Assembly (NCBI GenBank): GCA_015956445.1
Contig: WIUZ02000014.1
Coordinates: 372,001-436,000 of the forward strand
DNA length: 64,000 nt
Reading direction: 5' to 3'
Source of the DNA: Thelephora terrestris
Taxonomy: Eukaryota > Basidiomycota > Agaricomycetes > Thelephorales > Thelephoraceae
Position 1 is the stretch's first letter, and each line of letters opens with the position of its first letter. Position numbers and translations under genes: made by a program. The notes beneath the pieces are model-generated. The model was not told where the DNA came from and did no database searches. It saw nothing but the letters and a program-made list of their open reading frames with translations. This document shows, piece after piece, positions 1-64,000 of this stretch.

Positions 1-741
1 GTTGCCTTGCAGAATAAGAAGCTAGATCCAATTGTTTGAGAACGCTGTGAATAGGAATTCGTGTAAGAGAAGATCCAACCTCCAAGACTGCAATGCACAT
101 ATCAACAACATGTTGGCTAGTTGTGCACGATTCACGAATCTTTGTGAAGTGTTTGAGAGCACTGGTGTAATCCCCGACGGATAGGAAAAATTGACCGAGA
201 TCTCGGTGAGCCATCTAGGTCGACCTATCGTCAGTGAACAGTGAGCTTCTACTCTGATTGGCGACAGACTCGTATGCTCTCTTTGATCATATTGCTCGTG
301 TATGTTTTCAACTCCACCTCAAGCCTTGTCCTTTCCGAAAGATTCTTCGATGTCCATTCATCGTACCATGCTTGATCTAGAGGCGCGACTTCTGCTGCAG
401 GGGGAAGTTGCGCATTTGCTGCTATCACATCATAGGCACCAGTGGCGCTCCGATACAGATCGACGTCTCGGGTCTTGAAGATGTGCTGTACAGCGAGTTG
501 TAGAGCCGGGACCGCTAGTGCTGGACATAAGCCGATGATGTACACAAGACGATCCACGGCCGTCCTGCCTGTTCTCCGTTATCAGTCGCTGTAACTGGTG
601 TCCAAGGATGGTCGTACCTGTGTAACTTGACGAGTAAGCCTCGATGTCAAATGGGTGATTGTCATCGACCAGAACAATTGGCGTCGGAATGCCCCTGGTC
701 GCCCCCCTCAGGTTTTGGCTGGTGTCTTCGTCGACGTCCAT
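1..741 (-). CDS. csn1: COP9 signalosome subunit 1 (N-terminal part, cut by window edge)
   Basis: CSN1 is a scaffold subunit of the COP9 signalosome, which removes NEDD8 from cullin-RING ubiquitin ligases. Three coding exons are visible: 741-618, 568-270 and 214 to the window edge. The spliced protein begins MDVDED and then reads [18 protein letters not shown], followed by DRLVYIIG and [13 protein letters not shown], the conserved N-terminal signature of the CSN1/RPN7 family. After the second intron it continues [10 protein letters not shown] and [10 protein letters not shown], the start of the helical repeats before the PCI domain. The third exon is open to base 1, so the PCI domain lies outside. 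The start at 741 is the first ATG in frame; upstream only a GTG is in frame. Frame and family match at both splice joints make the call secure. Confidence 0.93.
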
Positions 742-834
742 CGTGTGAAGATGAGTAATCACGTGAGCAGAGCGCGTCTTTCACTCAAACCGCGTGTTCA
801 AGTTGGTGTTCAACATTCCCCACGCCCCCTCACT
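742..834. promoter_or_regulatory. short divergent promoter between csn1 and the FHA gene
   Basis: Only 93 bases separate the two divergent start codons (741 on minus, 835 on plus). Both genes must share this stretch or use promoter elements inside each other's 5' ends. No TATA box is evident. An upstream ATG at 751 is in frame with the FHA gene and would leave only 9 bases, which makes 835 the likelier start. Confidence 0.5.
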
Positions 835-3800
835 ATGACTATTGACACGAGCTACGTCGGCCGCTATGGCACACTCAGCCTCATGAAAAAGGATGGCTCG
901 AATATCCCCATTGCACATTACCCTATCGATGACGAAGAAATTACTATTGGGCGAGACCCGAACTGCAGCGTTCGGTTATACTACGACGCGATCAACAAAC
1001 TACACTGTAAAGTGACCTTCGAGGACACCAAGGTACGAGCTCGAATGGTGGTGTATGAAACCTTACTGAACCGTCTCAGGCATTCCTAACCGTCTACGGG
1101 ACTTCTGGCCTTGTGGCGGATGGCTTTCCTCTTTTTCCAACCGCTACTGGCCCAACAACCGTACCACTTGGCAACAACACAGAAATCGAAATCCACCACA
1201 AGAGGTTCATCTTCACCTACCCTCCTAAAGACCTTCGGGCCATGATTCTGGCCACCCCGGAACCTGATCGAAATGTCGAGGGGAGAAAGACTCTGCGGAT
1301 GTCCATGATCGCCAGCGCGATGGTTTTCACCCCAAGACCGAGCCAAGATCCTCGGGAAAATCTCCGCACCCTTCAGAGTCCGCTCAAGCCAACTTACTCC
1401 AGCCCTCTCAAGCCAGCCCACGAGGAAGAACCGGAGGAGGATATCGTTCTGGTCGAGACCAATCATCCTAACGTAGTCCAAGACGACGAAGACAACCTCG
1501 TCATCCTGGAAAGCGTGCAGGCGTCGATGCCCCTGGAAAGCCCCAGACGGTTCGTGCAGTTCTCACCACAACCAAACCAGTACCAGACTCCCCGCCGGGA
1601 TCTGCGGCATTCCCTCCATCGAACTGCTCTCCTTCGGTCCGCCCAGCGAACTGTTATGAAGGTCGAAATCGAAGAGGAGCAAGAGGAGATGGAAGTTGAG
1701 GATGTGGTCACGGAGTTGGAAGAAACCAACCTGCACGACGATGTTCCCGAAGAGGTACGAACTCGATCGGTGCATCCTTGTCCGAACTAACGTCAATCAC
1801 AGGATGACGACGAAGATGATGCTATGGAAGAGGATATCTCAACGGAGGAGATCGACGAACGGCTGGAAGAGGAACTGACGGGTCGGGAACAAGGCCATAC
1901 TCTCCGGCCGCTTGGTCCCTTCATGACGCCCCAACCGTCCGCCGTACGGGCCTCGAGCGTCCTCAGTCACCAATCAGGGCTTTCTGTCCAGGGCCCTCAG
2001 CGCATCCGTATCCTGCAGCCCTGGAAAGTGAAGGACATCGTGGTTCCCTCGACATCGACAACTAGCGTGAAGAAGGAAGACCCAGAACCAAAGGAACGAG
2101 TTTCTGAGGAAGAGAGGAGCGTGAGTGCATTCGCCTTGCATCATTTGCACTGGATTGATCTTCTGTTGTATTAACAGGCTATAAGAGCGAGGCGGAAGTC
2201 CGCACTTATGATGACAGATCCCGCCGACTCACAAATACCTGGCTCCAGACGCATGTCGACAATTCTACGGCTTCCTACCACCGCTCCCTCGGTCCCCTCA
2301 CCCTCCAAGAAACCCTTCATCAAGCAAGATCCCAATCCGCCAGAAGAAGAGGAAGATACGGAGGTGCTTCTCGAAAGGGTCAAAGCAAAGATCGAGGATC
2401 TCAAGCGTCGACAAAGCATTGGACTTGGCCCCCCTCCATTGGAACGCCAACGGTCTCAGAGTCCGACTAAACAAGATGCTGAGGCGTTGTTCTGGGGATC
2501 TGATCGCGTCACCAGCACGAGGATCGATCAATTTGGCAACAAGGGCGATGACGATATCGGTCATTCCTATCCGCAGAGTGAAAGCGAGGACATAGATGAC
2601 GATGAAGAAGCCGAGGAACAGGAAGTCATCCGACAGACGACCCCGGTCAGGTCCTGGAATCCGACAACAACAAAACCTCCTCCAAAAACCCCGAAGATGG
2701 ACGGACTGAAGGGGTTGTTTGCGGGCCAAAAGGCGGTACAATCAACGCCTGCCATGGGCGGCATCAAACAGTTATTCAACGAACCTGTCAAGTCTCATAC
2801 TCCAGTCTATGTTGGAGTTAAGGACATGTTCAAGACCACCGCTCCCCCAGTTGTGCCAGACACTTCGGTTCTTGAAGGGGTGAGAGACTTACTGAACCCC
2901 GCCGTTGATCATCGCGAGCCACAATCGCCCCAGGAGCCTACAGAAGTATCGATGGGGACCACCACAGCCGCAGAAGACGTTATACCTGGAACCAAAGCGG
3001 CCGCCGCAGTTCGTAAAAGGGAGGCCGCAGCTGGAGCGAAGAAACCAGTTGTGGAGTTACTGCAACTCACAACTGACACCACACAGCCACTGAGATTAGG
3101 GAGACCGAAGAAAGCGCTCAAGGTAGAATTAATCCGACAGTTCCGCTTTATCCCAACATTGATCAGTCATCACAGGAGGCTGTTTCGTTGCCGAGACCCT
3201 CTCGAACTAAGAAGGCCACTGATGGGGCCGTAAGCTCTCCAATTCTGAACGTTCTGGGCGTCACCCTGACTTGATTTTGCGGTTCGTAGGGCCCTAGCAA
3301 GCCGGTCCCTAGCTCTGAACCCGCTCGGAGAACGCGAGCGGCCACAGCCGAGGCTGAGGAACAATCCCAACCATCACAAACTACCGACAATGCCGACAAG
3401 AAAGTCGTGCGCCGGACCCGGAGGACACCGGATGTCCCTCCGAATCCACCTTCAACCCGGGTGACCCGTGGGCGAACCACACCCACGCCCACAGAAGAAA
3501 CTGAGACCACCGCAACTACCAAGAAACCGAGCTCCTCGTCGAACTCGAGAGCGACCCCCAGGAGGGGAACACGGAGCACTCCCGTCCCCAGTGACGATCA
3601 GCTCGAGCCTGCTCCAGCTCTCAAAAAGTCTACTCGAGGGAAACGTGTCGAGACTATCAAGGAAGAGGAAGATGAATCCACTGTTCCATCCCAGACCACC
3701 GCGCAGAATGGGACGCTGACGGAGAAGTCCCAGCTTCCAGCACGCTCGCGCACTACTTTGACAGAGAAAGTGCCTCCCACCGAGAAGGAGAATGACCCGA

Positions 3801-3949
3801 GCGATTCCGGTGACAATTCTCAGAGCCAAGTCGCACCTCAGACAAGGACCAAGAGGACGGCGACCAAGGCTCCTGCGGTCAAGGCGGATGTCAAGGGACA
3901 GAAGGTCACTACCGCCAAGCCCACGAGAGTCACAAGGAATAAGAAGTGA
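835..3949 (+). CDS. FHA-domain nuclear protein with Ki-67-like features
   Basis: Six exons (835-1032, 1080-1754, 1803-2120, 2178-3122, 3176-3229, 3290-3949) encode 949 residues. An FHA domain, which binds phosphothreonine peptides, fills residues 1 to about 115: ITIGRDPNCSVRL is the GR loop and NKLHCKV the second loop. Residues 222-227 (RRFVQF, followed by SP) fit an RVxF-type docking site for protein phosphatase 1. The middle is acidic and probably disordered. Residues 568-636 hold four spaced copies of a TPxxxGhKxLF motif, like the core of Ki-67 repeats. The last 220 residues are rich in K, R, T and P. This layout resembles vertebrate Ki-67, a mitotic chromosome-surface protein; that functional link is inference. 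All exon junctions keep one frame. It diverges from csn1. Confidence 0.85.
2688..2895 (+). repeat. four copies of a TPxxxGhKxLF motif inside the FHA protein
   Basis: The encoded copies are TPKMDGLKGLF (568-578), TPAMGGIKQLF (587-597), TPVYVGVKDMF (605-615) and TSVLEGVRDLL (626-636), spaced 18 to 21 residues apart. The DNA copies are diverged, so this is an old protein repeat and not a recent expansion. The last copy has lost the proline and phenylalanine. Confidence 0.75.
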
Positions 3950-4937
3950 GAATGGCGTGCGACTGGTGAATATATAGGAAATGTGATATACCGGATTCTA
4001 TTTTGATTGCTGTGTACTTACAAGATGATACCTTGATACCAATACACCGTAGTTCCCTGTACAGCCGGTTCCACCTCTACCCACCTTATCGCTTGCCACA
4101 ACGGGCCCACTTTGAAGAAAAGAGGCCGCTTGATTCGCGCGGCAAGGGAGGATACCCCGACATGCACGGTAGATCCCTCGATCATACCAGTTTACAGACA
4201 AACCACATTCATCCCCCCACTTTTCCTCTGTCCAGATTCGTCACGTCAGGCGTATAATAACCGCTGTGGAATGCGATACATTTGGTTAGTAAAACACTTG
4301 TGTTCTCTGTATACATTGCCGCGCTTACGGAGCCGAGTAAGACGTTCACGGGCGGGTTGCATGCGAAAAAGGGTCAAAGCGAGGCACCGCCTTCAAATCC
4401 AACAAAAGTCTTATTTACAGAACACACCGGGATGGTAACTCAAACCATCCACCCAGCTGATTGTGTGGCACTTGGGCATAGGTGACGACGAAGCGTCGAT
4501 CTCGACGGAGACGTCGCTGACGCCAAATTCGCGCTTGCAGAATCAGGTTGAGCCCCAGATGTGCCAATTTGATAAACATCCGAAGATCTCAGAGGATGCT
4601 TCCGGCAGTCTAGCTCGTCAAACACGCGAGCAGCTTGGACTGCGATGAGGCCCGAGCGAGTGTAGATTGTAGCAACCTCAAAGTCAGTCAGTCCATTCAA
4701 TTACCACTCAGACTCGTGGGGGCTGATAATCGTAGAATCACCGCTGATCGCTGCGCTTCGCGTGGCGACAATTCCAGACGCGTGACACTTATCGTGCTCC
4801 AGATATGGAGACGGCGATGTCAATCGGGTCACTAAACAGGAGTCGCCTCGCCGTTTCTGCCCCATCTGCGCGTGTTGGGGGGTATATAATTGGGAGAGGC
4901 CTCGCACTAGTTCCTGCAACCATCACCCACACCGACC
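3950..4937. other. intergenic: FHA gene 3' flank and K1 5' flank
   Basis: No open frame longer than about 110 codons and no protein-like segment was found. The right end holds the K1 promoter with a TATA box. Confidence 0.6.
4883..4889 (+). promoter_or_regulatory. TATA box of K1
   Basis: TATATAA lies 49 bases before the K1 ATG at 4938, within a GC-rich flank. The distance allows a short 5' leader. Confidence 0.5.
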
Positions 4938-7925
4938 ATGTCTTCGACGACTCTCCTTGGTAGGTCGGCTCTCCAGCTCTCGGACTCCAGTCTGACTATG
5001 GCTAGATCCGGACAAGATCTCATGGCAACAGCTCCTGACTGTGGATCCAAACTCGGACCAATTCCTGCAACTCGCGAAATCGCTTCTATCCTCCGATAAG
5101 CATAGGAAATTCAACGTCTCTCGTCTCAGTCGGAAGGAAGCTGCACAACTTGCTGATGTCATCGATACTGGGGTAAGCAAGGATCTCTAAGATACGCTGA
5201 TGCCTAACGCGCCCTGGGCCTAGATCTTGCAGAAGGACACGCTCCCGAAGAACGTCAAGAGCGCGGCCTTTGGTATCCTTCGCAGAATATCTGGGAAGTT
5301 CAGGAAACTGCCCCAATCCTACCTTCTCGAAGACGGTTTATCAAAGGAGGGAGATATCCCGTTCTCCACCCGCGGCTTTGCCACCCTCTGGAAGGGTCAA
5401 TATGACGGCAACTGTGTTGCGATTAAGATGCTGAGGCTCGGTCCGGAAGACGATAAAGTCAAGATTGCGACGGTAGGTTAGACTTGGAGCTCGACCACAA
5501 TAGTTGATCTTCACGGCTACTCTAGAGATTTTGCAAGGAAGTTCTCTTGTGGCCTTACCTCCATCACCCAAACGTACTTCCTGTCCGTGGTTTTTCGATA
5601 TCCACCTGCCCCCTTGCCATAGTCACACCATGGATGGAGAACGGAAATATCCTTGAGTACACTCGGAAACATCCAGCGGCGAATCGGATGAGCCTGGTTA
5701 GTCTCACAGCCCCGCCTTGAGAGGATCGATTGTTCACCTAGTACTTCAGTTGGTCGACGTAGCCAATGGTCTGCGATACTTACACAGGGTGGGTCAAATA
5801 CACGGGAATATTCGAGGGGTAGGTTTTAACACTACCAGGAAGCACCCACGTTACTGAACACGCTCTAGGCTAATGTTTTGATAAGCAGTGACAATCCACC
5901 ACGTGCCTGCCTTGCAGATTTTGGGCTATTTGCCATCATGTTCGATGTCTTCTCCATGACCAAGGTTTCCGTCAATTGGACAGCTCCGGAGATATTCACT
6001 CCCGGAGAACGCGATTTCAAGCCAACGTTTGCAAGTGACATCTATGCTCTCGGAATGCTCATATACGAGGTAATCTACCTCACTTGTTATCCATCTCACC
6101 CTGATCATTTTTTTTCTTTCGGCAGGTACTCACCGGGCGTTCCCCATTTTTCTACAAACGGACGAAGGCGGAATTGGCATATCAAGTCGTCCAGGAGAAT
6201 AAGCGACCGCCTCGCCCTCAAGACGCCGAGCGCTTGGGAATCACAAAACCAGTCTGGGATATGATGGTCACCTGTTGGGACGAGAAAGTTTCCGCGAGAC
6301 ACCAGATCGAGAGCGTGATCAAGTGTTTGGCGGAGGCAGCGAAAGTTTGGGTCGCGGACGTTCCAGCGTTTTACCTGGCGAGCGAAACTGGGATCTCTCA
6401 AGTTATGGGTCTCAAGGGCGAGGAGGCGCAGAGTTTTGTGGACGAATCTTATAAGGTCTCCCCTCTTCGGTCTTCAAGCATTTATTGTTGATGCTGACGC
6501 CCAGGGGGTAGACTTTGGCCTCGACCGGGATCAACTCACCATCTGGGAAGACATACCTTGCCCGGTTGAAAGCATTGTGTGAGGCCTCTGGGACGCTTCC
6601 AACAACTCTCACGCTTTCTGGGATGCTTGGGGACCTCGAAAACAAACCCATGAACTCCAGTGTTTCGGCATACGTTTACAAGGCAACTTACAAAGGGAGC
6701 GAGGTTGCCGTCAAAACTTTGAGGGCAAGCGGATCAAACAGCGTCCACAAGGTAAGAACACAAATGTTTGTATACATTATTGCCTCAATGGGTTTTCCTT
6801 TTCCTAGAAGTTGGTCAAGGAGGTTGTTGGATGGGCACGGCTCAAGCATGAGAACATCCTTCCGTTCATCGGTGTCGCGACGCAGCCAACCGGGTTTTCG
6901 ATCGTCTCCGAATGGATGCCCTATGGCAATATCATGAGTTACGTTGCAAACAACCCCAATCGGAACTTATTCCCACTTGTGAGTAGCGCAGGGCTCGCGG
7001 GAGCGATTTGAGTTATAAAACTGGCTTTTGCAGTTCATTGACGTGGCGGTTGGTTTGCAATACCTGCACCAGAATGATTTCGTTCACGGTAATTTGAAAG
7101 GGGTAACGAAATTCCACCTCTCTAAACACACGAACTTCTGATGAGATTCCTCTGTCTTAGGCGAACATACTCGTCGATTCAAACCTCCGTGCTCGATTGG
7201 CTGATTTTAGTAGAGCAAGAATCATTGACGATCAAGCTTTGGAGAATCAAACGAAGCCCCCGACAGGGCTTGAACGAGATGATAGGATCAGAGAAATCGG
7301 GGACTCCATCCGGTGGAGCGCACCGGAAATTATCGACCCTGACAGGTTTGGGTTCACAAAGAACAACTTCCCGAAACTTCCTTCGAAATCAACCGATATG
7401 TATGCGCTGGCGATGACTATCCTTGAGGTAAGCGGCGACCTCCAACTTTCCCCTAAAAATTCTATAACCTCACCTCTACAGGTGCTCACCGGGGAGCCCC
7501 CATTTGGAAAATCCTCAGACGGAAGCGTTGCAAAGAAAGTGTTGGCTAAGGTCCGACCGGAAAAGCCACACGCTGGGTTTTCGGGTGGGCTATGGGACCT
7601 ACTGCAACTTAGTTGGTCGGAGGAATACGAGCATCTGGAATCAAAACGGCCACCGATCAGTTTGATTCTGACACAACTCCAGAAGGATTCCTCCAGCTGG
7701 TTCTCCGCTCCCCGGTTGGCCTTCCCTTCTATTGACTCGAAACGGTCGTCGTTGTCTTTCAGTGAGTAGATGTTTTCCTGCCGTTTACGATTAGCCCTTA
7801 GTCCCAATTGCCTCGCAGGGAGCAACAAACCCGGCGCATCGGTGGCAGAGGCCACTCCCGAAAATCCAGAACTTCGAGATCTTCTCATGGATTTCAAAAG
7901 TCACTTTCGCACAACAGCTGTTTAG
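4938..7925 (+). CDS. K1: tandem TKL-like protein with two kinase-like domains
   Basis: Thirteen exons (4938-4959, 5006-5172, 5224-5472, 5526-5696, 5750-5818, 5869-6069, 6126-6455, 6512-6751, 6808-6978, 7034-7102, 7161-7427, 7482-7761, 7819-7925) encode 780 residues. Domain 1 (about 105-380) keeps the VAIK lysine and DFG (243-245), but the catalytic loop reads HGN (221-223) where active members of this family have HGD. Domain 2 (about 430-720) keeps VAVK, has HGN again (558-560), and DFS (578-580) instead of DFG; its glycine loop is also lost. Both are therefore probable pseudokinases. They are joined by a linker, TLASTGINSPSGKTYL, also conserved in K2. Each domain carries a 57-codon exon followed by a 23-codon exon. 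The short last exon is less certain: without splicing at 7761 the protein would stop at 7769. Role unknown; signalling scaffold is a guess. Confidence 0.85.
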
Positions 7926-8097
7926 CCATTCCACCGATCGTAGAACGTTTGTGGAGGCAAAGCACGGCCGGATCTGTACATGATTTTCTACCACCCCCCA
8001 CCTACGTATGTACATGTTCGGAGTATACAAATTTCCTTTTCCTACAGACAACATCTCGAAAGACAGATAACATGAAGACGTACATAAGTATTAGATA

Positions 8098-9855
8098 TCA
8101 AAGGTAGGATGTGTTTCGCCTACCCATCGGTCCCAACGTCGTACGCTCTGTCGTCCTCATCGGGACCTGCATGTTTAGCAGGAGGATGCCACGTTGGACG
8201 AACCCGTCCTGGTCAAGGAGATCCCTGATTTTGTACGACGTCTGAAGTTCCAAGTCCAAGGTGGGCACAGGTAGATTGGCCGCAAGTTCCTCTCTGACGT
8301 CACGAAGCTCTGGCGGAAAAAACACCCAAATTCCGGAATGATCGTGCCCGGCCTCCCTGAGGATCCTCACGATCCCTTCCAACGTTCGACGACTCGGTTT
8401 TTGCAAGGATGTAACCTCGCGCTGAGGCGACACCTCTTGTTCCTGCGGATCAACCGTCTCCTTGTCGTCTGCAGACACGGGGTTGGTCGTGGGGTTTACG
8501 ACGGTGCTTGTGGTGCTGCCGGGGGAAGAGACTGGGGTATTGTAAAGGAGATTGCTGCTCGATGAAGCATGCGAGTCGAAAACGCCCAGCGCGTACCGAC
8601 GCGGCGGTTTGAACTTTATGAATGGCGTCGTCGGTGATACATTGGGTCGATCTAAGGCCACGTGGGTTAGCGCTCACCGGTGAAATCTGACTACATCGCA
8701 GACAGGGACTTACATGGGTGGTAGCGCGAGCTGTTGACAGGGGTTACCGGCGTGGGGGTTGGCGTAAAATTCAAGTGTTGGGGTTGTGAGTTCCCCACTT
8801 GAGTGGCTCCTTCCTCAGCTTCATCGCCGGCTGTAAATTGTGTCACTGCGGGACGAAGGAACACTTTGTGGAAGTTGGACTCACTATCTCCCCACCAATT
8901 CCAATCAATCTCAACATCACTTCCGATGTTAATGTCCTCCATCGAAAACGGCCCTTGAGGTCCTTCAAACTTGACTGTACCCGCACCCGCACCAGTAGCC
9001 GTGGCCGTAGCCGTAGCCATACCCGCTTCCCCGGAGTTACTGTAACCTTCCTCGCGATCGACGACGGGACTTGTCGTCGGCGTACGACGCGGTGCTGGTA
9101 TAGTCTGGGCCATCTGTGGGCACATTGCGCGGACGAGGACCCTCATGCTCGGCAGATAGACAGGTTTTCCCGCAACATTGCTCGGTTGGTCTTGATCTAC
9201 GATCCTGGTAGCCGGCGCGACCCTTCGAATGGTGGACGATCTTTTCCACCGCAACAGAGGCCTCCCGTCGGGCAGCCTGTCCAGAAAGAAGTAGTTTTTG
9301 GGATCGAACCAGAGGAATGTTTTATCTAGAAAAGGATGTTTAGCACTCATTTGCTGTTCGTGCCAAACAGGTTGAAGGAACCAGAAAGCCAGCCATGTAA
9401 ACAGGTTGAGGTCACGATTATTTGAACAATCAAGAAAAATTGTGCGTGAGAATGGAGGAGGGAGGATCGGAAGAAAGATCTGGGACAGAACTCACCTCGC
9501 GAACCGAGCTAGCACACCCTCCCCACCTCTCCCACTTTGTCTCATCCACCTTGAACCACACAGATGGATCTTGAACGTTCCAAGAGATCCATAGATCCCC
9601 AATGAACCCTGCCTGGGGTACTGGAGGAACCCCACTCCGGTACTCGAAGTACTTCACGACCCATGATTTCTCCTTACTGCCCCTCTCAAGATGATAAGGT
9701 ACCTTCCGGAGCCAACTGTTGACGTCCCTGTGGGCATCAAGCCAGTCGTACATCAACGTCTCTTTTCGACAGTATACCCTCAATGAGGGGATATACTTCC
9801 GGACTTCTTCTACGGGGTTCAAATTGGTATAGCATGGGTGGTAGGCCTTGTCCAT
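8098..9855 (-). CDS. protein of unknown function (517 aa)
   Basis: Three exons (9855-9496, 9353-8714, 8651-8098) give 517 residues in one frame with standard splice sites. The N-terminal 230 residues look folded and are rich in aromatic residues (GDLWISWN, KWERWGG, FLWFDPKNYFF, DWNWWGD). The middle is low in complexity, with Ala/Thr/Gly runs and TPTPTPVTPV. A second ordered stretch near the C-terminus includes RRTLEGIVRILREAGHDHSGIWVFFP-like sequence. There is no signal peptide or membrane segment. I do not recognise the family; I expect a lineage-specific basidiomycete protein. It lies tail to tail with K1, whose stop is only 172 bases away. Confidence 0.7.
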
Positions 9856-10603
9856 GGGTCCATAGGGCGCTGGCGGCCGAAGGGGCGGGAGATCGAGGAA
9901 ATGATTCGCGTGTGAAAAGCAGTCCCTCAGCGCCCAGTGATCGGAGGAATGATTTCCGCCGCGGAACGGGAATTGAAGGTTTTATCTCCGGAGTCCGCGA
10001 TCCCGGTGAGCAGCAAAGGAACTACGAAGAACTAAGGCGCAGATTTTAGCCACGAAAATTTCCCTCGACAACTTTGGCGTAGAGCGGGATCATATTTCCT
10101 TCGAGCGAGGCTGGAGGCGCCGCGGTCAGCCAAGTCCTTTCCGTTGAAGTTTGCATCGGTCCCTTCCGATAAAATCGCACAGAGAATCCCTGCACTGTAC
10201 AGCTACTAGCGGGGCAGTGCGTCCCTTTACGAAGAGTTAGGCTTCAGATTTTGTCTATGTTTTGATGACATTAGGAGGCCCACCGCCACGCACGAGACTG
10301 TGGCTGACTCCACGGTGCCAGAAAAGTCCCTCTGAGCAGCATAACTCACCCCAGGAAAATACAGCACATCCCTGGCATAAATCAGGGGTCTTCGGCGTAT
10401 CAAAAGACCGAACCAGATGAATTTACGACCTGCTGGAGGTCAATCTAGGCCAACGGACAAACTGACAAATGCCCACGATGCTGGGGTGCACGGTCCCAAT
10501 ACTTACCATCACACCAAGAACAGGAATCCGACGCTTAAATCTTCGGAAAGGTCTATCCGGGTCTATTGAAACGCAAATAGGTGTGAGGTGATCAACTACG
10601 CAA

Positions 10604-10650
10604 GAGCTGTCCTCATTGGCTGGCGTATGAATTTGCCTAACGTTTCATCC
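10604..10650. repeat. dispersed repeat, copy A
   Basis: This segment starts GAGCTGTCCTCATTGGCT and matches 48777-48820 with a few mismatches and one indel. Looser similarity continues for some 20-90 bases downstream (GCCTGCAG/GCCTGCAAG, then TATACG). It looks like a degraded mobile-element fragment or shared promoter piece; no termini are recognisable. Confidence 0.5.
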
Positions 10651-11134
10651 ACATCATCAACTCTTTTGCCTGCAGAACGTCGGTTAAGATCCCACAATGA
10701 GCTCAAGAGACCCTAGCGAGTAACTGTTTGTTGACCTAGGCAAAGAGATGTTATACGTTTCCAGTGAACAGTCGATCGGCACGACGGCCCCGGATACCCC
10801 CGCCCCGGCTTAGCAACAACCACGACTGCCCTACCACCAACATACCAACATCGGGACGGTCACAAGCTCCGGTAACTGGCGATTTCATAACCAACGGCGA
10901 TAGCAACGGCCAAATCTTCGAAGCCCTGAAAGAACCGGAAAAATCTTTCGCTGGCCACGCTTAGCGGGGCGAGTAAGCGCCTTGTCGCCATCATTATGGA
11001 CATGTTTTGGGCTTCGATCTCTCGTGGTCATGGGGTGCTGCTAAATCTGCTACGCCCGGGGCCCCGCTATTCCGCGACCAGATGGCTCTGTTAGGGGCTA
11101 AAAGGGTTGAGCCAAGTCTGCTGCACAACGGTGC

Positions 11135-11140
11135 TATATA
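11135..11140 (+). promoter_or_regulatory. TATA-like element of MCT-A
   Basis: TATATA lies 94 bases before the ATG at 11234, a reasonable distance for a fungal gene with a short leader. Confidence 0.4.
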
Positions 11141-11233
11141 CATTGGGAAAGTTTGAAACCCCCATTCTTCCTTCACCTTCCACTCCCCGTCAGCCACACT
11201 CATTCGTTATCACCGCCCAAGCAAATTACATCG

Positions 11234-13167
11234 ATGCAGTCGTTTATCACCCTCGAAATGGACGAGATGGAATTCAAGAAGCCGGGACTGGGCACTGAAC
11301 ATTTGGTGCTGGATACCATCGTGGATCTGCCATTGCCATTGTCAACGAGGTCCAGCCAAGCATACCCTGGTCGCCCATTCTCCAAATCACCTGCCCTTTC
11401 GGCTCAGGTGGATTATTACCCCGATGGTGGACCGGCCGCTTGGGGGGTATTGTTTGGGGTGTGTCCATTGATGAATCATCGTCCTTCGGTATTCACTGAC
11501 AATATCCACTCATGTAGGCTACATGTGCGATCTTCGCGACGTGCGTTGCACTCCACAAGCTCTTTGATGAGCTCTGACTCAATCTGATTATGCTCGCAGA
11601 CTCGGAATCGTCAACAGCTGGGGAGTGAGTAGATTTCGGACTATTTCCGCGTTGAACGCCCTGACCGACGTCAAAACAGGTGTTTCAAACTTACTACCAG
11701 CAGAACCTTTTACGAGACACCAAATCCTCGACGATGTGAGTGCACGAGTATCCACTTCGGAATATCGACCTTTGGTCTAACACCTCCGACAGCGCATCAA
11801 TCGGATCTGTTCAGGTGGGAAGAGTCCTCCGCTCATCAGGAAACAGGACTGACGTTCCTCTAGCTTGCCTTCGTTTTCTTTCCTGGGCTCTTTGCCGGCC
11901 GGCTTTGTGACCTTGGCTACTACAGGCAGACGTTGTTTATTGCCAGGTTAGTAACGCAGGATTTTATTGTGCACTATGGACATCGGCTTACAAACTCAAC
12001 GGCAGTCTTACTCTGGTAGGGGCAACTGCAGCTACCGCTCAATGCAAAGAGTTCTGGCAACTGCTACTTTGTCAAGGTTTCCTCACCGGGTTGTCATGTG
12101 GGATGATTTTCACCCCCATACCTTCCGTCCTGTCACACTGGTTTAAGAAGCGGATGTCGCTGGCGTTTGGGATCAGCACCACCGGAGCATCGATAGGCGG
12201 GGCGGCAGTTTCAATCGGCTCCAGTCATCTGCTTGAACGCATTGGGTACGTGGGAACGTCGTGCGCGTGACGAAAATGACCAACAGATCGTCTCAGGTAC
12301 CAGTGGACCATGAGAGTCATCGCCCTGACCGTATTTTGTTTGCTCGCGGTTGCGAACTTGGTAACGATCGTTCCTTTGGCCTCTCTCCGCAACTGCTCAT
12401 GGATATCCCCTCTTCAGACTCTAAAACGAAGGCTCCCTCCTCCTAAAAACCCTGGCCCCTTCTTTATTTGGGACGATCTCCGGAAACCCGCGTTTACCGT
12501 GTATATCATCGCCTGCGCCATCAACTACCTGGGTCTCTTCACGGGTATGCACCTCCCCTCGCATCTACCCATGCTCAACTAAAGTGAAATCCCTATAGTC
12601 TTCGCTTACATCGACCTGAGCGCTCTCGCGATTGGGATCTCCCCCGGCTTCTCCTTCTACCTGGTCGCCATCGTGAACGGCGCCGCATGCGTTGGGCAGA
12701 TCCTCGCCGGATTCATGAGTGACCAAATCGGGGCGATCAACGTGACTGTCCCGATGACCGTCGGGTGCGCAGCGATGACCTTCTTTTGGCCGTTCGCGAC
12801 GACAAAAATGTGGCTCATCATAATCGCGATCATCTACGGGTTCTGTAATGGGGCATACGTCTCGTTGATCCCAGCACCTCTCGTGTTGATGGGTGAGGTG
12901 AACAGTGCCGGGAGGAGAACAGGGATCGCTGGGTCTACCATCGCGCTTGGAGCCGGCTGTGGTCTCCCAATCGCTGGTGCCATTATGCAAAGCGCTGGTG
13001 GGTTCAAACCGGCCGGTTACTACTCAGGTAAAATTCTCTCCGTACTTGACCGCGTACCGTCTGGCTAAAACCTCCTCTCTGTTCAAGGATCGTGCATCGT
13101 CGTAGCTGCCATACTCCAATGCGTCACGAAATACCTGATGCGTGGCACATTACGTGGAAAATTCTAA
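11234..13167 (+). CDS. MCT-A: monocarboxylate-type MFS transporter
   Basis: Eleven exons (11234-11458, 11518-11540, 11600-11624, 11680-11735, 11793-11814, 11864-11946, 12006-12245, 12297-12360, 12418-12544, 12599-13027, 13088-13167) encode 457 residues. The soluble N-terminus leads to YPDGGPAAWGVLFG, the DGG-W signature that opens TM1 of fungal SLC16/MCH-type carriers. Further family marks are SHWFKKRMSLAFG in the TM4-5 loop, PKNPGPFF before TM7, and AGRRTGIAGS between TM10 and TM11. The protein ends in LMRGTLRGKF. Fungal relatives move monocarboxylates, riboflavin or secondary metabolites across membranes; the substrate here is unknown. Two exons are only 22-25 bases long. It has a paralogue, MCT-B, 7 kb away in opposite orientation. 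Confidence 0.92.
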
Positions 13168-13822
13168 GCATCCATAACATACTTGGGGAACGGTTTTCCC
13201 TCTCGTCTCTCCTTTACTTCTCTCGTTGATACTCACAGCGCGAATTCGCTTGTAGACCGTCCCCTGTGTACGCAGGCTGGTGCTGCCCTGTAAAAAATAA
13301 TCAAACATTGTATCCTCACCCTCCTTTCCTCCACTGGTTTCTCATTTACGGGCTTCCCATGTACTATTAGTAGCGCGTTCGTACTATTTAAATAATTCCG
13401 TATTTCCTTGCTAGTCACCACCGCGTACGGTCTCCTCTCCCTCTGTTGGACCAAAGAGGCCACTGTAAAGTCCCGAACCTTACAAGCGATTGGAATTCAT
13501 GTCGACCACGTTCCGAGAGAGCGAAGGGTGGTCGTTGCGAAAGCTAGCCTAAGCTAGCGACCAAGACACCGGTTGAGTTTTCTAGTTCGTTCAGTCTGAA
13601 AACGACTGAACTTGTGATTGAAGTTGAATCTGGCTGAATTTCAATGCGCCATCCAGATTGTTGATCATACACCAAGGCGGAAGCTCGTATCTGCGTGGCC
13701 CCAGAAAACAGACACGTAGGGGGGAGGAGCAAATAGCCACTGTGCGAGGCGGCAGTGAATAAGCTATAGCATACATCTGGGGTGGAAACAAACCCCAAAA
13801 CGAGGGGGGACGTAGAAAGAAT
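13168..13822. other. intergenic between convergent MCT-A and ISY1
   Basis: This 655-base stretch holds the 3' flanks of two convergent genes. Nothing else is visible apart from a short GCTAGCCTAAGCTAGC-like inverted motif near 13545. Confidence 0.6.
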
Positions 13823-15189
13823 CTACGACCCAGGCTGATCTCCGAAATACTCATCCACCAACGCCCGCTTCCTCAAATCCAACAACACCCCCTCCATCTC
13901 CTCCACGGTCGGCATCTTCGGCGGCATCAACATCTCCGCCGTCAAAAATGGGATGTACGCCGCCGCCGCGCGGGCGTGTACCGCCACCGGTGAATCTCCG
14001 TTCACGTCCACGCTCGTCGCGGGGTGTGGCGTCGAAGCGGGCTGGCCTGGAACACCACCGTCCTTCTTCGGTCGTTTTGAGGTTTCTTCCGGGGTAGCAG
14101 ATGATGATGACGCGCCGTTGCCTCCTTCGGTCATTTCTACGTCTCCGTCGGGAGGTTGCTTGCGCTTCGGTTTCGTCGCGTCGTCCGCGCTATCGGGTAT
14201 CGATGAGTCGCTTGCAAGTAGTGTCCCTTGGCCTTGCTGAAACCGATTGAGCTTCGGTATCGGCTCTTCTGCATCAAGACCCAACGACTCGCGCAATCTC
14301 GTGTACGCTTCAGCCCAATCTGTAAACGACCACTGAGCACCTCTCAACAAACGAGGGAAAATGAGGAGTCTCGCACCTCGCTCTTCCGCCTCCATCTCAA
14401 ACTCCAACAGCTTCCCATCCGCTTCATCCAGATCGCCATAGTAAGCAGGGCCGTGGTTCAGAAACTTCTTATAGTAGTTCGCCGCCAGGTTCTCTTCCTC
14501 CTCGTCCTTCTTCTTACTCGCAAAGAGCTCTTTTACACCCGGTAGCTCCTTCGCCCTCCCAAAATACCTACACAGCAAACACAACACACGGAAGAGAGAT
14601 GGTGTGAGTATGCACGAGAGAGAAGGGGGGAGGGGGTAACTCGGAAACGCACTTGTATCCCTTCGTCCCAGGAACCTCCTTCCCATCCTCATCAATCATA
14701 GGCACATTCCTCCTATAATTCGCACCTCCAAGGGAAACGATCTGGTTCTCCCAATGCCGTTTCTCGCGTAACAGCTTATTGATATCGTCGTTCACGTCTC
14801 GTACTTCATAATCCGAGAGACCAGCTATTCGCGCACGCAAGTGAGAGAATACCGCGGGAGGGACAACAAGTGAGTGAGGGAGTAAAGACCCAAACGCGAA
14901 ACGCGAGGGGGACGCACCATCTTGAATCTTAGACACCTTCCTACTAATCTCCCTCAAGATCTCTCCTCTCCACCTCTCGCACTCCCTCAGACTCTTACAC
15001 GCGCTAGCCATCTTCGGTCTCCTATCTGCTCTGGTACCCAACCCAAGTTCGGCCGCTTGGGCCTCTCGGAACCGGTACAGCATCGATTGCGCCTTTTCCT
15101 CATTTCGAGCCTAACGAAGGTGAGAGGACACCCGGCGTGTTCAACATCTCTGGAGAATGACGCGCAAGGTTTGAAGCAGCACGCACCAT
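13823..15189 (-). CDS. ISY1: pre-mRNA splicing factor ISY1
   Basis: ISY1 is a component of the catalytic spliceosome (NineTeen-complex associated) acting around the first splicing step. Four exons (15189-15187, 15110-14918, 14824-14653, 14567-13823) encode 370 residues. The first coding exon is the ATG alone, followed directly by a GTGCGT donor; the second begins ARNEEKAQSMLYRF, the invariant ISY1 N-terminus. Further matches are RRPKMASACKSLRECERWRGEILREI, LSDYEVRDVNDDINKLLREKRHWE and PGTKGYKYFGRAKELPGVKELF. The C-terminal half has a disordered acidic/basic linker with KPKRKQPP and a final helical tail. Length is slightly above the usual 260-330 because of that linker. SPP2, another spliceosome activation factor, lies 29 kb away. 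Confidence 0.95.
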
Positions 15190-15654
15190 TTTTATTGACG
15201 CAGCGAGCCGAGCTCAAACGTCGGTAGTGAGAAGTGGAGAGTGGAAGGGGAATGTTACCTTACGTAACCACTGGGCTGCTCGCGTAGGGTGACGGGATCG
15301 AACAGCATAGGCACGCGTCGTAAACTCTAAGTGCGTTATTGGCTCGTAAAACCGTTCCGAAATCCTACATACTTCTCAATCCTAAACAGAATCAAGCAAA
15401 AGAACCAGCCGGGGAGAGCGTTTGACTTGTATGCAATTTACAGCTGGGCGAAACGGTGATCACAAGAAAACAGAAAAAATCGGGGCGTATGAGCAAAAAT
15501 ACGTGGATTTCCGACAAGCAGCAACCCTGTACAAGTATCAAACAGGACAGGCGTCTCACATACCATACAAGACAGAAAGAAAATTGGAGCACTGGATAAG
15601 AAGCAGCAGAGGAAACGATCTCGACAGCCAGGGCGATTCAGGGTTGGACAAGTG
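15190..15654. other. intergenic: ISY1 5' flank and noxA 3' flank
   Basis: No gene is seen in these 465 bases. It must contain the ISY1 promoter and the noxA polyadenylation region. Confidence 0.55.
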
Positions 15655-17874
15655 TCAGAAGTTCTCTGTAACAAAGTAAATCAGCATCCGGTCGCATAGA
15701 CAACGTTGAGAAAAGAATGTTCCAAGCGGATGATTGCATCTCGATTTCCTCGAGCCTAGACCGGCTCGAGGCGGGAGAGCGAAATAACCAGGGGTGGGAC
15801 GTCCGAAAACAAAACTCACCCTTTCCGAAAAAGAACCTCGTTCCGTTAGGAGTCGAATATTCGTTGCACTTAGTGTGCAACGCCCTCGAAATCGCGGGCG
15901 GGCCACAGAAGAAGACACCAATATCGGAGCCCGAGTGCTTCTCAGTCAAAGATGAGAACACACGGTCCCAGTTAGGTCGACCGAAATGCGTTGGGGCCCT
16001 GAGAGAAGTAATCGCATCCTTTTCAGCCCCGACGTCTTGGACCTAACACGACGGTGAGGATGATCGAACGGTTGGGGAACCTGGGCCCACGTACGATGAT
16101 GTTATTCATTTCGTCGTCCTTGAGTTTAGCAGTGAGATATATGTTGATCTCGATCCTATTCTGCGTGTCTTGTTCTTCGATGGCGTGCAAGAGAGAGTGG
16201 AACCATTCGGCACTACCAAAATCTCGGATGACCCAAGTGAAATAGACCTTGGAAAGACGGGTGGGTTTGGAATCGTTCAAGTTGTTCATTCTATACCAAA
16301 TTGACTTGAGGATCCTAGAAACCCAGTGATCAACACCATGCCTTGTGAAGATCGAAGAGGCTTACGAAGCGAAGGGAGTGACGCCAATACCAGCACCGGC
16401 CAAAAGAACCACCTCGTACTTCAGGAAATCCTCGCTAGCGCTTCCAAAAGGACCATCGACCATGACTCTAGGTAGGACCTTATTGACTGGAGGGATAACC
16501 ACAGCCCCCTCCTTCTCATTCTTGTCCTTGGAATCAAAGTCACATCCACAAGCCTTGGCGAGAGCGCCGGTGAAGTCGCCAACAATCCTGATGTGCACGC
16601 TCAAGTAATCTTCCTCAGGGGCAGAGGTGAGCGTGAAAGGATGCCATTGGAAGTACGAGATTTCGGGGCAAGAGAGGAAAACGTATTGACCAGCTCGGAC
16701 CGTTGTCTTCTCCTTTTTGATCTGAAGCTCCATGACCTTGGACGGGTGCTGAATGACTTTCGAGATATAAGTCCTGTGGCGAGATCGAATCTCCCGGAGA
16801 ATGCGTTCAGAGATCCAGATTAAGCCACCGACGAGCCAATAGCGCTGCGCAGCAATTCAATTGAAATATTCACGAGACAAAAAGAAAAGGATACGGACCC
16901 AAAAGACGCCGATGTTGTTGTACGAGCAGTAAGGTGGCCTGTCGGGCTTGATCATACAGAACATACCGTGGAGTTGCCAGTTGATGAAGAAGACGATGAA
17001 CAAATGGTGCGAGTACCAGAAGCGTTCAAAGTTGGCCCTGCGCCGCTTCTCCATCGCAAACCATACAATAGCCCAAAGGCAGAAGACCATGATCCAACCG
17101 GTCACCCCAGGGCCAGTTGTAAAATTCATCAACAAGAAGTCAATGAACGTGGCCTTGGCCGTTTTTGAGGAGACCATTGAAATTTTGATAAAATTATACG
17201 TGTGAGCGGCGATGTGGACAACAGTCCAAAAGACGATAGTCCAAGCGGCAGCCTTGTGGAAGGTGATATTCTTGTCGAAAGGGATGATGTCGTTCAAGGG
17301 TGTCCGGCGCAACAAGGAGATGAAGTTCCTGCATACAGGGAGGAGGATGAAGGCGACATCGACGTGGAGAATGAGAGCGGCAGTCCGAGCCATAGCTAGT
17401 AGTCAGGTAGGTACGGGAGGAAGCGCAGCCGCAGAAAAGTTGAGTAAAACCTAGCGCCATGTTACGAAGGGAAACCCACGTACTGAACCCGTAACCGAAC
17501 ATAGCCCTCGCGTTGTTATTGTCATCGTTCAACTGGTAGTTGACGAAGCCCAACGAAAAGACGAGGAGGTGGAGGAAAATCCAGACAGAGAAGAACAGAC
17601 GACGGCCGCCATCGTTGATCATCCAGACATTCAGCTTGTCGATGAGCCGTTCTGGCTCGTGAGGTCCCTTGGAAGCCGAACCAATCGTGGCCGTTCGTTG
17701 AAGGGGCTGCAAACGCCTCCTCTCGCTCTTGTTTCGTTGGAGGTGACTGGGTTGAGCAGTTCCGTTGGCATAACTGTCCTTGAGGTCCGGGTGCTGGTCG
17801 AGATTGGAGAGCTGCCCTCGGTCTGAAAAATCGAGGCCGGATGACCGTTTAAACTTGCTAAAATAAGCGGCCAT
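15655..17874 (-). CDS. noxA: NADPH oxidase NoxA/Nox1
   Basis: This membrane flavocytochrome moves electrons from cytosolic NADPH through FAD and two haems to oxygen, making superoxide that controls fungal differentiation. Six exons (17874-17484, 17395-16899, 16844-16366, 16314-16095, 16042-15820, 15665-15655) encode 606 residues. Seen in order: GGRRLFFSVWIFLH (TM1), RTAALILHVDVAF and PVCRNFISLLR, the haem-region histidines in FDKNITFHKAAAW, VVHIAAH and YSHHLFIVFF, the FAD motif HPFTLTSAPEED, the NADPH motif GAGIGVTPFASILKS, FFCGPP, and the NoxA-type end FFFGKENF. The last exon is only 11 bases (ENF plus stop), but it restores the family C-terminus exactly. About 75 polar residues precede TM1, longer than typical NoxA. 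No EF hand is present, so it is not NoxC. Confidence 0.95.
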
Positions 17875-18988
17875 CTGGAATTATGAAATAGCTATGCTAC
17901 GAGACGATTGCGTCCTGCGCTTGCGTGGGGGTTGCTGCTGGGAGCCGAACCTCGCGTGTGATGTGGCCGGGTTGAGGGGCGAGAAAGCAAGGAAAGGACC
18001 GGCCTGTATGTTTGTTTGAAGGGGGGAAAAGAGAGGATGAAGGAAAGAACGGCGAGGAAGGATGAGAGCGCAAGTGGAACAACCGTCGAGATCAATGGCC
18101 GTTACCACAACCTCGGCATAATTCGGCATAATTCGGCCCAGGCTTCATCTCGGCTTCCGCGAGCGACCCACACGTTTCCGTATCCAGGGACAGAGGTCTG
18201 ATCGAAATTAAACCACGCACTGCTGGATTGATATGCTGTGCAAGAGAAAAGTCGAAGTATCTTTAGGCTTGGGCGTGTAGAACAGGCAAGGCACTTGGTC
18301 ACCAGTCATTCCTTGCCTACACCTCCACTGTCCTCAAACGAGAACAATTGGAAGGTCGTTGACTGGGTGCAGGCTGGGCACGATTACCTCCAGCCTCAAA
18401 TTCAGGGCAGAGCAGGGGGGGAACTGCCGTGGGGGGAATGCTCTACAGCGAGCAATGGGCGTCGCGTAAACCACTGCATGACCACAGACGAATGCTCCTT
18501 CGCTCAACTTGGAGGCTTTACAAATGTGCGTTTCCTAGAGGCCTCATTTCACTGACCAAAACAAGACCGGGGGTGCATCCCAGAGGCCCTGTCGCGAAGG
18601 CACATTTAGGGGTGGATACAAATTCTCAACCTCAATGCCGTGCCGTCAGGTGTTATAACGACGACCTGATCCCTACCACACTATGGTTGCTTCTGATGAC
18701 CCAGAATGAGACGGCCGTTGGGTTCCCTCAACGAACTTTGCACCAATTCAAAGTACGAAGATTGAACGAAGCGGGTCGGGGTAGCAACTCCTAGTCGGCA
18801 AACAACCGTTCGAGACTCAAGAGGGTATGACCCCTGGTATACCGTGTCGCCTGCCGCAAGCAGCACGCGTTCTAGACACGACCTCATCAGCATAGCAACA
18901 CGACCAGACGGGCCTCGACAGCCTCGGGGCTTCTTCATCACCGCGATGCCAGGGATAGGATGCATTAACCATTAGTGTGAAGATTACA
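17875..18988. other. intergenic: noxA promoter region and RSM25 3' flank
   Basis: No gene was found in 1.1 kb. A small tandem repeat (GGCATAATTC twice, near 18113-18132) sits in the noxA upstream region. The remainder shows no protein-like frame. Confidence 0.55.
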
Positions 18989-19882
18989 TCAGGACTTTTG
19001 TAGTACTTGCATAAAATCAGGGTCACGAGCTGCCGAAGGCGAAAGTCCAGCAGGGGTGATAGAAACCGGGCCAGTCAACGCAGCAGAATAATTAGGACGA
19101 ATCCCCTCCCTCCATAACCTGACATACTCTTGACCAGCAGTCCAAGGAACGGGAGGTTGAACACGCTCAACGACAGCCTTCCATCGTTTCCGGGCAGCGA
19201 TAGCACCCTGGTCGTACCTCTCGTCGACGTGCCAGGTCTCGAGAGCCTTGATCTCCTTGTTGAACCCTCGTTCGGTCTCGGTTGGCAAAAAGTCTGCACC
19301 GTAGTATTCGGCCTCGAGAGTCGCAATCATGTTGGCAACTTCCTGCTCCGAACGGAGGGAACGGAATTGGGCAACCGAAGCCGCGTATGCGCGGCTGAGA
19401 GGCATGTCGTGATGCTGATGAAGGTTCAAAGCAAAACGAACGGCACTTAGAAAGCAAAACATATCAATATCCACTACTCATGAACAAAACAGGACCCGGA
19501 CTCACTCCTCGGGCTTGGGATTCCGTGTTCTCTGCCGCAGTCTTGTCCAAGCCTTCCCACGAACAGGGTGTTCGTCCTCAATTTCCCCTCCTTCCACCAA
19601 CGTCGTCGGTCGGAACGCCTCAAACGGATGGTCCCGGAAGAACTGCTTCCTCAAATCATCCTCCAAATACGCAATTTCAAGCGGTCTTTCGGCAATAGCA
19701 GCCGGTTTTCTTAGGGTGCACGGAAGGTCGAATTCCGAACGTGAGGGAGGCGCACGAGCGGGAAGGGGTAAAGGAGGGTGTTCAAGTACAGCCTGGAACC
19801 ACGCTGGCTCTCGTTTTAAGAATCCTGCCTTGAGAAGACGCGAGGCTTGCTTATGTACTTGGGAGGCAACGCGCCTGACCAT
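18989..19882 (-). CDS. RSM25: mitochondrial small-subunit ribosomal protein mS23 (Rsm25)
   Basis: Two exons (19882-19506 and 19445-18989) encode 277 residues of the mitoribosomal small-subunit protein mS23. The start MVRRVASQVHKQASRLL and the following PAWFQAVLEHPPLPLPARAPP are the family's N-terminal signature. YLEDDLRKQFFRDHPFEAFRP, EDEHPVRGKAWTRLRQR and, across the intron, EDAVRFALNLHQHHDMPLSRAY are further conserved blocks. An in-frame stretch reaches 20026, but 19882 is chosen because family members begin at this methionine. The tail, with RDPDFMQVLQKS, is variable among fungi. Confidence 0.94.
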
Positions 19883-20334
19883 CGGAGGAGTTGAGAGGAC
19901 GGAGGAGTATTTCGCGTGGCAACTTCCGGCACGGCTACTAGTAGCACCTGTGTCAACTCCGACCGATAAGCCCGTCTCACAGGCGGCCAAACGGCCCTCC
20001 TTCAATACGCGCAAATCTGGGCTCATTGCGCCCTAGTGAAAGGTTACGGTGGACCACAACCGGGAGAGGTTTTATGTTGAACAGTTCAAACTTCAAATAC
20101 CGCCATTTTTAGAGGAGAGATAAAATCCAAGAAAATATTATTTATGCTACATCGAACGGGTGGACGTGGAAACCGAGACGAGGGATTACAATGGAAATGT
20201 CCCAATCTATACAAAGTATTGGTTCGTGCAGAGGAAAATAGGCTACCACCCAGTCAAGGGTGTGGGTCCGGTGTGTAAGACCAATAATTAATGTGCTGTA
20301 GAAGTAAAAGAAATCTGTCTCTGTAACCCGAACG
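19883..20334. other. intergenic: RSM25 promoter and MCT-B 3' flank
   Basis: These 452 bases contain no recognised gene. The strand opposite RSM25 is open in places but reads only as its shadow. Confidence 0.5.
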
Positions 20335-22271
20335 TCAGAACTTCCCGCGTAAAGTACCAAGCATCAGGTATTTCGTGACGTAGAGAAGTATGACAGCCAC
20401 AAAAATACACGATCCTGCAAGAAAGTAGAATAAGATTTAGTCGTGCATAAAGGATAGAGAGAGATTTTGAGGTAATACCTGCGTAGTAACTGACAGTTTT
20501 AAACCCGTCGGGGCTCTGGATAATGAAGCCAGATATCGGGGGCCCCGCGACAGCTCCGAGTGCAATAGCCGACCCAGCGATCCCCGTCCTCCTCCCAGCA
20601 TCGTGCATGTCGCCCATTGCCACCAGAGGCACCGGAAGCAACGTGACATACGCTCCAGAACAGAACCCATAGATAACCGCGACAGCGATGAGTGATCCTC
20701 TCGTCGTGGCAAGCGGCCAAAAGTATGTCATTATCGCACACACAAGAGTCATCGGGGCAGACACGTTAATCGCCCCGAGTTTATCGCCAAGAAAACCGGA
20801 TGTGATCCTTCCAAAGCCTGAAGAGGCGTTTGCAATAGAGACCAGATAGAAGGAGAATCCGGGAGTGATCCCAAGCGCGATAGCGCTCAGTTCGATATAA
20901 GTCAACACTTTCAAGGAGTTCACATTAGTGGGCGACTGGGATAGGAGAGGGGGAACCTACGTGTATAGAGTCCTAAGAAGGTGATCGCACCGGCCAAGAC
21001 AAATACATTGAACGCAGGTTTCCGAAAATCATGCCAAGCGAAGAAAGGGCCAGGGTTTTTTGGAGGATCAAGCCTTCGCCTTAGAGTCTGAAGGTTGGCG
21101 TTCGTAAGCGGATGCCAGCTGTGTCGAAACAAAGGTCGTTACCAAGTTTGCAATCGCCAGCATGCAGAATGTGATCAGGGCAATAACCCGTATTGTCCAT
21201 TTGAACCTGATGCAATCCGTTTGTCATGTTCCGTGTACCCGCGATATTATTACATACCCAACGATATTGACCAAATGGCTGGAGGCAATCGGGATGACAG
21301 TTCCGCCAATCGCCGATCCAGTAGCGCTGATACCAAACGCCAGTGATCTCCGTTTCTTAAACCAATGCGAGATGATGATAGGAATCGGTCCGAAGATCAT
21401 CCCACATGAAATTCCAGTGAGGAAACCCTGGCAAAGGAGAAGTTGCCAAAACTCCTTGCACTCAGCAATAGCTGCGGTCGCTACTACTAAAATCACACTA
21501 AAATCAGGTTTGTCAGTCGACGATGATGACTTGTGGTAAAATTCTGCGCTGCTCACCTGGAAATAAACAAAGTTCTCTTGTAGTAGCCGAGGTCGCAAAG
21601 CCGGCCGGCAAGAAGCCCAGGAAGAAAAATCAAGGCATACTGCGGTGGATCAGCCAGGTCTCATGAGAAGGGGAGGTAGGGTTCTTTGTACCTGAACGGA
21701 CCCGATCCATGCACTGGCGTGAACGTCAGTCCCGAGATCGACAACCCGTAGCGTGGACCTTTACACTCACATCGTCGAGGTTTTGGTATCCGATAATAGA
21801 ACTCGCCCGTAGTAAGTCTGGAATGTCTGCCTTAATCATTAACCACTGCACAAGGTGCGGAGCAGTCAGGAACGCACGCACCCCCCAGGTATTGACAACA
21901 CCAAATCTACGAATATCGATGACGTGAGTCAGTTATTCAACGCAAACTTGTGGAATACGACCGACGTTGCAAAGATAGCGCACGTAGCCTACATTGGTGG
22001 ACTTGATCAGTAAATTTCGAAAGACAGAATTGATAGATGGACCCACTCCGACTACCACAGACCAAGCAGCTAACCCACCGTCGGGATAATCGTCCACATG
22101 GGATGTGAGGACAATTGGAATGACCTTGACCTCTGCATCCTCGCTCTTCGCGTTCCCTACGAGGATATCCACCGTCGAGTTTCCGAAGGCCAGCACCCGC
22201 TTTTCAGATACTGGATCACCCATTTCTACGTTGTTCAATACCTGCGGAGAAGTTGGCTTGAGGGAAGACAT
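20335..22271 (-). CDS. MCT-B: monocarboxylate-type MFS transporter, paralogue of MCT-A
   Basis: Eleven exons (22271-22047, 21988-21966, 21906-21882, 21826-21771, 21713-21692, 21639-21557, 21497-21258, 21206-21143, 21087-20961, 20907-20479, 20414-20335) encode 457 residues. Every exon has the same length as its counterpart in MCT-A (225, 23, 25, 56, 22, 83, 240, 64, 127, 429, 80). Signatures are YPDGGLAAW at TM1, SHWFKKRRSLAFG, PPKNPGPFF, AGRRTGIAGS and the end LMLGTLRGKF. Substrate unknown. It is the immediate neighbour of the PKS-NRPS gene, on the same strand and about 1.3 kb beyond its stop, so it could export or import a product or precursor of that pathway; this rests only on position. 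Confidence 0.93.
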
Positions 22272-23548
22272 CGGAGAGCGGAGGGCCCAGGAATGCCCGA
22301 ACGTCCCCTAATTATAGAAAAATCTCTATGGTACGGGTTTGACGGTTTTATTTCGGAGAGTGACGAGAGTTCTTCAGGGTCTCGGCATCACGCAGGGCGG
22401 GTATCATTACTAGCACGCCAACATATCTTGATCGTGCTCAAGGGGTGATGGAATTCATGTTACAACATGCTCGAAATGCTTCGTATGACCCGCGTGCGCT
22501 GTATTTTGATCAGCATATTCATAGATTTCCCGATGTCGGAACACATTACCAGCATATGCATGTGGGTACCGGTGGCAGTGTTTGGGCCATGAGGCTTGGC
22601 TTCGACGGCTCCTAATTCAGCGGAAGAATACTTCGTTCCCCGCAGCGTTTTCGAGGACTGCCCGGACCGGAACTACTCATTCTCGGATGGCAGAAGTTAT
22701 TTGCTCGACTAAACCGTTCTTGTAGTCTGCGCCGCTCCCGTGTTCCAAAGTTTCTGGATACCCGGGATCAAATAGGGGCGAGGAGCTGGTCGTGACTGCC
22801 CCGGTGGCAATCGGGACTGTTGTGGAGCGGGCAGAATTGCAGTCGCCAAGTCCGAAAGACGGGTGTTTGAGACTATCGAAGCGTCGGTCGCTAATGCCCA
22901 TTTGCGGCTCCCTCAGGCCCGATGTCAAATTCGGAGAGCGGTGTAACGGGCGACAACTTAAAGAACCCGACCGCGGCGTTGGTACGCCTCTGACAAAGAT
23001 CAAGAACGTGGCTCGTCGAATGAATCGTGTGCCAATGGCGGAAAATCCCCGTTGGCCAAGCGTCTTTCTTATCCGCCACCCGGCGAATTGTAAGCTTCAT
23101 TGAAGACTCGGCCATAGCCTAGTAACCAGGGTCTACGCAGCCGAAGAAGTCGGCGTTCGCAGGCAGCTTTTGACGCCGTCCCGGAGCTTTCGAAATTGTA
23201 CAAGAGTTTTACCGGGGTGATGAGAGGAGGCAACAAAGTCGAGGTTCGAGAAATACATGTGGTACTTGAGCTTCTCGCGATCCCGCATCTTTCGGGATTA
23301 CTCGAGCTCCACTAGATCACTCTGAGTTTCTTGCGACGATTTATATATTGAAAGGAAAGAGAACGAAACATGATGATAGACTACATTATACAACCTCTTA
23401 CATATGTTATCCCATTGTTTATTACTTTACAGTGTTCGCATCGATGTGCGCTTGGCGGCGTGGGTATTTTGCGTGATTGATTCGATAGGTATCCGGTAGA
23501 CTGTGTACGACTCATGGAATGAAAACTCAGACGATTAAAGCGACCCGT
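22272..23548. other. intergenic: MCT-B promoter and PKS-NRPS 3' flank
   Basis: In 1.28 kb no gene is recognisable. Open frames here lack splice-consistent extension. TA-rich stretches near 23340-23420 may belong to the megasynthase terminator. Confidence 0.55.
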
Positions 23549-26500
23549 TTACTGTGATGACTATAAAAACGTTGTTAGCACAAGCAAGTCGGTCCAGTAG
23601 GGGCAGAAACATACCTGTGCGGTGGGGAACTCGGCAAAGATACCCTTAAGGACTTGAGCGAGACCTTTCACGTGTGCAGGCGTGAACATGGTATCGTGGC
23701 GGCCAGGGGAAATCTTCATCGTCAAGTCCGAGATCCTGTGTTCCCAACCGTTGAGATCGTCAAGGCCAGTGTCGAAGTCGCTCGCGTGACCGCTTCGGTA
23801 CCACACCCGGTCCTTAGGAACGACGAGGGTAGTTGGTCCATCGTAGTACGGCGGATCCAGTTCCCACATGGCATCCAAGTTCTTCCTGATCTCCGCCGAC
23901 AGCTTGGTCTTCCACCTTTCGCCAATTTCAGGGAAGTTCTGTGAAATGCGGTCGATGGCGCGGGCGGTCCAATCCGATGACTTGAGACTCTGGCGTTCAC
24001 GAGCGGGGATGAAGATCGTATCGAAGATGATGAGGTGAGTGATGACCTCGCCGGCTTTCTTCAACTTGTCGGCAATCACTAGAGCCACGAGACCACCCAT
24101 AGAGTAACCAGCGATAACGTATGGCCCGTGAGGCTGGACACTGCGGATGAGAGCAATGTAGTGATCGGCCATTTCCTCTATGGTGGTGAAGCCGTCGACG
24201 GAGCCGAAATGCTTGTCACCGATGGCCCACATCTCATTGGGCATGTAGGCACCAAGACGCATGAAGGGAGTAGCCATACCGGTAATGTCGTGAACGATGA
24301 ACATGCGAGGATGAGTACCCTTCTTCTTGACGGGGAGGAACTCGATCAAGAAGTCGTCCTCGGAGTCCTCAGCGGCCATGATCTGCCTCTGGTCCTGACC
24401 CATAGCATCAATGATCACGTTACTCAACTCGCGGATAGTCGGCCTGTGCATCGGCGTTAGCAAGGACGATGAGAGGTATCTTGGGGAAACAACATACCTG
24501 AGATAAATGTTGTTCAAACCGATATTGAGCTTGAACGACTCTCCAACGGAAACAGCAGCCTGGACGGCGAGGAGAGAATTCAAACCGACGGAGAAGAGAT
24601 CGTGAGTAACACCGAGTTGACTGGGATCGGTTTTCAAAACGTCGGAGAAGATCTTGTGGAGAGCGACCTCAACATCGGACTGAGGAAGACCGACATCCGG
24701 ATTGGTGTCGTGGAACGGAGCCAAGTCCAACTCCATGAGTGCGCGACGGTTGACCTTTCCGCTGGTCGACGTGGGTAAGGTGGGGAGATGGGCAATGAGC
24801 GACGGATACATGAACCTCGGCAGCCGCTCTGAGATGTACATCTTGAGAGTCTCTTTCTCGTCGGCAATGTGATCCTCGGCAACGGAAGACTTGAACTCCA
24901 CGAATGCGACCACAGCGGGGGCGTCATGGAAGTTTCGAATGAGTACGGCGGCACGTTGGACGGAATGATACTTGTTGACGACATCCTCGATCTCACCGAG
25001 CTCGATGCGTTGTCCACGAAGCTTGATCTGGCTGTCCTTTCGACCGCAGTAAACGATGTTTCCATCCGCACGGAACATGGCAACATCCCCAGTGCGGTAG
25101 AGACGTTCGCCAGACACGAAGGGATTGGGGACGAACGCCTTCTCCGTCTGTTCAGGCTGATTGAGGTAGCCACGAGCGAGTTGAACACCACCAATAAAAA
25201 GCTCTCCTTCGACGCCAATGGGGGTAGGTCGCATGTTCTCATCGAGGATGTAGAGGCGGTTGTTAGGGAGAGGGCGTCCGATCACGCCAGTCAAGGAAGC
25301 GTCCGTGACATGAGCGTGGATACAGTCGACGGATGCCTCTGTAGGACCGTACATGTTCATAAACTTGACGCGCTTGGACCAGTCTTCAATTAGCTTCTTC
25401 CCGAGGGCTTCACCGGCAACGACGACCGTCTCCAAAGTAGGGTAATGCTCGACCGGGACAACAGCGAGAATGCTGGGTGTGCAGTGAACAACGTTTATGC
25501 GGAGTTTTTGGACGGCTCTTCCTATGTCACCGAGCACGAGTTCTTTGCGCCCAGTAACGAGGGTAGCGCCGCAGGATAGAGTACCGAAAACGTCGACGAC
25601 GAAGGGATCGAAGGTGTAAGCGAGGGAGGAGAGAACACGTGCACCGCGGTGGTATCCATAAGGTTGGGAGTTTTGCACCAAGTTGGAGATCGAACGATGT
25701 TCGATCATGACTCCCTTGGGCTTGCCGGTACTTCCACTCGTGAACCTGTGCGAAACATTTAGAGGTCATTCAAAACAGTAAGAAAGAGAACTAACATGAC
25801 GTAAGCGAGATTGGCGGATGTATGCCCGGGGACTTCGAAGTTGCTGTCATCAAGCTTCTGCAGCCTCTTCTCGAATGTAGCGTCATCGATGTACGCGACC
25901 TGCGAAAGGGGTTATTCACGAAAGGGATGTTATTTGAAAGCGTCACTCACGATAACTTTCGACGCAAGCGCCTTGTCGAAGTCCCGACGTTTTGAATAAG
26001 TCGTGAGTAAGATCTTCGCGTTGGTATCGACGATCAGCATTTCCTTTCGAAGGGTGGGGTCATCTGGATCAAGTGGCATGAATGCACCACCGGCCTTGAG
26101 AATGGCGAGGATGGCGAGGACCTGCGGGATACCGCGCTCGAAGCAAATGGCAACAACGCTGTCTGGACCGACACCTTGTTGGCTCAGCAAACGCGCGAGA
26201 CGGTTGGCCTTGGAATTGAGCTGAGCGTAGGTGAGGTATTGATCCTCATACTCGATGGCGACCGTGGTGGGAGTCTGCTTGGCCTGAGCTTCGACAAGCT
26301 GGTGTAATTTACGCTCGACGGGGTTGATGGGACCAGAAGTAGATAATTCCTTCACGAGCCGGGCGTGCTCGTGATCGCTGACGGCGGAAACATCGCCGAT
26401 CTTGACGTAGGGGTCCCGTCCGAGAGTGTCGACCAAGTTGCAGTATGCGTCCAAGAACTGACGAGCGGTCTCCTCGGTGTACAAGTAGTTGTCAAAGCGC

Positions 26501-29500
26501 AAGATGACCTCGCCAGTCTTGTAGTGGACTGTAAGCAAAAACTCGTATTTCTCCTCACCGTTTGGCAGCGAGATCACAGCGGTGGTGGTGATATCGGAGG
26601 TGTCGAGGCGGCCGGTAATGCTCATATTAAGACCACCAGGAGCGAACAAGTGCTTGAAGTAGGAACGGTCTTGAGAAGATGTCTTTGTCTGAGACACAAT
26701 GTCTTCGAGAGTAACGTCGTCATTGGAGAGGTCAGCGACCAGATCTAAGCGGAACTTCTCCAGGTATTCAGCGAAGGTCGTCTCGTCCTCGAGGGTAGTG
26801 CGGATCGGGAGCATGTTGGCGAAGAACCCAACAACCTCCTGGAGTTGAGCCATAGAGCGCTGAGTGACAGCAGTCCCGACGACAAACGAGTTCTGAGACG
26901 AGTACTTGTAGAGGAGCAGGTTGTACGCAGCGAAGAAGGCGGCGAAGGAGGTGGCAGAAGTCGTGGCAACGTAGTCGTTGTACCTCTTGAGAGCGGACAA
27001 TCCGATCCGGCCCTCGATCTGGGTGATGGGGCTCTGCTCAACCTCGGAAGGCTTGGCGAGAGTCAAGATCAGCGGCTGGACTCCATCCAATTTCTTGGTC
27101 CAGTATTTGATCTGCTCGTCACGAAGCTCGGCGCGGCGATCGGCAGTGCGGATAAGCCAGTCGCTGAAATCGGAATAGTGGAGCTGAACCGGCGGAAGGC
27201 TGTCGATACCGTGGATATAGAGCTGGAAGAGGTCGTAGAAGAAGATGCCCAGCGAGGTCTCGTCGGTCATGATATGGTGGACAGTGATGTTGAATGCGTA
27301 AGCGCCACCGCCGAGATTGAACATGGCGGAGGAAATGAGCGGGAGCTTATCGAGACTGAAGTTGGGGTTCATGTTATTCGCCAGAGACATGTCATATGCT
27401 TTCTTGTAAGCATCAGGCTCGTTGCTGAAGTCGATGACCGAAGCGTTGTGGACGTTGGCCGAGGGGTGGATGGTTTGCATGAGCTTGCCCTTTCTCTCAT
27501 CCCAGTGGAAAGTCGTTCTGAAGGAACCGTGCCTGTTAACGGTCTCCTCAAACGCCTTGGTCATTCTATCGAGATCGATGGGGACCTTGGATTCCACGGT
27601 GATGAAGTAGCCCTCGTGGGTATCCCATTGAGTTGCACCGAAGCGCTTCATCGCTTGATCGACAACGGCGACGTTCCTCCTCCTGGAGTTGTCGTATTCG
27701 AGCTGAAGAAAATGAACGATGAATAAAATTTCATGAAGTGAAGCGCTTGACAACACACTTGAGCCAACCAAATGCGGTACTGGTGGGGGGAGGCGTCGGT
27801 GGTATAGGGCTCGTCGTAGACCAAACGGTCGTTCAAAATGGGGACGAGGGGTTGGCCGTACTTGGAAGAACCATCGTCGAGAGCGGTAGAGGAGCCTGAC
27901 TCCGATTCGGTTGCCCGAGATTTGGCAATAAGCTCGTTCAGGACGCCAACCGACATCGATCCCAACAACTCGATCTGAGACACGCTGATGCCGAATGCGC
28001 CCTTCAGCTGTGAACTGAATCGAGTGGCTGTGTGCGGAACCGCGTTAGTTGTGCAAAAGAAAGAAACAGAGGGTTTGGGCGTACCGGCAAGAGAATCCAG
28101 ACCGTAAGACGTGATCAGAGCATTATCCGATATCTGTTCAACACCGAGTCCGAGAAGGTTGGAAAGCAAGCTAGCCGGTGATTCTCCGCCGTCTTCCTTT
28201 GAAGCGCCATCGACGGCCAATAGCCTGGGAGGAAGCAAATGCCCGAAGAGGAGAGGATCGCAAGTTTCGAAGACCTCGCCGCAGGCCTTGTGGTTGAGGA
28301 GCGGCAAGTAGTGAGGGATCTTGCGGACGATAGAGTCTCCTATGAACTCGCAGACTTGAGGGGTGGTCATTCCGAGCTTGCTGAGCTTGGCGGTGTTGGC
28401 ACCACCTTTTGTGGACTGAACGAGTCGCTTGAAGATACCAGAATCCGTGATTGGTGGGAAGGACATGGAGATGGTGTTTGGCAAAGTCTCGGCGATCTTG
28501 TCAAGATACAACTGGGCGACGAGATAAGGGGCCTGACCGGCGTTACCGAAGACAGTGCCGATGGTGGAGAACAGCAAATTGAAGTCGATCTTGCTCAGGT
28601 CAACGAGTTCCAGGATGACGTTGAGAGCGGCGACCTTGGATTGGTATACATCGTCGAAGTGCTGCTGAGTGAGATTCGCGAACGAAGAGTCCCTCAAGAC
28701 CACAGTCATCAACATGATGCCACCGAGGGGTCCAACGGCTTCGGCAGTCTGGATGAGCTTAGCCATGTCCGCCTTGCTCAAAGCATCGCAGGAGATAGCT
28801 TGGGCATCACCACCCTTGTTGTTGATATCTCGAAGGTACAATTTGTCGACGGGAGAGAGAGCCTTACGACCACGACGAGAGGTGAGGTAGATGTGACGGG
28901 CGCCGTGATTGAACATCCAGACTGTGATTCCGATACCAAATTCACTGCAACCACCAATCAAGAGGTACGTCTTGCGAGGATCGAACAGCTGGGCAGCTGG
29001 GTCGACTCGAACGTTCTCCGGACGAGTGGTCTTGACGACGAGAACCTGAGAAGAAGTAATGTTCTCGACTGGGCGGACTAGATCGGAGAATGAGATGGTG
29101 ACTGGAGAAAGCTTGAACGGATTTTCCACGTGTGCATTGAGGACGGCGTCGAGGAAAGCGGTCAGCTTGGCAGGGTGCTTCTTCGCCAAGGTGGCAATGT
29201 CGACAATCCTAGCGGCAGGGGCATCTGCAGGGAGCTTGACAGGATCGCTGGTCTGCTTGTTGTGAATATAGAGACCGAAGGAGGAGATGATATCGACAAC
29301 GACGGCGAGATCGACGCGACCGGTGGAGTTGAATATGAGGTCGAATCCCTCGACACCGGAAGCCTCGAGCCATTCCTTGGCAGCCGCAAGAGCGGTAGAA
29401 ACGGAGGCGTTCACAGCGATCGACTTGACGTCAATGCCGAACTCAGTAGATAAGATCTGAATCTCAGATTTCGACGCGACTGTGAAGAACGCTGGCGCCC

Positions 29501-32500
29501 GCAAGTTCTGGACGATTTGAATCGCGGCGCGGCCGACACCTGCAATTATGGGTCAACACAAAAATTCAGAGAACAAAGAGGGGAGGCGTACGAGATAGGG
29601 CGTCGTGGACAAGAACGATGGAGTCCTTCTCGATCCTACCCACTTCGACCAATCCAACCCAGGCGGGGAGGATAGTATCGGGCAATGAAACCGCATCTGT
29701 TACTGAGACAGTCTCGGGAAGAGAGGTAATGGCCCTCCTATCGACGACGACGGCGTCGACGAGCTTCTGGTGCGAGTAACCGAGTATTTTCTTTCCATCA
29801 ACGCTTCCGACGAAGGCGGTAAGAGGAGCGTCGTCCTCGAGGTCTGTAATGCCGAACGCTTCGACGGCAACTTCGACCTCGTTTGGTCCGGGGAGAGGAG
29901 GGTAGGCAGCAGCTACGGATCGGTGGCCATGGGAATTTTTGGAGTACCCGAAGTGATGGATCTCGACGTTCCTAGTGCTCGGAGATCCCTGAACAGCGCG
30001 ACGAACCAATACCTCGCCAGCCGCGGTAACCTTCAGATGATCTTCCAAAATCTTGGGATTCTGGCGAATGGTATGAACCCAACCCTCGCGCTCATCAACG
30101 GTCAGGGAACTGTCCTCGAAAAGGACAGAGTGAACGGTGAACTGAGTCTCTTCAGAGATGAGACCGGCAACAACACCCAAAGCGCCGATGCCCCCGGCAT
30201 CATCATTTCCCATGACCCACAGCTCTCCATCAGCAGACATTTGTTTGACCTTCTCGACTAGCATTCCTTCATTTCCATGGAGGAAGTGGTGGAAAACGAC
30301 TTTGGTGGTGAGTTCTTCGGGAAGGACGGAAGGCGGGGTGAAGTTCCTAGCAAGGATAACGCTCTGGCCAGCGGGGAGGTCCTGAATGACGACATCACAG
30401 CCCAAATCTGCCTGGAGTTTTGAAACAAATCCCTGCGAGCTAAGTGAAACGAATCCTTCTTCCTTCGAGGGGCTTCCAGCTGCGAGGCGTGTCAACAAAC
30501 GGTCAGGGCGCTCCGGAGAAAGATACTTACAGTGAAGGAGGAAGATGACAGCGCCATGTGGAGCGAGGAGCCTGGGGAACAAGTCAAAGTTCGTTGGCGT
30601 CTTGGAGATGTCGAGGTTCACGAGGATCACATCGACACTGGAAGGGGTAAGCATCAATTACAAACCACAGATGCCAAATACGCACGTCGCATCACGAATA
30701 GAAACGCTTTGATCGGCAAAGGTGGCGGTATCGACGATAGTTGAGCGGCCATGGGGATATTTGAGCGCGTTAACCTTCGCATCAGCAGCCTCTGCATCAA
30801 CACCAGCAGCGAAATAGTCGACGGCAAACCGGTAGGTAGCGAGAAGGCTCGACAACTTAGCATCGACGGCTTGGGCAATGGAACTAGAGGAGTCAAGGTC
30901 CAGAACTCGAGACACGAATCGATTGGTTTTGGTGCGGGCATTGGTGAGGAGAGTCTCGAGGACCTCGGCGAGGTAGCTGTGGCCGCCGTGGCCGCCAACC
31001 GGAGGGAAGGTGTAGTCGGGGGTGATGAAAGCTTTGGGTTGCCAGGTGGTAACGATCCGCTGCTGCATGGAATAGTCCGTAATTGGGACCGGCTCGGGTT
31101 CGGGAGCAAGGGCGATCTCAAATTCGTCGATCGTGAAGAAAACTCGTCCGGTAGAGTCCGCTATGACATAGTCAGAGACAAAAGGTCCCTTGGCACCCCA
31201 AGCCTTGGGCTTGTACAAGACATAGATTCCCTTCTTGAGGTGCTCCTCCATCGAAGCAGAGTCTGGAGAATCCCAGCGGGTGAGCTTCTTCATCGAGACT
31301 GGAAGGAAGGTTCCGTTGAAGTCAAAAGTCTTATTGGTCATGTTCATGAACGAGCAGAGACCGATTTGGGTGATGGAATCGAGGATGCCGGGGTGGATAC
31401 AGTACCCCTTTCCGTAAACGTCAGGCGTGCCTTCGGGGATCTCGAATCGAGCGATGTAAGCCTTTCCTGTCCAGCACCCCGGGTACGGGACAGCGTGAAG
31501 CTCCTTGGTGTAGTTCCGGAAGTGGTCCTGATAGTTGTAGCTGGACGGAAGATTCTCGTAAAACTCGTCGCCGGTCATACTGACAAGAGAAGAGGCCAAC
31601 AGGGATTGAACATCGAGAGTGGGAAGGTTCTCTGGGTCGTAATCGGGGTTCTCGCGCTTGAAGTAACCGCTGGCATAGACGGTCTCGAGAACCGGCCTTC
31701 CATCCACGTACTTGCTGTCAGTAGAACCACGGAACTCCCAGTGATCACCGTTAATGACGACTCCAGCGTGACCCGGAACAGTGTCGTGTCCGTTCAGAAC
31801 GAAAGGCTTGAGGACCTTCATGTTCTCCACGACGAAAGCGCCGTTCTCAAGAATGGCTTCGGTGTAGCTTTAAATATCTTTAGAAGGAAATTCACGAAAC
31901 AAAGGAAAATGCAATCGTACCCAGCACCAGGGTACAACACAGCGCCCATGACAACATGTCCGGTGAGGTCAGAATGAGTGTCGACGTTGATACGGAAATG
32001 TGCCTGGGCCAAAGGACGAGGAGTAGCGCGGAGCCTGAGAGACCTCGTAGCACCATCCTCAACCCAACAGGAGGACTTCGAGTAGGGGTAAGAAGGAAGT
32101 GGGACCTTGACAAAGTCGACGATTCCGTCAGAGCGGCAGGCAAGCTTGTTGGCATCGATGTAAGAGTATCCGGTCATCAACAAGTTACCGATACCCTCAA
32201 GGAACTGGAAGTGCTCGCCGGTGTTCTGGGCAGGCACCTTGGGGTTGGGCCGACGAATGAGGGAGACGGGGTTTCCGCCGATTTCCTCGATATAGGACTT
32301 GAGAACAGGGTGAGGAGCGATTTCCAGGAAAGAAACGTTGTCGGCGCCGAGTTCCTGAACGATCTTGTTGAGAGCGGTACCGAAAAGGACTGGTTGTCGG
32401 ATATTGTCCCAGCAGTACTGAACATCCATATCGCGCTCGAGCCACTTTCCGTCGACGGTGGACATGACCTTGGCAACAGGCTCCCGGGTTGCGGTCAGGG

Positions 32501-34989
32501 CACCCTTTACGAAGTCCTTAAAAACTTTCTCTTGAGCTTCCATGAGAGGGGTGTGGAAAGCGCACGTAACACGAAGCTTAGCGGCGAAGATCTTGTCGGC
32601 GGGATCAGCGGCAACCTCAACCATGAGGTCAATGAGTTCAATTTGGCCGGCGACGGTGACAGCCCTGGGAGAGTTGATACCGGCGATCCAAAGGCCACTG
32701 TCGACGCCAGCACGGGCTAAGACCTTTTTGATCATGAGCTTGGCCTTCTGGACACCAACACCGAGAGCGACCATCCCCCCATTACCCTCAGCCTGGGTCA
32801 TGGCAGCAGCACGACCGACGGCGATACCAACAGCAGTCTCGCGATCGTAGTGGCCAGAAGCGTAACCCATTGCGATTTCACCGATGGAGTGACCGATAAC
32901 GCAGTCGTACTTGATTCCAATAGACTTGAGGAGATCCGTGAGAGCGATTTGAATGAACACGAGGGAAATGACGACATCAGCGACGGGCCATACACCGTTG
33001 GCAGCGAGAGTGGCTTGCTTTCCGGGTATGAAGAGACCAGAACGCTCGACGAAGGAAGGCTGGCCATATTTGTTCACCAGGATCTCGTCGTTTGCCCTGA
33101 TAGCATCGAGGAAGGCGGGGTAAGCCTCGGACAACTGACGACCCATGAAAACGTGTTGAGGGCCCTGTCCAGCGAAGACCAAGCACAACTTGGGCTTAGC
33201 GGAAACGAGGGTAGTCTTGGACCACTTGAGATTGGGAGTGAGAGCAGGACCAACAGCAAAGGAGCGGTATGGCGAGGCACGAGCTTGACGAGTAAGTTCG
33301 CGAGAGAGTGAACGCAGAGCTCTTGGCTCTGCGTGTTTCTCGAAGCGGGAGGTGAGGGTCGTTTGCCAGCGACCAAGAGATCCCTCGGTGAGAGTACCAA
33401 TAGTGAATAGATAGAGGGGAGTGGTGGCGGTCTTGGGCTCACGGATGATGACAGCCGCGGCTTGAACTTGCTCAACAGTCTCGAAGGATTCAACGACGAC
33501 ATGCGCGTTGGCACCACCAACACCGTAGGTCGAGACGGAGGCGACAAATTTGCCATCGGAAGCGGCCATATTGGGGGTGATTTTCTCGAGCTCGGTCTGA
33601 ACCTTCATCATGCCACCGACGAAGTCGATCTTCGGGTTAGGGTTGTTGAAGCGGATGTTGGGTATGATTTCCTTGTTGTGGAGCATAAGTGAGACTTTGA
33701 TCAAACTGGCCATGAAAGAGCACCCTTCAGCATGGCCGATGTTGGCCTTGACGGACCCGACCCTGAGCGTCTTCTTGGGATCACGGCCCTTGGAGAAGAC
33801 TTTTCCAGCACCGTTCACCTCGATCGGATCGCCAACGAGAGTGCCGGTGGCGTGGAGCTCGACGTAAAATGCATCGGCGGGGTTGCGCTTCGCACGGGCG
33901 TAGGCCCCGCGGACTGTCATGCCTTGAGCCTCGCCCTCTGGCATGGTCAATGATTTTCCCTTTCCATTTGCATTGATAGCGCTGCCGGTGATGACCGAAT
34001 AGATGTGGTCGCCATCATTTAGAGCAAGGTCCAGGCGTTTAATAAGAACGGCGGCAAATCCTTCTGCACGTGCATAACCGTCGGCAGCCGCATCGAAAGA
34101 TTTTGAGGAGCCGGTGGGAGACAAAACACCAAGCTTGGAGAAGGAGAGCGTGTGGATGGGATTAACCATAGTACTGGCACCGAGGACGAGGGCTTGATCG
34201 ATTTCGCCGAGTCGGATAGCAGAAGCTGCCATGTGCATGGCATACCCGGACGCCGAACAAGCTGGGGCAAAAGTAGGATCAGAAACGTATCAGAAACAGA
34301 TCGAAAGCGAGATTACTCACCAGTATCAAGAACAAAAGAAGGACCCTTCAAATCAAACGTGAAAGAGATTCGGTTGGCGCGGATGGCGATGCACTTTCCG
34401 GCGCCATTGAAATTATCGATTTCGTACCGGTCATCTGCAAGTTCATTCGTGGAGGTTAAAAGTTGGCCGAGGTAAACCCCGGTGTTAGAACCTCGGTAAT
34501 CGACTCCGGAATCGATCAGAGCCTAAGAATTGGAGGTCATCGATACGGCGGCCTGGGATTGGAGGAAGAAGTGCATACCTGGTGAGCGGCCTCGAGTGTC
34601 AATCGTAGTGATGGGTCGAGGTATTGCGCTTCTTTCTGGCTGATACCGAACTCCAGAGGATCGAAAAGGTCTATATCTGAGACGAAACCACCCATGGTGG
34701 ACGCGAGTTTTCCGGGTTCGCTTTTTGTCCCTTGGATCTCAGTGTCAATACATGACCTAAGCTGAAGAGACTAGGCCCGTACCGTGCCAATTGGCGTGGT
34801 CCCAACGATCAGGGGGAGGCTGAACCATACCATCACCCTGAGAAACGATGATTAGAAAAGTACAGATTGCAAGAAACCGGGAAAACGAACCTTGTTTCTG
34901 AGGAACTCATAATACAAGTCCTTGCTGTCAGAATTGCCAGGGAATTTACACCCGATACCGATGAGGGCGAGAGGGATTTCAGCAGACAT
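23549..34989 (-). CDS. hybrid reducing PKS-NRPS with terminal thioesterase
   Basis: Fifteen exons, joined in one frame, encode about 3,563 residues beginning MSAEIPLALIGIGCKFPG. KS: Cys171 (DTACSAS), His306 (ELHATGT), His346 (KANIGHAEG). AT: Ser628 (GHSIG). DH: His938 (HVVMGAVLYP) and Asp1113 (GILDSITQ). Residues 1215-1380 resemble a C-methyltransferase without its SAM loop. ER about 1480-1830, with SRVG where GGVG is usual. KR about 1865-2040: Lys1977, Ser2000 and Tyr2014 present, cofactor loop GGCSEFG. ACP: Ser2158 (GLDSL). Condensation: HHIMTDE from 2391. Adenylation: FTSGSTGKPKG from 2869 and Lys3198 (SGKVNRRAL). PCP: Ser3258. Thioesterase: Ser3398 (GYSMGG), Asp3425, His3533 (GRHD). The enzyme should build a reduced acyl chain, amidate one amino acid and release it by hydrolysis or cyclisation. 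The last exon (SSQ, stop) is short and uncertain. Product unknown. Confidence 0.95.
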
Positions 34990-37900
34990 GTTTCGTAATA
35001 AAAGGATAATTTAATGGAAAGAGGATAAAAATCGTCGCAAGTAGGAGAGAGAGGTCAGAATAATGCAGGGACGTGGGGATGGGGGTCGTGTCTTGAGGGA
35101 TGTTGATGACGGCTCCCCATATATAACGCGGGATTCGTAAGTGAAGCGAGACAAACGCTGAAAAACGATGCCTCTGGCTGTGCTTCACACGGCCAACAAA
35201 CAGTATCAAGTTATTTAGAGTGTTACCAAACAGGGAGGATTCCCCGAGTGGTGGGGCTGATCGTCAGCCGGAGGCGGTGATTGTGATGGACCATCACGAG
35301 TCTGAAGATGAAAACGCGTCCGCTTAAAGCGACCGTAACATCAGTTTAGAGAAAGGACGAGCTGACACGAAGGTACCAGCGTCAACTAAGTGGTGTTTGA
35401 GACGATGTTGATCAGTATATGCCGACGCCCGACGATTTTGAACTCGGTATGTGTCGAAAAATGCAAGGGTTGGCAGAGAATAATCGGATTCTTGCAACGG
35501 CTCCGCCACGAGCACTTTGGTGGGGCAAAGTCAGGCGCGACGACGTCCTCAGGGATGCGCCAGAAATTGGGAGAAGGAGAGTCGTTGCTATGCTCAGCCC
35601 TGACACAACAACGAGATGGAATTTCGGCGACCCCGTAGAGCACCGGTTATGCCGAGAATGTGGCTGGCAACTTGGTTTGGATCAAGGGACAACACAGCGT
35701 GGGAAAAACACATCAGCTGTTCTGACTGAAACAGTCTTGGGCGGACATCACGCCGACCGATGCCATCAGCCTTGAGCAGCTCAAACACCAATTTTTCCAG
35801 GGGATGTGCGAAATTAACGCACCAGCGCATGCGAGGCACCGACGCCCGAGCCGGTGAGCACGTTGCGCGGCACAGCAATATCGTTGAAGAAACTGATGGC
35901 AGAAACGACAGGTCTAAACGGTACTCACCGTCAAGTCATCGAGGTCGCGCCTCGGATGTTCTCGTTCGCTGATGCGCAATTTCGTGCGTTAGTGGTCTCC
36001 ATGCCTCCAGTATCTGACCACCACCGCAACGTGAAGGACGCTACAAATGTTCCAGGTGTCACTAGTCTCAGGCGCCTGGTCGGATGATGTTTTAGCGGAC
36101 AACCTAACAGGCCATTCGAAACCGAAACCCAAAAAGTGTGTTATGATGGGAGGCTCGCCCCGATGAGCTTTGCGTTACGAGCACCAGCGGCTTTGCTTAC
36201 CCGTGAACTCCTTGCATTACAGATGGTGTGTGATCTGCCTGCAGTCACCACAGCTTAATTGATCTCAACCTGGGTCGAGTGATCATCAATTTTCACATAC
36301 AGAAGAAACGCAACGATGTGCGATGATCATTGATGCCGAGCACAAAATTGTTGACCCTTCCGAAAGAGCGGTCGATGGGGTTCGAACGTTCCGGGTTTGT
36401 AAAGACTTTTGGCACGACATAAACAAGTTCATACGAGTCCAATGATCAGCTGGGACACATCAGCCAGTCTGAACATGGGGCGTGTAGGTGCGTGACTCAT
36501 TCGTTACACTGTAGTTTCCCGTGACGATTCGCGGTCCACGGTCAACGCAAAACTGCGAGTTTGAAATGCCACACTACGGCTATCCTCACTCCGCTTCGGG
36601 GCTACACACATCTCTCCGGCAGGGGACGGTGGGGCCGCCCACGTTTTTCTGAGCGGAGGCTGTCAACATCTGGTCGAATATTCCCATCGCCGCAATCGAC
36701 TACCCACACTCTCCTTAGTCACTGCGCTCAGACCCGGGACCCGGCGTACGATGGGAAAAACAAATACTAGAAAGCCGACGGCCCGAGCAAATTCGGATAC
36801 GATTAAGGACTCAAGGATTTTGAACTTCAGCCCACGAGAGAACATAATGTCACAAGCTTTCCAGCGCATTATCGTTTTCTTCGAGCCCCAGGCACCTGAG
36901 GGTTATTTGTTGGCATTGGCAAGCCCACGATGGGCGCGACGGGTGAACGGGGTTCCTGGGCGAGCATTACCACCCTTGTAGCATCTGAACCTATATGTGT
37001 CTAATCCCCGCACATTGAGCGACAGAATTGACGACACGACGGTGCCGCAAGCCGATGATAGCAAACTGGGACGAGCGAGGAGATACAGAGCGCGCGCAGT
37101 TTCAGGCGTAGCGCGCGTTTTCTGGAACGGATCTAAGCTACCAATTCTCTCTAGCCTTTGCCTTGTGTCACCAAACGAACACGAGCACACAAACGTACCC
37201 CAGAATTAAAACCCTCACTCCGTCTGCTCGATCTGATATATACCTGCAGCGATGATCACCTCCGCTTTCAGTGTCCCGTACGATATAAAGATGAAATCAA
37301 CTAGACGTGCGACTTCAGACCGTTCATGTATCCTCTTTGAGTGCATCTGAGGCAGGGAAGTTGACGAAAGTGATGCACCAGTTATACAACCTCCATATCA
37401 ACCTGCTGTTTCTGGTTCTTTCAGGCGCGGAAACAGCTGCCCGCACAAGTCCATATACATGTTAGCCACACGGTCAACAGAGAAAAATCTGATATGAGTA
37501 GCGACATCAGGGGATACCATATCCCAACGTCGAGGAGGTTTGCAAACGTGATCAACTGGCCAATACCTCCTCGGTGATGGGCCTCAGCCCTGCCCGGAGC
37601 TCGTCCGAGATCGGCAAGGAGCGTCTATGAGGACTGGCAGTTTCGGCGCTTCAAGTATTCGTCATCGGCGAATCCCATGGAATTCAAAAGTCGCCGCCCA
37701 TGGATAGTAACCATCGTTTACGGAAACTCAATGTGTCTTAAGGACGTTCTGGGTATTTGTGGCCTCAGAGATAAGGGCCCCAAAGTCTGGTAAAGGGTCA
37801 ATTCGAACGGACGTGGTAAATGACCAGATCCCGTCAGACCGCGACGCCTGATACATCTCCTGATGCGTTCTCAACAGCCCCACCGTCCGCCAAAACGCAA

Positions 37901-38944
37901 ATACGGGAGCTTCAGAACACTCAACACGAATATAAGGTTATTTGGAGCGTTTTTTGACATTACCTAAGGGACCCGGAAAAATACATCTGAACAAAGCCGT
38001 TCATAGTCAAACGCCATGTTTACGATGAAATAAAACTGCGCGAATCGAGGATGCCCTGGGAGGGGGGGGGTATAGCCTTCACCGCGAAACCGTCGAGCGA
38101 GGGCCACAAAACATGGCCGCAAAGGCTACACGAATGGTCGTGTGACCGTAATGCCATATCCCTTCGTCACGGATACGTACGGCTTTCGGATATATGGTGC
38201 CACGAGTATGGTGCACCTCTATCTGCGGCGTTTGCGGGGAAGCGTGTAGAGCAGCGCACAAACGTTAAGATGTCGAGGGACGCCGCCAGTTCGGGTTTTC
38301 CTGAGGATTCTGATGATCAAGTCGGGGACAAAGTACTGAAGGGATCCACGTCGGACTTGATTAGAGGCGGGAGATAGGAGTGACATTCGGGTTTGAATGT
38401 GGAACCATCGCCTTTGAAAACGAAATAAAAATGCTGTTGGACAAGTTGGATCCTGTTGTGAGCTTCAGGTCACCTCGTTGCATTATCTGACTCGGCGAGC
38501 TTTGTAGCACCGGTATCAGGCAGAGCATGGCGGGCACGCCTATTTATGGGGCTTTACGACCTGTGAAGGACAACTAGAAGCGGCTGTCCAAAAATATGGA
38601 GAGCATCCGAGATAGCGAAGATTGAGATAAGCACTAATGTACACTTCCCCTTGGCTTCACGAACGGAGGTTCACTAACCTGTAAGTTACTAGACTCTTGT
38701 CATCTGTAGTGAGAATTCCGAGAGTTTCAGTTCTAGAACTGAGGGAGCCTTAAATCTCCCCGTCGCAGCGGGAGGCAGCCACGGGAATTCGCGGGAGATG
38801 CCGAATCGGCGTCACCCAATTTCCACCCAAGACAGATCGCGACAGATGACGGGGTTGGCCCTTAACGTTTAACGGCCAACAAGAGAGTGGCAGAAAACAC
38901 CAAACCCTCTTAACCACCCCAGCTGCACCCCACGACTGCACACT
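34990..38944. other. 4-kb gene-poor stretch upstream of the PKS-NRPS
   Basis: The first 200 bases carry the megasynthase promoter with a TATA box. The rest shows only short frames (none above about 120 codons) without domain-like or splice-consistent extension. No transposon ends were recognised. It separates the megasynthase from the next gene by an unusually long gap for this window. Confidence 0.55.
35119..35126 (-). promoter_or_regulatory. TATA box of the PKS-NRPS gene
   Basis: Read on the minus strand this is TTATATAT, 130 bases before the megasynthase ATG at 34989, flanked by GC-rich sequence on both sides. Confidence 0.45.
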
Positions 38945-39790
38945 ATGCCAGGCCGAACTCAATCCGACTTGGTCGCTGGTACTCTCCAATCCTTGGCATA
39001 CTTGGCATTGATCGCTGCCGACAGCCAGGCGTCGCCGATCCCACGATCAATCGGTGCGAGGGACTTGGGCACAACTTCACCGGGTGACAATCCAATGACG
39101 GCCAAGGTCGGATACCCTAACGTCTACATTCGAAACATGAGGCAGAGGTTTGCTGACCTGGTCACGGTTCTAGAACACATTGGAGTGGGTGTTTGCCGCT
39201 GCGGCTGTGCTAATCATCGCCGCGGGATTTGCATGGAGGTGAGGTCCGCTTCTAGCATTTCTACACACAACACTGACCTTTGTAATCGCTTGCATAGGTC
39301 TTTTTTTCTCCGCGTTCGCAACAGACCGCTTCGAGACTTCTTTGCTTTCATCGAGGCCCCGCAGCAAAGGGGAAGCTCCGCACGGCCCAGCCCTGGCGGT
39401 TTGACGCCTATACCCCTGGGCCAACGGAGAAGGGTACTCACCCGTGCGGCTGATGTCGACTCCGGAGGCCGTCGCGGAGGTCGACCTGACCCTGACGACG
39501 CCGGTAGCCTGACGGAGAAGGACGTCCTCCCGGCGTACGAAATCAAAGGCGGACCACCGAATTACAGCCAGTTTTTAGCTGTAAATTTGGGAACAAGCAC
39601 AAATGCGAGGTTGCAGATTACTGAAACTGTGCCTGTTGGAGCCTCCCAATCACAATCGCTTGAGACCTCTTCGAATCCGTCAGTTCAGACGGGCTTGGAC
39701 GTCCCGCTACCACCTCTACCCCCACCATCATATAGTCCAGCACCCGTTACCAACCACCCCGGCATATGTTACGGCCCTACTGACCGCTAA
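38945..39790 (+). CDS. small single-pass membrane protein with proline-rich tail
   Basis: Three exons (38945-39106, 39174-39238, 39298-39790) encode 239 residues. The N-terminus MPGRTQSDLVAGTLQSLAYLALIAADSQA could be a weak signal sequence. After the first intron NTLEWVFAAAAVLIIAAGFAW forms a clear membrane helix (about residues 58-75), followed by RSFFLRVRNRP, a positive stop-transfer segment. The cytosolic tail is polar and ends in a run DVPLPPLPPPSYSPAP, a possible WW- or SH3-binding stretch. The splices matter: unspliced, the membrane helix is out of frame. Many agaricomycetes carry small proteins of this plan; function unknown. Confidence 0.65.
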   Translation: MPGRTQSDLVAGTLQSLAYLALIAADSQASPIPRSIGARDLGTTSPGDNPMTAKVGYPNVYIRNMRQRFADLVTVLEHIGVGVCRCGCANHRRGICMEVRSASSISTHNTDLCNRLHRSFFLRVRNRPLRDFFAFIEAPQQRGSSARPSPGGLTPIPLGQRRRVLTRAADVDSGGRRGGRPDPDDAGSLTEKDVLPAYEIKGGPPNYSQFLAVNLGTSTNARLQITETVPVGASQSQSLETSSNPSVQTGLDVPLPPLPPPSYSPAPVTNHPGICYGPTDR

Positions 39791-40054
39791 GGTAAATACC
39801 CTTGTATTGCGGTAATATCTATCCTTATACAACTATCCTTGTTATACTCGCGATCTTTTATTGTAAATTGATGTACCTGTAGCGTTGGTCACAAATAATA
39901 TCTTCTGTTTGAATGGTCATTTCGGTTTGAATGCCATCCATACTCAACCAATACCTCACGCAAGCCGGGATCTGGAAAGGTGAATAATCGCAGGACAATA
40001 TATACGACAGGCCTAGAAACAAGATGTACTCTACGAGCTCGTTTTAAACTGTGT

Positions 40055-43000
40055 TCATCCCTTCGTGAAGATGGACTTTGCCCTGGGCCTCGCGAATAGG
40101 CCATGGACCTCGTCATCGCGCTCGGGAGCTAGCTTGTCCGAAAGCTTAGGCACCGTTTGGCTTCGGTTCAAGAACTTCTCCATGAATGCTTTTTTGAGCT
40201 TGTCCCATGCCCTGCCTACAGGGCCCTTCTTCCTTATCCGTGGGGGCGCAGGAGGAGCCCGGGGAAGGGGAGGCGGCGGCGGCGGTGGAGGTGGAGGCGG
40301 AGGTGGAGGAATGGAAATATGCAGGGATGGACGAGCTTGCGATGGCTCTGGGACCTGGCTCGGCCTCTCTTCGTTCTCAAAAATCGGCGAAACGATCGGT
40401 TCATTTATCACATCCCAAGCAGAGACTTCTCGAACACTTGAAGGATCGTCGGTTGGTACTGGGCCGATGAGGTTATCAATGTTTTTAAGGAGGATCTCGA
40501 CATCGACTGTTTGACCACGAGGCGGGGCTTGTCCAGTATTATCTTCTGGATTGGGGTGAGAGCACATTCTTTCGCCAGACTCAAGATAGAAACGAACCAG
40601 TACGACCTAGAAGTTGGTCCGCATATCCGAGGGAATCGGTGGAACTCTCCGCTGCGATACCAGGTAAGTTACAGGAGCAAGCCCTGGAGGGACGGCGGAC
40701 ATACCACTGGGGTTTTGTTTCATTGGACTTGAAAAAACCCTCTGGAGAGACCTGCTTAACTGGCTCCAATTGTCTGCCTCATCCTGCAGCAGCTTGAGAA
40801 TGTCGGTGATACTGGGGCGTACGGATTGTGATTCGGGGGCTTCGAACTCCTCCAGCCACGTTTGGGTCAACAGCGTCCACAACGCATCCGAGAACCCCAC
40901 AGAGGGTCTTTCAGGGCGGACCTTGCTCAGGACCTTCTGAATGACTGCAGCGTCCGGGTTGGTATGCTCGAATGGTTTCCGGCCTGAGATCACCTGCGGA
41001 GTGAATAAAATTGAGGACACGTGAAAAAGAAGTGGGTGCGATGAGTTTGTAAGCACCTCGAGAATCGTCATTCCAAGGGCATATATGTCCGTGCTCTTCG
41101 AGGGTAGCTTTCTGCGGGCGTGGCGTTTGCCGTACCCATACATTTCCGGGCTTAGAATCTCTGGAGCCATCCACCTAATCGTGCCTCCCGTCTTATTGCC
41201 GCTACCTCCGTCAGCGGAAGTCGACTCCTCTATAATTGCAGCGAGCCCGAAGTCCGCTAAGCAAGCGCGACGCTCAGAATTAATGAGGATATTCGCCTGG
41301 ATATCACCGTTGTTAACACAACCTGGCATCGCGTAACAATGAAGACAGCTGTCTCACCCCTTTAAGATCACCATGGACGAATTCATGTTGGTGGAGGTAT
41401 TGTAGACCGCTGGTCACGTCCACGAGCTACGAGTCGAGTCAGCAACACCCAGGAATCCACGTAGGATACCCACGAGATTGAACGGATTCTGATCTGGATT
41501 GGCCTTGATAAAACTCATGATGTTTCCATTCTCCATCCATGCCGAGACCATGGAAAAGGGCGGAGGTTCAGAGGTGACCCCGACGAATGGTAGAATATTT
41601 TCATGCCGAAGCCACTTCCATCCCACGACTTCCTTCGCAAAGCGCTGGAGAGGCAACGTAAGTAGATTCATGATTTGTCCAGGGATTAAACCCCAGACCT
41701 TGTGCACGTTCTCAAGATCTTCCAGGGAGGTGGTCTTGAGAGCCTTCGCTACTACTAGCTGACCCTTGTACGTCGCTCTGTATACATCCGCGAATCCGCC
41801 GTTCGCGAATGGCCGTGTTTCAATGTTATCGAATCCATCTGTAAGCATAAACGAGGCCGGCAAAACACCGGACGCGCCGCAGAGCTTCTGGAGATACTTC
41901 AAGTATGTCTTCCCCGAGTGCCCACTGATGCCAATACTGTCGAGAGTCTATAGTGTAGCGTCAGGATCATAACTCCAACAGAAGGGTGAGGTCCAATCTC
42001 GGCAGCGCACCGTGTCAAGCTGGTTTGCAAAATCCTTGGCCTGGTCCTCCTTCAAATTCAGCACTTGGTCTACCCCAGCCCTACTCGCAAGCATAAAAGC
42101 AGGAACGTCGACCACCCAAGTTTCCGCCGCTTGCTTCAAACAAACGGCAACGAAATCGACTGACGGTCGCGCAGATGGGTCTTTGTCCCAACAATTTTCC
42201 AAGACTTCCCAGACCTCGTCGGTAAATCCCAATTTCTCTGAATCTCTAGGCCTCCGCGGCCGCTCGTCTTCGAGGACGACCTTACAAGCCAGCTCTGTCT
42301 TTGCTCTTCTTGCGAATGGAGACGTTCCCGTGAGCACCTAACTATGATGAGATCCCTTTGCACCGTATGGGAGTGCCAACTAACCTCGTAGATTACCATA
42401 GCAAGCGCATAGATGTCACTCGGGATGGAGGGTTGATAAGTAGTATCATCAGGAATCAACAGTTCCGGTGCGGTCCAGTTAATAGACGCCTTGGTAAATG
42501 AGAAAGGATCAAATATGATGGTGTTCAAGCCGAAATCCGCGAGGAGGGCTTGTGGAGGCCGACTGTCGCTGATCAAAATGTTGGACTAGAGGGATGTTCA
42601 CTGGGCCGCCTTTGACAATCATAACATCAATACATACCCCGCGAATGTTCCCATGCACTAAATTCATCCGGTGAAGGAACTTCAGACCGCTTGCCACATC
42701 GATCAACTGCGGAGCAATGATCGTCGGATTCCGTGCTTATCCATTGGTCGACGAAGCTCACCAGTCGAAGTCGGTTGGCGTCCGGATACTTTCTCGTGTA
42801 GATAAGGACATTGCCGTTCTCCATCCATGGAGACACCATGCAAAACTGGTTCGGGCTCATTGAAGCTCCGTAAAATGGGAGAATGTTGGGATGGTTTAAA
42901 CGTTTCCACAGCAACACTTCTTTACAGAATCTCTACAAGGGATATTTAGTCCCCCGAGATCCCTTGGAATCTGCCAACAAATGAAATCGTCACCTTCGTC

Positions 43001-43573
43001 GCTTTACCTCTATCATCATCGGGACCGAACCTCAACGCCTTCACTGCGACCTTCTTTCCTCTCCAATCCCGTTTCCAAAGGTCTGTATATCCACGTGTTG
43101 CGAAAGGTATGTCTTCTCTAGTCTTGAAATCTTCGTAGATCAGGTAAGACCTTGGAAGCCTCCCGGATGTACCACATAACTTTCGGAGCAAAGAGAATGC
43201 TGTACTCTTAAGTTCTCCTGTGAGGTCCTTGTGTTGGAGGATCTGTAGGGAATTGTTCTCACTTCAACTATCCCAAATGACAGGATAAAGGATGCGGAAG
43301 GCATACTGTCTGCTCGATCAACTCGATGAGCTTGAGGTTTTCCTCCTCGGAAAATTGAGAGGTTTCAGCCTTTCGAACCCTCTGATCGCCCAAGAGTCGC
43401 CTTGCCGAGCGTGTAAAGTCGTCGGACTCCCGATCTAGGGTCAAAAGGGTTCGCCAGGAAGTCGTATACGATGCTAATCCTTGTTGGTAACGTGAATTTG
43501 GCAACGAGATCTGAAAACATACGGACGGAAGCCAAAAGAGTCATTTGGTAAGATGGAGACGGACGAGGGACAT
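40055..43573 (-). CDS. K2: pseudokinase-kinase tandem protein with poly-proline tail
   Basis: Same architecture as K1 on the opposite strand. Domain 1 (about 43230-42000) has EDIPFATRGYTDLW for the glycine loop, VAVK, HGN at 42655-42647 instead of HGD, and ADFG. The linker TLDSIGISGHSGKTYL follows. Domain 2 (about 41880-40800) keeps NGGFADVYRATYKG, VVAK, HGDLKGANIL with the catalytic aspartate at 41375-41367, ADFG and WMAPE, so it can be an active kinase. Each domain has the 57-codon and 23-codon exons seen in K1 and K3. The C-terminal part, reached if an intron is removed near 40600, contains 14 consecutive prolines (about 40268-40309) and a basic tail. Without that splice the protein ends at 40607. 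The start at 43573 (MSL, then ISLPNSRY after a 54-base intron) is a guess. Confidence 0.75.
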
Positions 43574-44096
43574 GAAGGGAAGTAGTATCTCGAGGCGGGA
43601 AGGCGATTTTATGGGTGTGAGATCGGCGTTCGACTACCATGCGGGAAAGGGGCACACGGCATGAGGCCGTTGATCGCAAGTACCCAGGTATCGTCACGAC
43701 TTGATTTGGAAGCAGGTGGTACGGGGGCACGAGGCCAACGCGCCAACAATCTATCCTCCAACGCCACGGGATTGGGGCAAATGTGCCAACTGACTGTGTT
43801 AGTGCGAGGATGCGCATTTGGAGTCGTATCCACCAGGGCTTCGCAGCCTTAGATATGCTAAGTTTCGTTGGCCCGTTGCGCTTCAAGTACCGTTCTTTTC
43901 GGCCGTGAGGCGGATCCGACTACAACGGAGATGGTTTATGCGGAAACCCCGTCTGAGGCAGTGCACTTCCACCAGAAGGCACAGCAAATATCTGCATTCG
44001 TGACCAGCATTCCTTGTCCCAACATCTTTTACACAGTGGAAATGCGTAAGCACATTCAACCATCGAGATAAGATATGTACCTTGACGCGGGGGTGC
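43574..44096. other. intergenic: K2 5' flank and SPP2 3' flank
   Basis: Frames continue from both sides into these 523 bases but none looks protein-like. The K2 start may move a little into it. Confidence 0.45.
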
Positions 44097-45473
44097 TCAA
44101 TCTCTCCTTTCGCTACGCCTCTCGCGTCGTTCCTTTGAGCCTTCTCGTTTGTTTGAGTCACGATCGCGGCTATGACCATCCCTATCCCTGTCCCGACGCC
44201 CGTCTCCGTCCCGTTCTCTCCGTCTGTCCTCGTCGTCATCTCTATGCCTCCTCCGTTCGCCACCTCGGTCATCGCCTTTCCTTCGATCCCTGTCCCTTCG
44301 GCGCTCAGCATCCCTGTCCCGCTCCCGCCCTTTATCGTCGTCTCTGTCTTTTTTCCTAGCATCACCACGAGACGTCCCATCCTTGCGTCCGGGGGATGTA
44401 GAGCGTGTTTTACGACGCGGACTTGATTTTCCGCTTGGTGATGGAGTACGGTTTCTCGAGGAAGCAGAACTATCGGCGAGCCGCTCCTTCTTGACGACGG
44501 GGATGTATTTCCTGTCCGGTTTCCCAAAGAGCTTTTTCTTGCTTCCGTCATCGAAGACCGCTTTCTCTTTCGCACCGATGCCAAGGAGGGCTGGACGAGA
44601 CTGAGGTAGCCAGGGCTGGACATTTTTCTGTCCTTTCTCGTCTCCAGTCCAACCCATTCCACGGAGCATGGCAGCGCCAAATTCAGAGACAGGCATGTCG
44701 GTGTAGTCGTTGAGAGTAGCGGAATCAGGAAGTTCTTCGACGTCCTGCCTGAATGCTTCGTCCTCAGTGACTGGGATAATGGTCGTGTGGCTTGCGAAAT
44801 CTTCGTCGCCTTCTCCGGCAGCACTGGCGAGTAGAGCACGCAGGGCCAACTGGTCTTCAGACTCCTCAACCTGTGGTTTAATCTCAGCTTCGGCCTCCTG
44901 CATATCAGCCTCGTCAAGTTCGGAAGCAAGTTTCTTCTGCTTGATTTGAAGCCCGATAGCTTGTGGACCGGAGTTAATAGTATCCCTCGTCCCAAGTCCA
45001 CCAACGGTGCCGTCTGCCCCATTCACAGCGGCACGACCAGACTCGGGGACATACATCTGAGCCGTCTTTCGTTTCTTCGCGAGAGCTCGCCAATCGCGAT
45101 TCTTTAACGCTGGAATAACGAGGGGTCCCTTTGGTTTGGGTTTTTCATGTAGGCTACGGTAGAAGCCTTCTGTGAGTTGAGGACCAAACTCAGAAAATCG
45201 CGTGAGCTTGACACACCGCTTCACACCAAACTTGTCAAACCCTGAGATCAGCTCATCCTGAGTCTCGTCTTCTTCCGAGCTATCCACTGAGTCGTAAGAT
45301 CGTTTGGGCGACGATGCCGCGCTCCCGCCTTGGGCGAGAGGACTTCCAGGTCCAGGCCCTCCGTTTCGGAGGTGTTTCGGTAAGGCAGGGATTTTGAACG
45401 ACGGTTCATCGGAGTCCGCGCCAGAGGATACGCCCCTAGAAAGCGGAGAAGGCCTGCGAACCGTGAATGACAT
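44097..45473 (-). CDS. SPP2: spliceosome factor SPP2 (GPKOW/MOS2 family)
   Basis: SPP2 binds the helicase PRP2 and is needed for catalytic activation of the spliceosome. The sequence shows ISGFDKFGVKR, then KPKGPLVIPALKNRDWRALAKKR, the conserved N-terminal block, and later MPVSEFGAAMLRGMGWTGDEKGQK, the G-patch-like SPP2 core that contacts PRP2. The C-terminal 140 residues are an R/D/E/K/S-rich tail (RERDRDAERRRDRDRR), common in fungal and metazoan homologues. The open frame of 458 residues contains a probable 63-base in-frame intron (45216-45154) between GVKR and LHEKPK: it has GTGTGT..TAG ends and splits a block that is contiguous in the family, giving 437 residues after splicing. It diverges from GGC1. 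Confidence 0.92.
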   Translation of the reverse strand: MSFTVRRPSPLSRGVSSGADSDEPSFKIPALPKHLRNGGPGPGSPLAQGGSAASSPKRSYDSVDSSEEDETQDELISGFDKFGVKRCVKLTRFSEFGPQLTEGFYRSLHEKPKPKGPLVIPALKNRDWRALAKKRKTAQMYVPESGRAAVNGADGTVGGLGTRDTINSGPQAIGLQIKQKKLASELDEADMQEAEAEIKPQVEESEDQLALRALLASAAGEGDEDFASHTTIIPVTEDEAFRQDVEELPDSATLNDYTDMPVSEFGAAMLRGMGWTGDEKGQKNVQPWLPQSRPALLGIGAKEKAVFDDGSKKKLFGKPDRKYIPVVKKERLADSSASSRNRTPSPSGKSSPRRKTRSTSPGRKDGTSRGDARKKDRDDDKGRERDRDAERRRDRDRRKGDDRGGERRRHRDDDEDRRRERDGDGRRDRDRDGHSRDRDSNKREGSKERRERRSERRD

Positions 45474-45635
45474 GGGTGTGGAAGTGGTGGCCTAAGAATC
45501 ACAATGATCGAGGAACCTTGGAAGAGTTGGTACTCCGCCGGGTTATTCCGATACACGTCCAGATCGGAGAACTCCTCCAGACTCAAGAGTCCAAGTCACT
45601 GCAGACCTCCCCGCGCCAGTCCGCCACCTGAAGCT
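45474..45635. promoter_or_regulatory. divergent promoter of SPP2 and GGC1
   Basis: 162 bases separate the two start codons, so regulatory elements are probably shared. No TATA box is seen, which fits two housekeeping genes. Confidence 0.45.
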
Positions 45636-46840
45636 ATGTCACCCTCACATTCTTCCAAAGGTTCCGAGTCTGGAGCGGCTCGTGTTCTTGGGTCGGGAGC
45701 CTCAGGTACTCCTCTACGTTGACGTAGCCAACGCAATTGACAAAGTGACTATTTGCAGGCGTGTCGGAGTTGCTCATCTTCCACCCCGTAGACACGATTG
45801 CAAAACGGTTGATGAGCGACAAGGCTAAGGTATTTCACTCTCTAAGTCACAGTAAGAGTCGGGCTCACTTCTTGAAAGGTCTCCTCCCTGAACTCGATCA
45901 TTTTTCGGGACGCCGCGTCGGCACCTCTGTCTAGGAAGTTGCTGTCGCTTTTCCCTGGTCTCGGATATGCTGCGGGATACAAGATTTCACAGCGTATCTA
46001 CAAGTTTGGAGGTCAACCTTGGTTTAATGACTTGATCAAGAAGAACTACAAGGACAATTTCACAAACACGTTCGGAGAGCGGAACGGGAAGTTGATGATA
46101 CAAGCAACTGCCGGAAGGTTTGCCTGGCTCCTTCTCGTGACAAATCCTTTGTTGGTTGACACAACATACCAGCTTGACAGGAATTGGCGAAGTTGTGCGT
46201 GAATTTTTAGTCTGACTCGAACATCATTAATGTCCGGTCCAGGTGCTTTTGCCTCTTGATGCCCTGAAGATCAAACGGCAAGTGAACCCTGAGGCCTTCC
46301 GTGGCCGTGGGGCTCTCCGGATTTTCATGGAGGAGGGTACAACGCTGTATCGTGGATGGGGCTGGACGATGGCCCGTAACGCGCCTGGTAGTTTCGCAGT
46401 ATGTCAAATCCGGTCGCCATCCGAGTTCTTGCTTATGGGCACTATCGTTAGCTTTTCGGCGCCTCAGCTGTGACGAAGGACTACGTTCTTGGGGTGTCGG
46501 ATTACTCCACGGCCACATGGACACAGAACTTTATCGCCTCCGTGGCTGGTGCCGTTGCTTCGATCACCATCGCTGCCCCATTAGATGTCGTCAAGACCCG
46601 TATCCAAAATGCAAACTTCGAGCACAACGTCAGCGGTTTTACCGTCATGAAAGACCTTTTTAAGCACGAAGGCCCTCTGGCTCTGTTCAAAGGCCTCACT
46701 CCCAAAGTAAGGGGTGGTTTAACTCTTGCATTTCGGACTTTGCTGACGCTCATTTTCAGATCCTGGTCGTCGGACCCAAGCTGGTATTCAGCTACACAAT
46801 TGCACAATCGCTGATTCCGTTCTTCGGGAAATACGTGTAA
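45636..46840 (+). CDS. GGC1: mitochondrial GTP/GDP carrier
   Basis: Seven exons (45636-45705, 45759-45829, 45879-46117, 46173-46194, 46243-46398, 46452-46706, 46760-46840) encode 297 residues, the usual length of an SLC25 carrier. The three carrier signatures are visible: HPVDTIAKRL in repeat 1, LPLDALKIKRQ in repeat 2 and APLDVVKTRIQ in repeat 3. Blocks such as GRGALRIF, LYRGWGWTMARNAPGSFALFG, DYSTATWTQNF and the end KLVFSYTIAQSLIPFFGKYV match yeast Ggc1/Yhm1, which exchanges GTP and GDP across the inner mitochondrial membrane and supports mitochondrial DNA and iron homeostasis. Exon 4 is only 22 bases. Confidence 0.95.
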
Positions 46841-48776
46841 AACGAGCTTCACGTGGCGCGATATCAATATACCATAGAGTACCCTAATGAAGCCTAATGA
46901 CTAGTTACAACCTCCTGCTACACCGCTCTTTCCTGCTCACTCTGCTGTTTTCGTGAATCAACCTCCATTCAGGTGATAGCCTCCTGTGGTTGTCCGTCCT
47001 TGTGTCCCATTCATCCGCCCGGGTACTGGATTGAGTCCTGCGTGTTCGAGTAGCAAACTAAAGTTACTGACCTCGCCCTAGCCAAAGTCCCCCTCCTCAC
47101 GGTCGATCGCCGACGTAGCACAGGTGATTTGTGCAAGTAGGAACGACTCTGAGTGGTGGGGGCGAAAGGCTGAAATACCGAAGAAGTGCTTATCCAAAAG
47201 TCCCTTTCCATTGCTGAGGTTTCTCACGATTAATTTGAATCGCCATCCGACCCTGTTCCTCACCAAAAATGACCACTCATCGACTCAAAATTCTCAGAAC
47301 GGGTTGGCTCTTTTGGCGGCACTCCCTGCGGGGACCCACCGGTGACCCTCAACTCGAGAAGCTATTGTTCCCATTCGGACGTTCGGAAATGGTCGCACCT
47401 AACACCGAATGATCGCCGATGATTCCAATCCAGATGATTACCGCGAATATATCGGGAACGATCAAGAAATTTAATGCTATGCCTTCGAGTGCCCATCGAT
47501 AGTCTTGCGCCAAGAACGATCAGGGCAAGTCCTGCCCACAGAGGTTGAGCTCACGGACCTCACGTACCAGTTCCGGAAGTCTTGTGAAAGCTCAACTATA
47601 TGTACCATTACAAATCAGGTTGCTTTCTCCCCAGCCCGTTCGTACCCACTACAGAGTTGAGGTTGCGGCTGTAGTATCGTCGGAGCAACTGACAAAAATA
47701 CACCGGAGAATGCTTTTGGAAGTCCAAACATTTAGCAAGCTTTCCGGAGTAAAATAAAGATTACGCTCCACCGTAAGCAACTGCTGGGGAGGGGGCGAGG
47801 GGATCAAAAAAAGTCCAGGGAGGCGCAGATCAACGCCAAAGAGCTCATCGGCTGGGACAGATTAGAGCGTTTCGCCGTGAGTTGTATAAAGTTGCGGTAA
47901 CGGAACACCTCACCACCCCGACCTAGACTCCGACTTTGAAACGTGACAGAGACGCGGTCGCTTGTACACCATATTTTAACAACCACCAGCTCTGCGATTG
48001 GAAGAGTGCAAAAACGAAAGCTGGCTTCCCGTGGCGAGTCTACGACAACTCCTTCGGTCTCAAGGGTTTGAGAGATGTTTGAGCTGAGGAACCGAATGGG
48101 GTAAATTGGAGAACAGCACATTGGTTTATCCCCATAGTGATTGAAACCAACGGGGATGACAAACAAGAGGGTCCGAGGACTTCAGTGGGCCAGGTGAAAT
48201 TTGAGGGGCTGTGGGACCTTCTCAGCGCCGCACGAGGGTTGGGGAAGGTCACATACGATAGGGGGCTTGGTTGTCGCTTCTGTTCCAGCGGAACATGATG
48301 ACCGCCGCGATCAAGTACTCACCAATTTGCCAAACTCGGAAAAAGATCTAAAAGTGTATCTGGAAAAGCATCACTCTAAACGCACAGCGCCAGCCTCATC
48401 CATCTCGCGGAGGAGCTGGGAATGAGGCACTGCTTTTCATCTGAGGCAGAAGGCGTCAGTTGGCATCCCCGTCGCGCGGCAGTATTAGTGGTCCCTCATC
48501 ATTCTCATTTCTCTTACCGCCTGGGAATGGACCGTTCGTGTTTGCAAAGAGAGAAACGGATAGCTCTCCCGCGTACGTTTTGTCGTTCTGCCAACTCCGA
48601 GAGCAGCCCGCACGAGAAGGGGTTGGAACACAGGCTCATGGTGACACTTCGGTTCTGCGATCACCAACCCCTTTCCTGACCGTCGGAAAAATGACGATTT
48701 TGTTATGAATTCCGAATATCTCTTTCGAGATGGCTGCGGGTCTGAACCCTTGAGGCAAAGGTAGTGAAACAGACGG

Positions 48777-48820
48777 GAGCTGTCCTCATTGGCTAGCGTT
48801 TAATTTGCGAACGTTTCTTC
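48777..48820. repeat. dispersed repeat, copy B
   Basis: Partner of 10604-10650 in the same orientation. It shares GAGCTGTCCTCATTGGCT and the following AATTTGC..AACGTTTC, with scattered mismatches. Both copies lie in gene-poor DNA. Confidence 0.5.
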
Positions 48821-49216
48821 GTTTCCTTTGCCGCCTGCAAGCTTCACAGCCAAATGGAGAGTCTCCCAACTGGAATTTTTTCGTTGATACTAGAGGTATA
48901 CGCGGTCACGGCATAGGAGCTTTCCACGGGGAAGACGGAACGACCGACGACTTAAGACTCGACCAGCCTTGATGCATGGAGCAAAAATATGCAATTCAAC
49001 GTGTTCCTCACGGGAGTCTCACCATCGATGGTCGCCGCTGCCCACGGTCTTCCACTTGCACTTGATAACGAGCAACATGAAGAAGGTCCGCTACAACGTA
49101 GCGGACAGGCGGCACTCGGGGGACTAACCTAGCAAAGGTGAAACACCGCGTGATATATTGACGTGTGAGACAAGGTGTAAGTGAGGAAACAATGTGAGTG
49201 CCTGACAGAAGTTACC

Positions 49217-50161
49217 TTACAAGGCACCTTTTGTTCCGAAGCTAGGGGTGGCGTTCTTGCTCGTGCTCATTGGGCGATGCGAGCCAGAAGAATGCATGGG
49301 TAGTTCTATGAATGCCCCGTGTCCAACTTGCTTCATGGGCGGCTGGATAAACTGCGGCACCGGTGCGATCACGACAGGATGGTGAAGATTGAAAAGAAAC
49401 ACAGCGGAGAATGGGGTGATAAATGGAAGGGCCGCTTCCAGTGGGGCTGATGAGAGCCCCTCACGAAACAGAACACGGATCTACAGGCTAGAGAAACCTG
49501 GGGAAAGTACGTCCAGGAGTTCAGGGTGAGGCGACAAAGTTAACAGTCTGCCATAGACATTATTTGTCTCCCAGTCCTGCTAGAAGTTGGATCATTTGCT
49601 CGACTTCGGCGTACTCGATGTATTGCCCCATGCGCGAGGGGTCAGATCGATTCGGTACCCAAGATAAAGTCAGATGGATTGAGGGAGGCTCACCGCTGGA
49701 CGTTTTCCATTTTCATGTTCCGGCCCATGGTACCGTGGAGAATTGGCGCCATGGGCAGAGGTGAGCGATAAGAAGCAACGAGCTGCCTCATCGATACCGC
49801 GTGGATTTGAAAAAGAAAAAGACCAGGGACGATGCTTGGAGTCCGATGGGGGCGTGGGCTAGTCATCTGGTCGTTCGTGATCAGGGTTGTCGCAATCAAC
49901 CTATTTTCGGTAAATATGAGGTCCACCGAAAGCATAAAGCGACCTGGTGATTGGGGTAGATAATCAGCTGGCGATGGGATGCAGCGGCTGCATGGGAATT
50001 TTACCTTCCCAATACCTGATGTCGCCAGTCGCCCTGGAGCCGTCTTGGATGAGGTTAGCAAAGGAGAAGGAAATTAAACAAGGAAACGTTCCACCGGGTA
50101 GGCAGACCAAAGGCAGACACAAGAGGGAAGGAGCTTGAGGAACAGGGGGGAAAACCGCCAC
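49217..50161 (-). pseudogene. possible unrecognised gene or gene remnant
   Basis: Three minus-strand pieces look more protein-like than their surroundings. One around 50090-49964 reads SFANLIQDGSRATGDIRYWEGKIP. A second ends at 49561 and reads LTLSWVPNRSDPSRMGQYIEYAEV then EQMIQLLAGLGDK and stop. A third (49402-49217) reads VVIAPVPQFIQPPMKQVGHG. The second could begin after a CCAG acceptor at 49697. I could not join the pieces into one frame, and no family is recognised, so this may be a decayed gene or chance. Confidence 0.22.
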
Positions 50162-52134
50162 GGAGTTCGGAGATCGAAAAAAAAGGCCTTCGGGGCGGAA
50201 CGAGAGACACTCTCACCAAACATCTCTGCATATGAAACGAGCCTCCGGGTCCCTCGTTCTACCTCATGAACCATGTCCCTCCTGGTCGCAACGTCGCTGG
50301 AAATTTAAGATATCAGCGGCCCGCCGCGAACACGATGCGTGTATCTCTAACACTATGGCGAGCGTGAACGCAGATCCCCAAACGTCTGCCTTGCCGACAT
50401 CGATATCAGAAGCAAATTAAACTCCTTTAGGACTCCCAAGGGTCCCAGATGCCTAGGAAAAGCCAGATAACCGGAAACGGATGGAACCCTAGAACAGTGC
50501 GCAGAAACGCATTGCAGCCGGAACATAATATCCCGTATAAAAGGGGTGTTTGTCCCTGGCTCTAGCAACACGAGCCGCCCCTAGAATCTCCCCTCTCGCA
50601 ATGAACCACCCTCGGCGATGATCCTCCTAGATCGCTGGTCGACTTTCCGCGAGAGCCTGGCGCGTCGTTCTAGGGATCCCCTAGCCCTGCCCCGCGGAAT
50701 CGTCGCCAGTCATCGAAGATGACTCGCAGTAGAAGCGACACCGGAGTCTCGCAGATGCGGGTTGGAGGTCGTTCCCTCCACACACTTGCAACTCTTCCTC
50801 GCTCATGAACAGCGCAAGTTCCCACGTCTGACAGAGCCAGGCTGTGCGTTCAGGCACTTCCATGAGAAGGGAAGAGTTGCGAGGTGGGGATGGGACGCCC
50901 TGTGTTACTCCATCGCTCCCCAGTGGGGACCCCAGGTGTCCAGAACCTATGGGTCGTAGAAACGATCCTGCGCAGCACCAAGGCCTTGAAGGTGGAAAGA
51001 AGAGGTATGGGCCACGCCCTCAATTTACCTAGGTTTCTGATGCCTGGTGTGGATCAGGCCCGCAACGAGCGCGGAATCCTTGACTTCGGTCTCAGACACG
51101 GCGAACCCACTCCGGAAAGGTACGGTTCCTGAACCACGCCCCGCCATTCGGCTCGCAGAGGTGGTCACCAAACGTACCTTCCTCTCTCGAAGTATGGCAT
51201 AAATCGTCGGCATCATATGGAAAGGATGGTGTCAAGATCCTGTTCCGTTCCATAACTCGAACTCATGAGATTTCCGCAGATTTTCCCCATCGCACGTGGA
51301 AGTGGATTATTTCGGATGATTATTGTAGGAACTGCGCGCTGTGTACTTCGAAATCTTGTCGCCGATGGTGGTAGGAATCCAGGAGTTGTGTTACGAGAAG
51401 CAAGCATATGCGTCAACTCAATTATGGACTCTCGGAGCACCCCGCCACATCGATCGTTTTGAGGCCACGCCCACAAGAAAACACCCTCTTCTGCGTAGTG
51501 CGTCGGTCTACGGATGCCACTGCGTCCCTCCAGCGTCGAGACTCTGAGGCTTCAGGCTTTCTCCACTATTCATCAATGCCCGGGTTACTCCCGTTCGTCT
51601 CATCATCCCAAGATTTGAGCCGATTTTGAAACTCGTATGGTTTGGAAATTCCACTGTGAGCAAAACAAGTGCTCGCCGGCAATGCAAAAAACTCGACAGT
51701 CTTGAAACGGGTTAGTTTTAGGTCGTAGCAACCCAAGCCAAACGTCCGATGCAGCAGAGCAGGTTCCGGGCTGCTCGCCTCTACCCCGCCACAGCCTATA
51801 GCGCACCCACACCACCATACTATTGTGTTTTTCTTACCCTGACACCTCCCTACCCCAGACGCCAAACGGGGGATGTCAGAAAATATGTACTGGTTCAAGT
51901 AAGCAGACTACGTATACGAGATTCAAGGTCATGGAAGGGGATCTCGCCCTTCCGAGAAAGGTTCCTCCCAAGCAGCACCAATCAATACCAAGGCATTCTC
52001 ACCAAATTGACATTCAAACATTCTTCGCAAAAATTCGAATCAAAATATCGAACATAAAATATACAACATACAGATGCGAGAGAGTTGCTGTCGTAATAGG
52101 AACAGGTGAATCGTTACAAACTTGAATGCATAGT

Positions 52135-53570
52135 TCATGAGAATCTTCCCTTCTGCGACCTGCCGCCCTTCATCGTAACGATGGGCGATGGGCAAAACAG
52201 TTGTTTCAGCCCGCGGAGGAGTTTGTTACGGAATCTCTGTCGGGCAACTCCCGGCTCGGATGCACCCGCACAGCCGCTTTCATGTTCGTCCAATCCCACC
52301 ATCTCTCCTGTGGATGCGATTGACCACTCCAAATGCGACACAATAGAAGAGATCGTCCAACGGCGATCACCGCTATCCCAGCACTCTTGCATCATGGCCC
52401 AAACGCCATCAGTTAGACCACGTTCCGGGCCAACGTGGGGTCGGTCGGGTCTAGCGCCTGAGATCACCTGTAGGATCACCCCTTCGTCACGATACCCTTC
52501 GAACGGGAATAGCCCGGAAAACGCCTAAACGGAAAGACGTCACACAACCGAACGGAACGATACACAGCCGTTTAATGATTGACGCGTACCTCGTACATCA
52601 ACATCGCAAGAGCGTAGACGTCAGACTGTTTGGAACACACGCGTGCTGAGAACCCGAATTCCTCCGGAAGGATGAGTTCCGGAGCCAGCCACCGCACAGC
52701 GAAGGCGTTGGAAAACGCTGATACATCGGGCTTGGATGATGGGAGGATAGCCGAAGATCCGAAATCCGCAAGGCGGGCAGAATGGTTGTCGTCGATAAGA
52801 ACATTGGACTATCAAACAGCTCAACGACGGAGAGCGCGAGGCCGGATAGAACACGTACGCTTTTGAGATCCCCATGGACGTAGCCTAGCGCATGCATGTA
52901 CTCTAACCCTTTAGAGGCATCGAGTATCTGGAAACGGTGTCAGGTGAACGACGTTGCCCAACGAGAAGTGCTCTCACTAAATTCAGCCTGGAGGCACTTG
53001 GAAAACAAACGAGGTATTCCCTTAAGTTTCCATGTCGCATCCACACCGATATCATTGCGAGTGGAAAGATTTCTGTATCGATCCCAAGGAAAGGCAAGAT
53101 ATTGGGATGGGTTAATCTTTCCCAGACAAGGACTTCCTGGTAAAATTGCTGTTTCGCTCATGAGTGAGTTGTCCTGTAACTGCTTGCTAGGGTGATCTTA
53201 CCTCTCGAGCACGAGCAATGGGAACTGTCGAGTAACGTCGAATGACCTTTACCGCAACCGGACAGCCGCCGACCTCGCCTCGCCAGATATCAGCCGATCC
53301 ACCATAGCCAGCGGGACCATCTCCAGAAACAGCGAGGCTATTGACCCTCGGATAGCTTGTTGGGGGTATGTCATGGGCGTTGCATACATCGTCAAGCGTG
53401 AGTGAGCACTTCCACCTCAAGCCTGCGTCTGTGGTCAAGGACGAAGACACCTGAAACCTAGGTGGTGAGCTCGCAGTGAGGCCGGGAAGATGAGGTCACA
53501 CCTTGCCCATAACATCGACGGTCGGAAACATCAGGTGATGTTCCCCGCTATCAGCTGAGGAGGCGACCAT
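52135..53570 (-). CDS. K3: single-domain TKL-like protein kinase
   Basis: Six exons give about 388 residues starting MVASSADSGEHHLMFP. The kinase domain is complete: GDGPAGYGGSADIWRG glycine loop, VAVKVI lysine, HGDLKS catalytic loop with aspartate, ADFGSS metal-binding motif, RWLAPEL activation-segment end, SDVYALAMLMYE and the RRWTISSIV arginine region. All expected catalytic residues are present, so it should be active; substrate unknown. Exons 3 and 4 are 57 and 23 codons long, exactly as in each K1 and K2 domain, indicating common descent. The C-terminal 60 residues are polar and basic (FRNKLLRGLKQLF). There is only one kinase domain and no membrane segment. Confidence 0.88.
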
Positions 53571-55220
53571 TTCTTCAGCGAGTGAGTGAATCGTGAGTTA
53601 TTGGAGGGGGGAGATGGAAAGAACGGGGGTGAAAGCACCGTATTTAAGGCGTATTACCCAATATGTTTCTTAAGCGTACAAAAAAGAAACACCACCGAGA
53701 CGGCATCCTGCGTGGGGCCGACCTGGAACATCCCGAACACGAACAATGCATGGGAAGAGAGCGAGGCGGAGTTGGCCGTCAGAAGTGACGCTGGGTGATC
53801 TGTCGGAGTGCGAGCAAAGTGAGAGCGTGTGGCTTCAAGCCATCACAGCCGCGGTCCGGGACACGGAATCAATGATCAACCAACAACCCTTTGCAAGGGT
53901 GGATCCCGGACCCCTTAAATAAAGTTATCCCTCCAGGAGTACACCGCCCCTTTTGCTTCGGGAATAGCCGAAATATTGATTCGATCTTGCCCATAGGGGT
54001 TGTCAGATGTTCAGGACGCGAGTCAAGGTCTCAACCATGGCTATCGAACGCGTTGGAGACATCCGGGTAGAACCTTTTGGAAGAGATAGGTGTGGATGAG
54101 TCCGCAGTTTGTTGACCAGCGACTTCACCGACATTGCAAGGATCGAGCGTCTGAACGGAGAGCGCTACGAGATCGCGGGAAAGCATCGTCTCATACCGCC
54201 AAATCTTGGTGCTGGCCATCATCGTTGGGAAAGAGGGCGGAATGTGCTCGGTGAGCTCGGTGTACTGTTACCGCGAGTAATACAGTACTCGACTCCGCCG
54301 GCATTTCCCGACGGGACGCTCACACTGCGGCTTCGCAGTGGCACCGACTCGCACTGCAATCATTTCCGGCATTTCCCCTCATCGCCATCGCGCGAGTTGT
54401 ACATCGCAGCCATTGGGAAAACGATGGCTCGTTTTTGAAAAAGAGCATTCAAGTTCTTTGGAGCTTGGCACTGCTGGCATGTCTCGGCGCGGACCCAATG
54501 GCAAGTTCCCGAAGCAGATCTTGGATCAATAGCCAGCGTACCCTCATTCTTGTCACCACATGCTCAGTGATGAACTCGGTATTGGGAGTTAGACATTGAC
54601 GTTGAACGCGAGAGATGGTTATCGTGGCTAGCTGGTTGAGCCTTACTGAGGCCCCATCGGCCTATCGGTTATGTAGGTTGCAGGTCGAACGTTGAAAACT
54701 GAATGACTTACGACCAACAGCGTCAATCTTCGGCTGGGAGCGAATGAAACCTAAGTGGGTTTTTTAAAGTGAGCCATCCCAGTGGCTGTCACGCTGTTGT
54801 TCGGCACAAGATTGTAGGATTCATACCACATACTGTACACCGCGTGGTTTGAATGAAATTATGTACGGAATCCTGGGAAATGACAAGGCTATCACGGGCC
54901 ATTCCGTGCATGCCCTTCTCGCATTCGCCCGACGCTGCTCTCGTGACGATAATTCCGATCGAACAGAACCATGGAAAACCGGCTAATCCCTCCACCGCTC
55001 CCCGAGGTACTTACATAGGGTGGAAAACCCCGCATTGAAATCCATCGCGTAAAAACTGGCTCATGATGACGCGCAAATGGCTGGGGACGGGTTATTCGAG
55101 CGTCTGAAGTCACTTTTCAGCTAGACTCGATCTAGAACCCTCTCGAGTCAGCGTGGAAGATCGCGCCCGCTTTTCTTTGCGCTCTCTCGCGCCGATAAGC
55201 TGAGATTTGGCCACCGTGCA
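53571..55220. other. intergenic between divergent K3 and the F-box gene
   Basis: No gene was found in 1.65 kb. It holds the 5' flanks of both neighbours; AT-rich TATTTAAGG near 53641 could be a K3 core-promoter element read on the minus strand. Confidence 0.5.
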
Positions 55221-56427
55221 ATGCTGCGCATACCAGCCGAGGTCTACGGTCAGGTTGCTGCTCTCCTCACGAGGCCCGACCTCGTGAACCTTTCCCGCGT
55301 TTCTCCTGCTTCTCGAGGAGAGTCCAACCGCCTCCTTTACCAAAATGTCGATTTCTCCTCCCTCCCTGTTGGGTTTCTTGGAAGGAACCCAACATCCACA
55401 CGAGCCAGTGACAAACCCATCGACACCTTCTTCGCCACCATCTCTTCCTCCCCCGAACATGCCGCCTTAGTCAAATCGTTTGCATTACGGCTTCCCTACC
55501 AGCCAGCGGAAGGGATCTCCCCTCAAAATGCGTTGGAGACGATGACAAACCTTCGCCGGTTGACAGTCGTCTCTGTCCTCTTCAACGATGTATTCCCCTC
55601 ATTTCTACACAAGTGCACCACAGAACTCCGCGAGTTCGACGCAGGACTTCCCTTGAACGACGACCTTTTCACTTTCCTTTCCCGGAGGCCGAAGATCTGT
55701 CACGCGACAATCGGAAAAGAGAAGATGCCTTGTGGGATGGAGAAGGGCTCATACGAGATTCTCTTATCCGGCCGAGAGGATCTCCTGCTGGGATTAACGA
55801 GGTTGCGAGTTGTCGAGGGCGCAGTTCCGCTCGCTTTCTCGTGTCGATCATTGACGGAGCTGGATATTCTTATCTCCGAACATCAGGACTTCTCCTTGGT
55901 CATGGACGTTATGAGGCTAGTCGGGAAACAGCTCACCAAACTTCGCTGTCAACGAAGCTTGTATTATGGGAGCGACGCTATCTTCCAGCACCTCTCCTCA
56001 CTCGCAGAGGCTACACCTGCCCTTCAAGTTCTGGATATTCTCGAGTATTTTTGCGGTGGTTGGGGAAGCCCACCGTGTATTCGGGTAAGCAGTTGTCAAG
56101 ATTTTATCGTCTCCCCACTCAACGTCCATCGTTTTTGCCTAGTATCTCTCCGATTTGGAGGCCTTGACTCTCGATGGGAAGTGGGCGAGACTCCGGGAGA
56201 TCGGTTGGACATCGCACCTGTCCTTCCATGACCATCTTGTATATTGGAAAGGCGCGAGCCTCTGCGACCGTATTTTCGAGGCATTACCATCCATCGATGA
56301 CCTCAAGTACACGGAGGAATGCCTTTTGGAGGTCAACTCATCCGTCACGTTTTCGTATCAGCGTGTGGGGATTGAGCGGCTTGAATGGAGAGAGGTGGTC
56401 CGAGGGGATTCCAAGCCTTTCAGATAA
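55221..56427 (+). CDS. F-box-like protein
   Basis: Two exons (55221-56084 and 56143-56427) encode 382 residues. The N-terminus MLRIPAEVYGQVAALLTRPDLVNLSRVSPASRGESNRLLYQNV follows the short, divergent F-box pattern (IPxEV/I..I...L....L...S.VS..(F)...LY..V) common in basidiomycete receptor families; such proteins usually bring substrates to an SCF ubiquitin ligase. The rest has leucine-rich alternating segments (LRRLTVVSVLFNDVF, LTRLRVVEGAVPLAF, SLTELDILISEH, LTKLRCQRSLYYG), resembling irregular leucine-rich repeats. The target is unknown. A plausible link to the COP9 signalosome gene at the left edge is only functional (both act on cullin ligases), not positional. Confidence 0.7.
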
Positions 56428-56756
56428 CTTGATTTAAAACTCGTGGCGCTGCCAATGGCAGCCCCCCGATCTCTGGATATATCCTCGATATTTTTGGGTT
56501 CTTCAGTGTGATATATGCTCTCGGTGTACTTTCTTGTAGTCTCCTTTTGGTTCACGCCGTGTAATTGTACTCGCATAACTCTGTTTCATCACTGCTGTCC
56601 GAGGCGAGGCTGAAATGATTTCCCACTGCCCATACGTCATGACGTCAATGGAATCCGCAGCGATCATGCCTCCCGTCCCGTGCGTGCACAAACTTGGGAT
56701 GGACAATATTTGACAGACTGTTACAAGTACACGGATTCACAGAGTTAACTGCAGGT

Positions 56757-57244
56757 TTACGAACCAATGCCCTTCGCCACCAGTTTTTCCGCGATCTCCA
56801 AAGCTTTCTTGAACTTTGCCTTCTCTTCATCTGTGGCTTCCACTGTACTGGTACTTCCACATCCCTGCGCGCCGCAATTCTCCCATACAAAGTCGTCACT
56901 TCCCCACATGATACTGGTATCAAGTCCATAGATATCTTCGCTACCTTTCGGCTCCTCGGTTGGGATGGTCCTGAGGATAGATTGGAGCTCCTCGACTAAC
57001 GCATCGACATCGGCAAAGTTATCTTTGTCTTCCTTCAGAACTCTTGGAGCGAGATCGGAGGAGAAGGATATCTGTAGGGTCTTCGTTTGGTCGGTGTACG
57101 AGACGGTCTTAACGGCGGTAGGCGCCGGAGGTGCGAACCCGCCGACGATACCTGAGGATGATCCGTTGGGCAAAAAATATCCTGGCTTATACTACTGCCC
57201 TCACCGTGTACTACTCGAAGATAAAACTGTTTCGGGAGTGGCAT
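56757..57244 (-). CDS. small conserved-looking protein of unknown function (144 aa)
   Basis: Two exons (57244-57205 and 57151-56757) join across a 53-base intron into 144 residues: MPLPKQFYLRVVHG, then IVGGFAPPAPTAVKTVSYT. The protein is acidic, with DIYGLDTSIMWGSDDFVWENCGAQGCG in the middle and a lysine-rich amphipathic C-terminal helix (EKAKFKKALEIAEKLVAKG). There is no signal peptide or membrane segment. I do not recognise the family. A competing frame beginning at 57326 stops after 41 codons and does not splice in frame. It is divergent from QTRT2 with about 80 bases between starts, which hints at co-expression. Confidence 0.6.
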
Positions 57245-57324
57245 CGTCGAGTGAGATTTGTCTGTTGACAAATGGGTGTCGTGTGGCTCGAGATCTGGAG
57301 AGGACGTTCTGAGCGTGAGAATCC
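57245..57324. promoter_or_regulatory. short divergent promoter of the 144-aa gene and QTRT2
   Basis: About 80 bases lie between the divergent starts (98 if QTRT2 begins at the second ATG, 57343). No TATA box is visible. Confidence 0.4.
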
Positions 57325-59128
57325 ATGATCAAACTTGGTAGAATGGGACCCCCGCGATTGACCTTCTCCGCTTCACCTTCACCCTCTTCATCTCCTCTAT
57401 CCTCTCACTTTAATCCACGACTCGGTTGCTTAACCTTGCGTAGGAATGACGTCACGGGAACCACGGTGAAGATCGACACACCAGGTCTACTCACGACCTC
57501 GTCGAGAGGACTTATCCCACACCTCTCCCGTGATCATGTCAACTCCACGGCTGCTATTAGATGGGTCAATATCCCTTTTGAAACCTTGTGCGTTGCGGAT
57601 AAATGATAGTTTGTTGCGATGAAATGACCTTCTGGTTAGCCTAGAGCGTACGCCGCCAATTCTGACGATCATCAACAACTCCCCACGCCCGTTACACGAC
57701 TTCTTCAAGTATGACGCATCGAAACACATTGTGTGCCTGCAGGCGAGGGACCCCAGCGATGGCAGAGACATGCCATCAAACGGGAAGGACTATTGCTCTG
57801 TTCGATGTATCCGAGGTGTGCGGAAGGTCAGTCTTTCCCACCAAAAGGCGCATCTACCGATAATCGACCCAAATCCCTTCGTTCGTCAGCTTCACGTCTC
57901 CGATTGGAATTCTTATACCTCTTCTACATACCCCGACGTCATCATTGCGCTTTCAGACGTACCTCTTACACCACCACCCCATTCCCAAAAACGCGTCAAC
58001 AAGTCATTAGAGCGCTCGACTCAGTGGCTACTCGAAAGCCTTTCCCCTGTGCCTCCGGACCCGGAGGATCGACCGAATTTATTGGTCCACTTGGCTGGAG
58101 GGATCAACCCGTCCGCTCGTCAAGCTTTCTCCCAAGCTCTCACAGAAACTCTTATCGGACCAGAAGCCGATAAGGTCAAGCCATTGAAAAATCTTGACGC
58201 CGCTGTGACGGGGTACACCTTCGATCTCACCCCATTAAGAAAAGCATTGAAACAGGATGCGGAAGCGGACAAAACACTAGTACACCTCATCCAAACGTCC
58301 CTCCAACCGCTCCCATTTGAAAAACCAAGAATCCTCAACTCTGTCCGTGGACCCCAGGATATATTGCGGCTCATATCTACCACCGGTGTGGATTTGTTCG
58401 ATTCCCGTTGGGCTGTAGACTTAGCGACCTTTGGTGTCGCCCTGGACTTTGCATTCCCTGTTTCTTCGTCGCCAATAGGCCCTTCCCCAACAAGAACCAG
58501 AGAAAACGGAAAGATAGATATTGGACACAACATCTACGACGGAAGGTACGCGACAGACTTCAATCGGTTGTCGAGATTGTTCCTGGACGGTCGATCCAAG
58601 TTCTCCATCCCCACTTCCACGGATTTCGCTGATACGGCGCAACGGTGGTGCCCATGTGCGGCGTGTTCACCCGTGTCTCCACGAACACAATTGAAACACA
58701 GTCAAGCCGATGAGCACGTCCCCGACCCATCCACGCCTCTCGAATACCACCCAGCATATACCAGGGCCTACATTCACCACTTACTTCACACGCACGAGAT
58801 GTCCGCTCATGCGTTGCTCACGACGCACAACCTTTCTGTGGTTGACCGGTTCTTCGCTGACATTCGGGGCGTCCTTGAGCGGGACGGTGTTGATAAATTT
58901 AGGGAAGAGGTTCAGACGTTTAGAAATCGGTATGACGATGACGAGATCGTCGGTGATAACACTCAGGGTCTAGGTGAAGATTTTGAGGTTGAGGTTGTTG
59001 GAGGCATTGTGGGAAGGGAGGCCAAGCGTGATTGGGGATCTGTCGATAAGGCCAGAGGGAAGGGGAGACTTGCAAGGGATAAGGAAAAGTCTGGTGCTGC
59101 AGTGCTTGAGGAGGCGGAGGTTGCGTAG
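57325..59128 (+). CDS. QTRT2: queuine tRNA-ribosyltransferase accessory subunit 2
   Basis: QTRT2 pairs with the catalytic QTRT1 to replace guanine-34 by queuine in tRNAs with GUN anticodons. Exons 57325-57587 and 57640-59128 encode 583 residues. The N-terminus has the family start RLTFSASP..FNPRLGCLTL and TPGLLTTSSRGLIPHLSRDHV. The zinc site of the TGT fold is intact: RWCPCAACSP supplies CxCxxC (about 58648-58665) and HHLLHTHEMSAHALLTTHN supplies the histidine. A 63-base in-frame GTCAGT..CAG intron may also be removed after GVRK (starting near 57828), giving 562 residues. The C-terminal 60 residues after FRNRYDDDE are acidic then basic and probably disordered. Start 57325 or 57343 cannot be distinguished. 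Confidence 0.92.
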
Positions 59129-59378
59129 GAGTTTGGTGGCTCTTCTCGGATTGGATGCACCTCGACCAACAATGTGACACTCGTTTTGCTTCGCCTCCCA
59201 CTTTGGTGCCGCTATATTTTTCAGGCGTACTTCTGAGAAGTTAATGTGGTGTGAACTTCGTGGTAAGGTGCAGATCAGTGCCGTTCGAAGGAACCGAGCC
59301 GCTCTCTAGAAAAGCCCCGACGTATTTTTTCTCTTCGTTGAATCCTTATCCTACCTTTCCTTTCCCTCCTTTCCCCGT

Positions 59379-59415
59379 AAGAGTGAATCGAAGTGGCCCA
59401 CTTCGATTCACTCTT
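59379..59415. repeat. near-perfect palindrome (18-bp arms, 1-nt centre)
   Basis: The arm AAGAGTGAATCGAAGTGG is followed by one C and its exact reverse complement. It can form a strong hairpin or cruciform. It lies 250 bases after the QTRT2 stop and ends next to a second inverted repeat. Confidence 0.9.
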
Positions 59416-59416
59416 G

Positions 59417-59461
59417 TGTCAGACTCATGCCACTAGTCACGGTAGCGGTATGAGTTTGACA
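59417..59461. repeat. second inverted repeat (15-bp arms, 15-nt loop)
   Basis: TGTCAGACTCATGCC at 59417-59431 pairs with GGTATGAGTTTGACA at 59447-59461 with two G-T type mismatches in RNA terms. It starts one base after the preceding palindrome, so the two form adjacent hairpins. Confidence 0.75.
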
Positions 59462-59491
59462 AACAACGAGTGAGGGAGGGGAAATCCCAGG

Positions 59492-60124
59492 GTGATGGGG
59501 GTAACTGAAAGAGGGTTTATAACAAGCGAGGCTGGGTTGACCTACCAAGCGGACTCTGTGGGACCTTTCTGGTTCTCGATGTTATCGTTTTCCTACTTAC
59601 CTGTTATCAAATGGCAGCCTGATGGCTCCCTCCTCATCAATATGTGCACGGATCACGTTGAACTGCCCAACCTCGCAGTTCGCGTCAGTGCCGTAAGTTC
59701 GTCTCGAAATGGTTGTCGCGTTCTGGGTGCCCAAAAACGCGCCGCGGACGGGCAGCAGCGATCGTCCAGGAGTAGCACGACGCAAGCCACCGCACGACTT
59801 CTGATCGTACCAGGCGCAGCAGTTCCGTCGCGCCAAGCTCACGTAGGGTCTCGATATGCAGTTCAAGTTTACTCACCACGGAGGGGAACTCCCGAGATTC
59901 GCTGGCCAGCCTGGAACTCCGTCTGTGCCAAGTTGGAAATGGAAGTTTTATCGTGGGAAGACTGTCACATTCCCTCGCAGGTATCTGAGATCTTATCGGC
60001 CAGACTTTTCCGTTTTCCGACATCGACATGTAGGCATGAAGCGTTTCCCTGTGAGGAAATGTTTGCTCCGGATCGGGTTGGATTCGCAATCGTGGCGTAC
60101 GGGACTAACTTGAAGGCATTTTGA
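59492..60124 (+). other. 210-codon open frame, probably not a gene
   Basis: An uninterrupted frame begins MMGVTERGFITSEAG and stops at 60124. It lacks recognisable domains or splice-consistent neighbours, and the minus strand is also open over much of it (60089-59685, SVVSKLELHIETLRELG). One of the two may be coding; the evidence is weak for both. Confidence 0.2.
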
Positions 60125-60399
60125 GCCTTCTCAGTCTGCGATTACGAACGTGCGTCGTGGGGTGGTGTGATACAGGCCTCCAGGTCGCTAGTGCTACACC
60201 CACCCCCTCATAGCTGACAAGTATTTGATCGGGCCTCACCCAAAATCAACGTCCGCGGGTGCGTGCATTTTATTGTTCTTATTCTGGCGCTAGGTTTCTG
60301 CTGAGATAAAACACGGCCATACTGTGTGCACGTGCGAGGGTCCGGGAAGGCGGTCCTGAAAGATGGAGAACTTATCAAACTGCTCATGATCGCAGATGC

Positions 60400-61330
60400 A
60401 TTTCCCTTTCTCCCACGCATCATACACCATATATCGTACATCACGTTCCCAGCCCCCGTTCGATTAGACCAAAAGGATCTAAAGTGCTAACTGCAAGGTT
60501 ACAGACCCCCCTATCAGAAAAAAAAATTACATCCCGCCGGACCGCAAAAAGAACCCAACTTAGGTTTTGCGTTCCGGGGATCCATCAAAATTTTCCGCCC
60601 GATGGCACATCCATCAGTAGCAGATAGGATAGGCATCTACGTACTTATGCTGATGTCATGACACGAAAGCAGACGATCAACTTCGAATCCAAAGTTGGAA
60701 AGGTAATCTTTCTCTTTTTGGTATAGGATCCCGGACTTGGGATGGTCGTGTGGAGGATGTCATCGAAAGGGTATGCGCTGATATCAGCCTTCCAGATTTC
60801 AAACCTCTCCCCTGTGAACTGGAGACCACAAGTCCCGCTACGGTGTTCGCAATGGTTATGTGTACGTAGGAGGATGTGGTAAAGTGGCCCTAGAAGATGG
60901 GGGCTTCAATTTTCAAACAGTTTGCAATTTATCGATCCATCTCTCGTACATTACACACCATGCATCATTGCACCAAAGGTTCCCCGTCTCCGTTTGGTCG
61001 GACCGAAAGGATTTCCTGAGCTAGCCTCAAGGTCGCAGACCCCCTATCGGAAAAAAATTCTATCCCGCCGGATCGAAGAAGAACCAATCTTGGGTTTTGC
61101 GATCCGGAGATCTGCCAGAAAGCCCCCCAGCGTGCATATACTGCTCCTCGTTTTAATTCAGAATCCCGAGCTATCGGGGATTCGAGCGAGGGGGCGCCAT
61201 CAGAGGACCTCGCCTCAAATTTCCAATATCGTGAACGGAATCGACCGAGGGACAGAGGATATATGCGGCTGACATCAGCCTCTCTCATCATGCAACCCAT
61301 TCGAACTTTCGAACCGAACCCCTGGCAAGC
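60400..61330. repeat. diverged tandem duplication, unit about 530 bp
   Basis: Two copies (about 60400-60830 and 60940-61330) share in the same order CGTACAT, a CAGACCCCC..TATC(A/G)GAAAAAA block (60502 and 61037), ATCCCGCCGGA, GGTTTTGCG, and later GAT/ACATCAGCCT (60780 and 61271). The copies differ by many substitutions and small indels, so the duplication is old. No coding frame is conserved between them. Confidence 0.65.
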
Positions 61331-64000
61331 GGGAAAGCAAGCAAACTAGGGAACGTTGAACTTAATGGGGCAAGGTTCGAACGCGCGCTGTATACATAAG
61401 GGTTGAACGTTGAGATCCCATTCAGTCAAGCATTCGGTCTGGGCCTCACCGTGTTGCTCTGGTGATCCCGGTATCACTTTGTGAGCCGCGGCGATCACGT
61501 ACAAAATGGTACCGCCACCGTCGGCGGTGTGTATCGGGTGTTCCGAGTCGCCTGATTGAGTTCAAGGGTTTGAGCCTCGAGGTGAGTGTGAAGCCGAACG
61601 TGCTTATGCAACGGGCGCGGACAGTAGATGCTGCGCTGTGCGCTCTACCAACACGGCTGTCACCGAGGGTATTTGAACTAGAGTCCGCGTGGCGTGCCAT
61701 GGGATTTCCATTCCTGAAGTGGAGGGCGCGCTTGCTCTCCTTTCATCGGCAGCGCGATATGAAATAATCGGTGGCGTTCGTAGACGCACGGCCGGCTGGC
61801 TGCGATCACCAGCTCTCAATAATCAGTGTAAAAAGGCTGACAGAAGTTAGTCACTCGGATCTGGACTACGCTGGACTAGCAAAAGAAGCCTACGTGAGCG
61901 GGGTCCAGACAAAGTTATAGCGTAGGTTTGGAGTCCACCTTTTCCCGACCCGGGTTTGTCCAATACCCGTATAACGCTATCCCGTCTTCGCCGAGCCTAA
62001 GGTGGTGGTAGTGCTGTCATATCTTTGTTGTAGGATAGACAATAGTTCGCCGAGCCGTGCGGGAGGTGGGACGACACGGAACGGTCCCTGACCGTGCATC
62101 GGTTTCTAAACGGCCCCTGTGCCGCGTGAAAATTGGCGCATAGGAGCCCGACGGAGGAGCAGAATAAGGAGCAACAGGAGCTGGAAATTGGGCGGTCAGC
62201 ATTTGATCGTCCCTCGCGGGGAGAGTAGCGGGATATCCTGTGGGGAACGCCATCCACAACCGCGCGGTGCTGTATGGTTAAGCTCCAGCGACGCACGGCT
62301 GGGTTGTGAGGAATAGACGCGCGTACCTCGCACGTCCAGCACTACCGAGGCCCCCGAATGTATACCACAAGGACGTCTGCTGTTATCTCTTAGCGTTTGA
62401 TGACGGTAAAGGCTGGCGGAACTCCGCTACAAAGTTTGGTGTAAGCTCCATTTCGCCGTTGTCCGTGGGGGCGTCCTCAGCCCACGGTTTCTGATCTCTG
62501 ATGTCCCTGCGCGTCGATCATTCCTGGTAGCCGCGTGGGATGCGTAAAGAAGCGTAGGGACCCGCATGGCGAGCGTCAGGAGGCGTCAGGAGTCTTGAAA
62601 CGACGGGGTTTTGTCCTCGTCCGTAGTCAACCCTAGCAAAGGAAGCCGTAAGAACGCGGTTTTACCCGTTCTCCGCCGCAGAGAACTGAGACTACTCACA
62701 GAGTCGGTGGATTTCGACAAAGTCGCGTCCATGACGGCTCTGATGAGCGTTACGTAGCCCACTTTGGGAGACCATCTGTCAAAGCGATCCGAGTCCGATA
62801 CGGCTCGGCTATCGGCCTTTCATTGAAGTTTCCAACGAAACGGGTGTCCCGTTTAGCATATATACATATACATATATTTCCATGGGGTCGGAACCTGACG
62901 GTTGGTGTCCAAATGTCCAAAATTTGGACAGCCTAGTGGCTTCGTCATCTTTGCGAGATGCGTAAGAGTGACAAGCGTTGACTATGACGCTTCCGATGTG
63001 TCCGACCTGGCCGGGAACTGCCTTCGGCCTGCGCTCCAATGGGGAGACGGGCAGAAGTTCCGGGAGGCTGTTCAGGGGCTGGCCGCAGCGGAGGAGTATA
63101 CGCAACTGAAGAGAGATAGGAGTGCAGGTCGTTGTAGTCCTTGAAATTCGCCAGCAATACTAGGACATCCCCCTTCAGCCGGATAAAGCTAGGCCGGCAC
63201 GTTCGGTAACATTCATTTTATCCCCGGGAAGTTGACAGGAACTGATGAACCTCAACGAACCCGCTTACACAGAGGTAAGCGGGCGGGATACCCTTCTTGG
63301 TAGGTTCCAGTGGTGTACCACTAGATCAGAAAAACGTTAGTGAGGGCGCTGCGAATTGTGGGTCGTTGTTCCAGGGTCCAGTTATCCGATCTGATGTGTC
63401 ACCACCGCACCAGATATTTAGTCAGGGGCCTGGGTTCCGGAATTTGGGACAGTCGCAGTAGTTGCGGTGCGTGTCGAGACGAGGCGCAGTTGCGATGTTG
63501 GCGCGACGACGCGAGCGTGGCAGGGGTGTGGCAGAAAACGATGAAGGATGACAGCGGTCGCATATGCGCCAGAAGCTCGAGTGTCCAAGATCTCGTTGCC
63601 ACGATTCGGACCATGAAGCCAAGTTGAGGGGTGGATAGCGCTCTTGCACCTCTCAGCGCTCTTGCGTTTGCTGTCGATAACGATATCGAGGGGCGGTTTT
63701 GATTCTACGGCATGGTACCGATCACCTTCCTTCTGTCTCGTACGTTCCATCCGTTGACGGAACAGACTCTCAGATCTCCGTTCTTGCTCCTCTAATAGTC
63801 TATGTCGTGCCCTCCGAGCTCGGAACTCCTTCTGAGAGACCCGGCGCTTGCCCTCACCCCGCCCCTCTCAGTTCTCTCGCTCCCTTTGTTTCAGGCCGAT
63901 ACCAGTGCTGTACGAGGCGTAGCTAATCAGGTTTTCGTTCGAGCGGCAGTGAATGTTCATATTCCCCTTTGTGGGCCCGGGGGGATAGGTGGTAGTTTTG
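61331..64000. other. gene-poor right end
   Basis: No gene, RNA or mobile element could be supported. Several short GC-rich hairpins occur (for example 63260-63283), none distinctive. Confidence 0.5.

Follow-up and report, generated by a model that had tools for sequence, protein, structure and literature searches.

Locus and gene model

The analysed DNA, hereafter the window, is a 64,000-nt stretch of the Thelephora terrestris genome. A PKS-NRPS gene was modelled on its minus strand from a start ATG at 34989 to a stop at 23549, with 14 GT-AG introns of 48-63 nt each and no internal stops (Table 1). A sequence-only reading of this DNA had placed the gene at the same coordinates, which were correct, and its single spliced frame was borne out, with 3,561 aa in place of about 3,563. 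The domains lie on one chain in the order KS-AT-DH-(MT gap)-(ER)-KR-ACP-C-A-PCP-TE; the KS-AT-DH...KR-ACP series of fungal hybrids is thus followed by C-A-PCP within one polypeptide. Pfam was run on six open stretches from 34289 down to 23564, and exons 1-4 were read by translation instead. Matches were ketoacyl-synt, Ketoacyl-synt_C, KAsynt_C_assoc, Acyl_transf_1, PS-DH, and KR in the PKS half and Condensation, AMP-binding, AMP-binding_C, PP-binding, and Thioesterase in the NRPS half, with E-values of 6e-57 to 4e-6 over all listed families. The gene probably encodes a single-chain iterative PKS-NRPS with a terminal TE, in which C-A-PCP would join one amino acid.

Table 1 Coordinates of the PKS-NRPS gene, its domains, and the neighbouring transporter gene in the window
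Feature	Position	Strand	Evidence
PKS-NRPS gene (15 exons, 3,561 aa)	23549..34989	minus	Splice model
Exons 1-5, high to low	34989-34891, 34837-34783, 34730-34579, 34522-34321, 34261-31921	minus	Splice model
Exons 6-10, high to low	31867-30686, 30637-30531, 30479-29592, 29539-28085, 28027-27759	minus	Splice model
Exons 11-15, high to low	27702-25951, 25899-25796, 25745-24498, 24443-23615, 23551-23549	minus	Splice model
KS (Cys171, His306, His346)	33450..34977, ends approximate	minus	Pfam from 34289 down, residues from translation
AT (GHSIGE, Ser628)	32220..33197	minus	Pfam; AT tree
DH (His938, HVVMGAVLYP; Asp1113, HPGILDSITQ)	31072..32027	minus	Pfam PS-DH
Region expected for C-methyltransferase	30298..31044	minus	MT homology not detectable; dN/dS 0.11
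ER-like domain	29031..29910	minus	quinone_pig3; FAS alignment; dN/dS
KR (Ser2000, Tyr2014 kept)	28461..28964	minus	Pfam; FAS alignment; paralogue
ACP (GLDSL, Ser2158)	27909..28193	minus	Motif only
Condensation domain (HHIMTDE)	26398..27660	minus	Pfam 6e-57
Adenylation domain (Asp at alpha-amino-acid position, FDPF)	24737..26310	minus	Pfam; TIGR01733
PCP (VGLNSL, Ser3259)	24434..24694	minus	Pfam 2e-7
Terminal TE (Ser3399, GYSMGG; Asp3426; His3534, GRHD)	23633..24346	minus	Pfam 2.1e-21; PDB; dN/dS 0.04
Major-facilitator transporter gene, directly downstream	20291..22307, approximate	minus	PF07690 at 20291-20956 and 21227-21649

Apart from the PKS-NRPS, the gene finder gave only three short models, so neighbouring genes were read from open frames running from stop to stop, with a minimum length of 110 aa. 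The ORF at 21936-22307, included in the extent of the downstream transporter gene, had no match of its own. From its position, the transporter is possibly an exporter. Of the 104 such frames lying beyond the PKS-NRPS gene, 47 were scanned; no tailoring gene was recognised in them, an uncommon situation in fungal clusters, nor any companion oxidoreductase of the kinds beside bacterial polycyclic tetramate macrolactam (PTM) synthases, in a reading that could miss short exons. The window gave no Rfam match at the gathering threshold, no tRNAs, and two short rows of tandem repeats.

The genome carries a second full-length copy at C5:368916-380231, a stop-free paralogue of 3,562 aa with 85.5% identity to the window PKS-NRPS, and this copy confirms the modelled frame and introns. 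That it might be an allele was rejected at a dS of 1.69. The two genes have 11 of the 14 introns in common, at the same residue and phase; these introns are 57% identical, against 55% when shuffled, and the coding DNA is 77.6% identical. Matches by blastn between the window and 80 kb of C5 were confined to the PKS-NRPS gene, which likewise speaks against an allele. Pfam found DUF6535 genes, which we take to be a basidiomycete family, on C5, and several broken fragments of the PKS-NRPS gene occur elsewhere in the genome. The DUF6535 genes, a genome size of 40.6 Mb, and the short introns make a basidiomycete source plausible.

Domains and active-site residues

KS, AT, DH, KR, and ACP keep most of their catalytic residues. 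The DH motifs around His938 and Asp1113, presumably those with the DH roles, are kept in the C5 paralogue. The region expected for the C-methyltransferase had no match in Pfam and none in the PDB at E<=10; a "cMT remnant" had been named there, and it is not detectable by homology, though Pfam does find the MT of another PKS of the genome (on C1). The ER-like domain had no Pfam match and was weakly recognised through quinone_pig3 (8e-7) and by alignment to the FAS ER. It carries HDALSRVGRAAIQ where the FAS ER has HSGSGGVGQAAI (GGVG to SRVG), and because the nucleotide-binding (NADPH) glycines are lost it is probably inactive. The earlier ER call therefore stands as to the presence of an ER-like domain and falls short at its degraded NADPH motif. 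Inactive ERs are common in ascomycete PKS-NRPS hybrids. Since some constraint remains (dN/dS 0.145, the highest of any stretch, with dS near saturation), the domain may still serve a structural or residual function.

In the KR, the residue at Tyr+4 is Gln2018, and the glycine-rich loop reads GGCSEFG against GGLGGFG in FAS, with two glycines replaced; on account of both changes, activity is likely but not certain, with Ser2000, Tyr2014, and Gln2018 assumed to have their usual roles. No Pfam match to an ACP was obtained between KR and C because the exon is split: a conserved intron (28084-28028), at a position common to the C5 paralogue, interrupts the domain.

The A-domain pocket, at the positions that we take to form it and numbered by hand after PheA, reads D-P-V-H-V-A-M-V-D-K and matches no code known to us. 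The terminal domain has the PF00975 profile and a Ser-Asp-His triad in a GxSxG context, as in type I NRPS thioesterases. Its triad, retained in both copies, had been named with the right residues at numbers one too low (Ser3398-Asp3425-His3533 for Ser3399-Asp3426-His3534). Thirty-one PDB sequences matched the TE at E<=0.01, with NocB (3e-18) and EntF (8e-13) the best, and all were NRPS, PKS, or FAS chains or their excised parts; for most, the matched stretches are presumably the TE domains of those chains. No PF07993 reductase domain was found at the C-terminus with the Pfam library that finds PF07993 ending the C1 PKS. The gene thus has a TE (Pfam 2e-21) in place of the terminal R or DKC off-loading domain of fungal hybrids, as the sequence-only reading had it.

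Proposed biosynthesis and release

The PKS half would work iteratively. Because no methyltransferase is detectable and the ER lacks the NADPH-binding glycines, the chain would be unbranched and polyene-like, or a beta-keto polyene, barring help from a separate enoyl reductase. At the C domain this chain would be coupled to a single PCP-bound amino acid, after which the acyl-aminoacyl chain would move onto Ser3399 of the TE. Release would then occur by hydrolysis to an N-acyl amino acid, by closure of a macrolactone or lactam, or, as in bacterial TE-type hybrids, by Dieckmann closure to a tetramate, and the adjoining transporter may export the product. Release as an acid or as a lactone or lactam seems rather probable, a tetramate is a possible but less likely outcome, and any other mode is improbable.

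A tetramate would be formed if the TE replaces the reductase or Dieckmann domain yet still carries out Dieckmann closure. The best PDB relatives of the TE, NocB and EntF, are in our understanding hydrolytic or macrocyclising; this speaks weakly against a tetramate, as does the identity of 24-33% to plasmid TEs among the 8 of 443 records listed. Precedent from bacteria points the other way. A module-embedded TE is one of four kinds of tetramate-forming unit described in PMC4979870, and a C-terminal TE appears beside R and free cyclases among such units. In IkaA, a bacterial iterative PKS-NRPS, the tetramate is described as released by the TE (PMC4979870), and the order given for SkoA is KS-AT-DH-KR-ACP-C-A-PCP-TE (PMC8399814). 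Both are bacterial PTM synthases and resemble the window gene in having one iterative PKS chain, one NRPS module, and a TE; they differ in that, as described, two polyketide chains are attached to ornithine, and the ER-like domain is an extra of the window gene. The FAD oxidoreductases, alcohol dehydrogenase, desaturase, and P450 reported beside SkoA have no counterpart recognised beside the window gene in the 47 of 104 frames, and the window AT groups with that of a fungal PKS in a tree. As bacterial hybrids of nearly the same layout with a TE give tetramates, the TE end does not exclude one, and an earlier inference that the product belongs to a class other than the tetramates is unsupported.

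Comparison with fungal synthases

In a survey of 1,462 fungi, 1,419 hybrids were found, five of them in Basidiomycota; off-loading is described there as DKC or R, and the final set holds 884 hybrids from ascomycete classes (PMC7421883). Nearly all fungal hybrids are stated to terminate in R, and TE release to be rare among fungal NRPSs (PMC2823734). Both sources support the rarity implied by the previous statement that most fungal hybrids come from ascomycetes and end in R/DKC. Among the papers listed in searches of an open-licence library, we noticed no biochemical characterisation of a basidiomycete PKS-NRPS.

The TE-ended layout is not new in print, where the labels are putative. For PpPKS5 of the basidiomycete Phlebopus portentosus, one section of PMC12028679 prints KS-AT-DH-ER-KR-ACP-C-A-P-TE, the layout of the window gene including the ER, and another prints KS-AT-DH-ER-KR-ACP-C. 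Four genomes of the Ophiocordyceps unilateralis complex are given hybrids labelled KS-AT-DH-MT-KR-ACP-C-A-P-Te (PMC11057048); these differ from the window gene in being ascomycete and in listing an MT and no ER, and their TE is known from the label only. The ascomycete equisetin, tenellin, cytochalasin, and PsoA types likewise join a one-chain iterative PKS to one C-A-T module, but they are described as off-loading by R or DKC, where the window gene has a TE. PsoA, the one such hybrid noticed in the PDB match lists, is a distant match. The basidiomycete HR-PKS LpaA, described for laetiporic acid with KS, AT, DH, MT, ER0, KR, ACP, and TE (PMC9893682), is similarly a polyene maker with an inactive ER and a TE; it differs in lacking an NRPS module and in needing its C-MT for the product.

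Origin of the two halves

A bacterial search with the KS alignment as query gave at least 587 relatives, the best 80 at 40-46% identity. An AT tree was built from 75 rows (window, C5, C1, and 72 of 80 bacterial loci); the C2 PKS and eight bacterial loci, with no AT match long enough and stop-free, were left out. The window and C5 ATs group with the C1 AT, apart from the 72 bacterial ATs (SH-aLRT 99, with a long C1 branch). The tree program warns that joins with such long branches may be false. A bacterial origin of the PKS half, considered from PDB bits, was dropped: bacterial PDB chains score above fungal ones with the KS-AT half, but also with the C1 and C2 PKSs of this genome used as controls, so these bits do not discriminate origin.

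The NRPS half (C-A-PCP-TE) might be bacterial and fused to a fungal PKS, which we consider unlikely. The A-PCP exon scores higher in single stretches against GrsA (229), SrfA-C (212), and an LgrA module (208.7) than against the fungal SidN (137) and PsoA (128), and C-A scores 223 over two stretches of LgrA against 101 over one of PsoA; however, the PDB holds mostly bacterial NRPSs, and the KS-AT of the C1 and C2 PKSs shows the same bias. Myxobacterial and planctomycete A domains share 39-40% identity with that of the window gene, and TE release is described as mainly bacterial. Against this, no close plasmid donor emerged by tblastn: identities were 28-32% for C-A (15 of 900 records listed), 38-39% for A-PCP (8 of 2,814 listed), and 24-33% for TE (8 of 443 listed), with every best place below 60%. 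A search of bacterial genome contigs with the C-A exon gave 20 pattern-matching stretches, none a relative, and the NRPS half contains introns shared with C5.

The gene may, tentatively, represent a basidiomycete lineage of its own among iterative PKS-NRPSs, one with TE release, assembled independently of the ascomycete R/DKC hybrids, convergent in layout with bacterial tetramate synthases and with its own polyene-aminoacyl product class, the NRPS half possibly being bacterial.

Gene integrity and significance

Between the window gene and C5, dN/dS is 0.053 overall, 0.040 for the TE, and 0.11 for the MT region, and 0.02-0.15 for every stretch with computable dS; these ratios are rough, dS being near saturation. 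Judged from this pair of sequences, the gene is under purifying selection. With the full-length C5 copy and the shared introns, this argues strongly against a split PKS and NRPS, a pseudogene, or a frameshift. That the gene is decaying or silent and yields no product, as the degenerate or lost ER and MT, the broken gene fragments, and the lack of a recognised tailoring gene in the 47 of 104 frames might suggest, is very unlikely given two full-length copies without stops at such dN/dS values. Wrong joining of separate PKS and NRPS genes at the ACP-C linker, where the window copy has an intron (27758-27703), is scarcely credible, since the C5 paralogue lacks that intron and its linker is a single continuous frame; no frameshift between ACP and C was found, and the single chain proposed earlier holds.

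For the single-chain PKS-NRPS, the TE ending opens product release to direct testing, as the TE can be assayed in isolation for hydrolysis, macrocyclisation, or tetramate closure. Because the genome carries two full-length copies that have diverged, product programming can be compared.

Gene model and domain order

The splice model of the PKS-NRPS comprises 15 exons encoding 3,561 residues with 0 internal stops, separated by 14 introns of 48-63 nt, all GT-AG. Scanning of six open stretches with Pfam gave the order KS, AT, DH, KR, C, A, PCP and thioesterase; exons 1-4 were read by translation, and the ACP, which is split by an intron, was recognised by its GLDSL motif alone (residues 2155-2159). 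The coordinates and domain order of the sequence-only reading are correct by the splice model and Pfam. The last intron (23614-23552) leaves the stop codon alone as final exon; left unspliced, the frame runs about 17 residues further, to a stop before 23561, and the exact 3' end is not certain.

Locations of the PKS-NRPS, its copies and neighbouring genes
Feature	Location	Strand	Basis or remark
PKS-NRPS gene	34989 -> 23549	minus	splice model
Second full-length PKS-NRPS copy	C5:368916-380231		protein-guided spliced alignment
Partial 3'-half (A-PCP-TE) copies	C5:384461-385903, C5:301715-302417, C5:343893-344119		stretches L013, L119, L009
ACP-C-A fragments	C45:2085663-2087087, C45:2128068-2129492	-, +	stretches L126, L127
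Short A-domain pieces	C59:770651-770794, C2:461459-461602		~51 query residues
Transporter gene	directly downstream of PKS-NRPS	minus (same strand)	PF07690
NADPH-oxidase-like gene	window 16365-17402	minus	Ferric_reduct, FAD_binding_8
Kinase-like stretches, tandem set	window 40610-42585	minus	PF00069/PF07714
Pieces resembling the kinase-like set	window 5869-6261, 7161-7766	plus	

Copies within the genome

In the window's own genome (40.6 Mb, 60 contigs), a second full-length copy of 3,562 residues without a stop was recovered on contig C5 by protein-guided spliced alignment. Residue position and phase match for 11 of the 14 window introns, while introns at residues 1343 and 2250 occur in the window copy only and one at 2018 in the C5 copy only; the remaining window intron, the 14th, falls just before the stop, and at this site C5 has GT..AG then TAA, beyond the reach of the alignment. 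The 11 shared introns have a mean identity of 57% (shuffled sequence, 55%), and the coding DNA is 77.6% identical. The ACP-C linker of C5 is intron-free and reads through continuously, and a frameshift between ACP and C, which would speak against one gene, was not seen. The claim of a single polypeptide is borne out by this stop-free full-length copy, its shared introns and its linker.

When the 64-kb window was compared with 80 kb of C5 by blastn, every match lay within the PKS-NRPS gene: the full-length copy, a further 3' fragment and a short piece of the A domain. An allelic relationship was therefore rejected, and the C5 copy is a paralogue. Nei-Gojobori dN/dS between the two is 0.053 overall (dN 0.090, dS 1.69) and 0.02-0.15 by stretch wherever dS was computable (that of the ACP being saturated), figures that are rough because dS is near saturation. 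Constraint is lowest in the ER (0.145), followed by the methyltransferase region (0.11). The dN/dS pattern argues that both copies are being kept.

The partial C5 copies carry frame changes or a stop and are surrounded by repeats of ~2.6-3.7 kb; one of these repeats contains a DUF6535 gene. The C45 fragments lie ~41 kb apart in inverted relative orientation, are identical across the 3,741 bases compared, and are nearer to the window copy (91.6-93.2% DNA identity) than the full C5 copy is; a self-complementary stretch of ~840 bases (87%) adjoins a C45 fragment. The short A-domain pieces are 88-92% identical to the window. The gene has been copied piecemeal within the genome.

Domains and neighbourhood

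The terminal domain matched PF00975 (E 2.1e-21) and 31 PDB sequences at E<=0.01, all NRPS, PKS or FAS chains or excised parts, led by NocB (3e-18) and EntF (8e-13). Ser3399, Asp3426 and His3534, the proposed triad to within one residue, are conserved in the C5 copy and in the C5 fragment. Pfam did not find PF07993 in the last exons, whereas the same library recognises this domain terminally in the C1 PKS. From its sequence the last domain is predicted to have a thioesterase fold, as first proposed, rather than a reductase-type one, and the feature is well supported as one real TE-terminated PKS-NRPS. The C1 PKS (stretch L128, C1:2012001-2022000) reads KS-AT-DH-MT-KR-ACP followed by the PF07993 thioester-reductase-type domain, so the genome has both reductase-type and thioesterase-type ends.

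The KR could be aligned to FAS KR and retains Ser and Tyr, with Gln at Tyr+4 and two loop glycines substituted. Alignment of the ER to FAS ER was weak, with HDALSRVGRAAIQ versus HSGSGGVGQAAI in the nucleotide-binding stretch; SRVG is common to the C5 copy, and the ER is probably inactive. No methyltransferase was detectable in Pfam or PDB, and the term cMT "remnant" used earlier reflects position alone.

The AT of both copies clustered with that of the C1 PKS, apart from 72 bacterial ATs (SH-aLRT 99), in a quick tree whose long C1 branch was flagged by the program; by this grouping the PKS half appears to be of fungal origin. For the NRPS half, bacterial PDB chains gave higher scores than the few fungal ones, but scores of this kind had no discriminating power in the C1 and C2 PKS controls. 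No close bacterial donor was found in a bacterial genome-contig scan with the C-A exon or in plasmid searches.

Other neighbours recognised in the scan, which covered 47 of the 104 frames, were a second transporter, MRP-S25, Isy1, a G-patch gene, a mitochondrial carrier and a tRNA-ribosyltransferase. The usual tailoring enzymes, such as a P450 or a methyltransferase, were not recognised in these 47 frames; one could lie in a short exon or in the remaining frames. The adjacent transporter had no DNA match in the 80 kb of C5 compared.

Relation to known hybrids

In a survey of 1,462 fungi, 1,419 hybrids are counted, only 5 in Basidiomycota, with off-loading by DKC or R (PMC7421883); an older paper has nearly all fungal hybrids R-terminated and TE release rare among fungal NRPSs (PMC2823734). 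Both agree with the R/DKC ending taken as usual in the sequence-only reading. Similar layouts are already in print under putative labels: Phlebopus portentosus PpPKS5 is KS-AT-DH-ER-KR-ACP-C-A-P-TE in one section and KS-AT-DH-ER-KR-ACP-C in another (PMC12028679), and a hybrid in four Ophiocordyceps genomes is said to be KS-AT-DH-MT-KR-ACP-C-A-P-Te (PMC11057048). Taiwanofungus has one hybrid per genome in four genomes. TE labels in genome papers call for caution: "-TE" is also attached to the hybrids to which phomasetin and fumosorinone are ascribed in Cordyceps, although products of this type arise by R/DKC release. Bacterial IkaA (PMC4979870) and SkoA (PMC8399814) are TE-terminated and yield tetramates. 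A TE ending is therefore compatible with a tetramate product, and the proposed product class distinct from tetramates is not borne out. Product and release chemistry of the window PKS-NRPS are inferred here. R/DKC release, one of the features that define the usual family of fungal hybrids, is absent from the window PKS-NRPS, which is therefore a variant of that family.
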